A stretch of 64,000 nt of DNA from Marchantia polymorpha subsp. ruderalis (Eukaryota > Streptophyta > Marchantiopsida > Marchantiales > Marchantiaceae), in the NCBI GenBank assembly GCA_037833965.1, contig AP031358.1, positions 9,866,001 to 9,930,000 on the forward strand, in the 5' to 3' direction. Under the pieces are notes generated by a model, which worked only from the letters and a program-made list of their open reading frames with translations, was not told the origin of the DNA and made no database searches. The position numbers were made by a program, and so were the translations under genes. This document shows positions 1 through 64,000 of this stretch, in pieces. Numbering within the stretch: the stretch's first letter is position 1; every line of letters begins with the position of its first letter.

Positions 1-2
1 GT

Positions 3-329
3 TCACGAGTTCATAGAATAGACGGTTTGACGGATGAAATTGGTTGTGCGCTTGGCCTCTTGGAGGCCGATGACGACTCTTGCTCAGTAAAGTTCGGTTC
101 TTCGAGGAGCAGGCTTTCACGAGAATGCGGCCCGGATGAATATCATAGAAAAGGCCTTCTGGTGAATCCGAGTCAAGCTGAGAGACTGAAGGACTATTCT
201 TTTTTGAAAAACATAGTCAACAAACCTGTGATAAAGTATAAAACCGTTTTGTGTCGGAAATTGGTGAGAAACGCCAGGAAAGAAATTTGGTCCAAAGGTA
301 AAACAGCCAGCAAGTATGTAACATCTTGA
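3..329 (+). CDS. Partial ORF of unknown function at the window edge
   Basis: The frame is open from the first bases of the window to a stop after residue motif KYVTS, about 108 codons, with no need for a start inside the window. It may therefore be the last exon of a gene that begins to the left. The peptide is mixed charged and basic towards the C-terminus (KYKTVLCRKLVRNARKE) with an acidic patch near the N-terminus (EADDDSC). I recognise no domain. Base composition is less AT-rich than the DNA that follows, which mildly favours coding. It could equally be a chance ORF or part of a decayed transposon; no neighbour helps. Confidence 0.25.
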   Translation, partial: SRVHRIDGLTDEIGCALGLLEADDDSCSVKFGSSRSRLSRECGPDEYHRKGLLVNPSQAERLKDYSFLKNIVNKPVIKYKTVLCRKLVRNARKEIWSKGKTASKYVTS

Positions 330-1199
330 TCATCCTATATTTCTAGATGAGTTGTGCCTATATCGGACCCTGGAGCTGTGTCTTGTGTACTCGAACAGTG
401 GAAGAAGAAAGTTTCGAACGACCAGATTCTCTTCAGAGACTGTTCCTTCATCGTATCATATTTTGCAAACCTGTCAGTTGGTAAGGTCCTATAATGCTGA
501 ATGCTACAGCTCTATTCACAATTTGTGTGTATGCTGACAAGTCAAAAACTAGTCTTGCAGTTATTGATTTGTCAGCAATTGCAAGATTATCTGCAAATTT
601 GCAACATTTTTCATGAGTTAAAAAGAAGAATTTTTCATACCGACAACGCCGGCAACTATATCAAAAAATTTGCAAAACAAGACGACAATCATCTTGCACG
701 CCTTTAACATGCTGGAGGTCATCATCTTATCCACGGATGTCTTATCTTTCAAGGAGGCAATGAAGGTCGACAACGAGGTCTATTGTCATCTCATGATTGT
801 GATCATAAAGAAATACAAGCCTGATGCTACCAACATAGATGACAAAGTCAACTTCGCCTCCAACATCTAGTAGAACAAGGAGTATTTAAAGTTATTGAAA
901 ATGGTCATCAAGGAGTTCGACTACAAGGGCAAGATTGTCATTGTCATGGACAAATGGCGCTTGAGTTTTACTTTGTCGACTACAAAAGCTACGATCTCAT
1001 ATTACCCATACTCTTGTAGCTCAACATCATTTGTGACAACATTTTTGATTCAACACATATGGATGGTTGATTATAGTTGTTTGAGAATTTTTTATTGTAC
1101 CGCTTATACTCTCATACATATATATATCTGAATAGATTATGATCGAATTAGATACTACATCCAAGAAATGTTGTTTACTTGCATATGCTAGCGATGTGA
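330..1199. other. No recognisable gene
   Basis: Several short frames occur here, for example 670-870 and 895-1131 on the plus strand, but none shows a motif I recognise. It may be decayed transposon DNA leading into the organellar and copia fragments that follow. Confidence 0.3.
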
Positions 1200-1500
1200 A
1201 ATGATGTGGGCAGTCAACCTCCTAGAAAAAGCAATGTACATAGACTACTCATTAAGATCATATTAGAATACTCCCCTAAAAAAAAAGCAAACCCCATGGA
1301 CGAATATTCTACATTGTAGTCCGCTACGAGTTTTGCCTCGGCCTTTGGTAGATCAAAAGGAGCTCGATTAGTTTCTGCTAAACAAGAAATAATAAACATA
1401 AGAAACACATGAAACAAGGGAACAACAAACCATATCCTTGTTTGCGCTAGGACAATCTCGCTAAAATTGCAAGAACCTGCGCATAGTATGATAGACTATG
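1200..1500 (-). pseudogene. nad1: Nuclear copy of mitochondrial nad1 (NUMT fragment)
   Basis: Translated on the minus strand, this stretch gives an internal part of mitochondrial NADH dehydrogenase subunit 1, a membrane subunit of respiratory complex I. Visible family signatures are [10 protein letters not shown], then [14 protein letters not shown], then [10 protein letters not shown] and [14 protein letters not shown], all in one frame and in the expected order. A TGA replaces the conserved Trp after LFLGG at the downstream end, and a TAG interrupts the upstream end. Only about 95 codons remain, with no start and no end, and the piece is embedded in AT-rich nuclear repeat DNA next to a copia remnant. 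This is a transferred, non-functional fragment; the identification is firm, the exact ends are not. Confidence 0.85.
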
Positions 1501-1559
1501 TGATCCAGTAGCTTGTAAATTTATTGTCAATACAGAAATTTCATTTAATGAACATGAAT

Positions 1560-3180
1560 CATTGAAATAGTAATAGAGTCTCAAGCTCTCTTTACTAGCA
1601 AGGAAGAACCTTCACTTAAAGATGTTGTTGAGAGGAATATTGATCATATGCACCAAACGATAAAGATCAACGAGAATGTATTACTATAACATCATCAAAT
1701 CAAATTAGTATAACTTTCGCAAGGTATAAACTATAGGTTGATTTATTTATTTTTAAGATCATAATATTGATATGTAGGATGGATATCACATTGCATTGAT
1801 CTTGAAAGAAGTAAAATATTATTCTTATAAAGAAACTCAAGTTTGTATCAATCATCTTGAATGAAATGTTACTATGGAGCGTGAAATGCATTCGTTGATA
1901 GATAACAAGACATTGGAGCTAGTGAAACTATCAAAAATTCAAGCTTTGATTAATTGCAAGTGGATGTACAAACAAAAAAACAATCCAACAAATGACGAGA
2001 ATAGATTTTCAAAGTGAGATTGATGATTAAAGATTTCACACAACAGAATGTTATGATTTATAACAAAAAATTTTCACTTATTGCAAAGTATGTTGATATT
2101 TGTCTGCTATGTGTATTTGCTGTGATATTTAGTTTTGTTATGTATCATATGAATGTAGTTACATCACTTTTCAATGAAAGAACTAGTTAGTTTTGAGAAG
2201 AAAGTTCAAGATAAATTAGTTTGAAGATTGCTAAGATTGTTATATGGATTGAAGCAAGCTCCTAGACAGTAAAATGCAAGATTTGATGAGTTTATGAAAG
2301 CACCAGATTTTTCCAAAGGGTGTTTACATAAAGAAGATAAATAATGAGATCTTTAATCTTATTATACTAGTACTTTACATAGATAACATGCTCATCTTGT
2401 CAATGAATCAATTCGACGTGGATTGATGCAAGAATAAGTTGAAATATGCATTTAACATGAAATATTTGGATAAGTTTAAGAAGATATTATGAATTTTGAT
2501 GAAGCAGATTTTATGTTTAAATCAAGTCAAATATATTTAAAATAAAAAATTTAAAATATATTTTGAAAGGCTTAACATGGCAAATTTGTAAGGATTATAT
2601 ATTCCTTTGATCACACATTTTACACTTGTTGCAGTTCAATATCAACCAATGTTATTAAGAAGCAAAAGATGTCATGTGTTCTTTATGATAAAGTTGTGGC
2701 AGCCTCATTTATTTGATGGTGTGGACAATACGTGATATTGCTTTAGCAATATACAAAGGAAGCAAATATATGTCAAATCCAGTAAATGCGCGTTGAACAC
2801 TGGTGAAATAAATTTTCAGATAGCTAAAGATTACTGTTTAGTGTCTAATGAATTATTATATAAATTCACAACTTGTTGGTTTATGTTCATGCTCATTATG
2901 GGGATTAGAGTAAATCTAAAATTGATTATGTGTTTACATTTAGTGATATATGCATTTAGTTGTAGATCTATCTTGCAAAAATGTTTAGCTCTATCTACAA
3001 TAAAAGATAAGTATGTAGCGACATAAAGTATCAATTTATTAGAGATTCAATTTTTGATAGAAGTATTGAGTTAGTTATATTGATCGTAAATCCAATCCAC
3101 TTGATGTTTTGATCAAAGTTATTTACTTAAAATTTTATGAAATATTGTGCTACTATGCAAATTTTGCATGAATATCACAA
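1560..3180 (+). pseudogene. Decayed Ty1/copia reverse transcriptase-RNase H
   Basis: Pieces of a Ty1/copia pol gene appear in order but scattered over frames. Around 1880-1960 the peptide EMHSLIDNKTLELVK...NCKWMYK matches the start of the copia RT domain. At 2240-2300 LYGLKQAPR followed by ARFDEFMK is diagnostic. At 2372-2395 the catalytic box reads YIDNM, so the second Asp is lost. Near 2700-2780 there is a match to the TRPDIA region (TIRDIALAI) and KYMSNP. RNase H signatures follow at about 2960-3020 (LQKCLALST). Many stops and shifts separate the blocks. This is an old, dead copy; I did not find its LTRs. Confidence 0.8.
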
Positions 3181-3698
3181 GTAGAGTTTACTAACAATAT
3201 TCATTAGCAATTACCTACCTCTATATATTTGTACTCTATTATGATTTGTCTACGACTTGGCTCTAGTTTATGAGTAGATTTTGTTAGATTTTCTTCTAGT
3301 ACTTACCCAGAAGAATAATCATATAAGTTAAGGAAGTTAGTGTCATTTGATATCTGATAAGCAGGAGAAATATAGGTGTAATTCTTGTCGATGACATGTG
3401 GTCAAGGGAAAATTATTTGTGTAATCCTTTTCGGTGACAACGATCGACAGATGATGCATTTTTGATGTTGGTGCATTCAAGGAATCCGTGATTACTTCAC
3501 ACTTTAAGGCACAAAACAAGATATCATCGCCTCAAACAATTTCAAATTGTTTCCGTGTTTAACTACATGAGTGTTTATTTCTTGTGATTATCTAATTTTC
3601 TTGAGTTTCTTCCAACATTAAACTCTTACAATTTTGATGATTGTTTTCTTTCTATCATATTTGGGATAATACAAATACGATAGATAGATAAATAGATC

Positions 3699-3699
3699 A

Positions 3700-3730
<31 letters not shown>

Positions 3731-3737
3731 TACACAT
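3699..3737. repeat. (TA)n(CA)n microsatellite
   Basis: A run of about eight TA units passes directly into about eight CA units. Confidence 0.9.
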
Positions 3738-4128
3738 TGCATTTTAAGGTGTCATCATTATGATGATGAGCTAAGTGATTTCACTATTATTCATTGAAAA
3801 AAATTTGGTTTATTTGTGTAATCCATTGCATTAAAAGAATGTCATCGTCTGTTCTCATCAAGCTCGTGTGATGAGTTCCACAACAAGTTGAAATGTAATC
3901 CTCATTCACAAATCATCAAATGACCAAGTTCTTGTTTCTTCTTCAACACACAAAAAATAATGTAAGTACTTGAGGCGATGCAAAAATGGACAAGATTATG
4001 AGTAAACACTGGAACTTTTTCCAATCGGATGTAGAATAGATATTGATATAACTTAAGAACATCAAATTCTTATGATTTCTTGAATTAGCCAAAATCAAGA
4101 TGAACGCAGGATGTAGGTACATGGTACA

Positions 4129-4214
4129 GAGTTAAACCTCGAAATAGTGTCACCTCTTATTAGTGACATACTTCCAGTATTGACATAGAACTCAAGAACC
4201 ATTAGGTTTAACTC
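4129..4214. repeat. 86-bp unit with 11-bp terminal inverted repeats
   Basis: The ends gagttaaacct and aggtttaactc are perfect inverted complements, 86 bp apart end to end. The interior contains repeated AGTGAC/GTGACA words. It could be a tiny MITE derivative or a chance hairpin. The motif gcaatagtgacatgatat just after it (4252-4269) recurs at 23799-23816. Confidence 0.45.
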
Positions 4215-4277
4215 GTAAATCTATCAAATAAGAACGCTACTATCTCTATTAGCAATAGTGACATGATATAGAATTTA

Positions 4278-4459
4278 ACAATCCAATGGTGACACAAACT
4301 GGTCTTAGGTTTTCACCTCACTATGAACAAATGTCACTCGGATTAGGTAGTATAGCATTTAGTGCATCATATAGAAGCATTCTTATTGCATGTTTCGCAG
4401 ATTTGCTAAATAATTAGAGGATCATTTGACGGATAGTATCATTTTTAACCACTTGTCTT
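4278..4459. mobile_element. Left part of an interrupted palindromic MITE-like element
   Basis: This piece matches the reverse complement of the far right end of the segment at 23346-24508 (for example ctaggttttca..., tagaagcattcttattgca, acttgtctt). It is therefore one arm of a palindromic element whose remainder lies beyond the big retrotransposon. The break falls exactly at the tctt duplication. No transposase is visible, so it would be non-autonomous. Confidence 0.75.
4456..4459. other. Target-site duplication (left) of the outer Ty3/gypsy element
   Basis: tctt precedes the terminal TG at 4460 and reappears directly after the terminal CA at 23341. Joining the two flanks reproduces the uninterrupted sequence found on the opposite arm of the host palindrome, which supports both the site and the 4-bp length. 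Confidence 0.8.
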
Positions 4460-4869
4460 TGTCGTGCGACTCGGTATCGCCATACATCATACATTGCTGA
4501 CATGCTCTACTCACAACTCACACATACATACACAAGGAACGAGAGTGTCCACACACAAAGGTATCACAACTAAAATAAATGTCGAAACACAAATACACAG
4601 AGAGTCGAGCCAAACTCATTCCCAAAAGAGACATAGAGTCGAAGCTAGCGGGACTGACATATCCCTACGCGAAAGGCTCAACTCGAAGAACGGACAGTTT
4701 TTTGAGTTCGCCACGAATATAAACCTGGAAAGTCGACCTAGCCTACGCTCCGCGTCTCAACGTTAGCCGACTCCCAACGTTAGCCGACTCACACTCGAAT
4801 CCAACATGTCTGAACTCAAATCGACACCAACGTCGATCTGCAACTGCACTAACCTGCATACACATGACA
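4460..4869 (-). repeat. 3' LTR of the outer element, about 410 bp
   Basis: It begins TG and ends CA on the plus strand. Bases 4572-4869 align with 23065-23341 at roughly 95 percent by eye, with two small indels including a 16-bp tandem duplication (caacgttagccgactc) present only here. Bases 4460-4571 are the segment missing from the right-hand LTR. Confidence 0.7.
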
Positions 4870-4871
4870 GC

Positions 4872-4983
4872 TGTCGTGCGACTCGGTATCGCCATACATC
4901 ATACATCGCTGACATGCTCTACTCACAACTCACACATACATACACAAGGAACGAGAGTGTCCACACACAAAGGTATCACAACT
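4872..4983. repeat. Extra 112-bp copy of one end of the LTR
   Basis: This repeats 4460-4571 with one mismatch. It is joined to the full LTR through two bases (gc), giving CA-gc-TG, and lies between that LTR and the purine tract. It looks like a truncated second LTR in tandem. Confidence 0.75.
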
Positions 4984-4997
4984 TGCCCCCCTAGCTG
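4984..4997 (-). other. Polypurine tract candidate of the outer element
   Basis: On the minus strand agctaggggggca lies downstream of the pol stop codon and just before LTR-derived sequence, where the plus-strand primer of an LTR retrotransposon is expected. Confidence 0.5.
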
Positions 4998-5141
4998 GCG
5001 GTCAGGTCCCTCTGACTCCCAGGTAGCCCTATCTACAACTACATGCTATGCACCTTTGTGGGTGCGCGAACCAGTAGGCCGGGTGCTATGTCGCCCCATC
5101 GTTAGTCGCCTATCTGCAATTCATGACATGTGAAGATCAAG

Positions 5142-5495
5142 TCATCTACCCTTTGATGTACATCGAGGACAAACCCACCGTCCAGTAGGAACATCGATAG
5201 GTGGAGTCAAGCACAACATGTGCCATCCCCTATAACATCTATCACACACCAACATATAGGCCGCCTGATCAGCTGACCCACATAACATGCACCTCAAGCC
5301 GGCACGTACAATCGCCAAGCTTGGATCTATAATACCATCAACGTTTGGGAGGTGGCATGGCGTAGAGTTGCGCACATGATCCTTCCAAACGACACCATCA
5401 CGACCCTCCAACATGAGAACTCCAGAAGGTAACACCTCTCGCACTCGCAAAATAGTGCGTCCTGCCGTCACATCCAAAGTAGTCGGTGCAGTCTG
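5142..5495 (-). pseudogene. C-terminal PHD finger of the outer element's pol
   Basis: In frame with integrase across a TAG at 5496-5498, this segment carries a complete C4HC3 PHD zinc finger at about 5160-5291. Ligand spacing is C-x2-C-x11-C-x2-C-x4-H-x2-C-x13-C-x2-C, with the diagnostic Trp two residues before the seventh ligand (WVCPRC) and a CDRCYRGWHMLC core. PHD fingers usually read histone H3 tails, so it could tether the integration complex to chosen chromatin, taking the place of the chromodomain of chromoviruses; that role is inference. The frame ends at a TGA (5142-5144). No residue of the finger itself is lost, although the gene as a whole is broken. Confidence 0.85.
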
Positions 5496-6740
5496 CTATA
5501 AATAGACGTAGTCTCCCACACAGAACCTACGAATCGATGGTCGATAACCTCCTCCTCGAATAGTTGCATACCGCAATGTATCCCTGTGCTGAACAATCGC
5601 AAGGTTCTCGAACGCTGCAGGCATAACTCTCTGAAAGAGCACTGCACGTTGAGAACACACTCTCACCCACATATCTAGATCATCAAGGTTCACCACCTCG
5701 CTAGACTCACGACGAATCGCTGCAGGCAAGTCTGGATCTCGGCCGTACAATAGAAAATATGGTGAAAACAAAGCCAAGGATGCTTGACGACTGAATCGAT
5801 ATCCCATGGCCAACCATGGTAACTGAATATCCCAGTCCCCAAGATGCCCCTTCTGTAGGCCATACTTGCGCAACGCTCTCTTCACCGTCTGTATCATCCG
5901 CTCAGCCAAACCATCCGCCTCTGGATGATCTCGGGAAGTAGTCCGGTGATCAATCAGCGTCTTGTCACACAAGACCTGAAACTATGTCCCATGATCGGTC
6001 AACACCTCAACTGGTGCACCAAAGTGACTAAGCACCCTGTCAAGGAAAGCATATGCTACTCCCTCACTCGCCTTGTCATGTAATGCCACCAACTCATTCC
6101 ACTTGGAGAAATGCTCCACCATCACCAACACATACCGATGATGTCGTGCAGTCAAAGGTAGTGGTCGAGCAAAGTCCAAACTCCAACGGTAACCCAATCC
6201 CATGATAGGTAAGGGATGTAACTCTGGTGTCGGGGCATTGAACGATGCCCTCACTCGATCACAAACCATGCAACATGATACCAACTGCTGTACCTGCGTA
6301 TGCATACCACGCCACCAATATTGACCTAGGAGTAAACTGTTCATACGCTTCACTCCAAAATGTCCCAATCCTCATGAGCATGCCTCACAATGCGTGCTCT
6401 CTGAGCTGGATGCGGTACTACTCGTACCCTACCATCCTCCCACACTCGGAGAACATGTGATACCTCCAATCGGTATCTCTTCGCTCGCTGGAGAACACGA
6501 TCTCGCTCCTTGGCACCCACTGTGCCTGACACCATACTGGTCCGTAAGAACTCCAACACCAACGCATCATCGTGAACATCACGCTGGTCCTTACCACCAT
6601 CCTCAACCTCAGGATTCGAAGACTTACTATCTACTCTCTGACTAGAGTAAGATGTCAAGTGGTCCTCACTGCTAGAGGCTCCACGTAACCAACACATGAA
6701 GGCAGATGCATGCCAACCGGGCACCATCTCCTCATCAACC
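5496..6740 (-). pseudogene. Integrase of the outer element (broken)
   Basis: The zinc-binding region ends in SCCMVCDRV; the catalytic core shows WSLDFARPLP, LTDHGT and the Glu-bearing PEADGLAERM, so the D-D-E set can be traced; the C-terminal part has GDYVYL and then a small beta-rich segment. Breaks: a one-base frameshift at about 6350-6368, just before the zinc-binding motif GHFGVKRM; a TGA at 6749; a TAG at 5982 right after LTDHGT; and a TAG at 5496. Integrase would insert the element's cDNA and make the 4-bp duplication seen at the ends. The family assignment is secure; function is lost. Confidence 0.85.
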
Positions 6741-6772
6741 TCACCATGTCACCTAGCTCCAGTGTCATCCTC

Positions 6773-8257
6773 CTAGCTAGTGCATGGGTTCCGACTCAAA
6801 CCGTCGGCATCCAAGTTCGCAACTCCAGGCCTATGCACCACCTGAAAGTCGTACTCCTGTAAGATGAAAGCCCACCGTGCAAGCTTCCCTGTGAGCTTGT
6901 CAGACTTCATCAACCACTTGAGCGGTTGATGATCGGTAACAAGGGTAAACTGCGTACCAAACAAGTAGCACCTAAAGTGTGCCACAGCCCACACCGCTGC
7001 CAAACACTCTCCCTTGTACGAACTATACCGCGACTCTGCTGCATTGTTCGAACGATTAGCGTACGCAATCACAAACTCCTTGCCCTCATCATCACACTGC
7101 GTCAACACCGTTCCAAGTCCCAACATACTCTAATAAGTGTGCAACTGGTATGGACGACCTCTCATATGTCTCCTCAAGATGGGAGCGGCCACCAACTTGG
7201 CCTTGAGCTCAACAAAAGCTCTCTCTTGCTCATCTTCCCATTGCCACTCCTGATCCGACTTCAGCAACTGGTTCAAAAGCTTTGCTATAGCACTGAATCC
7301 CTTCACATACCTCCGATAATAGTTCGCCAAACCCATGAATGCACAAACTCTACTCACATCCGCTGGACAAGGAATGCGCGCAATAGCCTCCACTTTTGCC
7401 TGCTGAACTCCCAAACCACCTGGGTAGATCACATGACCCAAGTACTCCATCTTCTACTGGAAGAACCTACACTTCCCAGGATGTAACCGCAAACCATGAG
7501 CCCTCAAGCGCTCAAGCAAAATCTGCAAATGTATCTGGTGTTGCTCCACCGTGTCGCTAAACACCAAGATATCATCAATGTAATATCTGACAAAATCTAG
7601 CCCCGCTAGAATTCTGTCCATCATTCTCTGGAACTCGGCAGGTGCATTCTTCAACCCAAAGGGTAAGAATCGCCATTGATACAAACAATCCTTGCCATGG
7701 GAGTTGACTTTCCAAAACGCTGTCTTGACCTTGTCCTCCTCCTGAATCGGCAACTGATGGTATCCTGCTCGAAGATCCAAAGTACTAAACATCCTCGCAT
7801 GTCCCACCACATCGAAGATCTACTCAGGTGTAGGCATGGCATACTTATCGGCCTTCGTCTGCCGATTGATAGGACGGTAGTCTCCGCACATGCGCCTATC
7901 CGTGTAGTTGCCATGTACATCCTTCTTCGCCGGCATAACAGTGGCTGAAGCATACTCACCATGCGACAACTCCACTAACCCAGCCTCCAATAACTCCAAC
8001 GTCCGACTCCGAATCAAATCCCTTTTCATATCACTATATCGATAGGGACGACGGAAGATTGGCGTATCACTAGCCAACTCTATCCGTATGTCGGGTCCAA
8101 TCAAAGTATCCAACTCCTTCATACTGAAAGCAAAACAAATCCTATATTCATGTAGGAATTGTGTCAACCGTCGCCACTCTCCTCCGGTGATCTGAGAACC
8201 AATCGATGGCTCCCACTCCTCCTTCATGGACCCACAAGAGGGAGGCGATATTGTCAC
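6773..8257 (-). pseudogene. Reverse transcriptase and RNase H of the outer element (broken)
   Basis: RT signatures run in order: KELDTLIGP and the RRPYRYSDMKRD entry region, MPAKKDVHGNY, CGDYRPIN, FSTLDLRAGYHQ, FLPFGLKNAPAEFQ and the catalytic YYIDDILVF at about 7570-7580, then EYLGHVI and MGLANYYRRYV. RNase H follows with TDHQPLKWL and the HRPGVANLDADGLSR tail. In-frame TAG codons sit at 7820, 7454, 7130 and 6773. At the RNase H start the conserved first catalytic Asp is Tyr, immediately followed by a TAG (7130). RT Asp residues are intact, so decay has been by scattered point changes. Confidence 0.9.
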
Positions 8258-8263
8258 TAGTTG

Positions 8264-9480
8264 CTATGACACCTCTTCCAAAGAAGGGTTCTCCGTACCC
8301 TCCTTCGTAGCAACCTCCCCGTGACCAACATCTCCAACTTCATGGGCGTCCACTCTCGCAAGTCCTCTCGTCACGTCCCATGAACTCCAAGGATGACGAA
8401 TATCTCGCAAGTCGCCCCAAACCATTGCCACCACCATCCCGGTAGGCAATGAGCTAATAAGTGATGTAACAACCACCAAATTTGCGCGCAAACGGCGTTG
8501 CTCGGCCAAACCCAAGCTCACAATCCACGTCAAGCAGTTCAGGTCCATAGCCTGACCCAAAACCTGACGACGCGACGCCTCTGAAACTGAAGAAGTCGCG
8601 GTCACAGCAGTCAGAAACCCCATCGCACGCTCTCTCTCATCAGCGTTGGGCTCCCTCAACTGATGTATGGTACTGTACCACAGTAGTCCAGGTCCGCCAT
8701 CACGATATGCATGTGATGCCGGATAACTGACCAACGTAGGCAAAGCCATCCAAGGCTGACCTACGTGGTTCACCAATGCCATGAGTGACCTATCCGCCAC
8801 TCTCACCACCTGAGAGTATCGAGAGACATCCAAGATCCTGTCAACGGTGAATGTAGGATCACGATGCATAGAATCATACGCATGACGCAATATCTCTCGT
8901 GGTACAAGGTTGGTCCATCATAAACGTGCACAATGAGCACGTGAACCAACCCTCGCAGCATCCAACAACACTGCTGATCCAATCTATGCCTTGACCTCAT
9001 GGACACTCACCATCAATTGAGCTTGAGTGTCACCCAACAACGGTACGTTCTCTAGAATGTATGCTCGAGAACGTGTCTGCTGCTCCTGAAGATGACGTAA
9101 CACTCGTAGCATCTCCCATAACATCCGAGATCTGGAATCATGTAAACCCGCTCCATGCCCCGCGCGTGTGTGCCCCTGACATGGCCATCCCGCAATCACC
9201 AAATTGATATGTCCAACTCGATCAAGGTCTGGCGCACCCAACAATGAAATGTCGGAAGGCAACGCCCTCTGGTATCCTCGAACAGCTGATCGCGGCAACA
9301 ACAAAGGAAAACGCTGCATCAACTGTGTAACATGTCGTGAAGAAACTCGACGGGCCGTCTCGTCCTTCTCCACGTACAAGTATCTACGTACGAGAATACC
9401 TGACTGCAACACTGCAGCCAAACCTATGCTGATATCCCCAAAAAGATCCAGCAAACAAACACCCTATAGGGAATACTCCC
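8264..9480 (-). pseudogene. DNMT3-like C5 cytosine methyltransferase domain in pol
   Basis: The frame between protease and RT encodes a C5 DNA methyltransferase of about 320 residues. Motif I (LDLFGDISIGL, cofactor binding) is at about 9420-9451; motif IV with the catalytic Cys (GWPCQGHTRAG) has PCQ at 9176-9184; motif VI (ILENVP) has ENV at 9044-9052; motif VIII (GSRAHCARL) is near 8930; motifs IX-X (ERERAMGF, SRRQVLGQAMDLN) run to about 8537. The spacing from AMGF to LGQ and the motif VIII form resemble DNMT3 more than MET1, CMT or DRM. In-frame stops are at 9464 (TAG), 8984 (TAG), 8918 (TGA) and 8264 (TAG), so it is inactive here although the catalytic motifs survive. It would methylate cytosines; acting on element cDNA or host chromatin is inference. 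Confidence 0.9.
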
Positions 9481-9556
9481 ATACAATAGGTGTGGTAATC
9501 AATGGTGATAACATGCTAGGACCACATACTAGCCGACCAACTGAAACTCGCTCTGC

Positions 9557-10308
9557 CTATGCTGGTAAAGAGGCCTCACTCCAAGCCTTCTTCACCAACC
9601 TATCCGCCTCTTGTTGTAAAGCGTGGCAAGAACTCCAAAGTGGGACATCCAGAGGTGATGACCCTGCCGCTACGAGGCTCACAATCTACTCCATCTTCTC
9701 ATAGACTGGAGTATCCTCGGTTGACCTGTTCCCCTCCAACAAGTCATCAGGCCATGTGAGCACTCCACTGAAACCCACAATAGAGGCTAAAACTGCAGGA
9801 GAAGATCCAAGAGGTCGATCTCGAGAAATGAACCTCACAGGCAGCTCACTCATACGTCCATCACCGGACTCCCAACCAAGGCGATAAGCTGTCGTCTCCG
9901 TCCAATAATCCATCCGAAATCCCATTGGATATAACACCGCTCCACCAACAAGCACATCATATGAATCTGCTGATGTAACCACCGCTCGAACTCCAAACTG
10001 CGAGCTATCATGAGCATGACCATGCCTCAACTGCACTAATATGCGCTCTCTGGTCATCCTGTAAGACATGTCGCTGGTGCCACCGAGTGATGTCTGAATC
10101 TAAAACGGACAAGGCTCCAACTCGGACCTCCAAATTCCCAAACTAATGCAGGCAATCTTGCCCAACATCAAAGGCTGAGCACCAGAATCCAGCAACACTC
10201 TGGCTGGGACATACACCTGCCCTGTAGCACTCACCAAGCGAAATACACCGCTCCGGTTGTCCACCATACATACACCAGATACAACCCTCTCTCGATCAAT
10301 GGCTGGTC
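9557..10308 (-). pseudogene. Aspartic protease and linker of the outer element (broken)
   Basis: The protease active site reads VLLDSGAQPLML (DSGA at about 10178-10189), the retropepsin form that would process the gag-pol polyprotein. A second conserved stretch, SYDVLVGGAVLY, lies downstream near 9945-9965, followed by a linker of no recognised domain leading to the methyltransferase. TAG codons interrupt the frame at 10100, 9686 and 9557. The upstream end at 10308 is where the nested retrotransposon inserted; the frame resumes on the far side at 18163. Confidence 0.85.
10305..10308. other. Target-site duplication (left) of the nested Ty3/gypsy element
   Basis: ggtc precedes the terminal TG of the nested element and recurs at 18163-18166 directly after its terminal CA. 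Confidence 0.9.
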
Positions 10309-11167
10309 TGTAAGACCGGGTGTTGCACATATGTACTAAGTCTTAGAAGTGGTCAAGGGAATAAGGATGATTAGCCAAGGCATAGCTAAGACTAGCTAGT
10401 TATGACTAAACTAGTTAGTTATAACTAAGTTTATCTAGTCATGACTAAGTTTAGCTACAATGTCTATAGTTGGCGGAGTAATTAGCGGAGTTCTAGAAGA
10501 ATGGAGTGAGCACTTCTATTTTGTCTTTTACAAGGAGTGAGCACTTCTATTTTGTCTTATACAAAAGTTCTAGATTCCAAGGGATTAGATATTTGACTAG
10601 AAGCTTGGATTTGATTGGTTTGACTAAATGTATGAAAGATGATTGGCTAGACTAAGTCTAATGTTGACTTAGTGGCTAGGAAGCTTGTAGAAGTTTAAAA
10701 GCTTCCAATGGCATGTCGCCACCTCAACCTTGGATTCCGGAAGCTTCTAGAAGGTTTAGGTAGGCCAATGGCATGTTGCCACGTAGAGAAGGTTAGTCAA
10801 ACTTACCTAGGTAAAAGTAAGTTAGGAGAAATTACCACATGTTACTATGGTAACTTCTCAAGTAGTATAAATAGAGAGGTAGAGTAGCACCTCTCAAGCA
10901 AGTTTGGAGAGTCATGTGTGAGGACTTGTTTCAGTAATGAAGGAGTGAAGTTTTTGAGTATCTTGGAGTATCGACGTGTGTTTGCATTTATGTGAAGAGG
11001 GTGATGTGAGGAGAGTTTGTGTGTGAGTTGGAGTGATACATGAGAGTTTGTAAGAGAAGGTGTTTGGGACATGAGTGAGAGTATGAATCTTAGTCTTCTA
11101 GAACCATGATGCGCTACCACAAAGCCATCAGAGGTAAACCTGAGTGAGAGTCAGCCCGGAGGTTGCA
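10309..11167 (+). repeat. 5' LTR of the nested element
   Basis: 859 bp, beginning tgtaagaccggg and ending ggaggttgca. It contains a TATA box at 10866-10873. An imperfect internal repeat of about 29 bp (gagtgagcacttctattttgtctt) occurs twice near 10505-10560. Confidence 0.97.
10866..10873 (+). promoter_or_regulatory. TATA box in the 5' LTR
   Basis: tataaata lies 557 bp into the LTR, about 300 bp before its end, consistent with transcription starting in the LTR. The same motif is at 17861-17868 in the 3' LTR. Confidence 0.75.
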
Positions 11168-11171
11168 TTTT

Positions 11172-11190
11172 TGGTTCCGTTGCCGGGACC
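11172..11190 (+). other. Primer binding site of the nested element
   Basis: tggttccgttgccgggacc begins four bases after the LTR. It is the complement of a tRNA 3' end finishing in CCA and closely resembles the Asp-tRNA sites of plant Athila-type elements, with two changes next to the CCA complement. Confidence 0.7.
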
Positions 11191-11844
11191 TCAATCTAGA
11201 AGGCGGAATGTTTAGGATTCGATTTCTAGCTCGAGAGAAAGTATCCATGAGGGATCACTTGGTGTTAACATTGGGGAATGAAAGAGCGGAGAGTGTGCTT
11301 GAGAGCGAAATTCCCTTTGTTTATCCCATAGTCTCATATGATAGCCTAGAAGTGATTTTGTATGTTTTGTTCACGTAAACATGTCTTTTTGAGAGAAAAG
11401 TGATTTTAGACACCGAAGAAGTATTTTTGAAGTTTTTCTTCAAAGTTTTTATTGATTTTAGATTGGAAGATAGAGAACGTTTACGTTTTTGTTTTAGGTC
11501 TAGAGCATGTGTAAACAAAAAGATATGAGAGTTAGAAGTTGAGGGGTTTTCACGGGTATCAAAAGTCTGCTCTCTGGAAAGTTTGTACAGAGTTGATTAC
11601 TTTTTCTGTATTTCAATTTAGGCTTTGAAACTTCGTACGAGTGTGTATTAGAAGATAAGCTACGTTTGAGTCAAAATTTCACTGAGAGATCACGTCTAGA
11701 GACAAAGTTATTATGATTTGAAGTTGAGGGGGTACAAAAGCAAGATAACAAAGCAAAAGTTTTTGATTTCTTCATTCACAGTTTTCGTCAAGTAGATAGC
11801 GTTTCTGGGAGAGGTCTTTTGAGTGGTTTCTGTCTTATGGGAAA

Positions 11845-12288
11845 ATGAGTGAACAAGAAGGTTGGAAGATTAGGTTATCCAAAGTACCTCAAGGCTTGGA
11901 TGTTATAGTGTCTTTAGACTCCAATACAAGAGAATTCAAGGTAGAGTTTGAAGAAAGAGTAGTGAGTCAATCTCCAAGAGTCAAACGTGAAACTTGTTTT
12001 TATTGTGGAGAGGAGGGCCATAAGGTTGTCAATTGTTCCCTACGGAACAAAGATAGAAGATTGAGGAGCAAGAGGAACTTGGGAGATTTGAAACTTCACT
12101 TGGGACCATCATCGCCACATGAATCCCAAAGCGCGACCTTCTGTGACAATTGCGGAGTGATTGGGCTACCAGCGGGACACGAATGCAGCGGAGTGAAGGC
12201 ACTTCTGGAATCACTTGTGGAAGGGTTTGACGGCAAGCTAAGTGCTGAAACAGAGAAAGTGACCTCAGCGGGTTCAAGCTCCAACTGA
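11845..12288 (+). CDS. Small zinc-knuckle protein upstream of gag-pol
   Basis: A 147-residue ORF starting at an ATG, between the LTR and the gag-pol frame. Residues about 53-66 form a retroviral-type knuckle CFYCGEEGHKVVNC (C-x2-C-x4-H-x4-C). A second Cys/His cluster, CDNCGVIGLPAGHEC, follows at about residues 99-113. The gag-pol frame has its own gag and knuckle, so this is an extra product. The frame shifted by one base continues past the stop with an acidic stretch (NDGEDDDEGK) to about 12470, so the ORF may once have been longer or be read by frameshifting. A role in RNA binding or packaging is inference from the knuckle. Confidence 0.6.
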   Translation: MSEQEGWKIRLSKVPQGLDVIVSLDSNTREFKVEFEERVVSQSPRVKRETCFYCGEEGHKVVNCSLRNKDRRLRSKRNLGDLKLHLGPSSPHESQSATFCDNCGVIGLPAGHECSGVKALLESLVEGFDGKLSAETEKVTSAGSSSN

Positions 12289-12513
12289 AGATGGAGATCA
12301 TCATTCGAATGATGGAGAAGATGATGATGAGGGTAAGACTCATCGTATGCCTAGGAGAGGAGAGAGCTTTGGCTATCTTGGAACAACCAATTCCTTTTGT
12401 GTTTCCTTTGATGAATTACTCAAGGATGGAGTTAGTGTTGTTTATATTGTATTAGGAAGCCCCATATAAATTTCCAATAAAATAAAAATAAAAATAAAAA
12501 AAATTAGTTGGAA

Positions 12514-15500
12514 ATGGGGAAGCTTCCGGTATTTTATGGGAGGGAGAATGAGGATGTAGAAGCTTTTGTTAGGGACTTCAAGAGGGCTTGCATAGGAAAC
12601 AATGAGAGGAAGAAGGACGAGTGGGCTATGCTTTTGCCGGATTTCTTGGAGGATTCTGCTCTCAAGTGGTACAAGGAGTACAAGAGGGAGCATTCGGAGG
12701 ACGACACGTGGGAGACATTAACGGAGAACCTGATCGAAAACTTTCTTCCCAGTGAAAGTTATGAAAAGTTGATGTGTGAGGTCACCTTCTTGAAACAAGG
12801 AGAGAACGAGAAGGTGAGGACCTATGTGGAGAGAACCGAGAAGTTGGAATCTAGATTCCACGTGGTGTTGAGGAAGGGCGGAGACGAAGTGGATGCTACA
12901 ATGGTGGGGATAAGGGCGATGCTCATGAAGAACTTCGTTGGAGGTTTGAGACCTGAGATTCGAAGTAAGGTGAGATACGAGAAGCCCTCTTCTAAGGCTG
13001 AAGCCATTCGAATTGCTATTAGAATGGAGGAGAGCTTAGAAGATGATGATTCTAGCTTGGTGGCTAGAGAAGTAGCTCCACCAGTTGTAGGAAGGTCCAT
13101 TGTTTCAAACCCTTCTACTTCATCCACGATAGCGAATCCTAGTGTGGATTTTCAAAATGAATTGAAATCTATCACGGAGACTCTAGCAGATCTCAAGATC
13201 AATGTAGTACAGTTGTGGGAGAAGAGGAATCAGAACGTAGGAGGAGGCTCTAGGGGGTATGGAAATTATCCTCCAAGAGGAAATCCACCTTCAGGAAACT
13301 TTGCGGTTTCTTGCTTTTCTTGTGGAGGTCCTCATTTCCAGAGGAATTGTCCTAACCCTCGACAACATGATGGAGTTCGGCACAACAACAATGCACCGGC
13401 CACGCAACAAGCCAAGGATAAGGGAGTAGCATCCATTGATGTATTTCCTCATCAATGCACTTTTGAGAAAGGGGAGAGCTCAAAATCGAAAGTGGATATC
13501 CTTGCTCATGAGAAGAAGCGTGCCCGATTTGCGGACGAGTCGATTTTCATGGAGGACACGCCAAGTCGAAGTACACGGTCAAGTGGAGTGAGTCAACCAA
13601 GAGTACCAAGGAAGAAGTTGGGCATGGATGACTTTTCCATTTCATCTTCTCAAGCTAAGTATGACGTGGTGGAGGATGTAGGAAATCAGAAGGCCAATAT
13701 AACAGTTGGTCAGCTGATTGCCTTGAATCCAGCCATTCGGAAGGAGTTAAGAGGAGGTCTTATCTCCACAAGGACCAAGAAGCGGAAATCTAAGGGGAAG
13801 GCTCACATGACCAATGTGGGAGTTGGGGTGGTGGATGCGGCTGCTTCGGAGGTATGTACACATGCTTCAAAGATCGAAGTGAGGATCAATGGACATGATG
13901 TATCAGATGTGTTGGTTGATGGTGGATCGGCTGTGAATGCCATGTCTGAGAGGTTGATGCAGAAGTTGGGTATGCAACCTTCTAGACCTTCTAGCATAAT
14001 TGTTGGTATGGCCAACAAACAGAAGGTAAGACCACTGGGGGTGGTAGACAAAGTTGTGGTTAGTGTGAGGGGAGTGCAAACTTTGCTTTCCTTCCAAATT
14101 CTCAAGGAAGCTAGCTACGACTTGCTGTTGGGACGTCCTTGGTTGAGGGCGGTAAGGACTACGGACCGATGGCACAAGGGCTATTTGAGGATAGGCCCAA
14201 AGAACCATCGAGTTAAGGTTCCTTTGACGAGAGGAGGGGAATCCACCACTGACTCAGATAGACCAACTGACGAGTATTGGGAATCTGAGAGTGAAGAGAG
14301 TGGTAGCTTTTCAGAAGTTGACACAGACATCTCAACTTCTGATCAAGAAACATCATCAGAGTACTCTTCTGATGATAATGTTCAAGTACAAGTCATTGCT
14401 GCCATGGAGTTGTTGCCTAGGCCTGGAGTGAAGAAAGATCCTGACAAAGTGGAGATGAGCGAAGAGGAGGTGTGTCGACGACTGTCCACTCTCAGGTTTG
14501 GTCCCAAGGTTACCAAGGAGGAAAAGGCAAAGTTTCTGGATATATTTCGCAAATATATTCATGTTTTTGCCTTTAGTTACAAGGATCTTAAGCATGTGAC
14601 GTTGGAGACTCATCGCATCGAGTTGGAGGAGAAAGCTCGTCCTATTCGGCAAAAGCAACGCCGAATAAATCCACCTACGGCTCTTGTGGTGAAGGAGGAG
14701 ATCGACAAGCTCAAGGAGGCTGGCTTCATCTACGAGGTAGAAAATTCTGAATGGGTGTCTCCAATTGTGATAGTGAAGAAGAAGAATGGTAAGCTACGAG
14801 TGTGCGTAGATTACAAAAAGTTGAATGCTGTCACAAAGAAAGACTACTATCCCTTGCCTTTCATAGATGAGATTCTAGAGGAGGTTGCTGGTCATGAGTG
14901 GTATAGTTTTGGAGATGGTTATAGTGGCTATAACCAAATCCAAATTGCCTTAGAAGACCAACTCAAAACAACTTTTACCACTCCATGGGGAACCTTCGCT
15001 TTTAGAGTGATGCCGTTTGGTCTATGTAATGCTCCTGCCACTTTTCAAAGGTTCATGAATAGAGTGTTTGAACCTTTCATTGGAAAGTTTGTAAGGGATT
15101 TCATAGATGATTTTTGTGTTTACGGGAGGAAAGCGGATCATTTTGATCATTTGATCAAAATACTTCAACGGCTGGAGGAAGCTAAGGCTTCACTCAATCC
15201 AGAAAAATGCATTTTTGGATGTGAGGAAGGCCTATTGTTGGGGCATATCATCTCCAAGAATGGTATAGCGGTGGACCCAGAGAAGGTGACACGGATCATG
15301 GAGTTACCTTTTCCGGCGACTTTAACCAAGTTGAGGCAATTCCTTGGTATGGTGGGGTACTATCGACGGTTCATCTTGTCCTTCTCCAACAAAGCTCATG
15401 CCTTGACGAATTACATGAAGAAGGGAGTGGAGTACGAACTCATTTTCAAGGATGAAGCTGCAAAGAAGGCGTTCGAAGTTCTCAAGAAGGCGTTGGTGAC

Positions 15501-17280
15501 GGCTCCAATTTTGGCGAAACCGGATTGGGGTAAACCTTTCATTCTCTACACAGATGCATCAAATATTGCTGTAGGATGCACCTTGAGTCAATTAGATGAT
15601 GAAAAGCATGATCATCCAATTGCCTATGCTAGTAGACAAATGGTTCAAGCGGAGAAGAATTACTCAGTGACAGAGAGAGAGGCCTTAGCTGTAATCTTCT
15701 CACTTAAGAAGTTTCGACATTATTTGTTGGGTGGGAGATTCACTATAGTGACTGATCATAAGGCTTTGAAATACATTTTCAACAAGCCTAATGCTGAAGG
15801 GAGGATAGCTAGATGGAAGCTACTACTAGCAGAGTTTGATTATACCATTGAGGATAGACCTGGAAAGAAGCATGCTAATGCGGATTTGATGTCGAGAGCA
15901 TATGATGATGGAGGAGATCAGTCAGTAGATGACACCTTTCCGGATGAGGACTTGCTAGTCATGGACACGGTGACAACAGTACCGGAGGAGTACAAGGAAA
16001 TTTGGGATTTCATCTCTAGAGGAGAGTTTCCTCAAGGAATGCATCAAAGGGAGAAAAATGCATTAGTGAAGAGATGTCAACCTTATATGATCATGGAGAA
16101 GGTACTTTTTCATCAAGGAGCTGACGGACTTCTACGAAGGGCGGTTGGGAGAGGAGAGGCACTACAACTCATGAAGGAGTTTCATGATGGTGCAGTATGT
16201 GGAGGACATTTTGCGGGGAAGGTAACTGCCTTCAAAATTCTTGATGCTGGTTATCATTGGAAGGGTATTTTTAAGGATTGTGTGGAATATTGCAAAAGTT
16301 GTGATGTGTGTCAAGCTTTTGCTAAAAAGTCCATGAAAACCCCTCCTATGATTTCTGTACCAGTGTTAGGTCCTTTTGAAAAGTGGGGAATAGATTTTGT
16401 AGGTCCTTTGAATCTTACTCCTCGAGGGAATAAGTTCATTGTGATAGCTACAGATTATCTTACGAAGTGGGTAGAGGCAAGACCACTTAAATCTACTAAT
16501 GAGAAGGAGGTTGGTAGATTTTTATATGAGAGAATCATTACTCGATTTGGTTGTCCATTGGAGTTAGTATCAGATAGAGGAGGAGAATTTGTGGGAAGTA
16601 TGATTCAAGCCATGTTGGAGCACTTTTCCATCAAGGCTCGAGTAACCACTTCCTACAAACCTAACGCTAACGGGTTGGCGGAGCGGACCAACTACACTTT
16701 GTGTATGATGTTGGCCAAGGATGCAGACATGGACGGGAGTAAACACAATTGGGACAAGAGGCTCCATGCTATCTTATGGGAGTATCGCACAACATGGAAG
16801 ACATCTACCGGATACTCACCTTTTCGGATGGTGTATGGAGTTGAGTCAAAACTTCCCATACAGTTTGACTTGACAACATTCACAACAATCCAGCAAAGGT
16901 TGAAGAAATCAAATGGAGCAGAAGCCATCAAGTCTCGCCAACAACAATTGATGGAGTTGGAGGAAGCTCGAGCATTAGCCATGGTACGAGTGGAGCGGGC
17001 TCAACAGTTGCAGAAGAAGTATCACGACAAACGAAGTGGAAACCAGAACTTGAAGCCGTTCAAGGAAGGTGATTGGGTGATGCTCTTTGATGCAATTAGA
17101 TACAAGAGAGCTAGGAAAAAGTTTCTTCCTAAGTATTTTGGACCTTTCATAGTTGAGAAGGTGTGGGGAAATTTCACTTATGACATCAAGGAGTTAGGAG
17201 GACGTCACTTCGATCGAGTCAACCACGACAAGTTGAAGTTATTCCATCGAAGATCAGATTCTTTCACTCCGAGGGCGTAG
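12514..17280 (+). CDS. Gag-pol polyprotein of the nested Ty3/gypsy element
   Basis: One uninterrupted frame of 1,588 residues. I start it at the ATG at 12514; a stop at 12505-12507 lies just upstream. Domains in order: gag core (about 1-170), a degenerate knuckle CFSCGGPHFQRNC (about 268-280), protease with VLVDGGSAVNAMS (about 466-478; DGGS in place of DSGA, a form found in some plant gypsy elements), an acidic Ser-rich linker, RT with GYSGYNQIQIA, MPFGLCNAPATF and FIDDFCVYG, RNase H with YTDASNIAVG and TDHKALKYI, integrase with an HHCC zinc motif (ending SCDVCQ), WGIDFVGPL, VSDRGGEF and NGLAERTN, and a C-terminal GPF/Y-like segment (KYFGPFIVEKVWG). All catalytic Asp/Glu residues are present. 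It ends at a TAG followed by the purine tract. It looks translatable. Confidence 0.95.
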   Translation: MGKLPVFYGRENEDVEAFVRDFKRACIGNNERKKDEWAMLLPDFLEDSALKWYKEYKREHSEDDTWETLTENLIENFLPSESYEKLMCEVTFLKQGENEKVRTYVERTEKLESRFHVVLRKGGDEVDATMVGIRAMLMKNFVGGLRPEIRSKVRYEKPSSKAEAIRIAIRMEESLEDDDSSLVAREVAPPVVGRSIVSNPSTSSTIANPSVDFQNELKSITETLADLKINVVQLWEKRNQNVGGGSRGYGNYPPRGNPPSGNFAVSCFSCGGPHFQRNCPNPRQHDGVRHNNNAPATQQAKDKGVASIDVFPHQCTFEKGESSKSKVDILAHEKKRARFADESIFMEDTPSRSTRSSGVSQPRVPRKKLGMDDFSISSSQAKYDVVEDVGNQKANITVGQLIALNPAIRKELRGGLISTRTKKRKSKGKAHMTNVGVGVVDAAASEVCTHASKIEVRINGHDVSDVLVDGGSAVNAMSERLMQKLGMQPSRPSSIIVGMANKQKVRPLGVVDKVVVSVRGVQTLLSFQILKEASYDLLLGRPWLRAVRTTDRWHKGYLRIGPKNHRVKVPLTRGGESTTDSDRPTDEYWESESEESGSFSEVDTDISTSDQETSSEYSSDDNVQVQVIAAMELLPRPGVKKDPDKVEMSEEEVCRRLSTLRFGPKVTKEEKAKFLDIFRKYIHVFAFSYKDLKHVTLETHRIELEEKARPIRQKQRRINPPTALVVKEEIDKLKEAGFIYEVENSEWVSPIVIVKKKNGKLRVCVDYKKLNAVTKKDYYPLPFIDEILEEVAGHEWYSFGDGYSGYNQIQIALEDQLKTTFTTPWGTFAFRVMPFGLCNAPATFQRFMNRVFEPFIGKFVRDFIDDFCVYGRKADHFDHLIKILQRLEEAKASLNPEKCIFGCEEGLLLGHIISKNGIAVDPEKVTRIMELPFPATLTKLRQFLGMVGYYRRFILSFSNKAHALTNYMKKGVEYELIFKDEAAKKAFEVLKKALVTAPILAKPDWGKPFILYTDASNIAVGCTLSQLDDEKHDHPIAYASRQMVQAEKNYSVTEREALAVIFSLKKFRHYLLGGRFTIVTDHKALKYIFNKPNAEGRIARWKLLLAEFDYTIEDRPGKKHANADLMSRAYDDGGDQSVDDTFPDEDLLVMDTVTTVPEEYKEIWDFISRGEFPQGMHQREKNALVKRCQPYMIMEKVLFHQGADGLLRRAVGRGEALQLMKEFHDGAVCGGHFAGKVTAFKILDAGYHWKGIFKDCVEYCKSCDVCQAFAKKSMKTPPMISVPVLGPFEKWGIDFVGPLNLTPRGNKFIVIATDYLTKWVEARPLKSTNEKEVGRFLYERIITRFGCPLELVSDRGGEFVGSMIQAMLEHFSIKARVTTSYKPNANGLAERTNYTLCMMLAKDADMDGSKHNWDKRLHAILWEYRTTWKTSTGYSPFRMVYGVESKLPIQFDLTTFTTIQQRLKKSNGAEAIKSRQQQLMELEEARALAMVRVERAQQLQKKYHDKRSGNQNLKPFKEGDWVMLFDAIRYKRARKKFLPKYFGPFIVEKVWGNFTYDIKELGGRHFDRVNHDKLKLFHRRSDSFTPRA

Positions 17281-17289
17281 TGAAATCTT

Positions 17290-17303
17290 GGTCCGGGGGT
17301 AAA
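17290..17303 (+). other. Polypurine-type tract of the nested element
   Basis: ggtccgggggtaaa directly abuts the 3' LTR. Only the gggggtaaa part is purine-rich, but the position is right for plus-strand priming. Confidence 0.55.
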
Positions 17304-18162
17304 TGTAAGACCGGGTGTTGCACATATGTACTAAGTCTTAGAAGTGATCAAGGGAATAAGGATGATTAGCCAAGGCATAGCTAAGACTAGCTAGTTATGA
17401 CTAAACTAGTTAGTTATAACTAAGTTTATCTAGTCATGACTAAGTTTAGCTACAATGTCTATAGTTGGCGGAGTAATTAGCGGAGTTCTAGAAGAATGGA
17501 GTGAGCACTTCTATTTTGTCTTTTACAAGGAGTGAGCACTTCTATTTTGTCTTATACAAAAGTTCTAGATTCCAAGGGATTAGATATTTGACTAGAAGCT
17601 TGGATTTGATTGGTTTGACTAAATGTATGAAAGATGATTGGCTAGACTAAGTCTAATGTTGACTTAGTGGCTAGGAAGCTTGTAGAAGTTTAAAAGCTTC
17701 CAATGGCATGTCGCCACCTCAACCTTGGATTCCGGAAGCTTCTAGAAGGTTTAGGTAGGCCAATGGCATGTTGCCACGTAGAGAAGGTTAGTCAAACTTA
17801 CCTAGGTAAAAGTAAGTTAGGAGAAATTACCACATGTTACTATGGTAACTTCTCAAGTAGTATAAATAGAGAGGTAGAGTAGCACCTCTCAAGCAAGTTT
17901 GGAGAGTCATGTGTGAGGACTTGTTTCAGTAATGAAGGAGTGAAGTTTTTGAGTATCTTGGAGTATCGACGTGTGTTTGCATTTATGTGAAGAGGGTGAT
18001 GTGAGGAGAGTTTGTGTGTGAGTTGGAGTGATACATGAGAGTTTGTAAGAGAAGGTGTTTGGGACATGAGTGAGAGTATGAATCTTAGTCTTCTAGAACC
18101 ATGATGCGCTACCACAAAGCCATCAGAGGTAAACCTGAGTGAGAGTCAGCCCGGAGGTTGCA
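17304..18162 (+). repeat. 3' LTR of the nested element
   Basis: 859 bp, identical to the 5' LTR except for one base near its start. It is followed by ggtc, the second copy of the target duplication. Confidence 0.97.
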
Positions 18163-18737
18163 GGTCGGGCTGGCAAGGACTCCATCCGTGCCGCTGCCGC
18201 CTGCCATGTCGACTCATCGCTCGATGGAGTCGTAGAGGATAGCTCATCACCAATATTCTCGCATATCTCGGCACTCGTAGCAGTGATACTCCCACGTTCA
18301 CACAACGTGGCTGCTGCACGAAAAATCCGAGCCAAGTCGATCCTAGAGTCCATCAGCTCCGTAGCTGAAAATAGTGGAGATCTCATCACTGAGCTAGCCA
18401 TCCGCGTCACTGCACTAGATGGTGTGTCCGTGTCCACCACCCGTGACGTAGATGTCTCAGTCCTCCCACTAAGATCACTAGGTGGTACAGGTCTCATGGA
18501 TGAAGTACTGCCCACCTCTGACAACAAAAACGACTGGGGAAGTCTGGCCTGAGGCCCACCCTCATCCCTTTAAGGGTCCAACTTCCATGTTGCCCCGCGC
18601 GGCTCTGGAGCTCGAGCTGCAGCTCTAGTCACTGCAACCGATGCCTCCACCTGTGCTGCACTCGCTAGATAAGGAAAATCCTCTTCCTCGTAAGAGGTGG
18701 AAGTGCTCGCCCCAGAACTCGCCATAGCAGCAAGCCT
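18163..18737 (-). pseudogene. Gag-pol linker of the outer element
   Basis: The minus frame continues from gag through a Ser/Thr/Ala-rich stretch with no recognised domain up to the insertion point of the nested element, where the protease begins on the other side. A TAA at 18570-18572 interrupts it. The TAG at 18738 falls inside what looks like a continuing heptad (RIEQLE-stop-RLAAM), so that stop is probably a mutation, not a natural gag terminator. Confidence 0.6.
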
Positions 18738-20225
18738 CTACTCCAACTGCTCAATACGAGCAGCCATCGCGCTCTCTGTGGACGAAGTAGCACTCGCTAC
18801 ATGACATCCAACTACACCGGCACCTCGACCACCTCTACCAGCACGGCCACCTCGGCCTCGAGAAGCATCATCACCACGACCTCTACCACCAGATGTCAAC
18901 TCTGGATGAAGGTCAAAACACCGATCTCGAGTATGACCTGCTCGATCACAGTGGTCACACACCACTTGTGCTGACTGGGGTCTGACATGTGAACTCCGAA
19001 CTCCGGCCTTCTGGGGACAATCTCTCCGCAGATGATCCTCTCCACATGTCCAACATGCTGGTCCCTGCTGCTGGCCAGCAAACGACGGCACTGGTGCACG
19101 TGCCCATGTATCTCTAGCGGCCGTCTGGTGTCGTGTGTGCACTCCGCGACCCCCACCACTACCACCACCAAAAGGTCTAGACTGTGCCGTGCTCTGCGGG
19201 ACACGAGAAGTAGTGGCTGTGTCTCTAGCGAATGAAGAAGTCACCACTCTCTCCTCCACTATGTTAAGCTCAATCTTCTCAGAAAGAGCAAACACATAGG
19301 CCAATGTCGGTGACGCATCGCTCAAGAGGGTAGCATCCCGAACCCTCCGCCGTAGCTCTCTGTCCAGTATCTTGTACCAATACTGGACCGCCTGTGCCTC
19401 AGTTACACCGTGAGTAACTGAGATCAACCGCCGCATACGAGTGTATGCCTCTCGAAGACTTTCACCAGTCTTCCGCTCAAACTCCTGGAGACTCCTCAAC
19501 TTCTCCGTCCTCACCCCCTTATAGTTCTTCCTCAACCTCTTGAAGAACTCAGGAATGGGGCTGAACGAAGGGGTACCAGTAGTCTCCCTACTCGTGCTGG
19601 CAACGCCAACAGCACCGCTGGTGGTACCTACGCCACTAGTACCATCGGTGATGCTACCACTCGCACCTCCACTAGTACCAACACCACCCTGGGTGATCGA
19701 CATATAGTTTGGAGACCAATGACGCCTCCATGCGTCAATCTCCACAGCATACTCTCTCCCAAACTCATGGTAGTCATCCATGGGAGGCCCCTCTAGATGC
19801 TGAAACAACCCTTTCCATGCAAAGAAGGGTGTAAACAACGTGGGGTTACGCAAGAACTGCATATCACACCACGTGTCAAACTCCTGGATGAAATCATCCA
19901 ACTCAATGGTGCCCACTGCACCAGAGTACCGTCGTGGGCCCTTCATGGCCCCGTACATACCGTCCATGTCCCAAGTCCACGAGTGTGGGACCCCATATGA
20001 TATCACCACCAAAGATATGCTATCTCTCACACCCCGCGCCACTGCAACCACTGATGCGCTAGGATGAGGTAGCCGATACCTCAACCCACTCCGCGTAAAT
20101 CCTCCACGGTCCTCAACAGAACTACCAAACTCCTCCGTGATGACTAACTCACCAACCGGCACCACTGCCACAACTCCACATGCCCTCGTCCCTGCTCTAG
20201 CCCTACTGACTATGGGTATGTGCAA
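18738..20225 (-). pseudogene. Gag of the outer element
   Basis: An open minus frame of 495 codons. Its first in-frame ATG is at 19967 (WDMDGMYG); nothing upstream of that is a convincing start. A retrotransposon gag core is visible (ELDDFIQEFDTWCD, EFFKRLRKNY, SLQEFERKTGESLREAYTRM). Two zinc knuckles follow: CWTCGEDHLRRDC (C-x2-C-x3-H-x4-C) and CDHCDRAGHTRDRC (C-x2-C-x4-H-x4-C). A Gly/Arg-rich stretch (GGRGRGDDASRGRGGRAGRG) and a short coiled-coil-like end come next. Gag would form the particle and bind RNA. This is the best preserved part of the element, with no internal stop. Confidence 0.85.
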
Positions 20226-23061
20226 CCTAACCTGTCATCACCGCAAGAAGATTCTCATGGTCCACTGGGTCATCACTCTAGTCTCACCATGAGAGAAACA
20301 AAGATATGCGCCGGTGATCAAATCCAGCCACACTATCGACAGCACACTGGTGTAAAACTACTCCGTAAATCAACGTCAACCCAGACATGGACGCGCATCA
20401 AGAAGCCAGACTGGAGAGTATTCAAACACAAGCAAACAGCTAGCAACGACTCTATAGCCGAAATGAAACACAGCACAGAACAACACAACACACTGGAAGT
20501 CGCCTCGCATCGCGATCCCGAGTCGAGCTCCATCGCTCCCTGCCACCTTGGGTCACCACTGCTATCTCCTGCATCGCATCGCCAAGAGAATATCTCTGCC
20601 AAATTGTCTCGTCTGACAACTCACTTCTCCCCTTCAACTAGGGTCAGGAATCTAAAACGTCCGCCTACTCTACTCGTTCCCCAGAAGAAATGATATACTG
20701 ATGAAATGTATACTTCCACCACTTCAACTAACACATACACGAAACACTAAAAACTCTAGTATAATGTTGACCACGTCATATATATAGGAGTACAATGTTT
20801 TCGCAATCAAAAAACCATAGTAAGTGAGACGAGTGCAAATTCTCAATCTCTTCAGAATACTACTCTTCTCCCTTCTGAAATTTTCAATTTTTTTATAAAA
20901 AAATAATTTTTTTTTCTTTCTTTCTTTTGGAGACAAAACTTATAGAAAAGACTTATAAAAAATTTACAAGCGGCAGTGTGTATACTAATGATTGCCTGCA
21001 GAACCTAAAACACTAACGAGTATTCCTACTATTCGCATAAGTTAAATCAAAACATCTTGGTAGCCAAGATTGAAATAGATCCTGATACAAGCTACTGTTG
21101 GCTAATTCTTTCGCCTCATACGATATTACAGGCAGTCGTTCTTTTTTTTCAGCTTGCATATTGGAAACAGTACATATCATTTACCGCAATCCAACCACAA
21201 AGTCAAGGAATCTGCATGTATTGTAAGCCCCGATCCATAACGCCACCTGTCATTGGCACCCTACAATTCAAATTCCGTGATATTTTTGGATTTATACTTC
21301 ACTAATCTTGGTCCTAACGGAAAATGCACCAAAACACAAGCCATTATTGTGTTCTGAGATACGTTTATACATTATGTGCTTGTAGCACTTGCCCATAGGT
21401 TCCAGTTTACTGAGGTAACACTATGGTGCCTTCACGTCTGTGGGTCCAATCGCTGTACTCCAAGTGCGCATGTCCATCGCCGAATCAAGCTAAACTATTG
21501 GCTCGTTCACATGCATCAATCCAATCGCTTAACGCGTCAATAATAGTACTGAACGAGAAGCCTCGCCAATCTGATTCTTCCTATCCATTTGACACTCCAC
21601 GTTGTTGTCATGATTGCCAAAAAAAATACAGCTGAAAACCGTGGCCAGATTCAGATACAAGCCTGTATACTTCCTCAAATCAAGACCTCCGTCTCTGCTA
21701 TATTCAGGCAACCCATATGAGAGTTATATTTTCTTCGATCTTCTCCTCGCGCAAATGCTTCAGAACACGACAAACTTATGATGTGTTGAAATTGTGGTCC
21801 CGGGTTGTATGCATCTTAAGCAGCAAAGCTTCTCATGACCAGCCTTTTTCCACTTGGCAATTAGGCTTTTGTCGGCATACCACTGATATAAGCCAAACTC
21901 GAAGAGCTACTCCGAAATTATCTTCCGTCGATTATAAAGATCAGATATATATCTCGTCTTCTAGTGAGAGATTCCGAAAATAGGCCACAATGCCTCGCAT
22001 TTTCTCTTTGAGTTTTTCCGCACCCCTCTTGGACCCCTCCTTGGCAGATTTCCGGACCGAGCTCTTAGCAGACGCCCAATCTACGCCGGATCAGCCCCGC
22101 TGATCGTTGGAATCGTTCTCCTTCTCGTGTCATTCGCCAACCTTTTCGAGACCTCTCATATACAGGGTGGCATGACGGCGACGATTTCCGTCATCTGTTT
22201 GCGAAGCTGTGAAATTCTCAAAGGACGATAATTTAGTGACTGTCAAATACAGATGTTCATTAGCAAAGAGCGAGATACCAACAGAAGATGATATCGTGTC
22301 ATGACATTGTATCAGATCGATTTGGACATTGTCGCCAAATTTGGGTCCTAGCAGAAACTGCTCTCACGTGTCAAGGTCTTCAGCGAACTTATGACAATGA
22401 ATCAGTATTCTGTCATCTCCAATTTACAACACAGCTTCCAAAGCTGCTACTCCTGCGTCTGAACGACCTGCTGTGTCTCCGTGTGACATCGGAACATGAA
22501 CTCCCACTGAATGGAGTCAAATGCAAATAACGTCCCCACAGCATATGAGTGTGTTATGCTCAAGACTCTTTTCCCAAAAACTGCAGTCCGCGACACGAAC
22601 TATCAAGAACTCTTGTTCAACAAGTCGAGAGACTGCAGCGCGACCTGTCCTTCAATGCTTCGTTGAGAGAAAACAGAGAGACCAAAAGCGAAGCTAGTTT
22701 GTTGATGTATCATCCAGAATTCATCTCCTGTAGCCATCCAGAGTCTGAAGCATCATCCGACTAAGGGATAGTCCAGATCCGAAACAAAATATTAATATTT
22801 ACACTCCCCGTTTGAATGCATAGACCAACTATGCATTTTTTTCTTTCCGCTTTTCTCCAAAGCACAAATTCTACCCTTCTACCCACGGCACCTGTTCACT
22901 TCGAAGTGACTCTCCCCTCATCCTGATTAATGAACGAATAGAACCACGAAAAGAGAACCAAGAAAATCGCAAACAAAAACCTGAACACAACAACAGAATC
23001 ACTGACAGAAAATCAAGAAAAACAAAAGCCAAAATCTGAACACACTACAGTCAGTTTTTTG
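20226..23061. other. Unexplained 2.8-kb segment between gag and the right LTR
   Basis: The first 450 bp (to about 20690) are of similar composition to the element and are probably its leader. From about 20700 to 23061 I find no domain and no match to the other end of the element. A TATA-like run (atatatata at about 20778) and a T-rich tract at about 20888-20930 are present. Neither the missing 112 bp of LTR nor a convincing primer binding site could be found. It may be a further insertion, or captured host DNA. Confidence 0.4.
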
Positions 23062-23341
23062 ACTAAAATAAATGTCAAAACACAAATACACAAAGAGTCG
23101 AGCCAAACTCACTCCCAAAAGAGACATAGAGTCGAAACTAGCGGGACTAACATATCCCTACGCGAAAGGCTCAACTCAAAGAACTGACAGTTCTTTGAGT
23201 TCGCCACGAATATAAACCTGGAAAGTCGACCTAGCCTGCGCTCCGCGTCTCAACGTTACCCGACTCACACTCGAATCCAACGTGTCTGAACTCAAATTGA
23301 CACGTCAATCTGCAACTGCACTAACGTGCATACACATGACA
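23062..23341 (-). repeat. 5' LTR of the outer element, truncated on its inner side
   Basis: This 280-bp repeat matches 4569-4869 and ends CA at the target duplication. The inner 112-bp segment present twice at the left end is absent here; similarity stops abruptly at actaaaataaatgtc. Confidence 0.75.
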
Positions 23342-23345
23342 TCTT
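23342..23345. other. Target-site duplication (right) of the outer element
   Basis: tctt, matching 4456-4459. Confidence 0.8.
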
Positions 23346-24508
23346 TGAATTCAAATATCATATTGTCTTTAATAAGCATAATCTCAGATCGCCAAGATAC
23401 AACACATTTATAAATTGTGGAAAGTGAGCTAACATAGATGAGAATTTTCAATATAAATTAGGGTTATAAACAATGAAAATTGATCAAAAAGGGTGAGAAA
23501 ATTTGTAAAATGATTTGAGTTTTTTCTCAATTGTAAAATGGTTGAAACAACAAAATGAAAATAATGTAACACAAATAAAAATGGACGGGGTTCAATGAAA
23601 GTATTATGTGGACAAATAAAGTGCAATAAGTTGAGTTTACAAAACCACCATTTCCGTTTTTTCTCGCATTGTTACTAGAGCAAATTATAAGAAAACGCCG
23701 ACATGACGGCAAACGAATGCAAGGAAGATATGGAGCAATGAGGGAAAGTCAAGGCAGGTTTAGGGTGTGGTTCAATAATAACAGTACTATCACTATTTGC
23801 AATAGTGACATGATATTATCTAAGAGTGATGGTTCTAACTGTAATTTTCAAACAAAAAAAAAATTTGATTCTTCATTGCTCTTACTCTAACTGAACTATC
23901 AACCTTTGACTTTTGCTTGCCGCTAACATGGCTTGGAACCATATCACAAACCTTGTCTTGACTCCCCATCACTGCCCCATACCTTCCTTGCACTCGCTCT
24001 CCCATCATGTCTGCTACCCCAGCTTCATCTAATAGTAACGCAAGAAAAAATGAAATGATGGTTATTTATTCTCGACTTATTAAAATGTATTTGTCCACAT
24101 AATCTTATCATACAACCTCGTCCATCCTTATTTCTATTATATTATTTTCGTTTTGTTGTTTCAATCATTTCACAATTCAAATTAGACACAAATCACTCTA
24201 CAAATTTACTCACTTTTTATTATTTATAACTTTGATTTATCATTTATAACTTTGATTTATCTCGTAGATCTCAACTCTGATTGTTCACTTTCGACAATTT
24301 ATAAATATGCTTTACCTTGGCGACATGAAGTTTCGCTAACTGAAGACAATCCGATATTGAAATTCAAAGACAAGTACTATCTGCCAAATGATCTGCTAAA
24401 TATTTAGCGAATCCGCGAAACTTGCAATAAAAATGCTTCTATGTGAATGCTACCCAACCTAGTGATATGAAAACCTAGCACCAATTTGTGTCATTATTGG
24501 AAAGTTCG
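23346..24508. mobile_element. Right part of the interrupted palindromic MITE-like element
   Basis: This piece is itself largely palindromic: 23346-23720 pairs with the reverse complement of about 23950-24390 (for example gtccacataat, ttttgttgtttcaa, attgtctt words on both arms), with a centre near 23830. Its right end continues into the counterpart of 4278-4459. Rejoined, the element is about 1.35 kb and has long inverted arms and no visible transposase, as in foldback or MITE families. Confidence 0.7.
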
Positions 24509-27500
24509 ACTCTTGGGGAGTGTACATCTAGGCTATCTAGAAACAGATAAGACAAAATCATCCGTACACGATAATGCATGACAACCATAGTGTATCCAAA
24601 ACGAGCATTGAAACAATAGGTATGCCTTTACGCACACAAGGAGATCTTCAACTCTACCCGGGAACAAATGGAACATAGCCGTAATTCCTTAGTATGGAGA
24701 AGTAAGCATAAAACGCTGCGCAAAGTAGGAATTTTGGAGTAGAGGTTCAGGCAGAAAGCCAAGTAAAACCACAAAGAGTGCTTCAAAGGAAACCACATCT
24801 CACACTAAACCAGAGAATGTTTGGTGTGATTACACAACAGAAAACATTAATATTATCAATAAGCTTCAAACGAGAGATATCAGAAGGAAGCCTGAACCTG
24901 TATCATCGACACAAGCTGAAACAAAGAAGCGGATGCAAGTATACGATGTATCTATCAAACGAGAGATATCAGAAGGAAGCCTGAACCTGTATCATCGACA
25001 CATGCTGAAACAAAGAAGCGGATGCAAGTATACGATGTATCTATCAAACGAGAGATATCAGAAGGAAGCCTGAACCTGTATCATCGACACATGCTGAAAC
25101 AAAGAAGCGGATGCAAGTATACGATGTATCTATCAAACGAGAGCTATCAGAAGGAAGCCTGAACCTGTATCATCGACACATGCTGAAACAAAGAAGCGCA
25201 CGGTGAGACACAATGAGAGACGCGGAAAGCGCATGAATGAAAGATACTTGAAGCTTGGTGACCTATGATGACAGTGTGTGCTGTGCAGCGCGATGGTAGA
25301 GAATAGCTGCTGCGTGCAGTTCAAATCAATGGTGTGAAGTCGATGGTAGACACATGGCAGGTAGCTCTCTGAAGGAGATACTGAGGGTGTGAAGAACCGT
25401 CTTGACAGAAGCCTTCGTGCGCGCGGACATTTGACCCACCGCTTTGGAGCAGCCGCGAAGGTTTCAGAATGTCCGGGAAATCGCCGGCGTGTTTCCCGCC
25501 CTTTGTTCCTCGATCAAAAGTGATCAATGCCTAAGTCACGGCAGAAACAAAGGGTCCGGGAAAAGTACCGGGAATTATGGCATTTTGATATCTTCCTATG
25601 ATAATCAAAAGATTTCAAAAGCTGAAGATCTCGAATGGAATGGACAAGAGCTGAGCCGTTCATCCACTTGTAGATGTAACGGTGGATCATGTAACCTAAA
25701 CTCAACAGTTTACTGTTAATGAGACTCGAATTTTAAAGAAGCCCGCAAGACCCGCTCACAATTTTCACAATGCTAATTCATTTTAACTTGTCTTGACAGA
25801 GAAGACTTGTACATATCTTTCAAAGAAAGATATGTAGAAAGACTGAAATAAAGAGTAATATTTGAGTAGAATATAATTGCTGAAAAAAAAATTCATTTTC
25901 ATCTCTTTAAAAAAGTATCTTATACTTAAGTTTGATGTACTTCTTACATCTATATGTCGAGCAGAGCTAGAACTCTGGACCTTTATAAAGAAAATTATGA
26001 ATCAATTTTTATCTTGTTATTAAACTTCAATCTGAATTCAAAGAAAAATCCTACAAAAAATGAGTCGATAAACTTTATTCGATTCTTCAAGATGTCTTAT
26101 TCTTGAAGAAGATGTACATCGAATTCTTGGATGATATCAATCAGTTTGAAATTATCAAGAGCGGAAAGAAGATTCTATTAATTGAGGGTAATTTACATCC
26201 TTTATTCTGATGACATTCGACAGAATTTCTTTCATCTGACAAGGCATGTAACAATCATAATTTTAAATAATTTAGATTTCTTTAGTATTTTATATTATGT
26301 ACGGCATAACTGTTCAATAATGTTATCAGAAGGGCCAAGCTCTTAGTTATCCGATTAACTTCGATTTTATGATGTTTAATGAGATCTAGTGAAAGAACTT
26401 TTTTATCTGTTCTTTTTTTTCCCAAATGAGAGCAAAAGAATGGTCAGATATCATCCAGAGGTTTATGAATGAAATCAAGAAAGTAATCTATGCATCAAAT
26501 TATTTATAAGATGCCTCGTGAGTATCACAAGCGTTTATCAAAATGACGGATGGGTTTTGGATTTAGATCCAGTATATGTTTATTGTCTCGAGAACGTTAC
26601 ATCAACATGCACTTTTCTACAATAAACTTCTCAATTTAAAGAATAAAATCAAGGATTTCGTCTAGATATTCATCTTTTCCGTTCTTTCAAAAAACCTTAA
26701 AAATATATGCCGATTTTGCAAATTTGACATATACTCTAATATTTCCTGTGCATATGTATTTCATATTCTTTTAAAGTCATGGAGTAGATTTCATAGCTTC
26801 CTATGAATTGCTTTCAGAATACCAACTAAGGGAGATATTGCGCGCTGCAAGAATTTAGTTGAAAAATGCTTATTATGTCATGATCAGGCGCATGAGCAGA
26901 CACAATCTGTGTGCATTTGAAGTTTGTTATGAGACCAGGTTTTAGTCTATACGTATTGTACAGTGGAACTTCTGTCTTTCTATTTTACTCATAAGTCTAC
27001 ACGTCAGATTAAGAAAATCCAATCCTGAGTTTAAGGTCGATTTCAATTCAGCGTGGCACCATCCGCAAGACAGAACACACTACACGTGATTACCAACTGT
27101 ACCTATAACCACTTCAGAGGACTCACCTATGAAGTGTGGAAGAGACATATAGTTAACCTCACACCAATCACTGTACGTGACAACAAAACAAGACCCTTAT
27201 CCAATTCAGACATTTTGACCTTCACAGGGTGTATAAAATTTTTCTTACCGTCCTTCAAGATGTATTAGTCAGACGGTGCAAGCCCAAGAAGCTATATTTA
27301 TGTTCTACTATATTGCACCGGGGACTTGTGAGAGTGGCAAAGGTGCTGATCCGAGTAATATGGTTTATTGTGGTTAGAATGTAGCCAGGACCTGGCTCTC
27401 ATTGAAGCAAAGCTGCATTCATTTGATACATGTACATGTTTTTGTCAAAACATACTACTTGTTCTCGCTCACGAAGTTGCTAGAAAATGACTTCCGACAA

Positions 27501-27881
27501 AACCTAATTTTCGGATGGACCTCTCACACTTTCCCCCAAAACAGCTGAATGGAACTGAACTATTTCAAATCACCATGAGCCTCCCTCGCCTATGCCGACT
27601 TTCGTTCAAAGACATTAGAGCACCGAGCAATTCGCGTTGTTACTACTGCTTAAGACCGTCTTTTCTTCTCTTCACAAATAAGGTGCTGAAAAATCCGTCA
27701 CTCATCACCACCCCTTGCATGGTGGAGTTTCAGGTTCATGTGGTTCTTTGGCTAAGAATTAAACTATGTCGAAATTAGCTACTCCGGAAAAGAACGAGGG
27801 GTGAGTGAGTGTGTACGAAGGTTGTCACTCTTATATCTAAACATGGCTCTAACACCCACATCTGAACTTTGTAATATAAAT
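24509..27881. other. Intergenic region without a supported gene
   Basis: Apart from the 89-bp array (24871-25200) nothing is recognised. A GC-richer patch at about 25290-25560 could be a promoter or exon of an unrecognised gene, but no domain is visible. The stretch next to 27881 includes the transketolase 3' UTR. Confidence 0.4.
24871..25200. repeat. Tandem array, 89-bp unit, about 3.7 copies
   Basis: Units begin with cgagag at 24871, 24960, 25049 and 25138, exactly 89 bp apart, with very few differences (acaagctg/acatgctg; gagatatc/gagctatc). The last copy breaks off after caaagaagcg. The low divergence implies recent expansion. Confidence 0.95.
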
Positions 27882-30800
27882 CTACATAACCTCCTTGGCC
27901 TTGGCGACCACGTTCTCGGCGGTCAATCCAAACTCCTTGTACAAGATGTTGATGGGAGCAGAGGCTCCGAATCGGTCAATACCGACCTGCCTTCCCTTGG
28001 ATCCAGTATACCTCTCCCATCCGAATGTCGCACCGGCTTCAACGCTGACTCTGGCGGTGACGGCGGCGGGCAAGACGCTCTCCTTGTACTCTGCACTTTG
28101 CTCCTCGAACAACTCCCAGGATACGAAGGACAACACTCGTACAGTCTTGCCCTCGGCCCTGATCATGTCAGCGGCTTTCATGCCGATCTCCACCTCTGAT
28201 CCTGAGGCCATGATGATCAAATCGGGCTTGTTGGAAGAGGAGTTGTCGCTGACGACGTATGCTCCCTTGGCAACATTCTCGATGGATGAACCGGCAAGGT
28301 GGGGGAGTTTTTGCCTGGACAGAGCCAAGACTGATGGGGTCTTGCGTCTCTCGACGGCAATCTTGTAGGCTCCTGCGGTTTCGTTTCCGTCAGCAGGTCG
28401 GAACATCAAGATGTTGGGCATAGCCCTGAAGGAAGCCAAATGCTCAATGGGCTGATGGGTGGGACCATCCTCTCCCAAACCGATGGAGTCGTGAGTCATG
28501 ACGTAAATGGCACCGGCCTCAGAGAGGGCGGAGATACGCATGGCGGCACGAAGGTAGTCGGTAAAGATGAAGAAAGTGGCGCAGTAGGGGATGAGTCCAC
28601 TTCCGTGAAGGCAGATTCCGTTCACGATGGCTCCCATGGCGTGCTCACGGACACCGAACCGAAGGTTCCTCTCGCCGGGGGTTGCTTTTTGGAAGTCACC
28701 GAACATCTTCATCAAGGTCATGTTGGACGAAGCAAGATCAGCTGATCCTCCGATGAGACCGGGCAACACACGGGCCATGGCGTTAAGCACAGTCTGGGAC
28801 AAGTTACGAGTGGCATCGGCCGGACTCTCGGCAGTGAAGGTCTGCACATCAATGACATAATCAAATAGCCAGGTTAATCTCACAAGGATGTGGTGTCAGG
28901 AGCAATGAAGGCGACATCAAGATTCCCTCTGAAATAGAACTTGAATACTTCCGATAGCCTACACAACGAAGAGGAAAATAGTCAAGGCACTAAGATGTAA
29001 CGAAATATACTTACGGGAAGAGCCTTCTCCCATCCAGTAGGGAGCTTCTGAGAAATGAGCTGCTTGAACTCGGCTGCCTCCTCGGGGTACTTTTGCTCGT
29101 AAGCAGCTAGGCTCTCCTCCCATGAGGCCTCGAGGGCTGGTCCATCGGTGAGGTGCTTGCTCCAGTGTCTGCAAACAAAGTACAACACGAAGTATGCTCA
29201 ACATGCGTGCAATGACTACAGTCCGGGTCAAACTATGAGGCGTCGAATTCAATTTGGGCCCTGAATATGAGAAAACTTACGCTGACACTTCCTCTGGCAC
29301 GTGGAACGGTGGGTGCTCCCATCCAAGGTTTTGACGGGTGGCATCAACTTCCTTGGTGCCGAGGGCGGCACCGTGAACAGCGTAGGAGTTGGCCTTGTTT
29401 GGTGATCCGAATCCGATGGTGGTGGTTACCTGTGGTTAGAATTTCGAGATTAGAACCGGAACTAATGATCCAAAAAATAACTCCGAAAGACTTTAACAAT
29501 GCAGATTACAAAGCACTCCTAGGTCATGTGCAAAGAAGATATATCAATACATTTATATGGCTGACGAAACCAAGACACCAACAACAGAAAAGACCTACCA
29601 TACGCTAATCAGCGTGAGAGCGAGTACCTTGATCATGGTGGGCTTGTCGGTGACAGACTTGGCTTCCTCGATGGCAGCGCGGATAGAATCGTAGTCAGTG
29701 TTACCGTTCTTCACCCAGATGCAGTGCCATCCGAGAGCCTCGAAACGGGCATCAACGGACTCAGTGAAGGCAATCTCCGTGTCACCATCAATGGAAATGT
29801 GGTTGTCATCGTAAAAGGCGATAAGCTTTCCCAGACCCCAGTGACCGGCAAGGGAAGCAGCCTCGTTTGAGATACCCTCCATGTTGCATCCATCTCCGAG
29901 GATACAGTAACTGAAAGGTAAAAGGGAGATTCAGGCCATAGAACTTAAAATTCAAAATATTTCGCTGGACGCGGCATAGACAGACTAAGGCACTTGCCCA
30001 ATCCTGCTCAGCTAAAGCAAAAGGAAATGTTTGCAAGCAATCAACATTGAGATTGAAAGAAAAATACGTGTAGTGGTCGACGATTTTGGCATCTGGCTTG
30101 TTGAATCTGGCAGCCAAGTGAGCCTCAGCGAGAGCCAAACCAACCGCGTTGGCGATTCCCTGTCCTAGAGGACCGGTGGTAACCTCAACTCCGGGAGTTT
30201 CGAAGTTCTCGGGGTGACCGGGTGTCTTGCTGCCCCATTGTCTGAACTGCTGCAAATCCTCCATCTGTAACAATGCCAACTTCATTAAACTTTTGTTCCA
30301 CAGGTTTAATCATCGTGACAGTATATCAAAATGTTGATATTCTGCTTGTGAGCAATGAGTAAGTCAAGGAGTGTAAAGCCTCTTTCAGACACAACTGAGC
30401 CTTGGAATAGAAGGAGAATTGCTTGACTAAGCGCAAGGATCGGCCCCGGGCGAGAAAGCGCGCTTAGCCAGGAGACTTTAAAGTTGATGACTTCCGGGAA
30501 ACGGGAGACATTACTGTCGGAAGTAAAATGGTGTAAAAGGCAAAAGGCAAAGCCAGGTTCCACACTTCCATCTTGCAAACATGATACAAAGGCATTGTAA
30601 AAGTGGTAGACTCATAACAAGTTTATAGGCTACGGAGCAAGAAATTCGGTACTGATACACGTCATTGGCTCAGTGGAGGGATCGCACTTCAGGAAGAACA
30701 AGTATGTCCCGCGCGCAAGTGTCACAGAGTGGAACAGCAACCACAACCGACAAAAGGCACAAGAGATCGAAAACATACCCTGCAGGCATCGTAGCCGGCC

Positions 30801-31270
30801 AAGTGCAGGAGAGCATATTGGAGCATGCATCCGTGTCCAGCTGAGAGGACGAATCGATCACGATTGAACCAGTAGGGGTTCTTCGGGTTGTACTTCATGA
30901 CCTCGTCGTACAAGATGTGACCCATGGGTGCGCAACCCATAGGGAGACCAGGGTGACCGGAATTGGCCTTCTCGACGGCATCGATGGCCAAAAATCGGAT
31001 AGTGTTGATGGATTTCTCGACCAAAGCGGTGTCGGTCTTCTCCAAGGTCTCGACGGCAACGGCCTTCGTGACGACGGCCGCGCTCTTCTGGGCAACTCTG
31101 GCGACGGGAGCAGGCGCTGCGCGCACATTGCTCACTCTCTTCAATCCCATGAACCTGCCGAGAGCCGCACTGGGCGTGGCCACACCCACGGCCCTCTCTG
31201 CTCCTGCAACCGCCCTCGCGACTCCCGCCACGGGAGCCACCGCTGCGACATTACACCTGAGTGCGGCCAT
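27882..31270 (-). CDS. Transketolase, plastid type, six coding exons
   Basis: Transketolase moves two-carbon units between sugar phosphates with thiamine diphosphate in the Calvin cycle and pentose phosphate pathway. Coding exons (minus): 31270-30779, 30264-30068, 29910-29628, 29429-29281, 29168-29015, 28841-27882; all introns are GT-AG and the reading phase is kept throughout, giving 744 residues, the usual plant length. The ATG at 31270 is the first in a frame open further upstream. Residues 1 to about 70 are rich in Ala, Val, Arg and Ser, as in a chloroplast transit peptide. Key sites: SGHPGLPMG, the cofactor motif LGDGCNMEG (about 234-242) with the downstream DDNHISIDG, the catalytic Glu in GVREHAMG (about 491), and [14 protein letters not shown]. 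No broken residue is seen. Confidence 0.95.
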
Positions 31271-31658
31271 GTCTGCTGCTGCTGCTACTCTCCAATCCAC
31301 AGAACCTGCCGCTGCTGCTTCCCGAGCTCGCTCCTTTGAGAAATCAGGAGCAGGAGAAGAGTGAGAGACAGGGAGAGAGTGGTGAGAGTGAGTGAGGAAG
31401 TGCGCTGCTGCTACTCTGCTCTTCTCCTCTCCTCTACTAGTTGTTGTTGCTTCTCGGATGGGGGCCGCTGCTCGATGGTGTGGTGAGGGGATGGCAGAGG
31501 CAGGGCAACCGGACGCGCCCAGAGATGGATTGTGCCACCTCCTTCGTTTGCCACTTCTATCCACAGCCCAAGAACGGAAAAAAGAGAGCCACGGACCACC
31601 ACAGAAACTGCGCTCACCACACAATAGGATAAATCGACCGCACAGCCCAATCTCTTCT

Positions 31659-31765
31659 CCCCCCACCCCCACCCCCACCCCCCAACCTCTCTCTCTCTCT
31701 CTCTCTCTCACCCTCCCTCCCTTCCGTGCCTTACTTCCTTCCTTCCTTCCGTCCTTCGTCCCTCG
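31659..31765 (-). promoter_or_regulatory. G-quadruplex motif and (GA)n tract upstream of transketolase
   Basis: On the gene's coding strand there is a run G6-T-G5-T-G5-T-G6 (31659-31683), preceded by a (GA)n stretch (about 31686-31709) and a purine-rich tract to 31765. It is about 390 bp upstream of the ATG, in the promoter or 5' UTR. GA tracts are common in plant core promoters; a role is inference. Confidence 0.6.
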
Positions 31766-31972
31766 GGCCCTCCCAGAAAAGACTCAACTGTGTCATCCGA
31801 TGGCGGGCTCTGTTGGATTGGATGCCGATTACTCGGGGCCTCACTTGAGTTCTCGACACGATCTGCCTCTCCCCCTTCCCCTTCGGCCGGAAGTGAATTT
31901 AAAAGCGAATTGTTCGCCCGAAAACTTCGCCCTGTGTGGCGCTCGGAGCTCTTTTGTCTTAGAGAGGATGAG

Positions 31973-32040
31973 CATTTTTGTGTTTTCCAGCCTTTTGACC
32001 CTTTGGGTCCCCCGGGTTTGATCTCTTACCATTTACCATC
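31973..32040 (+). mobile_element. Orphan LINE 3' tail near the transketolase promoter
   Basis: This 65-bp stretch matches the 3' ends of the two LINE fragments at 45807 and 59190: ccttttgaccctttgggtcc, then gggtttgatct, then ttaccat repeated. No LINE coding sequence precedes it. It is either a severely truncated LINE or the tail of a SINE using the same ending. Confidence 0.7.
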
Positions 32041-34352
32041 TTCGGTGCAATGTTCTCGTGTTCATACTTTGAGATAATTTCAGAGCTGCTCATCCATCTC
32101 TCCTTGTTATATAGTACAGTGTGGTGCCTGTGCGAAAGTTGGTGTCACTCGAGAATTACGCTTCTCTTCTTTGTGGGGGCTTTGATGGTAAACGTTTACT
32201 GGGTCTGGTGTTTCTCAACATTTTAGAGTGTACGACTTTTCGACTCCTTTCTTGCACTTCTGGGAAGACCGTTATCAAAGAACTCCCTTACGAAAGAAGG
32301 CAAAGATGTGAGCGACTTTGGAACATTGAAGACGTGCGTTAAGTTATCCATAATATTCACATCCTTTCCTCCCCTTATTTAGTATCTGGAGACATATGGA
32401 GTCGCATTTGATTCCATTTTGAGATGATATGAATTTTGCAACCTACGAGTGTCTTGAATCACATGATAAACGTAAGTAGTACACACTTATGAGCTACTCT
32501 ACCAACTAATTTATTGATATTATTATTAACTACAGAAATCGTTTGTTGATTATTATATTTACTCAATCAGAAAAAGAGTCAGATGGCCGGTCCGTGAAGT
32601 CTCAAGCGAAAACAGAACATAGCGAGAGAAGGCTCCACAAAGGTCGAAAACTGAAATCACAGTGAACCAAGTTGAGAAGGTCTTAGAAGTTCCTTCAACC
32701 GCAATTTTTGCAAAATCTCCACTCTTTCGCTTAACCGAACCGTGGAGTTCGATGAACTTGCGACTGAAGATTCTGAACCTCCTTGGGGAAAAGAGGGCTT
32801 TTGACTTTTGCTCGGGTCGCCCAACACACGGCAGAACCCATGTGGTTACTTACTGGTTGGTGTTTACCTACTCGACAGTCGTCGTCTCTAAGACCGCCCG
32901 TCCTTCTTGACTCCTGGGTTCGAGTTCCACGCTGACTTGGATTGCCTTCTCTACGTAGCAGCTGGAGAAAGAAACACAAAGGCTCTGCCCAACCAGCGCC
33001 AGCGGTCGGTTGCTGTGGATGGGGGCCGACTCCGCCCGGTCGAACTTGAACAGAGGGAGCGCCTACTTGTGTTCCTCCAAAACTGGAACAGTGTAATAGC
33101 GTCTGTTGTGAACTTTAATTCTCTGTGTGTCTATCTTAACAATAGGTTGAAATCATGTGTCTTAGGGGCTCAGATATTATCGACAGGAAGATGTGAAAAA
33201 CAGACAATAGAATTCCACTTTATTAATGAACCACAGCCTTTCGAGATAGTCTAAATGAGTCTTCCACACAATCCATTATGTGTTCGAATTTTTTGAGCTT
33301 ATTGTTTTATCACTCCACAGACATCACTAATTAATGATTTATTCATTGGAAAATTCGTTTATGTGATCCTCATTTTCTGCTACTTTACTTGTAGACCAGT
33401 TGAAAACATGGTTCCCAAATTTTTGGTACAGTGGTGATGTTATTGGATACTGTACGTTTGCTTTCAGGCGGGTAAGGGATGATGGGATTCTTTGCATTTC
33501 TTTGCTTATTCACTCGGCCAAATTCGAATTCAAGTTATAATGAACTTGAGCCGATAAAAGAGATCACAGTGAACAATCACAGTCACATATCACTGAACAA
33601 CCACGAAGAATCCACCTTCCTGCCCGGGACGTTGCCTGAATACATTTCGTTTCGTTTGGCTTTCGCCTTCTGCAATTTTTCTTTCTCTTGTGCTCGGTTG
33701 GGTCTTCCCTCACTAACTCTTTTCTCCGAGTCTTTGTGTTTGGCCTCACATTAATTAGAGAATGACCAACGACAAATTCTACCCCGTTGTCTGGAACTTG
33801 GTGATACAACACTATTCCTTGAAGTAAAAGTGAGGTCAAATACATGTGGAAAACGATGGGAATACACAAGTAATCCAACAAGCCCAACAAGGAACCGAAC
33901 AAGGGGAATTAATAAAAAAAACTCACATCACAATGGTTCCAGCCCATGTAGCCCTGAAGTCCTTGGCTTTTCAAAGTCCATGTTTTATGCTATTCCTCCG
34001 AAACGAGAAGCAATGTTTGAGACGATTCGCGAAACGTGTAAGTATACGTAAGCAGAAACCTAGGATATAAGCGATTCAACACTAAAGCAAGCTTCCTATT
34101 TCTAGCAATTCGCTTTCCATTCAAGCTAGATAATTCCCACCTGCCACTCCACAAACTATAATAAGTAACAAACATATCCGCCACGAGAAGCATCTTGATA
34201 GAATTTTCAATATTACAAACGACCGAGAACGTACACAGTGATGAAACAACTATGAGGGCTATTCAGCTTATAGCAGAGAAAGTTTAGGTTTCTTTGAATA
34301 AACGTGTACTTGGAAATCCACACCTGATTTAAACAGTTAAGCCTTAACCTGG
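32041..34352. other. No recognised gene
   Basis: Short ORFs only. A possible tRNA-derived SINE head lies at 32842-32928. Confidence 0.4.
32842..32928 (+). repeat. Possible tRNA-derived SINE head
   Basis: ggttcgagttcc (32917-32928) fits the RNA polymerase III B box well. About 70 bp upstream tggttacttactgg weakly resembles an A box. No cloverleaf can be folded. Confidence 0.25.
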
Positions 34353-34407
34353 CTTCGAGGAATAGTCCCAGTCCTTAACCGTTAAGGCCCAGGACTATTC
34401 CTCGAAG
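34353..34407. repeat. 55-bp two-stage perfect hairpin
   Basis: Arms cttcgaggaatagtcc and ggactattcctcgaag pair over 16 bp without mismatch. After a 4/4 internal loop a second stem ccttaa/ttaagg closes on a three-base loop. Confidence 0.85.
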
Positions 34408-36480
34408 ACAAATCGAGACCACCGAATTGTTGAGGACAAAATACGACGAACAGCTTTTGTCGGGAAAGCTCGCCATCTCGGCTTCGAATGAAAACTATTC
34501 TCGTCACCGTAGAAAAACATCCGACAGATAATACGAAAGGCTGAAGATATTGTGGATTGAAAGCAAACGGGTGGTCACGGTAGATGCCGACGAACTCCTA
34601 CGTTATCATCAACTTTTCCACGACGGAATATACCACAGTGGACGAAGATTCCAACGCACATCCTTCGATCCTTTTTCCTGACCTATTCGTTGTAGGTTAT
34701 GCAGCGGCACCAATGGCCTTCGAGCAGACAGTCTATGTCTACGTCCGCGATCTTAGACCCTTTTATGTGATACAGTGACTTTCCACTTTGCAGGCCAGAG
34801 CTGGGTTAAAACTCAATCTTCCACAGTCGAGGGCGGCCTTTGCATATTGACAACTCGTAGGACTTGTGAACAGAGAACGTCATGGTACCAAGAGGCAGTG
34901 CTTTGACTTCCATCAATGGCAATGCTATCTTCGCTCCCCCTAAATGATGTACGGCTCGATGGGGTCTTCTAAACCTTTTTGGTTATCTCGAGGGCGCCAA
35001 GTGGATAGAATGAAGATGGAATCCACTTGTCCTGCTTGGGTTCCTATATAATAGGTTTCTATCATCTTTTTTTCCAGTTCTCATATCTCTCTCCTGTAAA
35101 ATATCTTCGTAGGTATAGTAACCAGCCTTACATTTCTAAGCCTCTTCCACAAAGGTTTGCGTGCAGCACTGAGTACAATTGACAACTTTAACAAAATACA
35201 CACTTCTGTTAAGAGGTGGTAATTTAATTCAAACACCAACTCTGCTGGTGATACTATTGACTCATTCTACCATTTGGTTTCATCCACGCGCGACTTGATG
35301 GGCTTCTCGTCTTTTTTCCTAATACCTTGTACAAATTTCCTTAAAAAAAATAAAATAAGTGCACACTCCAGAACAATAAACTACGAAAAATATGGATTCA
35401 TGTACACATATGTGATTAAAATCTCCTGAAATCAATCAATCTAAAGACTGGAGACTGTGGAATTCATTATACTCAAGGCATTTTCGAAAATTCACCTCAG
35501 TGTTGTATTCCCTGAGTTTCCACTCAGAGGATATCTTTCCGTTCGTGTAACCACAGTTTCTTAGAATACTTGAACAGCGATCACTAACTGCGACACTCCG
35601 TACATAATGCATCACATCAGTACACCACTACGTAAACTATATACTGTATACTTGCATGCCGAAAGCTTCATCTGCTGTACTGTACATGCATGTACAGTAT
35701 AGTGTGTATGTCCTCTCCTAGACCATATCCCTCGCTCTTCGGTCACGTCGTGGATGGACGGTATTTCGAACCACGAAAATGTGGCGGAAGGTAAATGTGA
35801 AGACTGGTGTGCCCTGTCCGAATGGACGGGGTAAAGGACGCCACGTGTGGCTGGAAGGACAAGCATCAGGCCGGACCGTACCGCCGCCGTTGGATACAGT
35901 GGCAAATTTGACCCTTACCCCGCGTTGAGAGTATCGTGACTCGCTATTTTATGATTTCAATTCTCATCATGATCGCCGCAACCCTCAATAGAACCCTCTC
36001 CGTTCTAAACTGATCGTTTGTGGCTCCCCGCATCTTCCAACAATGGCCCCATCTCAAGCCTTCTGGCAATTGGGAAATTTGATAGATTTATATCAAATAG
36101 TTTTATTTCCTTTTCTGTGTTTGCCGAGTTGAAACATCTAGACCGCTAACGATACTAAATTGCAAAAATAAATCTCCTAAAATATTTATCTAACTTGTAA
36201 TCATGTGGCAATTCACCCAACTGTTGAAGAGACATGATGATATGGCTGTGGTGTTCTGTAATGTACAAATAATAGATACCAGTCTTCTAACTACTCATCA
36301 TATGTTAAGACGTATCCTGAACCCCACTCATTCCAAATTGGAACAATTATTCGAAACTTTTTCAATTCTTATCTTATTTTTATATGATTTAAATATCTAT
36401 ATTAAAAACAGGTATATAAAAAATAATTTGAAGAATCAAAAAAATAGACATTTCAATTATTAACTCTTCGCCTACAAATC
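34408..36480. other. No recognised gene
   Basis: Short ORFs at 34584-34778 and 35612-35905 (minus) show no domain. A perfect 22-bp palindrome, tactgtacatgcatgtacagta, lies at 35678-35699. Confidence 0.4.
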
Positions 36481-37561
36481 AAAACATAAACTACTGATTC
36501 AATAATGCAATTAAAAAAAATTTGAAAAAATCCCACAAGATTGTACAAATCATGTAAATGTAGATTATCTTGCCGCCAAACATTTCATAAAATCATAAGC
36601 ATGCAAGTCTTTCAAATAAGAACTTTCAAAATAATAAAAAAGGGAAAAATCAAATTCAAAAATATTTAATATATGTCAAAAGAATTTCATCCAAAATTTG
36701 AATTTTGGATAATCTGAAATTATTAAAAATAAAATTTTTAAAATCTATAGATAGTTTGAATTGAAAAATACTTAAGACGATTTATAACAATTTATTGCTC
36801 AAAATTCAAACCTTACATGCAATAATTTATTGTCCTTAAACAACTAAAGTAAATTCTAGCTAAACATGAAATGGATGAATTATTGACTTTCCAAAATCTA
36901 GCATAACAATTTTTAATTTTTTCCACAAAAAAATCTTTTAAATCTTATAACTTTCGCATACATTATCAAAATATCAACAGAATACACTTCTGGAATCAAT
37001 AAATTAAACTGATCAAATACATAGAGCTAATATAGATCCATTTTCTTCATGAAGTAACACAAATATATGCCATCAATCTGAGTATAGTATATATTTTGAT
37101 CATTTTATTGTGCGAAGTTCAAATGAGTCACATGTACAATAAACCTTTCATTCTATTGAATTATATTGAATCCAAAATTGAGTTTAAAATCTAAATTAAC
37201 TGGCTGAAATTGAAGACCGATGATGTATGATTTTGCCTTAGTATCATATTATAACAACAAGTTTAGCTCAAGATTTAAAATTATATTTGAAAAAAAGCAA
37301 TGACAAATTGTTTCTAAAATATCCTCTGAAAATCAATAATCTATAATTCATTGGATTGATAACTCATTCAGATCATTATAAAATGTTATAAACTTTTAAT
37401 TTAAAAAATTTATAAAAAAATAAATAAAGGAAAAATATCTAAGTTATTATATTCAAAAAATCAATTTTGTTTATTTTTATTATTTTTTTAGTTACAAAAT
37501 TAAACATGCAATTACTTTTGCATGTGATTTTACTTTCTTAAAATCCAAAATTCAAAAAATG

Positions 37562-37564
<3 letters not shown>

Positions 37565-37596
<32 letters not shown>
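37565..37596. repeat. (TA)16 microsatellite
   Basis: Uninterrupted TA run. Confidence 0.95.
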
Positions 37597-37598
<2 letters not shown>

Positions 37599-39586
37599 GT
37601 TTATATATTGTAATACGTATATAAATATCAATGTGATATATCAAGTTTCCAAGTTTTATATTATTTCGAATTTAATAACATCACTAAGTAAAATTTATCT
37701 ATGATTTGTATTTATCAAAATTCATATGTTAAAATACATTTAATCAACATTTCAGAATAGTTTAAAATTTATTGCAAGATTTCATTAACAAATACATATA
37801 AAAAATAAATATGTTTCACATTTCATTACAATAAGACAAGTTTTACGTGGACTTGTTTTCAGAAATTTGTTACCAACAAAAATTTGAAAAATATAATTTA
37901 ACATTCATTTGAACGTCTTTATAGAAGCTTTTTTTATATCAGATTCATAATTTTGACCAAATTAATATTTTCATTTTATTATTAATAACTAAAATTAATG
38001 ATTTTATCATCTTAAATGATACTATTTGTTAAAATACATGCTCAAAAACCCAAAAAATGAAAAATTTATGAATTTAAACACTTAATTGATGTCATAAAAG
38101 ATTCAAGCATAATGATAAAAAATAGGATTACAAACTTTATATACATCCAGAAAATCATCAAAAAAATTCAAAAGATATTTCTTAATTCTTTAAAGAATTT
38201 TGATAAACGTTTTGTTTCGAGAATTAAAACCCACTCTTGAAGCTGATGGAATAAAAATATATTCTTATGAAAAAGAATAAAGATGAAAAATACACAATAT
38301 GAAATTAAAATATTATAAGATATCGTTTTGAATTTATCAAATATTTAGAAAATATTGATACATGAAAAGAGCATTTTTGAAATATCGATGTTTATTCAGC
38401 TAATTTAATGTCTATCACAACTTTTATTGCAAGACAATGTGATCACTGACATTGAGATAGTGAATGGTTATTAAAAAAAAAACTTTTTTAAATTTTTGTA
38501 TCTTTCAATCAATAATTGAGGAAGTAACTTACCGAAAGAAAATTGTATAAGCTATCAAAGATTAATATAATCTATTTTTAAAAATCTAAAATAATATTTA
38601 TATATATATCAAGTTTTGCTTTTCAGCTGAACAAAATTTGTTATATTTTGGAAGTAAAACAATTAAGCAAACTAAAATATAAAATTGATAGCAACATATT
38701 ATAAGAAATAAGATGATCATGGCATAGTTGATGGGAGCTATGGTCTATGATAGTATGAATGCGTCATTTGCTTTTCAACTTTGAACAATATTTGACAAGT
38801 GAATGAAAAGTGTTTTTTCATATTTTGTATCTTATTAAAAAAAAATGTTTGCTATTCTTTATAAATTGCAAACTTCACTTGTAATAAAAAAATCCAACCT
38901 TGTTGTATTTAAAGTATTGCATAGGTGAACATAAATGTTTTGTGATCTTGTGAGCTTAATTAAAAATTTCATATATTTTAATAATTTGAAAAAAAACGTA
39001 TATAGATTGTTAGATGCATATGATTACTAGTGAAAAATGTAACGAGAAATATCATCATTGATATAAAATACATTTATTTAGCACATCAAGATGTAGCATA
39101 ATTGATTGTTTATTTCTTTGAAACATAAATTGAAATATCATCGTAAAGTAAAGTAGACATGAGAATTTAAACATGCTAAAGTCAACTTTGTCTGAAAGTA
39201 GTTGCACATAACTAGATCTATAAGATGTTAAATTTCTTCAAAGATTCAAGATAAGCTTGAACAGTGAAAACATATGTTTGATCTTCAAAAGTTGATGATA
39301 TTTATATATAAGAGTCTAATCTATAATATATGAGAAAAAAGAAGAAAGCAAAATGTGTTTGGCATTGAAACTTTTACTTTTAAGAAGAAAATGAAAGATC
39401 TATAATCTTAAACATATAGATAAGAACATAAATGTGAATCAATTTTATAATTATCTGAATTTAATTAATATTTGTTAGATCAATCATGAATAATTATTCA
39501 TTTTTTAGTCCTTTCTTGATTTCGTAAAAGTCCAAGAATTTTAGCTATAAAACAAAATGTATAGTCCAAAAGTATAACTAAATTTG

Positions 39587-39909
39587 TTAGATTATGTAAA
39601 AGTGTATATTACTTTATACTTCTTCAAAAATACTATACTATGTACTGGTTATTAGGATTGATATTACTAGTAGTTAGGATAGATAACAACCGGAAATTCA
39701 ACCCTTGATTGGATGCGTACCATGACATGGGCATATCTGTTCTAAGAGTTGCGATCTGTGTGACTCTCATGGCCTTTGATTATATCCGGATTGGGTACTT
39801 AAAACCAATCCGAGACTCCTTTTATCCATCAATCAAGCTTCAATACTTCCTTAATTGTGACTAATCTCTCACTCTCAATTTCTCATATGATCTAATATGA
39901 TATCAGAGC
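39587..39909 (+). mobile_element. Ty1/copia LTR and primer-binding-site remnant
   Basis: A block of higher complexity starting tgttag and ending ctaata is followed at 39898-39909 by tgatatcagagc, one base off the initiator-Met tRNA primer site usual for plant copia elements. The following DNA decays within a few hundred bases. The block is also flanked by 43-bp imperfect direct repeats (about 39549-39591 and 40318-40360) containing caaaagtataact. Confidence 0.5.
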
Positions 39910-42900
39910 AAATTCCTCATTGATAGAAGTATGCTTGAATTCAGAAAAGGCGAGAGTACGCTCCTCGTTGTGAACCATCTATATGACACTTGCAAAAGTA
40001 ATTACAAGAGATCATGAATTCCCACCGGGCTCCTAAATTTGACTTCAAATTTGAGCAAGTTCGCTAGTCCGAACCTGTTTAATACCTGTCAGTGCTGATC
40101 TGAAGCATTGTGGAGGCCAAATTTAAGAAATTCCATAAAATTGTGAGCAAAATTTTCAAGTTTCATGCAATTCAAACAAAATATTTCACAAAAAAAATTT
40201 CTTTCGCACAAAATTCTAACAGTGAGGTTAGTATCCTGCACCACACCATGAAGAATGTGTAAACATGTAGACGTTGCGAGGAAGATGACGACATTGGGAC
40301 CTTCCAAAATTTGTAAACAAAATTTATAGTTCAAAAGTATAACTATATTTGTTAGAACATACAAAATTTACAAAGTCATGACATACACTTTTGAAACATG
40401 ATTAAATTTTATTTTACATTAGGCTTAACTTTTTTGTACATTCTGCTTAATAGGTATACTCATTTGGTTATTCACTTCAAAATAGAGCAAGCTTGTTGAA
40501 CAAATTAGTTGAAATAAACATAGATTATGTTTGATCAATAATGTTAATCGCACAGATTTTGCATACATCTTATTTCATAATTTGTTCCCATTTTTATTGC
40601 AATTGAAATCATGACATATTCAACATAGATTTATGTATGCCTAGCCAATAAACTAAAGTCTAAAAAACTTTAGTTATAATCTTACTGCTTTCATATCAAA
40701 GAAAAGTAAATCCGTGTTGAAAATTGATGTACTGCAAACATTGAATCTTTGATGCTAGGAATATATTTTTGAAAGTTTCAACATAGTAATTTTTACTCAT
40801 ATATATATATATATATAAATAATAGAAATGCTTATATCATAAATTAATATTATATTTGAATAAATTAAGGTCATCAAATGCAAAACTCACATAGTTTGTA
40901 CTCAATAATTAATTAAATACAAATACTATTAAATGGAAGAGTAATTATGACGATTTACATAAAGAATTACAAGGAGGTGTTGCTTATAAAGAGCAATTTT
41001 TGCAAGTTGGAAACTCTTAACTATAACAGAAGTATCAAGATTTACAAATGAATAAACCATTGACATGTCTAAATATATTATTTTCCAAAATGAATTTTAC
41101 TGATATATTAATCTTGACTTATGCATGAGATATTTATAAAAATGTGGAACTTTTTTTTTTTCTAATGTATCGACTTTTTTCATAAGATAATTTTCAAACA
41201 TTTGTGTATCAACTTGATGAGATGAAACCTTACAAATAGAAACGTACAAATTAATTAAAAATAATATTTTATTATCAATTTTTATTTAAAATTTATTTCA
41301 ACATAATTGAAACAATACCGATGATGTCAGTAACAATATGTACACACACAATTTAATGGTAAAAAAGATCATACAAACAAATATGTGAACAACGATAAAC
41401 AGTTTGATTCAACAATAATACATGTTTTTTTTAAAAAAAACAATACATGTTTTTTGTTTGTATTTGTTTCTTCTTATTCTACATCAAGCAAGTATTGTAA
41501 TTGCTTTGATCCAAGATAATCTACATGTGTTGAGATTAACGAAGAAGCTTATGAGTATAATAGAAAATTCAATATATATGTTTGTCATTTTAATTCAATA
41601 TTTTTGTATGAATAAAAAATAATTAGAAGAAAATGAAACTAGCAGTTTTGCAATTTCATGGGATGATAAATATTAAAAAAAAAGTGTTTCAAATTATTTT
41701 AAACACAAAAAGCATGCTTAGTCATAACTTTTTCATCTTCATTTTTCTTTCACTTTATGCAAAAGAAATGTTATTAAAAAAATCTAATAATAGACGTCAA
41801 GAATTTTAAACTAATTAGTTTAAAATGGAAATACTTCAAGAATGTAAAAAATGAATTCCGGAAAGAACTTAAAGAGTGAAACATTATGATTGAACAAAAT
41901 AATTTTGCTAAGAATATTTTTTGAATTATTAAGATTGAAAACTCAATACTTTGCGTAAACTATTAGCTTCTAATTTCAAGCTTTCATTTTAATTTAATCT
42001 AAAGTAGAACATGATCAATTATTTGATATTAGAAATTATTTAATACTATTTATTGAGCAATCGAATATTTATTTTTATTTTTTATAACTTCTGAATATTG
42101 AATACTATGATAAGAGAAGCAAATACATGTATCAATATGAAATAAACGCAAGGAGATTATAAAATACAAACACACGGAGTTTATAATGTATTTGTAAGTG
42201 AATCTTATAGAATCTTTGAAAATTATTCTTGTATTTTACGTAAAACAAAGTAATACTTATCACTTATTGCATATAAGGTTGAAATTTGTAAACTAGATGT
42301 TGATAGCAAAAAATAAATCATAAAACAATTATGTATATTTAGCAATGAACGTAGAAGTTTGAAATCTACATTGAAAAAATGCATTCCTTGATACAATATT
42401 TATTTTGAGTTTAAACCATAGACACAAGCAACAAAAAGTAAAATTTGGTTCAAAAAACTTGTTCTTAATATTATTTTGAAACGTTGTAAATTTTTGTTCA
42501 CAAAAATCAAAGTGTTTTACATTTGAAAGTTAATCAGATGATAATGGCCATATGAAATATATAGTTTAAATATAAAATTTAAAAATCGTACCTTAAGACA
42601 TAGTTATAAATATTTAGCTAATCAAGAATAATAACACAAACGATTTCGCTAATATTTGTATTCAAGTAATGTTTTTCAAACATTTTTCAAATCCATTTAT
42701 CACATAATGAATTTCATTTGTGAGTAGAACATATTTAAAAAAATGAAGTGATAATTATATATAATTTATTATATTTTTTCACCATTTCATGTTTTTATAA
42801 TTTGAATTTGTTCAACACCAATCACATTTAATAACAAATAACTTTTTAAAAATTAATAATAATAGATTTATAATTTTGTTTTAAATGGTATTGATTTGGT

Positions 42901-43072
42901 TTTTTATTTATTTGAAAACATTAAGGTATGATTGATTTTGTTTTATTGTTATCTTGTAAAAAAATGTATTAAAATTGAATTAAATGTATTGGCATGTGAA
43001 GATTAAATGTTATGATTTTACTTTCGCTAACGTGGTTCACAAATTTAATGTAAAAAATTATGACTTTGAGGT

Positions 43073-43790
43073 ATTTACTTGATGAATCCCATCAAAACTA
43101 AAATTACTGGATGGGATCCATCAAGTTTTGTTGTATCTGATGGAATCCCACAACTGTACACGTCACGCATGTTAAAGTACGAACAAACGGTGTAGCGGTT
43201 ATGTTCAAACAGAATGAAGCATGGCCTCAATGCATTGGAGCTCGCTAACTTCAATTTAGACACGCAATAGAGCGCAATAGAGCTCTAATTGTTAATTTGT
43301 GCTGCGATAGTTGTTGAATTTATTGGAATAGATCGATAAGTGCGTACAAGAAATAAAATTATGCACTCGAATTGGATGATTTTTTATTTTTTTTTGCAAG
43401 CTTGGGAGAGAATACTCTGTTTATCACACGAGTGTATTCAGAAACTCTTGACATAGGGTGCTAGAGTAACTCGTAAAGTCCGATTCTTGAGCATTCGTAA
43501 AATTAGATTTTTTAGCATTCATGCAAACCCATCATTTGTCCGTCTTGACATTGGACATTGATGAGCAGATTAGGCTTGTACAGCTTGACTGCTACCAAAA
43601 TTTCAACGGTGTTGACCGACTCAATTGTGGGGAACAACATCATATAACATGCACATATTTGTACAAAAACACGTATTAGAACTCATCGACGGTGTACCTT
43701 TAGTGGGGTTCTATCGAGTATAAGAAAACATTAATGGATTCTATCAAGTACTTTAGGTTCCGATGTGGTACTATAAAGAAAATACCTTGT
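43073..43790. mobile_element. MITE-like palindromic element
   Basis: The left end (aggtatttacttgatgaatcc) is partly complementary to the right end (ggattctatcaagtacttt and aaaataccttg). The inner sequence repeats the word pattern CTTGATGG-n-ACCC that also builds the foldback repeat at 57.4-58.7 kb. No transposase is seen. The small minus-strand ORF at 43075-43263 lies inside and is not a gene. Confidence 0.45.
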
Positions 43791-43799
43791 ATGTCTTGC

Positions 43800-45806
43800 T
43801 TAAATATGATATTTTATGTTATAAATATGTTTTTATTATCAAAAAATGTAGATGATGCATACAATTTAAATTGTGCTTGTTTTTATCACATTTTATTAAA
43901 CTAGAGTTTTTTCATTACTTTCTCTATATTAAAACGTTCATTTTATGATTAATGATGTAAAATAAAAATCATTGAATCTATGGAAATTTAAACATATCAT
44001 AGAGTTATATATACATTAAAAATTTGTAGGTTTATTACAAAGACTAATATGATATATATTGAAATTTTAGATTAAAAATTTCTTCAATTGTGTTGTCAAA
44101 AGAAAACGTTTGAGGTAAAAATACATGATAAAATCATCTTAATTATTTCCAAGCACACTGATAATTACATGTTACACTTCATTTATATACATAATGAAAT
44201 GCACAAGTGTCAGAGAAAGAACTAAAGAAGACATTAATTAATGATATTAATTGTGTATTTTTATTTCATATAGATCATGCTAGTGTAAACTGTGAAAGAA
44301 GAAAATGCAACCATGTGAAACTTTCTAAATTATTGTTTACTTAATGTTTTTAAGATATTCAATGAAACAATATGTAGCTAAAGCAACAAAATATGCACTT
44401 CTAAAAAGTTGCTTCAATCTAAATGATACTTTTGAAACAATCAATTCATTTGTTGGCACTACTTTGTATGAAAACTCCTTATCTTGCTAAATTTAAAGTG
44501 TACGCTTTTTGAATTGGTCAAAATCTAAAGTTGTACTCATAGAGCCTACACTACAGAAGATTATATATTGGTAATTTCATATAATTAAGCATCTAAAACA
44601 TACTATTAAAGATGTGATTAATAACGATGATTTTGTTAAGTTCAAGCAGAGTTTATAAGTGTATTTAGAGATCATAATGCAAGAGAAGATGTAACTTTGC
44701 GTGCTCCATGTCGTAGAAACACTTTTGGATCTTGTTGTGAAGAATCATATTGTCAATGTGGAGGTTTCTGACACTTTACTTACAAAGTTGAAAGCAAAAT
44801 TAAAAGCACTTATGTGGTTGATTAATACAAAGGAGCTTTTGGCAAATTTGATACATAACAAAGTTGATGCATTGACACTATTAAACAAAAAGCAATGTGT
44901 TGATGACACAACGTCTATGTACAATGATCTTTAGAAAGAGTTAGAAATATCTATGGCAATGGGGCTGAAATCTTAGTTGTGAATATACTCAATGTTTGTA
45001 CATAGCTTGATTTGAGTAGGACGTATGATAAATACAAGGTCACTAAATAAGATATATAATGAAATCATTGTAGCAATAAGCTAAGCATTTTAAGTGCTTC
45101 AGTATGTATCAAAAAATATAGTGTTAGTACATGGTAAAAGCATCATGAAGACTCCACATCTTTCATCATGTCAAAAGCAGTTCTTATAGTTTTGTGCATT
45201 ACCAACTCTATCTCAAAATTGAAATCAAACTTCTTGAATGCAAGTGACACGCTAACCAAGAAGCTCTATGCGCTGAGGTCATCAATAATGAACCATTTTT
45301 TTTGGTTAGATTGAACCAAGATTTTGAGTAGATGGATATTACACATTACACAAATTTTGAATATATGATTGCAATTTGAATAGCATGAATGAGCATAAGT
45401 TGCAGCTGATGATTATAGTTTGAATAAGAGTACAAATTTAAAGTAAAATGTTGGACTTTAGTTTATAATTTCTCATTCTATGTGACAAACCATATATATG
45501 TTGTCTTGATGTTGTGTGCTATTGCATGATTGTTATGGTGTTTGTTAATTTTTTGTTCTTGTTTTTACAAAATCATGTGAATTAATCATTTTTATATTAC
45601 AGTTTCATATTGTGATTATTGTCAAATTAAAATTTATGCTCTTTTACATAAACATGTTAGTTTATTATGAATTTTATCACATGTTGATTTTAGATATACA
45701 AATATGACTTTAAATGTATATTTTTGAAGTAATAAAGATAGATGCTTCCTCTGATTATTCTTTATTGTTAGATATCATTACATCAAAATATTAAAAAAAG
45801 CTCTTA
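43800..45806. other. AT-rich DNA with an unrecognised decayed coding trace
   Basis: A 77-codon frame at 44701-44934 (leucine- and lysine-rich) and following fragments to about 45300 have more balanced composition than their surroundings, suggesting a decayed gene or transposase, but no family is recognised. Confidence 0.3.
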
Positions 45807-46676
45807 ATGAATAAAACAAGTTTTTCAAAAAGTTGTGTGTCTTTAGTTGTTGGTTGGCAGCGTTTGGAGAGGGTGCAAAAGATCTTCTTACAAGAAGAAT
45901 TGGATGTGAGGACCCAAACTTCTTATGCAATTCTTCTTGCGGAAACAGGTTGTCTACCTCTTGAGGCTGAAGCTCTATTTTTGACTATCACTTACGTCAA
46001 AAGAGTGAGATCTCTTGATGCTTCTCGACTTCCTCTTGAAGTTTTGAGTGCCACACGTTCCAAGGGTTGGTTTGCAGATGTGGTGACTTGGTCTTTGAGG
46101 TGGAATGTGACGGAACTCGATTGGAATTTGCAACCTATTTCCCTACGCGAGCGTATTAAGGAGGAATTTCTCAGCATTATGTGGAGCACACGAGGCACCA
46201 AGATGCAGTTTTATCAACTTCATGTGAATCCTATGCTTGTTTATTGTGAGCAAGGATATTTACTTGCAGAGATATATACTTCTTTACGTCATATTATTGC
46301 TAGACATAGAACAAGATCTCATAGTCTTGGAATTGAAGAAGTGCGTTGGCTGAACATTGATAGGAGTGAACGTATTTGTAGGCTATGTGATGGAAGAAAA
46401 GTTGAGTACGAAGAGCATGTATTTCTTACTTGTTCTAGGTATGTAGAGATTCGAGTGGCGCATAAAGTTGATGTCGAGAATTTCTTTTCTCTGCTTCAAC
46501 TCGAGCCTTATGATTTGGGTTGTTACATTAGAGATATTATTAGTTACCGTTCTAGTGCTTTGGGCACTAGCTAGGGTGTTCTTTTGGTTCTCTTCTAGTT
46601 TGGAGTTGGATTGTTTGTATTGTGTTTTTTAGCCTTTTGACCCTTTGGGTCCCACGGGCTTGATCTATTTACCATT
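45807..46676 (+). mobile_element. 5'-truncated LINE: C-terminal RT end with zinc motif and 3' tail
   Basis: An ORF of 255 codons from ATG 45807 to TAG 46574 encodes the C-terminal part of a plant LINE ORF2. The sign is TSYAILLAETGCLPLEAEA with a RHRTRSHSLGIEE stretch, then a Cys-His zinc-binding end (CRLCDGRKVEYEEHVFLTCS; C-x2-C...H...C). No RT catalytic core remains. The 3' tail carries the hairpin GACCCTTTGGGTC (46639-46651) and ends tttaccatta. The intact 255-codon frame is notable for a fragment without its RT; exaptation cannot be excluded, but ordinary 5' truncation is likelier. Confidence 0.75.
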
Positions 46677-47849
46677 ATGTTAATTCAAACATCATGAATC
46701 ACAACTTTTTGCCGATTATCTTTTTTTTCTTTTACAGCAAATTCATGAGAAAAAAATAATATTTTACAAATCAAAATTAAAAAACCAATAAATTCCAATA
46801 TTTGTTGTTCAAATTTCCCGTTTTTTTTCATTTTAAATAATGAAACCAAATTTTATTATTATTTTATTTAAAGTATCATATTGGAACATAAATCGATAGA
46901 ATATAATTAAAAAAATATATGAAAAAATATCATACACATAATATTGGATCATTGTATATCATAACAAAAAATATAGCGTGTACACATGTCAAAATAGTCA
47001 CAATTTTATACTTAATATGAGATGACCAGATAGTTACATCATATGGTAACCATTCAAGTACCGAGTGACGTACATATAGTATAAAATTTGCTCAAGTGTA
47101 GAATAAAAACGCTTTTGTAAAACAACACAAACATTAAACCAATCTACGCTGAAATTACTTCAAAAAATGTTGTTAGAAAGTGCAACAAATCCAAAGCTCT
47201 TCACAAAGCGTCAAGCGTAGATTTCAAAATACTTCAATTCGACCGGTTGACCCATGTTCTGCAGATTCGTACTGAGAGAGGGCAATCTAGCCCATTCAAA
47301 TACTCCTGGAAACTGAAGATACATATACCAAACCAAGACTTAACCTCATTGGCTCGGGAAAAGTAATAAAAAACAGGCGAGACTTCACGAAAGGATGAGG
47401 AAAACAAGCAGTTCTCGAAGAATTTAATCGCCACAGTGCAGCAGCGCGACGTCATAAAAATGCTGCGAGCCAAACCCTACACAATATAGCGAGTCACTGT
47501 GCTGGCCGAGTCTTAAATGTCTACGGAGAAGAAATGGCGCCAAAGGATCATTTCAGGCAGCCCTAAATAGGTTCAGGTTGGGTCGGGAACACCACGCCGA
47601 AGCAGTAGATTCAAGCCACTTGAAAGATCGAGACCGTCTAACATCCACCGGGGTCGAACAGACGAACGGTCGTCCGTCTTCTTCAGGCCCGACGACGAAA
47701 GCGTCTTGAGTCACGAAAGAAAGCCGGCATGAAAGATGAGGGAAAGGTCGTGAACAAGTTGCTTTACTGAGGGAGGTCTCGAGGTTCTTCCACGATTCGG
47801 GGCCGCGGGCTCGCTCGGTGCGTGTGTCTAGTTTTGGTCGTGGAAAGCT
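46677..47849. other. No recognised gene
   Basis: AT-rich to about 47100, then increasing GC towards the RBP45/47-type gene. The minus-strand ORF at 47234-47473 shows no domain. Confidence 0.4.
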
Positions 47850-47882
47850 GGGGGGTTGGGGAGGGAGGGTGGGGGGAGGGGG
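47850..47882 (+). promoter_or_regulatory. G-quadruplex motif upstream of the RNA-binding protein gene
   Basis: On the coding strand, G6-TT-G4-A-G3-A-G3-T-G6-A-G5, about 480 bp upstream of the ATG, in a GC-rich region likely to be the promoter or 5' UTR. Confidence 0.6.
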
Positions 47883-48360
47883 TGTTAGGGTTCAGCCTAG
47901 GTAGAGGAGGTTTTTGGTGCTTGTGTTTTGTGTTCGTTGGTTCATTCTCCGGTGGTCGTGTTTATCACTCCCTCACCGAAGGCTCGGAGGGCTCAACTGA
48001 GTGTAATATACTAGTAGGTGTGAGGTTTTGTTTATCTGCGCGCGTGGTGCGCTTCGGTGTTTTTGTTGCGGTGGCGCGAGAAAAGTGGAAGAGCGTAATT
48101 TGATTAAAGAGCAGAAATTTGGAGGTTGTGCGAGGTGTTTTGCGGTCCGGGTTGCTTTTCTGAGGTTTCGCATTTATCATAAGGGATTTGGAACGGTGGA
48201 GGTGAAGACCTGCCGTACTTAGGGAGTGGTCGTGTTGAGGTTCTTGGAGCTCGTGGTATCGTTTCGAATTTGTGATACTAGGTTAATTCTGAGGTGAAAT
48301 CGGGAGAACGGATTGTTCGAAGATTGTTCGAAGAAAGGAAGAACAGGATACGAGTAGGGC

Positions 48361-51300
48361 ATGATGATGCAGTCACCGGTAGGGGTTGGACCTCCGACTC
48401 CACAGTCGAGTGACGGACAGCAGCAATGGATGATGATGCAGCAGCAGCAACAGCACCCTGGTATGCAGCAGCAAATGCAGCCTGGTCAGCAGCAGTCACA
48501 TGAAGAAGTAAAGACTCTGTGGGTCGGGGACTTGCAGTACTGGATGGACGAGACCTACTTGCACGGTTGTTTTGTGCACACTGGTGATGTAAGTTTCTCT
48601 AGTTCGGTGATAAGCTAGAGGAAGGCTTCAGGGTCTCGAGACGTAGTCTATATTGCACAGAGTGGCTCTTTCATAATTCATGAGTGGATCTTGAAGCTTT
48701 GATTCTATCCCGGGACAAGTGTAACAATTAAATTTTCTTGAAAGAGGTTCATAAGCTTCTGATAAGCCGACAAGAAGGTTTCTCCTTAACGACACCACAA
48801 AGACTCTTCGTGGTTTGTTGACATTGAAATGACAGCTATCAGCTTGAACCCTGGAGAATCCTTCTAAACACCTGTGGCCCCGTTGTACCGTGATTCCGTA
48901 GGAGTTTTCCTTGTTGCTCAGCTCAGTCCGTATTGAAGTTCCTGGTTTTGGATATAGTAGGTCGTGTTTCAAGAGCTTGCAGTGTTAAAACTTAACCCGG
49001 TTGCGGTGCCTTGGTCGTCAATTTTCTGATATTTTTTACCATAATTTAACTGGAATATAGTGCCGGCAATTTTTTTTTATCGTAGTTGGAGTCGTCTCCG
49101 TTCACATCCGTCTGCTATCTTTCCATGTCCTACACTGGTCGGAAGGTCAAATAAAAGTGTTTGTGGTGAGGATGAAATAAAATCTCTGGAACGCGAACAG
49201 AATGAACTTTTCGACTGTCATCTTAACGTGGCTGCTAGCGAACCCAATCATGTGGCAAGAACATTCTGTTCGGACTGTTATTACCTCCGTGGAGTTTGCG
49301 TTATTATCCTCCGTTTAGCTCGCACCTCATTTAGACGTACTCGCTAAAGCTAGAGGATATAGTTTTACCTTAGCATTCTCCGGGCTAGCATAATGGGGAT
49401 GAATTGCACTCATTGTAGAGTGGAGAACTGGCACGATGAATACCTCAAGAGAGTCCAGCTTCACTTACCTGAAATGTTGACCGACCGCCACACGAGGGAT
49501 AGGAATCCTTGTGCATCCTCGTATGCCAGTGGACTCGTCGACCTAAAGTCCTTTCTCCTTGAATTTGAGTGAAGTCATCTGGGCTCGCCTAATTCGGTTG
49601 CTCTAAGCAGTATTTGAGTAAATCTCGTCACTGTATTGCCTTGCTCACAGAGTTGCGTCTTCTCCTGCAGGTTTGCACGGTGAAAATCATTCGCAACAAG
49701 CAGACTGGGTACTCAGAAGGTTATGGTTTTGTGGAATTCACCTCACACGCTGCGGCAGAAAAAATTCTTCAGGGTTACAACGGTTCTTTGATGCCTCAGA
49801 CAGAGCAGCCATTTAGACTTAATTGGGCATCCTTCGGGATCGGAGAGAGGAGGCCTGAGGCAGGTCCCGAGCATTCCATTTTTGTGGGCGATTTGGCTCC
49901 TGATGTCACGGATTACATGCTTCAGGAAACGTTTCGGACCCGCTATCCTTCCGTTAAAGGAGCCAAGGTTGTAACGGATGCCAACACAGGACGATCGAAA
50001 GGTTATGGGTTTGTCCGCTTTGGAGACGAGATGGAAAGAAATCTTGCTATGACTGAGATGAACGGTATCTATTGTTCCAGCAGACCTATGCGGATCAGTG
50101 CTGCAACTCCAAAGAAATCGCTCGGACCTGCGCAACAAATCAATCCTAAGGGTATGAACATAACACCTACGGGATAAATTCGGACTCTGTTTTTGATCAA
50201 TTTCTTTAAGCCTTTTGGAGTCGTCTGGTCTTAGTGTCAGCGATATGTACAATTATTATTACTACTACTACTACTACTACTACTACAACTAGTGCCAAGT
50301 TTATCTCAACCCAAGCTATCTAAGTTCAAGTCAAGAAAAAAATTACCTTAAACGGTTTGTCTGTATTTGTTTTTGATTTCACGAAATGACCGCTGGAGTA
50401 CCTCATTACCTTTTCCAGTCTCTTGCAAGCCTCTTATCGCTGAAGGAAATTTCCAGCCGAATTGCATAGTAGATTCCTGGCTACTTATGCTTTCTGATTT
50501 TTGTCTAGGGCTGGGTTCCTAACTGGGGGGTCCTAGACGGCCTTCCAAACCGCTTTTCACTGTCAAATGATACAAACATTCCTCACACAGCTACTTTGTG
50601 ATGGACTTCAAATGTGCTGTCTTTCTTCGCATTTTCTTCGCAAGGTTTAAATTTCCATTATAACTACACCCGCTAAATGGGTATTTCCTGCATTTGCTTG
50701 CTTGTTTGAGTTTTCCCGTTTTTTTCATGTTAGTTACCCCCTACTGTCCGTGCTTTCAACTTTGGTGCATCCTGCTACAGTGATGAGGCGTCTTGCCCGA
50801 CTTTTCAAGTCATTTATCAACTTGCACAAATTATCGCCTGTTAAAAGCTTATAAGGCTCTTTTGTTTCAAAGCAGGAGGGCAAGAGGCTTTCTACGCAAA
50901 TGGCCCTGGAACAAAAGCCTGCAACTGGAAAGTACCCTCTGTTAGTGGGTGGCTTCTAACTTAGGTCAGTCTTCATGTTTACGTGAATTCTCTCCACTGT
51001 ACGCATTTTTGCTCCTCTTTACTGGAATATGCCTGATCCAAATTTGTGTTTTGGGATGAGGTTTTGTGAAGTGTCTGCCCTGATCGTTCCCGAGGATCAG
51101 TCTGCTGTAGGTTTCCTACAAGCCCACTCCATTACCCTCTGGGCGTATGCCATGTTGTAAAACGTAGTTTTATCTTTAACTTCTTTCCCTGCAATGCCTC
51201 TGAGACTTCACTAAACTCAATGAACTCTCGAAGTATTGACCGAGTGTAGGATAATAGTTTGGATGCTGCCAAGTGGTTGTACTGCTTTCTCTGTGCAGAC

Positions 51301-54300
51301 CCTGTATACTTCTTAAGGAACACCAGCTGTGCGGCATGTTTTGGGCTAGTAGTCTTGACTTGAGTTGCAGCAGCTAACAAGATGTGGTTGAAGCTTATGA
51401 GGTTTTATGGTCTGGTTTAAACGTCTAGAACTGGCGTACGAGCTCAGTTCAACGCGTAGAGGTGACAAGAATGACTTCCTACGGACTGATATTTTCAAAG
51501 TTTCTGGTGTGTTGTTTTTGGCTCTACAGCCTCCCCCGCGGCTGTACCGTACCAAACTCCTCAAGCTTACGGTGTACCTCCAGCTGCGCCAGCCTTTCCG
51601 ACCGACAACGATCCTAACAACACAACTGTAAGTGTTAGTGCCTATCTCTTGCCTGATCACTACCCATGCTCCATCATTTGTGAATACGCATTTGAATTTT
51701 GAAATTTTTTCTGCTTTTTCTATTTCAGTTCACAAGTATTGCCAGGACACCAAGAACGGGATTTGTACTCTTTCGAGTTTTTTTGCTGAGGAAGAGTTCT
51801 GGTCTCAGTTCAATTCGCATTCTGATCTAGGTGGAGCTCCTGTCAGCAGTTTTAGATATTGAAACATTCCCGTTTTTTGTGGTTATCTAAGTCCGTGAGA
51901 GTTTCAGTTAACTTGTTTTTCCCGCTTAGTGGAACTGGACAAGATTTTAGGGATCAGACAGATTCCGTGAGGGCCTTTTATCAGGGAAATTTCCGGAGGT
52001 TCCCAAGCGCGCACCTCGCGAGAATCCTGGAACTTTCCAGTCTTCTCTCTGCATCCGTGTATCTTACGCTGCGATGGGTTTTTGGACGTCTCCAAAACAA
52101 ACACAACGTACCCAAATTTGAGAAAAAAGTCACTGATGTCTTCGTATTTGCATTTTTTTTAAGCAAGTTCGAGTGTATTGCTTAGGATTATTGAGGTTGT
52201 CGTTGGTATCACGGTTTAACTAGTATGGCTATATTCACGAATTGATTGGTTGCTGTTTCGCCGACTTTATTTTGAACCCCTTATGCATCTTGAATGTCAA
52301 CGTCCTTCGAGTTTGTCAGACAACAAATTACGCAAGGTCTCCAATTCACGGACGAACTGTGATGGATACTGTTTCTCTCACGGTTTGATGTTGCCATAGT
52401 GCGGTGGATTGTAGGACAAACATTTCCTCTGCCGATATTGAGTCCTTGAAATTGCTTCACGATATTTCTGAACAGGAATAGAGTGTGATCGATTGACTTC
52501 CAGGCTGCCATGAGTTATATGTACTTCAGGAAAAGCTGTCATGTGTTAGATAATGAAAACATGCTTTTCTCTCTATAATTTTCTGGTTCATCATCCTAGA
52601 GATACACGAGTCTTTTCCTGACATTTATGAACTAGCAGTGTTCTCTGCCTATTTTTTTCCAGTTGCAGAGCTTTTGATGTCCTCTATGTTCGTCTTAGTC
52701 AGCGCATGGCAAGGAAAACATGTTCCGCTATCCAAAGAAGATGGCTATATTTATTTCAAGTCAACGTTTTTTCTATTCTGCCCATTTGGTGTCAGTAATT
52801 GGTGTTTCATTTTGTCAACCATTGTTACAACGACCCATTCCCTACCCGAGCTATTAAATGTTTTTTTTATCCTTCCTATTTCGTGTTTATTCTCGCTACT
52901 AGACATAAGTTATCTATTTTCATCAATGTCATCCTGCGTCCCGAAGTTAGTACGGCCGTTGTTGCTTGTGGATTTTTCTGCTTTTCGGACCTCATTTTAA
53001 GGGCGGATATTTTTCGGCATGCTTGTGCCATTGCGTGCCATACTTACCCCGTTGTATTCTCTGCAGATTTTTGTTGGTGGGCTCGATCCAAGTGTAACTG
53101 ATGAAGATCTTAGAACAGTATTTTCACAGTTCGGAGATCTTGTGTACGTGAAGATCCCTGTTGGAAAGGGTTGTGGATTTGTTCAATTTACTCACAGGTA
53201 CTGGCCAAGCCACTTCTCCTTAACCTCTTTTTTACACTTCCATGATTCAGGTTGGCGTGTAGCTTTTTTTTCTTAACAATGGTATTCCGACCATGGGGTT
53301 TGTATTTCAGAGCTTGTGCAGAGGAAGCTTTGCAAAGGCTACATGGGACCGTTATTGGACAACAAGCGATCCGGCTCTCATGGGGTCGAAGTCCCGGCAA
53401 TAAACAAGTGTCACAAGACGTGAGTATCTTCTGCTTGTCCACCCACTTCGATTCTTATACCGTTCTTGTAAGTGCAACACACATAAGTCATCAACCTAAT
53501 TCGTAGCCCTCTCTGCGCCAGCTTGTGGCCATCCTTGCCGTCATATTTTAACCGCTACTGTGCCTTCACAAGTACTACTCGGTCACTTACAAGGGTCTCC
53601 ATAAGCACCATCCCATGTTTCTATCAAAGAAACAACCGAATGTATGTGTATTGGAACCATATGTTATCCAAAAGTGGGTTTTGATGCTGGCAACGGAAGT
53701 AAATACTCCGTTGGCACCGGATTCTTTATTTATATCTCTTTTAGAAACGGTGGTATTCTTTTTCAGGCGGATTGCTCCGCGTGGTGCAGCTTTGCGTCTC
53801 AGCTTGAAACTTTTGAGGGGATATCTCTTCATTGGAGACATCACTGAATCAAGTGAACTTGTTAGAATTCTTTGAGAAGAAAGTTAAGCAGCGCCTTGTG
53901 TGAACCTGCCGGTCACTTGCTACATCCAGTTTCAGCCAATCGTCACGTCTATGTTTTTCCCTTGCTCTAATTAGCAAGGGAGCTCTATAAGGGAGTCAGA
54001 TAAGATTCTGTCTTCTGGGTGGTTGCTTTTATTCTCATCTGATGATACTGTGGGAGTTTAAGCGGGTGACAGTAACTGTTATCAGAGGACGGGGTTGAAT
54101 TATCTACTGAATGATAATTTATTCCGTTGATGCTTCGCACATCGTGTATATGTTGTTCGTGTGAGACTTCCGCCACCCGCATGTCTTGGTTCTGGCGTCC
54201 ATCCTGTTTCTAAGCGGCTTTGTTTAGTACATCTTCTTCTCACTTTGAAGTGAATGGCCTTCTCTTGGCAATTGAGTGAATAAAGTTGAGCGGCGTCCTC

Positions 54301-56396
54301 GATTCAGTCATCTTTGATTTAACACCATCCCGCTCCACTCAAGGAAAGGATGGGTCAGAAGAATAGATCCCACCTCAGACTTCTTCGGTGCGTAAAGCAG
54401 CTACAGTTGTAGTTTTGTTCATGTCGTTCTCGAGCGCCATGATCTCAACGCAATCCTTAAGTCAATTGTGTAGGGTGGGAATGAGACGAGGAATTTTAAC
54501 GAATACAGCTGGCTTACCATTTGAAGAATGCGAGATTTTGTCTTCTGTTTGGTGAGGTTGATGGTGTGGAGAAAGAAACCATCTACATTTTAAAAGTGCA
54601 CATGATTTTGGGTCGTGAAGAAGTTTGGTTCGCTTTGGACTCATGGGTGTAATGTTACTCGCAGAGACAGTCACCCGCAGGATGGGGACAGCCACAACAA
54701 GACCCAAACCAGTGGAATAGTGGATATTATGGGTATGGTCAAGGGTATGAAGGTTACGGTTATGCTCCACCTCCTCAGGATCCCGGTGCATATGCCTACG
54801 GCAACTATCCTGGTTATGGGAACTATCCTCAGCAGGTAAGCTAGAATTTTGGGCCTGAGCATTTTGCTGGGATCGGAAATGGCCCTACGTTTGATGGCTA
54901 GATATTACAGATCCGGTTTCAAAGATCAAGTTTAAATCTTGTCTCCTTGTTTTTGGTTGAGACGCCTCTTTGGATGGCAGAAATACAGCCTAGTCATGCT
55001 TTGAAGGAGGAACCGTAGCGTAAGAGTGATCGAATGTTTTCGTTGAGAATTTATGGAGAGTTAGGGAAGTTCTGCAGCCTCAGTTCACAAGCAGTAAAAG
55101 TGGGCTGCTTATCTCTAGCCTCTCCGTGTAGTTCCTTCCCGTCACCCTAGAACTAATTAGTAGCGCTAAAACGGTACTGTTTATATTAGGTTTTCACTCA
55201 TCAAGGGTCTTTGCAAGCTGTACGTTCTAGTTTTATTTGAGGTTGATAGGGCATACTTCTGTTATTTATCATAACGCTACAACCATGTGCAAGTATCCAT
55301 TTTGAGGTGGTCTGAATGTGTTCTTCCCGGAACTTATAAGAAACTAAGATTTTCCCGACAGAAACTAGCATCCGACTCGTCGTTCTCTTTGGTATTGTTT
55401 GTGGAGATGAATTTGAAGGTAGTCATGGCTAAAGTCCTGAGAAATGAAGCAGGATTTGCTCTTTTTAGCTGGAGTGCATGTCAAACGTAATTGAATGAGC
55501 TGTGCTTGGCTGAGCTCCATTCTTGCAAATCGTTGGGGAATAGTATGTTTAAGCCAGACATATGTGATCTGAGAGGGTGGACTTAATTCGACCTTTTGTT
55601 TACCCTATCCTAGTCCTGTAGAAGATGAGTCTTTGTAAACTTTTCACGTGCTAGGGGCGTGGTTGTATTAGAGTCAGGAACGAAGTCTTTGGTATATCCA
55701 CTTATTGATGGAAATAGGAGGAAGCATCTTTAGTTCCCTTGCATTAGTGGTCTGAATGTTCATCCACCTGGTCTTCTATTAAATTGTGTTGTTAAGGGGT
55801 TTCACATGAAGCAATTTTGTCCTCTGTTTTTTTGTTCTGCTCTTTCTGGCATGTAATTAGAATGAGATTCAGGCTGGAATTGCTCCTACCGGCAACATCT
55901 CCGCCCAAGCTGAGCAAAAGGAGGAAGAAGTTTTCGACCCTTTGGCCCTTCCTGGTATTGACAAGTAAGTTTTTCTCCTTTTTACGTTCAACCAGGTTTT
56001 TGACATTTTGGTTAGCACGAGGTTGTTTTCATACTGTAAAATTGCGAAATAGCGTAGCCCAGTCATATATGGCTTCCTTTTTTTTCCCGCGAGATTGAAA
56101 TAAAATTCTGCTGTTGATTTTATAGCGAACAGTGAATCTTCTTCTTGAGTTGATTCATGAGGAAGTTGGCTTTGAGAGCGCAGTTCGAGCCTTTTGATGA
56201 GTTAGCCAGTTGCAATTGCTCCGGCCGTTGACGACAGATTCCACGTACCTATCGATGAGTCTCATTTTATGACCGGGCTTGTTTCTATGTTTGGCTTTGT
56301 TGGTGCAGGCTGAACGCTGCGTACATTGCCGTACATGAGGCTCCACTACTTGGCCGGCACCTATGGCTGAAGACATCCGAAGGACAAGCTGCATAG
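48361..56396 (+). CDS. RBP45/47-type RNA-binding protein, three RRMs, eight coding exons
   Basis: A nuclear poly(U)/poly(A)-type RNA-binding protein of the plant RBP45/RBP47 (UBP1-related, TIA-1-like) group. Coding exons: 48361-48588, 49671-50151, 51530-51627, 53067-53197, 53311-53419, 54665-54835, 55861-55964, 56309-56396; GT-AG introns, phase kept, 469 residues with a TAG stop. Residues 1-48 are Met/Gln-rich (prion-like). RRM1 about 52-131 (LWVGDL; GYGFVEF, split by intron 1), RRM2 about 145-224 (IFVGDL; GYGFVRF), RRM3 about 270-340 (IFVGGL; GCGFVQF). The C-terminal third is Gln/Gly/Tyr-rich (GYYGYGQGYEGYGY) and ends with KLNAAY...LLGRHLW. It probably acts in pre-mRNA or mRNA metabolism and may enter stress granules, as relatives do. 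Confidence 0.93.
50252..50286. repeat. (ATT)n(ACT)n microsatellite in intron 2
   Basis: About three ATT units followed by about nine ACT units, within the second intron of the RNA-binding protein gene. Confidence 0.9.
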
Positions 56397-57417
56397 ATAA
56401 GTCGACCTATGTTCAGGCTCACTTGAAGCAGGGTCCACAATTAGGCTAGAATTGCGCAGAGGTAATATGTTGATGTAGTACTGAGATATTAGCATCTTGC
56501 ATGTACCATGGTCAATAGCTAATGAGTTTGCGAGAAGCAGGGTAGATCCAAAGTTCTATATAGCAGTAGCCTAGACTTCCAACCAGGAGGAAGTACTCCG
56601 TTAACCTTCTTCTGTATCTCCCGTGGATCTATTGCCAAGTCATCTGAGGGGCTATATCCACAACGTCTTCATCGCGCTGAAACTTATGGTTGACGCAGAT
56701 TAGGGAATTTAGGAATCCAATTTTGTGGTAATGTACTGCATCAGGTGCTGTACATGACGTGTATGTTAGCGCAGGCGTCTGTGAGAGACGCGGTCGTAGG
56801 TGATCCACGGTGAAGCAAGATCATGGGTACTGATGTAGTCCTGGTTGCGACTCTGACGTTTAATGTCAGTGTTATGTCCCGTTAAGATTGTGGTGCAGCT
56901 TGTACATACTACATGACAGTTCCAGTGGAGTTGGGAGACAGCACTGAGTTCCGTCTTTAGGTTAATTGTTTCTCCGTTTCATCTGTTTTGAGTATCTGAC
57001 AATCGGTAATATGCAGAATTTTTCCATCATGTTTTCGAAAGTGTACATTCCATCTCCTTAGATTTGACTGGAGATTTGCACTGAGGACGGCCGTGGTCTT
57101 ACAACTATTCTCTTAGCCACGTGTAAGAATTCTCCCCGATAATCGGAGAGATTCTAAACGTGCAGTTGGTATGCCACACCTCGCTCCTGTTATGTATTCT
57201 TGTCGATTATCAGTTGCGTCTTCTTATGATAACGGAAATCTAGTTCAATACTCAAAACGATGGAAAGATCCCATCAAGAATCACATGGTTGAAATAAAGT
57301 AGGTAAAGTGGGCCTCTTCAGCAGAGTAGGATTTATGATCAAAACCTGCATGGGTTTTCTCTTCAACATGATACAAATATTTATCGACGTTGGGCAAAGA
57401 GGAAAGAGGGAAGATTT
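56397..57417. other. 3' UTR and intergenic DNA
   Basis: The first several hundred bases are likely 3' UTR of the RNA-binding protein gene. No other gene is seen. Confidence 0.45.
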
Positions 57418-57546
57418 GAAGAGAAATTTGCTTGATGGGACCCCATCAGAGCGTTGACTGCTTGATGGGACCCAATAAGTTACATTTTACCCGATGGGAC
57501 CCTTCCGACGGCAATTCAGTCCACTGTCACCGATGTTCTACTGCGA

Positions 57547-58050
57547 GTTCTTGTAATTGTTTCCAAACCGGGCTATGAAAAACACTTACGCTCTTTGTTG
57601 AAAAGTGAAATGTTCTTCACGCGAGACTGTGACTATAAATTATAACTATAAAATCATTATGGGACTCAAGAAATTGGGCTCTCCCACGATGTAGATCGGG
57701 AGCCATGGAAAATCTGATTAATTACAAATCGGGAAGAAATACTTGTTTTTCATCGAATTGGAAACAAATCAATTACAAGAACATAACCGACGGTAACCCG
57801 TTCTTGTAATTGCTTCCAAACCGGGCTAGGAAAAACACTGAGGCTCTTTGTTGAAAAGTGAAATGTTCTTCAAGCGACCAAAATCCGCAAGATTGTGACC
57901 ATAAATTATAACTGTAAAATCATTATGGGACTCAAGAATTTGGGCTCTTCCAACATGTAGATAGGGAAACATGGAAAATCTGATTAATTTAAAAATCAGG
58001 AAGAAATAAATTTTTTTCATCGAATTGGAAACAAATCAGTTACAAGAACA
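57547..58050. repeat. Tandem duplication, 253-bp unit, two copies
   Basis: Both copies begin gttcttgtaattg and run through ccaaaccgggcta, gctctttgttgaaaagtgaaatg and atcgaattggaaacaaatca with scattered substitutions and small indels. Confidence 0.9.
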
Positions 58051-58125
58051 TAATTGACGGTGACCCGTCAGAAGGGTCTCATCATGCAGTCAACGTTCTG
58101 ATAGTGTCTAATCAAGCAAATTTCT

Positions 58126-58690
58126 CAAGAACATAACTGATAATTACAAGAACATAACTGACGGTGACCGGTGGGAAGGGTCCCATCGGGAAAATTGGAA
58201 AGTATTGGGTCACATCAAGCAGTCAACGTTTTGATAGGGTCTCATCAAGCAAATTTCTCAAGAACATAACTGACGGTGATTCGTCGGAAAGTATTGGGTC
58301 CCATCAAGCGATCAACGTTCTGATAGGGTCTCATCAAGCAAATTTCTCAAGAACATAACTGGCGGTGACCCGTCGGAAGGGTACCATCGGGTAAACTGGA
58401 AAGTATTGGGTCCCATCAAGCAGTCAGCGTTCTGATAGAGTCTCATCAAGCAAATTTCTCAAGAACATAACTGACGGTGACCCGTAGGAAGGGTCCCATC
58501 GGGTAAACTGGAAAGTATTGGATCCCATCAAGCAGTCAGCGTTCTCATAGGGTCTCATCAAGCAAATTTCTCAAGAACATAACTGACGGTGACCCGTCGG
58601 AAGTGTCTCATCGGGTAAACTGGAAAGTATTGTGTCCCATCAAGCAATCAGCGTTCTGATAGGGTCTCATCAAGCAAATTTCTCAAGATT
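58126..58690. repeat. Tandem array, 112-bp unit, about five copies
   Basis: Units starting caagaacataactgacgg begin at 58147, 58259, 58348, 58460 and 58572, with the last boundary at 58684; spacing is 112 bp except one 89-bp copy with a short deletion. Confidence 0.9.
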
Positions 58691-59123
58691 TGAATAGCTG
58701 ATAATGTTTCCACAAAACATACTAAACCTGAAAGCGCGTAACCACTAACCAACGTTTTTTGTCTTAGACAATAATAATTGTAGGCTTCTCGTGCACGCAG
58801 TTTCCACAATTCTTCTTTTAACGGAAATTTTGCAATTATATCTTATAGACCAAATGAATACATGGTAAAAGACACAAACGCCAAGTCTCAAGGAAGATGC
58901 ATACACAAGAGATTGAAGTTCTACTTTTGGTACAAAAACCTAATGAACCGTGTCGCTAGAGTAACACCACCCGATCATCCGTGGACCGAGACACTCTTGG
59001 GTAATGTACTCTCCCGAAAGCCCCAGTTTCCCTGTGTTCGTGACAATCATTTACAATTTATGAATTAGCCTTTTGTAGGAGGAAATTACTTGATGGTACC
59101 TTTTGGATACTCAATACGTCTTG
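58691..59123. other. No recognised gene
   Basis: A 68-codon ORF at 58862-59068 shows no recognised domain. The right part begins the ...CTTGATGG... repeat family again. Confidence 0.35.
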
Positions 59124-59189
59124 AAGGTAACCATCAGGTTTCAATCTACCCGACGGTATCCGATACGTCGGCCACCGGAACCTATGTTC
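59124..59189. repeat. 66-bp direct repeat, left of the LINE fragment
   Basis: Matches 59971-60036 with about seven substitutions in 66 bases. Confidence 0.8.
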
Positions 59190-59945
59190 AAACTTCATAC
59201 GCTATTCTTTTTGCTGAAAGAGGTTGTTTACCTCTAGAGGCTGAAGCTCTATACTTGACCATCACTTACATCTGAAGGGTGAGATCTCTTAATGCTTCTC
59301 GCCTTGCTACTCAAGTTTTTGAGTTTCCACACGTGCCAAAAGATGATTAGCGGATGTGATAACTTGGTCTTTGAGGTGGAATGTGCTGAAACTTGCAACC
59401 TATAGCACTACGTGAAAATCTGAAGGAAGAGTTTTTGAACATTATTTGGAGCAAGCGCGGCACCAATATGTAGTTTTATCAACTTCATGTGAATCCTATG
59501 CTTGTTTATTATGAGCAAGTATATCTACTTGAGGAGATATCTATTTCTTTACTTCATATTATTGTTAGGCATAGAACATGATCTCATAGTCTTGGAATTA
59601 AGGAAAGAATTTGGTTGAACATTGATAGGAGTGAATGGATTTGTAAATTATGTGATAGAAGAAAAGTCGAGGATGAAGAGCATGTATTTCTTACTTGTTC
59701 TAGATATGTAGAGATTAGAGTGGCTCATAAAGTTGTTGTTGAGAATTTTTATTCTTTGCTTCACCTTGAGCCTTATGATTTAGGTTGTTACATTAGAGAT
59801 GTTATCAGTTACCGTTCTAGTGCTTTGGGCACTAGCTAGGGGGTTCTTTTGGTTCTCTCCTAGGCTGGAGTTGGATTGTTTGTATTGTGTTTTTCATACT
59901 TTTGACCCTTTGGGTCCCACGGGTTTGATCTATTTACCATTACCA
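59190..59945 (+). mobile_element. Second truncated LINE fragment, decayed
   Basis: Same family and region as 45807-46676 but starting further in (aaacttcatacgctattc corresponds to about 45920). The frame is broken at several points, for example a stop after YLTITYI near 59275. The C-terminal part 59615-59839 is still open (zinc motif CKLCDRRKVEDEEHVFLTCS). The 3' tail hairpin GACCCTTTGGGTC is at 59904-59916 and the tail ends ttaccattaccat. Confidence 0.75.
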
Positions 59946-59970
59946 TAACTTACTGATTTTCTCTATCAAT

Positions 59971-60036
59971 AAGGTAACCATCAAGTTTCAATTTACCCGA
60001 CGGTGTCCTATTCGTAGGCCACCGGAACCCATGTTC
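59971..60036. repeat. 66-bp direct repeat, right of the LINE fragment
   Basis: Partner of 59124-59189. The sequence just before it (acttactgattttctctatc) recurs just after it, so it is also part of a tandem unit. Confidence 0.8.
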
Positions 60037-61550
60037 TTATGACTTACTGATTCTCTCTATCGAGTGGGGAGTGACTGGCACTGTCGGGCCAGAGTATTTT
60101 GGGCGACTTGTTCACAACAATGTCCAAGAAATCGACGGGCACCATGAGTTTGAATTACTCCGGATATGATCTTGCCATGACTTCATGTTCTACTCGAGAT
60201 AACCCCAGTTATTTCATACATGTATATCACAGTTTATGAGAAGGAACGAAAGGAAGGCAGCTAAGGACTGGAAATGAATAGTACAATCACTGTTCCATGC
60301 AGGAGTTCAAAACATTCATAACGAGGATCCTCTACATGTTCATACCTTTAGAAGTCATAATTCGTAGTAGTTTAATCTTTGTTCGTAGAATAGTCGTGAC
60401 CACCGTTTTCACAAAATTCACTATCATACTAACGGCTGGAGTGGGTATGTAGAGTTAGCAGAATAGAAGATAGATTTTCATATTGAAAACAGTTTCACGA
60501 CTTATGTAGTACGCTACTAGGTAATGTTAATGTGTAGGGGCAGATTCAGCCGTTTGCACTGGAAATGCTATTATGGTCCAGCGGTAGTATGAGACCTACC
60601 GTTAAGAGGTAAAGTTCGAATTAGTGATCCCAAGTTTAAAGCTTTCAAAGTTTAGCATTAGAGAGTGTCCATATAGTTAAGAGTAGCTAGTCCGGAAACT
60701 TGCAATCTTTGAACCAGAAAGTAGGTTGGCCAGAGTGTAACTAAGAACCTTGAAGGTGATTCATGTGCTCCAATAGCATTTTAGATAAAAAATGTCTCGG
60801 AAAGATATGTTTAAGAGGAGAGTGAATCTTTTCACACAGCAAGTCATTTAGGTCATAGAGCTTCCCCAGTTTGAATCGAGTGGAATTAAGTTCTATAAGA
60901 AACTATTTTTCGAAATAGAATTTAAGGTACTCAGTTTTGCCCACAACTGCAAATAGCTCCTAACAATTTCATGGAAGTAGGAATTTGAATTCACTCGCAA
61001 ACTCTTCAACCTATGAGCATCAGAGATTGGGCAATAGAATGATGAAAGAAACTCACAATGTGATACAGTTTGGGTAAGAGAACTAAACTTGCAGTTTTTT
61101 TCAACTTTCACGGGGGAAGAGTGCCCTCCATTGACTATTTCCGTACAGGAGGCGTGATTTCGACTGAAGATCGGCATGAATGTTTTGCAAAAAGCGCCTG
61201 CTTATCCTTGATACGCTGTCATGTTCATGGTTCTAAATATATCCGAGATGAAAGATGCTGCTTCCATATTCGAGTTATCGTTCATGCAAAATCCAAAACT
61301 AAAATACAGAAAAAATGAACTAAAATACTTTAAACCCTCAACCCAGACAAAGGCATAAAATCTAAACTGCTTAAAATTGAAGGAAAATAAATCTTTGACA
61401 AAAATCCTTGATAAATAATTAGGTTTTCAGCGTTTCTATCTATTAAAAATTAAAAATTGGTTTTTTAAGGGATGAAATGTTGAACTCTAGCCCATGATTG
61501 AAAGATAGGTTATAATATATATTTATTAATTCAGTTGAAGTGGACATCAA
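60037..61550. other. No recognised gene
   Basis: Only short frames. A possible tRNA-like SINE head is at 60574-60622. Confidence 0.4.
60574..60622 (+). repeat. Possible tRNA-derived element with A and B boxes
   Basis: tggtccagcgg fits the polymerase III A box and agttcgaatt, about 30 bp further on, resembles a B box. No acceptor stem can be formed, so it is a decayed tRNA or SINE head at best. Confidence 0.3.
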
Positions 61551-61623
61551 GATCGCGTGGCCTAATGGATAAGGCGCTCGCCTCCGGAGCGGGAGATTGT
61601 GGGTTCGAGTCCCACCGTGATCG
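61551..61623 (+). tRNA. tRNA-Arg (anticodon CCG)
   Basis: A 73-nt cloverleaf folds fully. The acceptor arms gatcgcg/cgtgatc pair over seven positions, with a wobble pair; the D arm is gcc/ggc with the taatggataa loop; the anticodon stem ctcgc/gcggg encloses ctCCGga; the T arm is gtggg-ttcgagt-cccac; the discriminator is G. There is no intron and no encoded CCA, as in nuclear tRNA genes. A and B boxes are internal. It reads CGG codons. Confidence 0.97.
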
Positions 61624-64000
61624 AGCGTAGGAATGAAGCACGGCGGTTGATGTATCGCGTGTTGCGTTTGTCTTTTGTTGAACTTGAACTCAGTTAATTC
61701 AAACCCATCGTGTCAACTACAGTAGTCATTTACATCCAATCTCCAATCGTTGGCTTCGTGTCACTGATTGGCTCTCGTGGCGTTACTAGCATCGAGCGAG
61801 AGTACATTACGATTCGCTTGGTTTTTCAATTTCGGTTCGCTGGTAAATGACCCCAATCATTGTAAAATGAGATATTAATGTTTTCTTGTTCGATTGCCTA
61901 TTCTCAATTTTTGACTTGTGGTCCGGTATGTCTTTCCCGATTTTCTTTCCGTACATTAATTCCCATTATAAATCATAGTTACAGAATATAAATTTTAAAT
62001 GTGTTTTAAAATGTTTAAATTAGAAAAATCAAATTTTGAGATGGGATGTCATGAGATTATGATTTTGCAGCTAAAGTGCATTATTTGTGCCAGCTATCAT
62101 CCATAAATATAATAAATTTCATTTCAAGAATCACATAAATTACATAGTTTTTCCGTACAGTGGAACCACTACAATCCATAGCATCATGAGAGTAGATAGC
62201 ATCCCATGCAAGTTTCAAGTTATGGCTTTCAAGACTAGTTTCCAATATTCACATAGAAGTCATGGTCCGCATAATACACACCATGATTAGCCTAGACAAA
62301 ATGTTGCTTACAACTTATCACCTTGCACATACTATATGAAGAATAATGCACTTATTTTGTTCTCTTTTTTCCACTATGGTGTTTAAATCATACCTTGGAT
62401 GTATGCTAGACACGTGGAGGTGATTGCTAGATTTGGAGTTACCAAGCATTACATGATATTTGTGTTTTGTCTTCATTGCTTCAATGTAAGATCCTGGCAC
62501 AAGACGACGAGTAATACATTAATACTATTAACATTAATACATTAATTGTAATACATGTAATACATGTAATACATTAATTGTGGATCTTATAAAACGCTTT
62601 AGTCAAGTCTTGGAGTAATTCATGATAAAAATTTATCTTGATAGTGTAGAAATTCAAGGTGAGAAAATTTGTGAATGTGTGTATTTTGGGCATTTTTCCT
62701 CACCTTCAACTTTTCTGAATATATATATTACTGATATACAACTTGTATTTTAGAAGTTTCGGTATATTCTAAATAAATTGTATCATATTGGAACTTGATA
62801 ACATTAATTGGATTAAATAATAAAGATAAATTTATGTTTTATATTATTCAAATGAATATCTAAACATCTAATATCTATTATTTAATATCTAAATGAAATT
62901 TCATTAGATTGAACTCTATTAAATTTGCACAGTTTTTCTTAACATGCATCTTTATGATAAAGTCTGATAACATTTCATACAGGCATCATATGCATCTATC
63001 ATGAAATTATTGAATTGAGGTCAAAGATTGTTGATTGTATGACATAAGATGTGTTACAAAGATGTAGATCTTTGTAATTTGTTTGAAAACATAGAGATAT
63101 GATGGATGAAGTATAATGAACATTTAGCAATCTTTCAGCATCATAGTACATTTATTACAACAATTAAAAATATTAGCTATGATTTTATTAGTTTTATTTT
63201 AAGTTATATGAAAAACTTTTAATCTGTTTAAGAATTAATTATTTTCTAAATAAGATCCTAAATTTGGAAAAAAATATTGAATTGCTCGTAAATACAGTCA
63301 AAGATGATATTGTCGATGAAAACTACATCTTGGTATGGCTATATTATTTTTGAGAAATATGTCGAGATAAACTTAGAGTATAAAACATTTGATTTGAAAA
63401 ATATGTTATATTTAGAGTTATATAACATCCAAGTGTTTATTTTTAAAAAAGTCATATAAGTGTAATCTTTAACTATAAAATTAAAAATTTTATTTGAAAT
63501 AAAATTAAGATAGGAACGTAAAATAGAACTTAATATAAAGACAATTTTGATGTATTCAGAAAGTTATAGTTGAGCTAAATTAAGTATATATATGATTCCA
63601 AATATTTATTTATGATTTTTAATCATTTATTCATCCATCAAACGCTGGTTTCAAATTATTTTGAAATAAAATTTCTTATAAGAATAGAATTTTAAAAAAT
63701 TAATCTTAAATTTTACTATTGTTAAACATGAAGACATACAAATTCCTTTCATGATGTACTATCATCTTCATGGATCTGATAAGGTTACCAACACTGTTTT
63801 CGTACAAAAAAAATATAGATCAAAATATACAATATTTGTAATATATATTTATATAACGTTATAAATCACAATACCTAGTTATAAGTTGTTTCCTAATTTA
63901 ATTGAATTTGTACATTTAAAAGCTTTAACTTTTATGACTTCTTTGATGATTATTGTTTAATTTTAAGGTATTAACCTATCGAATGACACCCAGATGAGTA
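61624..64000. other. AT-rich DNA without a recognised gene
   Basis: Short repeats of taatacattaat and taatacatg occur at about 62512-62580. From 62.6 kb the DNA resembles the AT-rich desert at 36-43 kb. Confidence 0.45.

What the first reader, a model, noticed from the sequence alone, without database searches (positions are those of the whole stretch)
8264..9480. A DNMT3-like cytosine methyltransferase built into the pol frame of a Ty3/gypsy retrotransposon
Sequence: methyltransferase motifs I, IV (PCQ), VI (ENV), VIII, IX and X appear in order in one minus frame, directly between protease (DSGA) and reverse transcriptase (YIDD). Known: C5 methyltransferases silence transposons, and DNMT-carrying retrotransposons have been described in dinoflagellates and a charophyte (recalled, not checked). 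DNMT3 genes exist in mosses and charophytes but not in flowering plants. Inference: the element captured a host DNMT3 and may have methylated its own cDNA or target chromatin, as camouflage or self-restraint. That a silencing enzyme rides inside its usual target is the most striking thing in this window.
Basis: partly seen in the sequence, partly recalled or inferred. Interest (0 to 1): 0.95.

Follow-up and report, generated by a model that had tools for sequence, protein, structure and literature searches.

The report
Liverwort retrotransposon carrying a DNA methyltransferase
A high-copy jumping element in a Marchantia-type liverwort encodes its own DNMT3-like DNA methyltransferase, the kind of enzyme that normally silences such elements, and the sequence shows the mark of selection to keep it.

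Summary
Window 9463-8264 (-) encodes a C5 cytosine methyltransferase between protease and RT of a Ty3-like element. The window copy is dead and split by a nested LTR element. It is no one-off: 150 of 467 candidate loci were scored, all matched, and 26 of the 150 (hand count) keep an ORF1 frame of at least 1348 aa. PDB sequence, profile and predicted-fold searches rank DNMT3A/B first. dN/dS is 0.12.

Closest described element: KnitGypsy-Dnmt3 of Klebsormidium. What the methylation is for remains inference.

The parts
8264..9463 (-). DNMT3-like C5 cytosine methyltransferase domain (motifs I-X in canonical order), C-terminal part of ORF1; two internal stops in this copy
8264..8266 (-). family-conserved TAG stop between MTase and RT, followed by CAA CTA (CAR-YYA type context, recalled)
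   Evidence: 18 of 18 long-ORF copies; 176 TAG places genome-wide, 183 with any triplet after a purine
10100..10308 (-). aspartic protease region (LLDSGAQ, by eye)
   Evidence: frame; DSGA at residue 725 of a sister ORF1; no Pfam match of its own
18160..20549 (-). 5' part of the same element (gag-like and zinc-knuckle part of ORF1 and leader), cut off from the rest by the nested LTR element
   Evidence: 94% identical to L015 1570-3968
7454..8263 (-). reverse transcriptase (start of ORF2)
   Evidence: RVT_1 E 4.7e-28 for 7819-7454; sister ORF2 to Ty3 E 1.8e-99
6773..7129 (-). RNase H
   Evidence: RT_RNaseH E 2.1e-31
5496..6371 (-). DDE integrase with H2C2 zinc domain
   Evidence: Integrase_H2C2 1e-10, rve 3e-8 for 6371-5982; D697-D757-E792 (D,D-35-E) in a sister copy
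5142..5495 (-). C-terminal PHD finger of ORF2 (residues 69-112 of this 117-aa piece)
   Evidence: PF00628 E 1.8e-10; nearest solved PHDs CHD4, PHF12, PHF21A, KDM5B, ATXR5
23065..23341 (-). split direct repeat A1 (5' end, begins TG)
   Evidence: matches A2; K2P 0.053
4872..4983 (-). split direct repeat B1
   Evidence: K2P to B2 0.009
4572..4871 (-). split direct repeat A2, joined to B1 through GACA-GC-TGTC
4460..4571 (-). split direct repeat B2 (3' end, ends CA)
4456..4459 (-). 4-bp target-site duplication AAGA, 3' copy (5' copy at 23342-23345)
10309..18159 (+). nested Ty3-type LTR retrotransposon (open 1590-aa frame at 12508-17280) that split the MTase element; not part of it

Best explanation
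This is an old lineage of Ty3-like retrotransposons with DIRS-type split direct repeats. It carries a DNMT3-class methyltransferase as a selected part. Shown: ORF1 is gag-like / zinc knuckle / PR / MTase. A conserved TAG stop follows. ORF2 is RT-RNaseH-DDE integrase-PHD, in the same frame. The ends are A1 ... B1-A2-B2, beginning TG and ending CA, with 4-bp target duplications in the three copies whose two ends were read. Inferred: most ribosomes stop at UAG and make Gag-PR-MTase, and a few read through to make the RT-IN-PHD protein, so the methyltransferase is packed at Gag level. Most likely it methylates the element's new cDNA, or the new insertion, de novo. The PHD finger on the integrase would then help choose chromatin lacking active H3K4 marks. 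The pay-off would be insertions that are marked as silent from the start and do the host little harm, or that are not treated as unmethylated foreign DNA. Approximate confidence by step: anatomy 0.95, readthrough 0.8, catalytic activity 0.75, cDNA or insertion as substrate 0.4.
For: Domains. DNMT3 class. Catalytic PCQG, ENVP and AHRAR present in a sister copy; P95 C96 Q97 G98, E139 N140 V141 P142 and A177 H178 R179 are invariant or at least 90% conserved in the 26-row alignment. Copies. MTase at the standard spacing in 18 of the 20 best RT hits. Purifying selection between subfamilies: MTase dN/dS 0.12, PR 0.12, RT 0.06, IN 0.08, PHD 0.18. Stop conservation. Split repeats and ends. One clade of element MTases across bryophytes and unnamed contigs. 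Described precedent: retrotransposon DNMTs reported to methylate CG de novo, with self-methylation of retrotranscribed DNA suggested by the authors (PMC5890265, abstract and discussion read).
Confidence: 0.6

Rival explanations
1. The enzyme acts in trans as self-restraint: it methylates resident copies of the family, keeping copy number tolerable so that host and element both persist.
For: The window copy shows an excess of C-to-T/G-to-A changes at CG (25 of 445) and CHG (32 of 428) over CHH (54 of 1631) sites (CHG against CHH p 3e-4, CG against CHH p 0.035), so this copy was probably methylated. A slowing of retrotransposition is one of the roles floated in PMC5890265.
Against: Host maintenance enzymes could make the same marks. 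Copy number is high and some copies are young (A1/A2 99.7% in L020). Restraint in trans is hard to select within one element lineage.
Confidence: 0.2
2. The domain methylates RNA (genomic RNA or primer) or serves mainly as a nucleic-acid-binding part of the particle, not as a DNA methyltransferase.
For: It is the C-terminus of the Gag-side protein, so it meets RNA first. PMC5890265 raises RNA methylation for a LINE-borne relative that did not methylate DNA in their yeast test.
Against: Sequence and profile rank DNMT3 far above the tRNA methyltransferase DNMT2 (profile E 2.6e-21 against 1.8e-5).
Confidence: 0.15
3. A chance or one-off chimaera, or a decayed captured gene without function.
For: The window copy itself is broken and split by another element. 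Two of the 20 best RT hits have their nearest listed MTase 11.7 and 25.5 kb away, so an MTase-free copy is not excluded there.
Against: 150 scored copies; dN/dS 0.12; relatives in Sphagnum, Calypogeia and Riccia; MTase at the standard spacing in the other 18 of 20.
Confidence: 0.02
4. The stop between MTase and RT is passed by reinitiation or a separate transcript rather than by readthrough.
For: The 13th codon of ORF2 is an in-frame ATG. A few copies have CAA-CAA, off the CAR-YYA pattern (one of 18; others among the rows).
Against: The two ORFs are in one frame, and the hexamer after UAG fits the tobacco-mosaic-type readthrough context (recalled) in 17 of 18 copies. Four related proteins have MTase, RT, RNaseH and integrase in one unbroken 2318-2374-aa frame (P0155-P0158).
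Confidence: 0.2

Closest known systems
KnitGypsy-Dnmt3 of Klebsormidium nitens (de Mendoza et al. 2018, PMC5890265; section 9 with the legend of Fig. 4 read)
   Same: Gypsy-type domains with a non-rearranged Dnmt3 in Pol; repeats described as those of a DIRS element; DNMT under purifying selection (Ka/Ks < 0.2 there, 0.12 here).
   Different: Here in land plants (liverworts, Sphagnum). The MTase ends ORF1 before a conserved UAG. The integrase carries a PHD finger (the word PHD does not occur in that paper's main text). TG...CA ends and 4-bp duplications read. No Klebsormidium sequence was held, so common descent was not tested; its figure was not seen.
SymbioDIRS-Dnmt3 and SymbioLINE-Dnmt of dinoflagellates (same paper, abstract and discussion)
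   Same: A DNMT inside a retrotransposon reading frame; the DIRS group is the textbook case of split repeats (recalled).
   Different: DIRS and LINE machinery, against a Ty3-type RT and DDE integrase here.
DNMT3A/DNMT3B (animals) and plant DNMT3 (MpDNMT3a)
   Different: Pfam reports no further DNMT3 domain in ORF1 at E <= 0.01, where the listed plant DNMT3s carry PF11926; separate clade.
Ty3/gypsy LTR retrotransposons (Metaviridae)
   Same: RT-RNaseH nearest Ty3, retroviral-type integrase, PR-RT-RH-IN order.
   Different: No terminal LTR pair found; A1 ... B1-A2-B2 instead; MTase and PHD added.

Membership tests
DNMT3 | Motifs I-X in canonical, non-rearranged order with PCQ and ENV | tested here: met
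DNMT3 | Sequence, profile and fold nearer DNMT3 than DRM, DNMT1, DNMT2 or bacterial enzymes | tested here: met
DNMT3 | Same clade as plant DNMT3 | tested here: inconclusive
   27 element rows and 15 plant-type DNMT3 rows are each one side of a branch (100/100 and 100/99); the order of deep branches is open
DNMT3 | DNMT3 accessory domain (PWWP/ADD in animals, recalled; PF11926 in the listed plant DNMT3s) | tested here: not met
   Pfam scan of a sister ORF1 reports only DNA_methylase and a sub-threshold gag match at E <= 0.01
DNMT3 | De novo DNA methylation activity | not testable with these tools
   needs an assay
DRM | Rearranged motif order | tested here: not met
   motif I precedes motifs VIII-X; host DRM exons L032, L033 show the rearranged order
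Ty3/gypsy | Ty3-type RT/RNaseH and D,D-35-E integrase after RT | tested here: met
Ty3/gypsy | Long terminal repeats at both ends | tested here: not met
   only A at the 5' end and B-A-B at the 3' end in the window copy and L020
DIRS | Split direct repeats | tested here: met
   window and L020; L023 A1 seen in two pieces
DIRS | Tyrosine recombinase, no target duplication (recalled) | tested here: not met
   no such domain in a sister ORF1 or ORF2 at E <= 0.01 (of the stretch between A1 and ORF1 only two frames were scanned); 4-bp duplications at the 3 copies with both ends read, a fourth not found
KnitGypsy-Dnmt3 | Gypsy domains, Dnmt3 in the polyprotein and DIRS-like repeats together | tested here: met
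   this work against the text of PMC5890265
KnitGypsy-Dnmt3 | Descent from the same element lineage | not testable with these tools
   no Klebsormidium sequence held

The most novel reading that the evidence does not exclude
The element is a working hybrid between DIRS-type replication and retroviral-type integration. It permanently stores its own end-to-end junction (B1-GC-A2, palindrome GACAGCTGTC) as the template for its termini. A DDE integrase trims those to TG...CA. It packs a DNMT3-type enzyme at Gag level so that each new copy is methylated before or at integration, with a PHD finger reading the target chromatin. A single acquisition of this enzyme has then been carried by streptophyte elements since before mosses and liverworts split, or has moved between them.
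Probability: 0.3. Interest if true: 0.88.

Novelty: new variant of a known kind. Interest (0 to 1): 0.74.

Why it matters
[quoted passage not shown] Here they are abundant in a Marchantia-type liverwort, and relatives are listed from Sphagnum, Calypogeia and Riccia. That puts a selfish candidate de novo methyltransferase inside a tractable model genus. It makes the question of why a silencing enzyme would ride in its own target directly testable there. It also means that counts of bryophyte DNMTs must be screened for element copies. The stop-codon architecture and the split-repeat/DDE combination each give new, simple tests of how the element replicates.

Tried and rejected
Rejected: one-off chimaera. 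Capture from the present host. DRM origin (motif order). Recoded TAG=Q: in the window copy most in-frame stops are TAG, but many sister copies are open except for the one conserved stop, and the nested element has an open 1590-aa frame under the standard code. Tandem copies as proof of circles: L019 is followed head-to-tail by another copy, but A-A recombination explains that equally. Copies ending after B1 (L018, L027, L028) can be explained by B1-B2 recombination. RNA covariation after the stop: too little variation. Not listed by VIA-align among its 50 rows, which excludes nothing: CMT and DRM chains.

Led nowhere: a fourth pair of ends (L026). A1 was not found in the two short stretches fetched for it, L034 and L036; the first was aimed wrongly.

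Papers: searched a library of CC0/CC BY/CC BY-SA PMC papers only. No title or abstract listed describes such elements in bryophytes. Six papers were looked into: PMC5890265 (abstract, sections 9 and 11, passages) and, in passages only, PMC12344493, PMC6338049, PMC10538959, PMC6453930 and PMC10952607. The rest were seen as listings.

Full report
WHAT IS THERE. Pfam finds DNA_methylase in the window piece 9463-8984 (-) at E 1.2e-7, and RVT_1, RT_RNaseH, Integrase_H2C2/rve and PHD in order behind it. The window lies in G000:C9, a 241-Mb genome in nine contigs. The host is a Marchantia-type liverwort: a Marchantia polymorpha protein is 97% identical over the whole 676-residue query (P0121). Exon pieces of MpDNMT3a match at C2:6436922-6444359 with 83-100% identity in 12 of 13 pieces and 58% in one. 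The exact species was not determined.

SISTER COPIES. The MTase piece was sought in the whole genome: 467 candidates, 150 scored, 150 matched at E 1.2e-84 or better. By hand count 26 of these 150 show an open frame of 1348 aa or more with no stop in the match. Twenty stretches of 10 kb were read, one of them the window copy itself. Two subfamilies, A (nine copies plus the window copy) and B (ten copies), are about 87% identical in DNA. These copies were found through the MTase, so they cannot show how often it is absent. The fairer sample is the RT: for the 20 best RT hits of 150 scored (3106 candidates), 18 have an MTase at the standard spacing. The other two have the nearest listed MTase hit 11.7 and 25.5 kb away and are unresolved.

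READING FRAMES AND THE STOP. In the 18 copies with a long ORF1 (1358-1365 aa), ORF1 holds a gag-like part (Pfam Retrotrans_gag E 0.0065, under its cut-off), a CCHC knuckle and a one-shorter variant (by eye), the protease (DSGA, by eye) and, at its C-terminus, the MTase. ORF2 (1042-1045 aa where unbroken) holds RT, RNase H, integrase and PHD. They are in one frame with a single TAG between them. All 18 have TAG-CAA, followed by CCA in 16, CTA in one and CAA in one. Genome-wide, a pattern with TAG has 176 matches. The same pattern with any triplet, and a purine before it, has 183; in the rows that the tool listed the only other triplet is TAA, twice; the remaining rows were not shown. UAG-CAR-YYA is the tobacco-mosaic-virus readthrough context (recalled). 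A hairpin starts about 18 nt after the stop in both copies folded, z -1.42 (17 of 200 shuffles as good) and -2.52 (2 of 200), but its sequence hardly varies. Sixteen related proteins from unnamed contigs (P0139-P0154) end 73-162 aa after the last residue aligned to the MTase; what follows them was not seen. Four others run on through RT to integrase in one 2318-2374-aa frame (P0155-P0158). Three Marchantia gene models (P0129, P0130, P0137) also join MTase with RT or RNaseH domains; they were not examined.

ENDS OF THE ELEMENT. No LTR pair was found. Instead L020 has A1 (293 bp) at its 5' end, 99.7% identical to A2, and B1-A2-B2 at the 3' end. The window copy has the same plan: A1 23341-23065, B1 4983-4872, A2 4871-4572, B2 4571-4460. 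The joint B1-A2 reads GACA-GC-TGTC in 15 of the 20 copies read; in the other five it was not found in the stretch held. Elements begin TG and end CA with 4-bp duplications in the three copies whose two ends were read: AAGA (window), ATCT (L020) and CAAT (L023). For a fourth, L026, A1 was not found. The integrase has D697, D757 and E792 (D,D-35-E). So a retroviral-type integrase serves a DIRS-type repeat plan. My reading is that B1-GC-A2 is a stored end-to-end junction from which the termini are restored, two bases (GC) being lost on integration. This is inference.

ORIGIN. A tree of 63 rows (284 columns) was built from two copies of this genome, 25 of the 160 proteins listed plant-type DNMT3s plus host gene L031 (two of the 14 from unnamed organisms), 19 other enzymes and two host DRMs. 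It puts the 27 element enzymes on one side of a branch (100/100) and the 15 plant-type DNMT3s on one side of another (100/99), with DRMs and the other enzymes outside both. The tool warned of long branches. L031 and MpDNMT3a, whose orthologue this host has, both lie among the plant DNMT3s and are therefore not the immediate source. Within the element clade, Marchantia rows join Sphagnum, Riccia and unnamed rows to the exclusion of Calypogeia (99/92). This does not follow host kinship and could mean several old lineages or horizontal transfer; it was not tested further.

SELECTION AND DECAY. Between subfamilies A and B, dN/dS is 0.12 for the MTase, 0.12 for the gag-like part and PR, 0.14 for the zinc-knuckle part, 0.06 for RT, 0.04 for RNase H, 0.08 for IN and 0.18 for PHD, but 0.65 for the MTase tail (80 pairs from 18 copies for ORF1, 40 pairs from 13 copies for ORF2). 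The window copy is dead: two internal stops in the MTase frame, further stops and a frame break in ORF2, and a nested LTR element. Its derived changes in 10308-4984, counted against five sister copies, are rich in C-to-T/G-to-A (119 of 206), at 0.056 per CG, 0.075 per CHG and 0.033 per CHH site, as expected if it had been methylated at CG and CHG. Its A1/A2 distance is 0.053 and B1/B2 0.009, so it is older than L020.

COMPARISON. KnitGypsy-Dnmt3 (PMC5890265, section 9 with Fig. 4 legend) shares gypsy domains, Dnmt3 in the polyprotein, purifying selection and DIRS-like repeats. It is the same kind of element as far as text allows. A 2025 survey (PMC12344493, passages) mentions DNMT3 members embedded in LTR and DIRS retrotransposons of streptophytes and dinoflagellates, citing the 2018 paper. 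A 2019 opinion paper says such transposons are absent from land plants such as tracheophytes (PMC6338049, passages). I found no paper on bryophyte elements of this kind in the searches listed under Tried and rejected, which cover open-licence papers only.

HOW IT MOST LIKELY WORKS. See Best explanation. The anatomy is shown. Readthrough is well supported but not shown. Catalysis is likely from conserved residues and selection. The substrate and benefit are inferred. The nearest solved relatives of the PHD (CHD4, PHF12, PHF21A, KDM5B, ATXR5) include readers of unmodified H3K4 (recalled). The parallel with the ADD domain of DNMT3 is suggestive only.

Noticed in passing
L029 3174-3932 (-), between A1 and ORF1 of the subfamily B copy L020: A 253-aa frame matches the Sec63/Brl domain (PF02889 E 6e-35; Brr2-type helicase is my recalled reading), antisense to the element: the element seems to have carried off host gene fragments; parts of this 5' stretch recur in L023 and L026.
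   Followed up: partly
window 10309-18159 (+): Nested Ty3-type LTR element with an open 1590-aa frame and near-identical LTR stretches (1 difference in 300 ungapped bases), that is, young.
   Followed up: partly
G000:C2:20742761-20751516 (L019): Two copies head-to-tail about 8.3 kb apart sharing sequence at the joint, a tandem arrangement.
   Followed up: partly
repeat A2 in L014-L017 and L020-L023: Within subfamily A, repeat A differs strongly between copies (L017 against L015) while B and the coding part barely do.
   Followed up: no
L031, L032, L033: The host has a second DNMT3-type gene about 50% identical to MpDNMT3a and two DRM-type genes with rearranged motif order.
   Followed up: partly
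P0035: An element-type methyltransferase is filed under a bacterial metagenome bin (Candidatus Obscuribacterales), probably a misbinned eukaryotic contig.
   Followed up: no
tree: Marchantia element enzymes join Sphagnum and Riccia to the exclusion of the liverwort Calypogeia, against host kinship.
   Followed up: no
P0155-P0158, P0160: Unnamed contigs hold element polyproteins with MTase, RT, RNaseH and integrase in one unbroken frame (P0155-P0158; Pfam protease only in P0155 and P0156). A PHD ends P0155 and P0160, but none is listed for P0156-P0158.
   Followed up: partly
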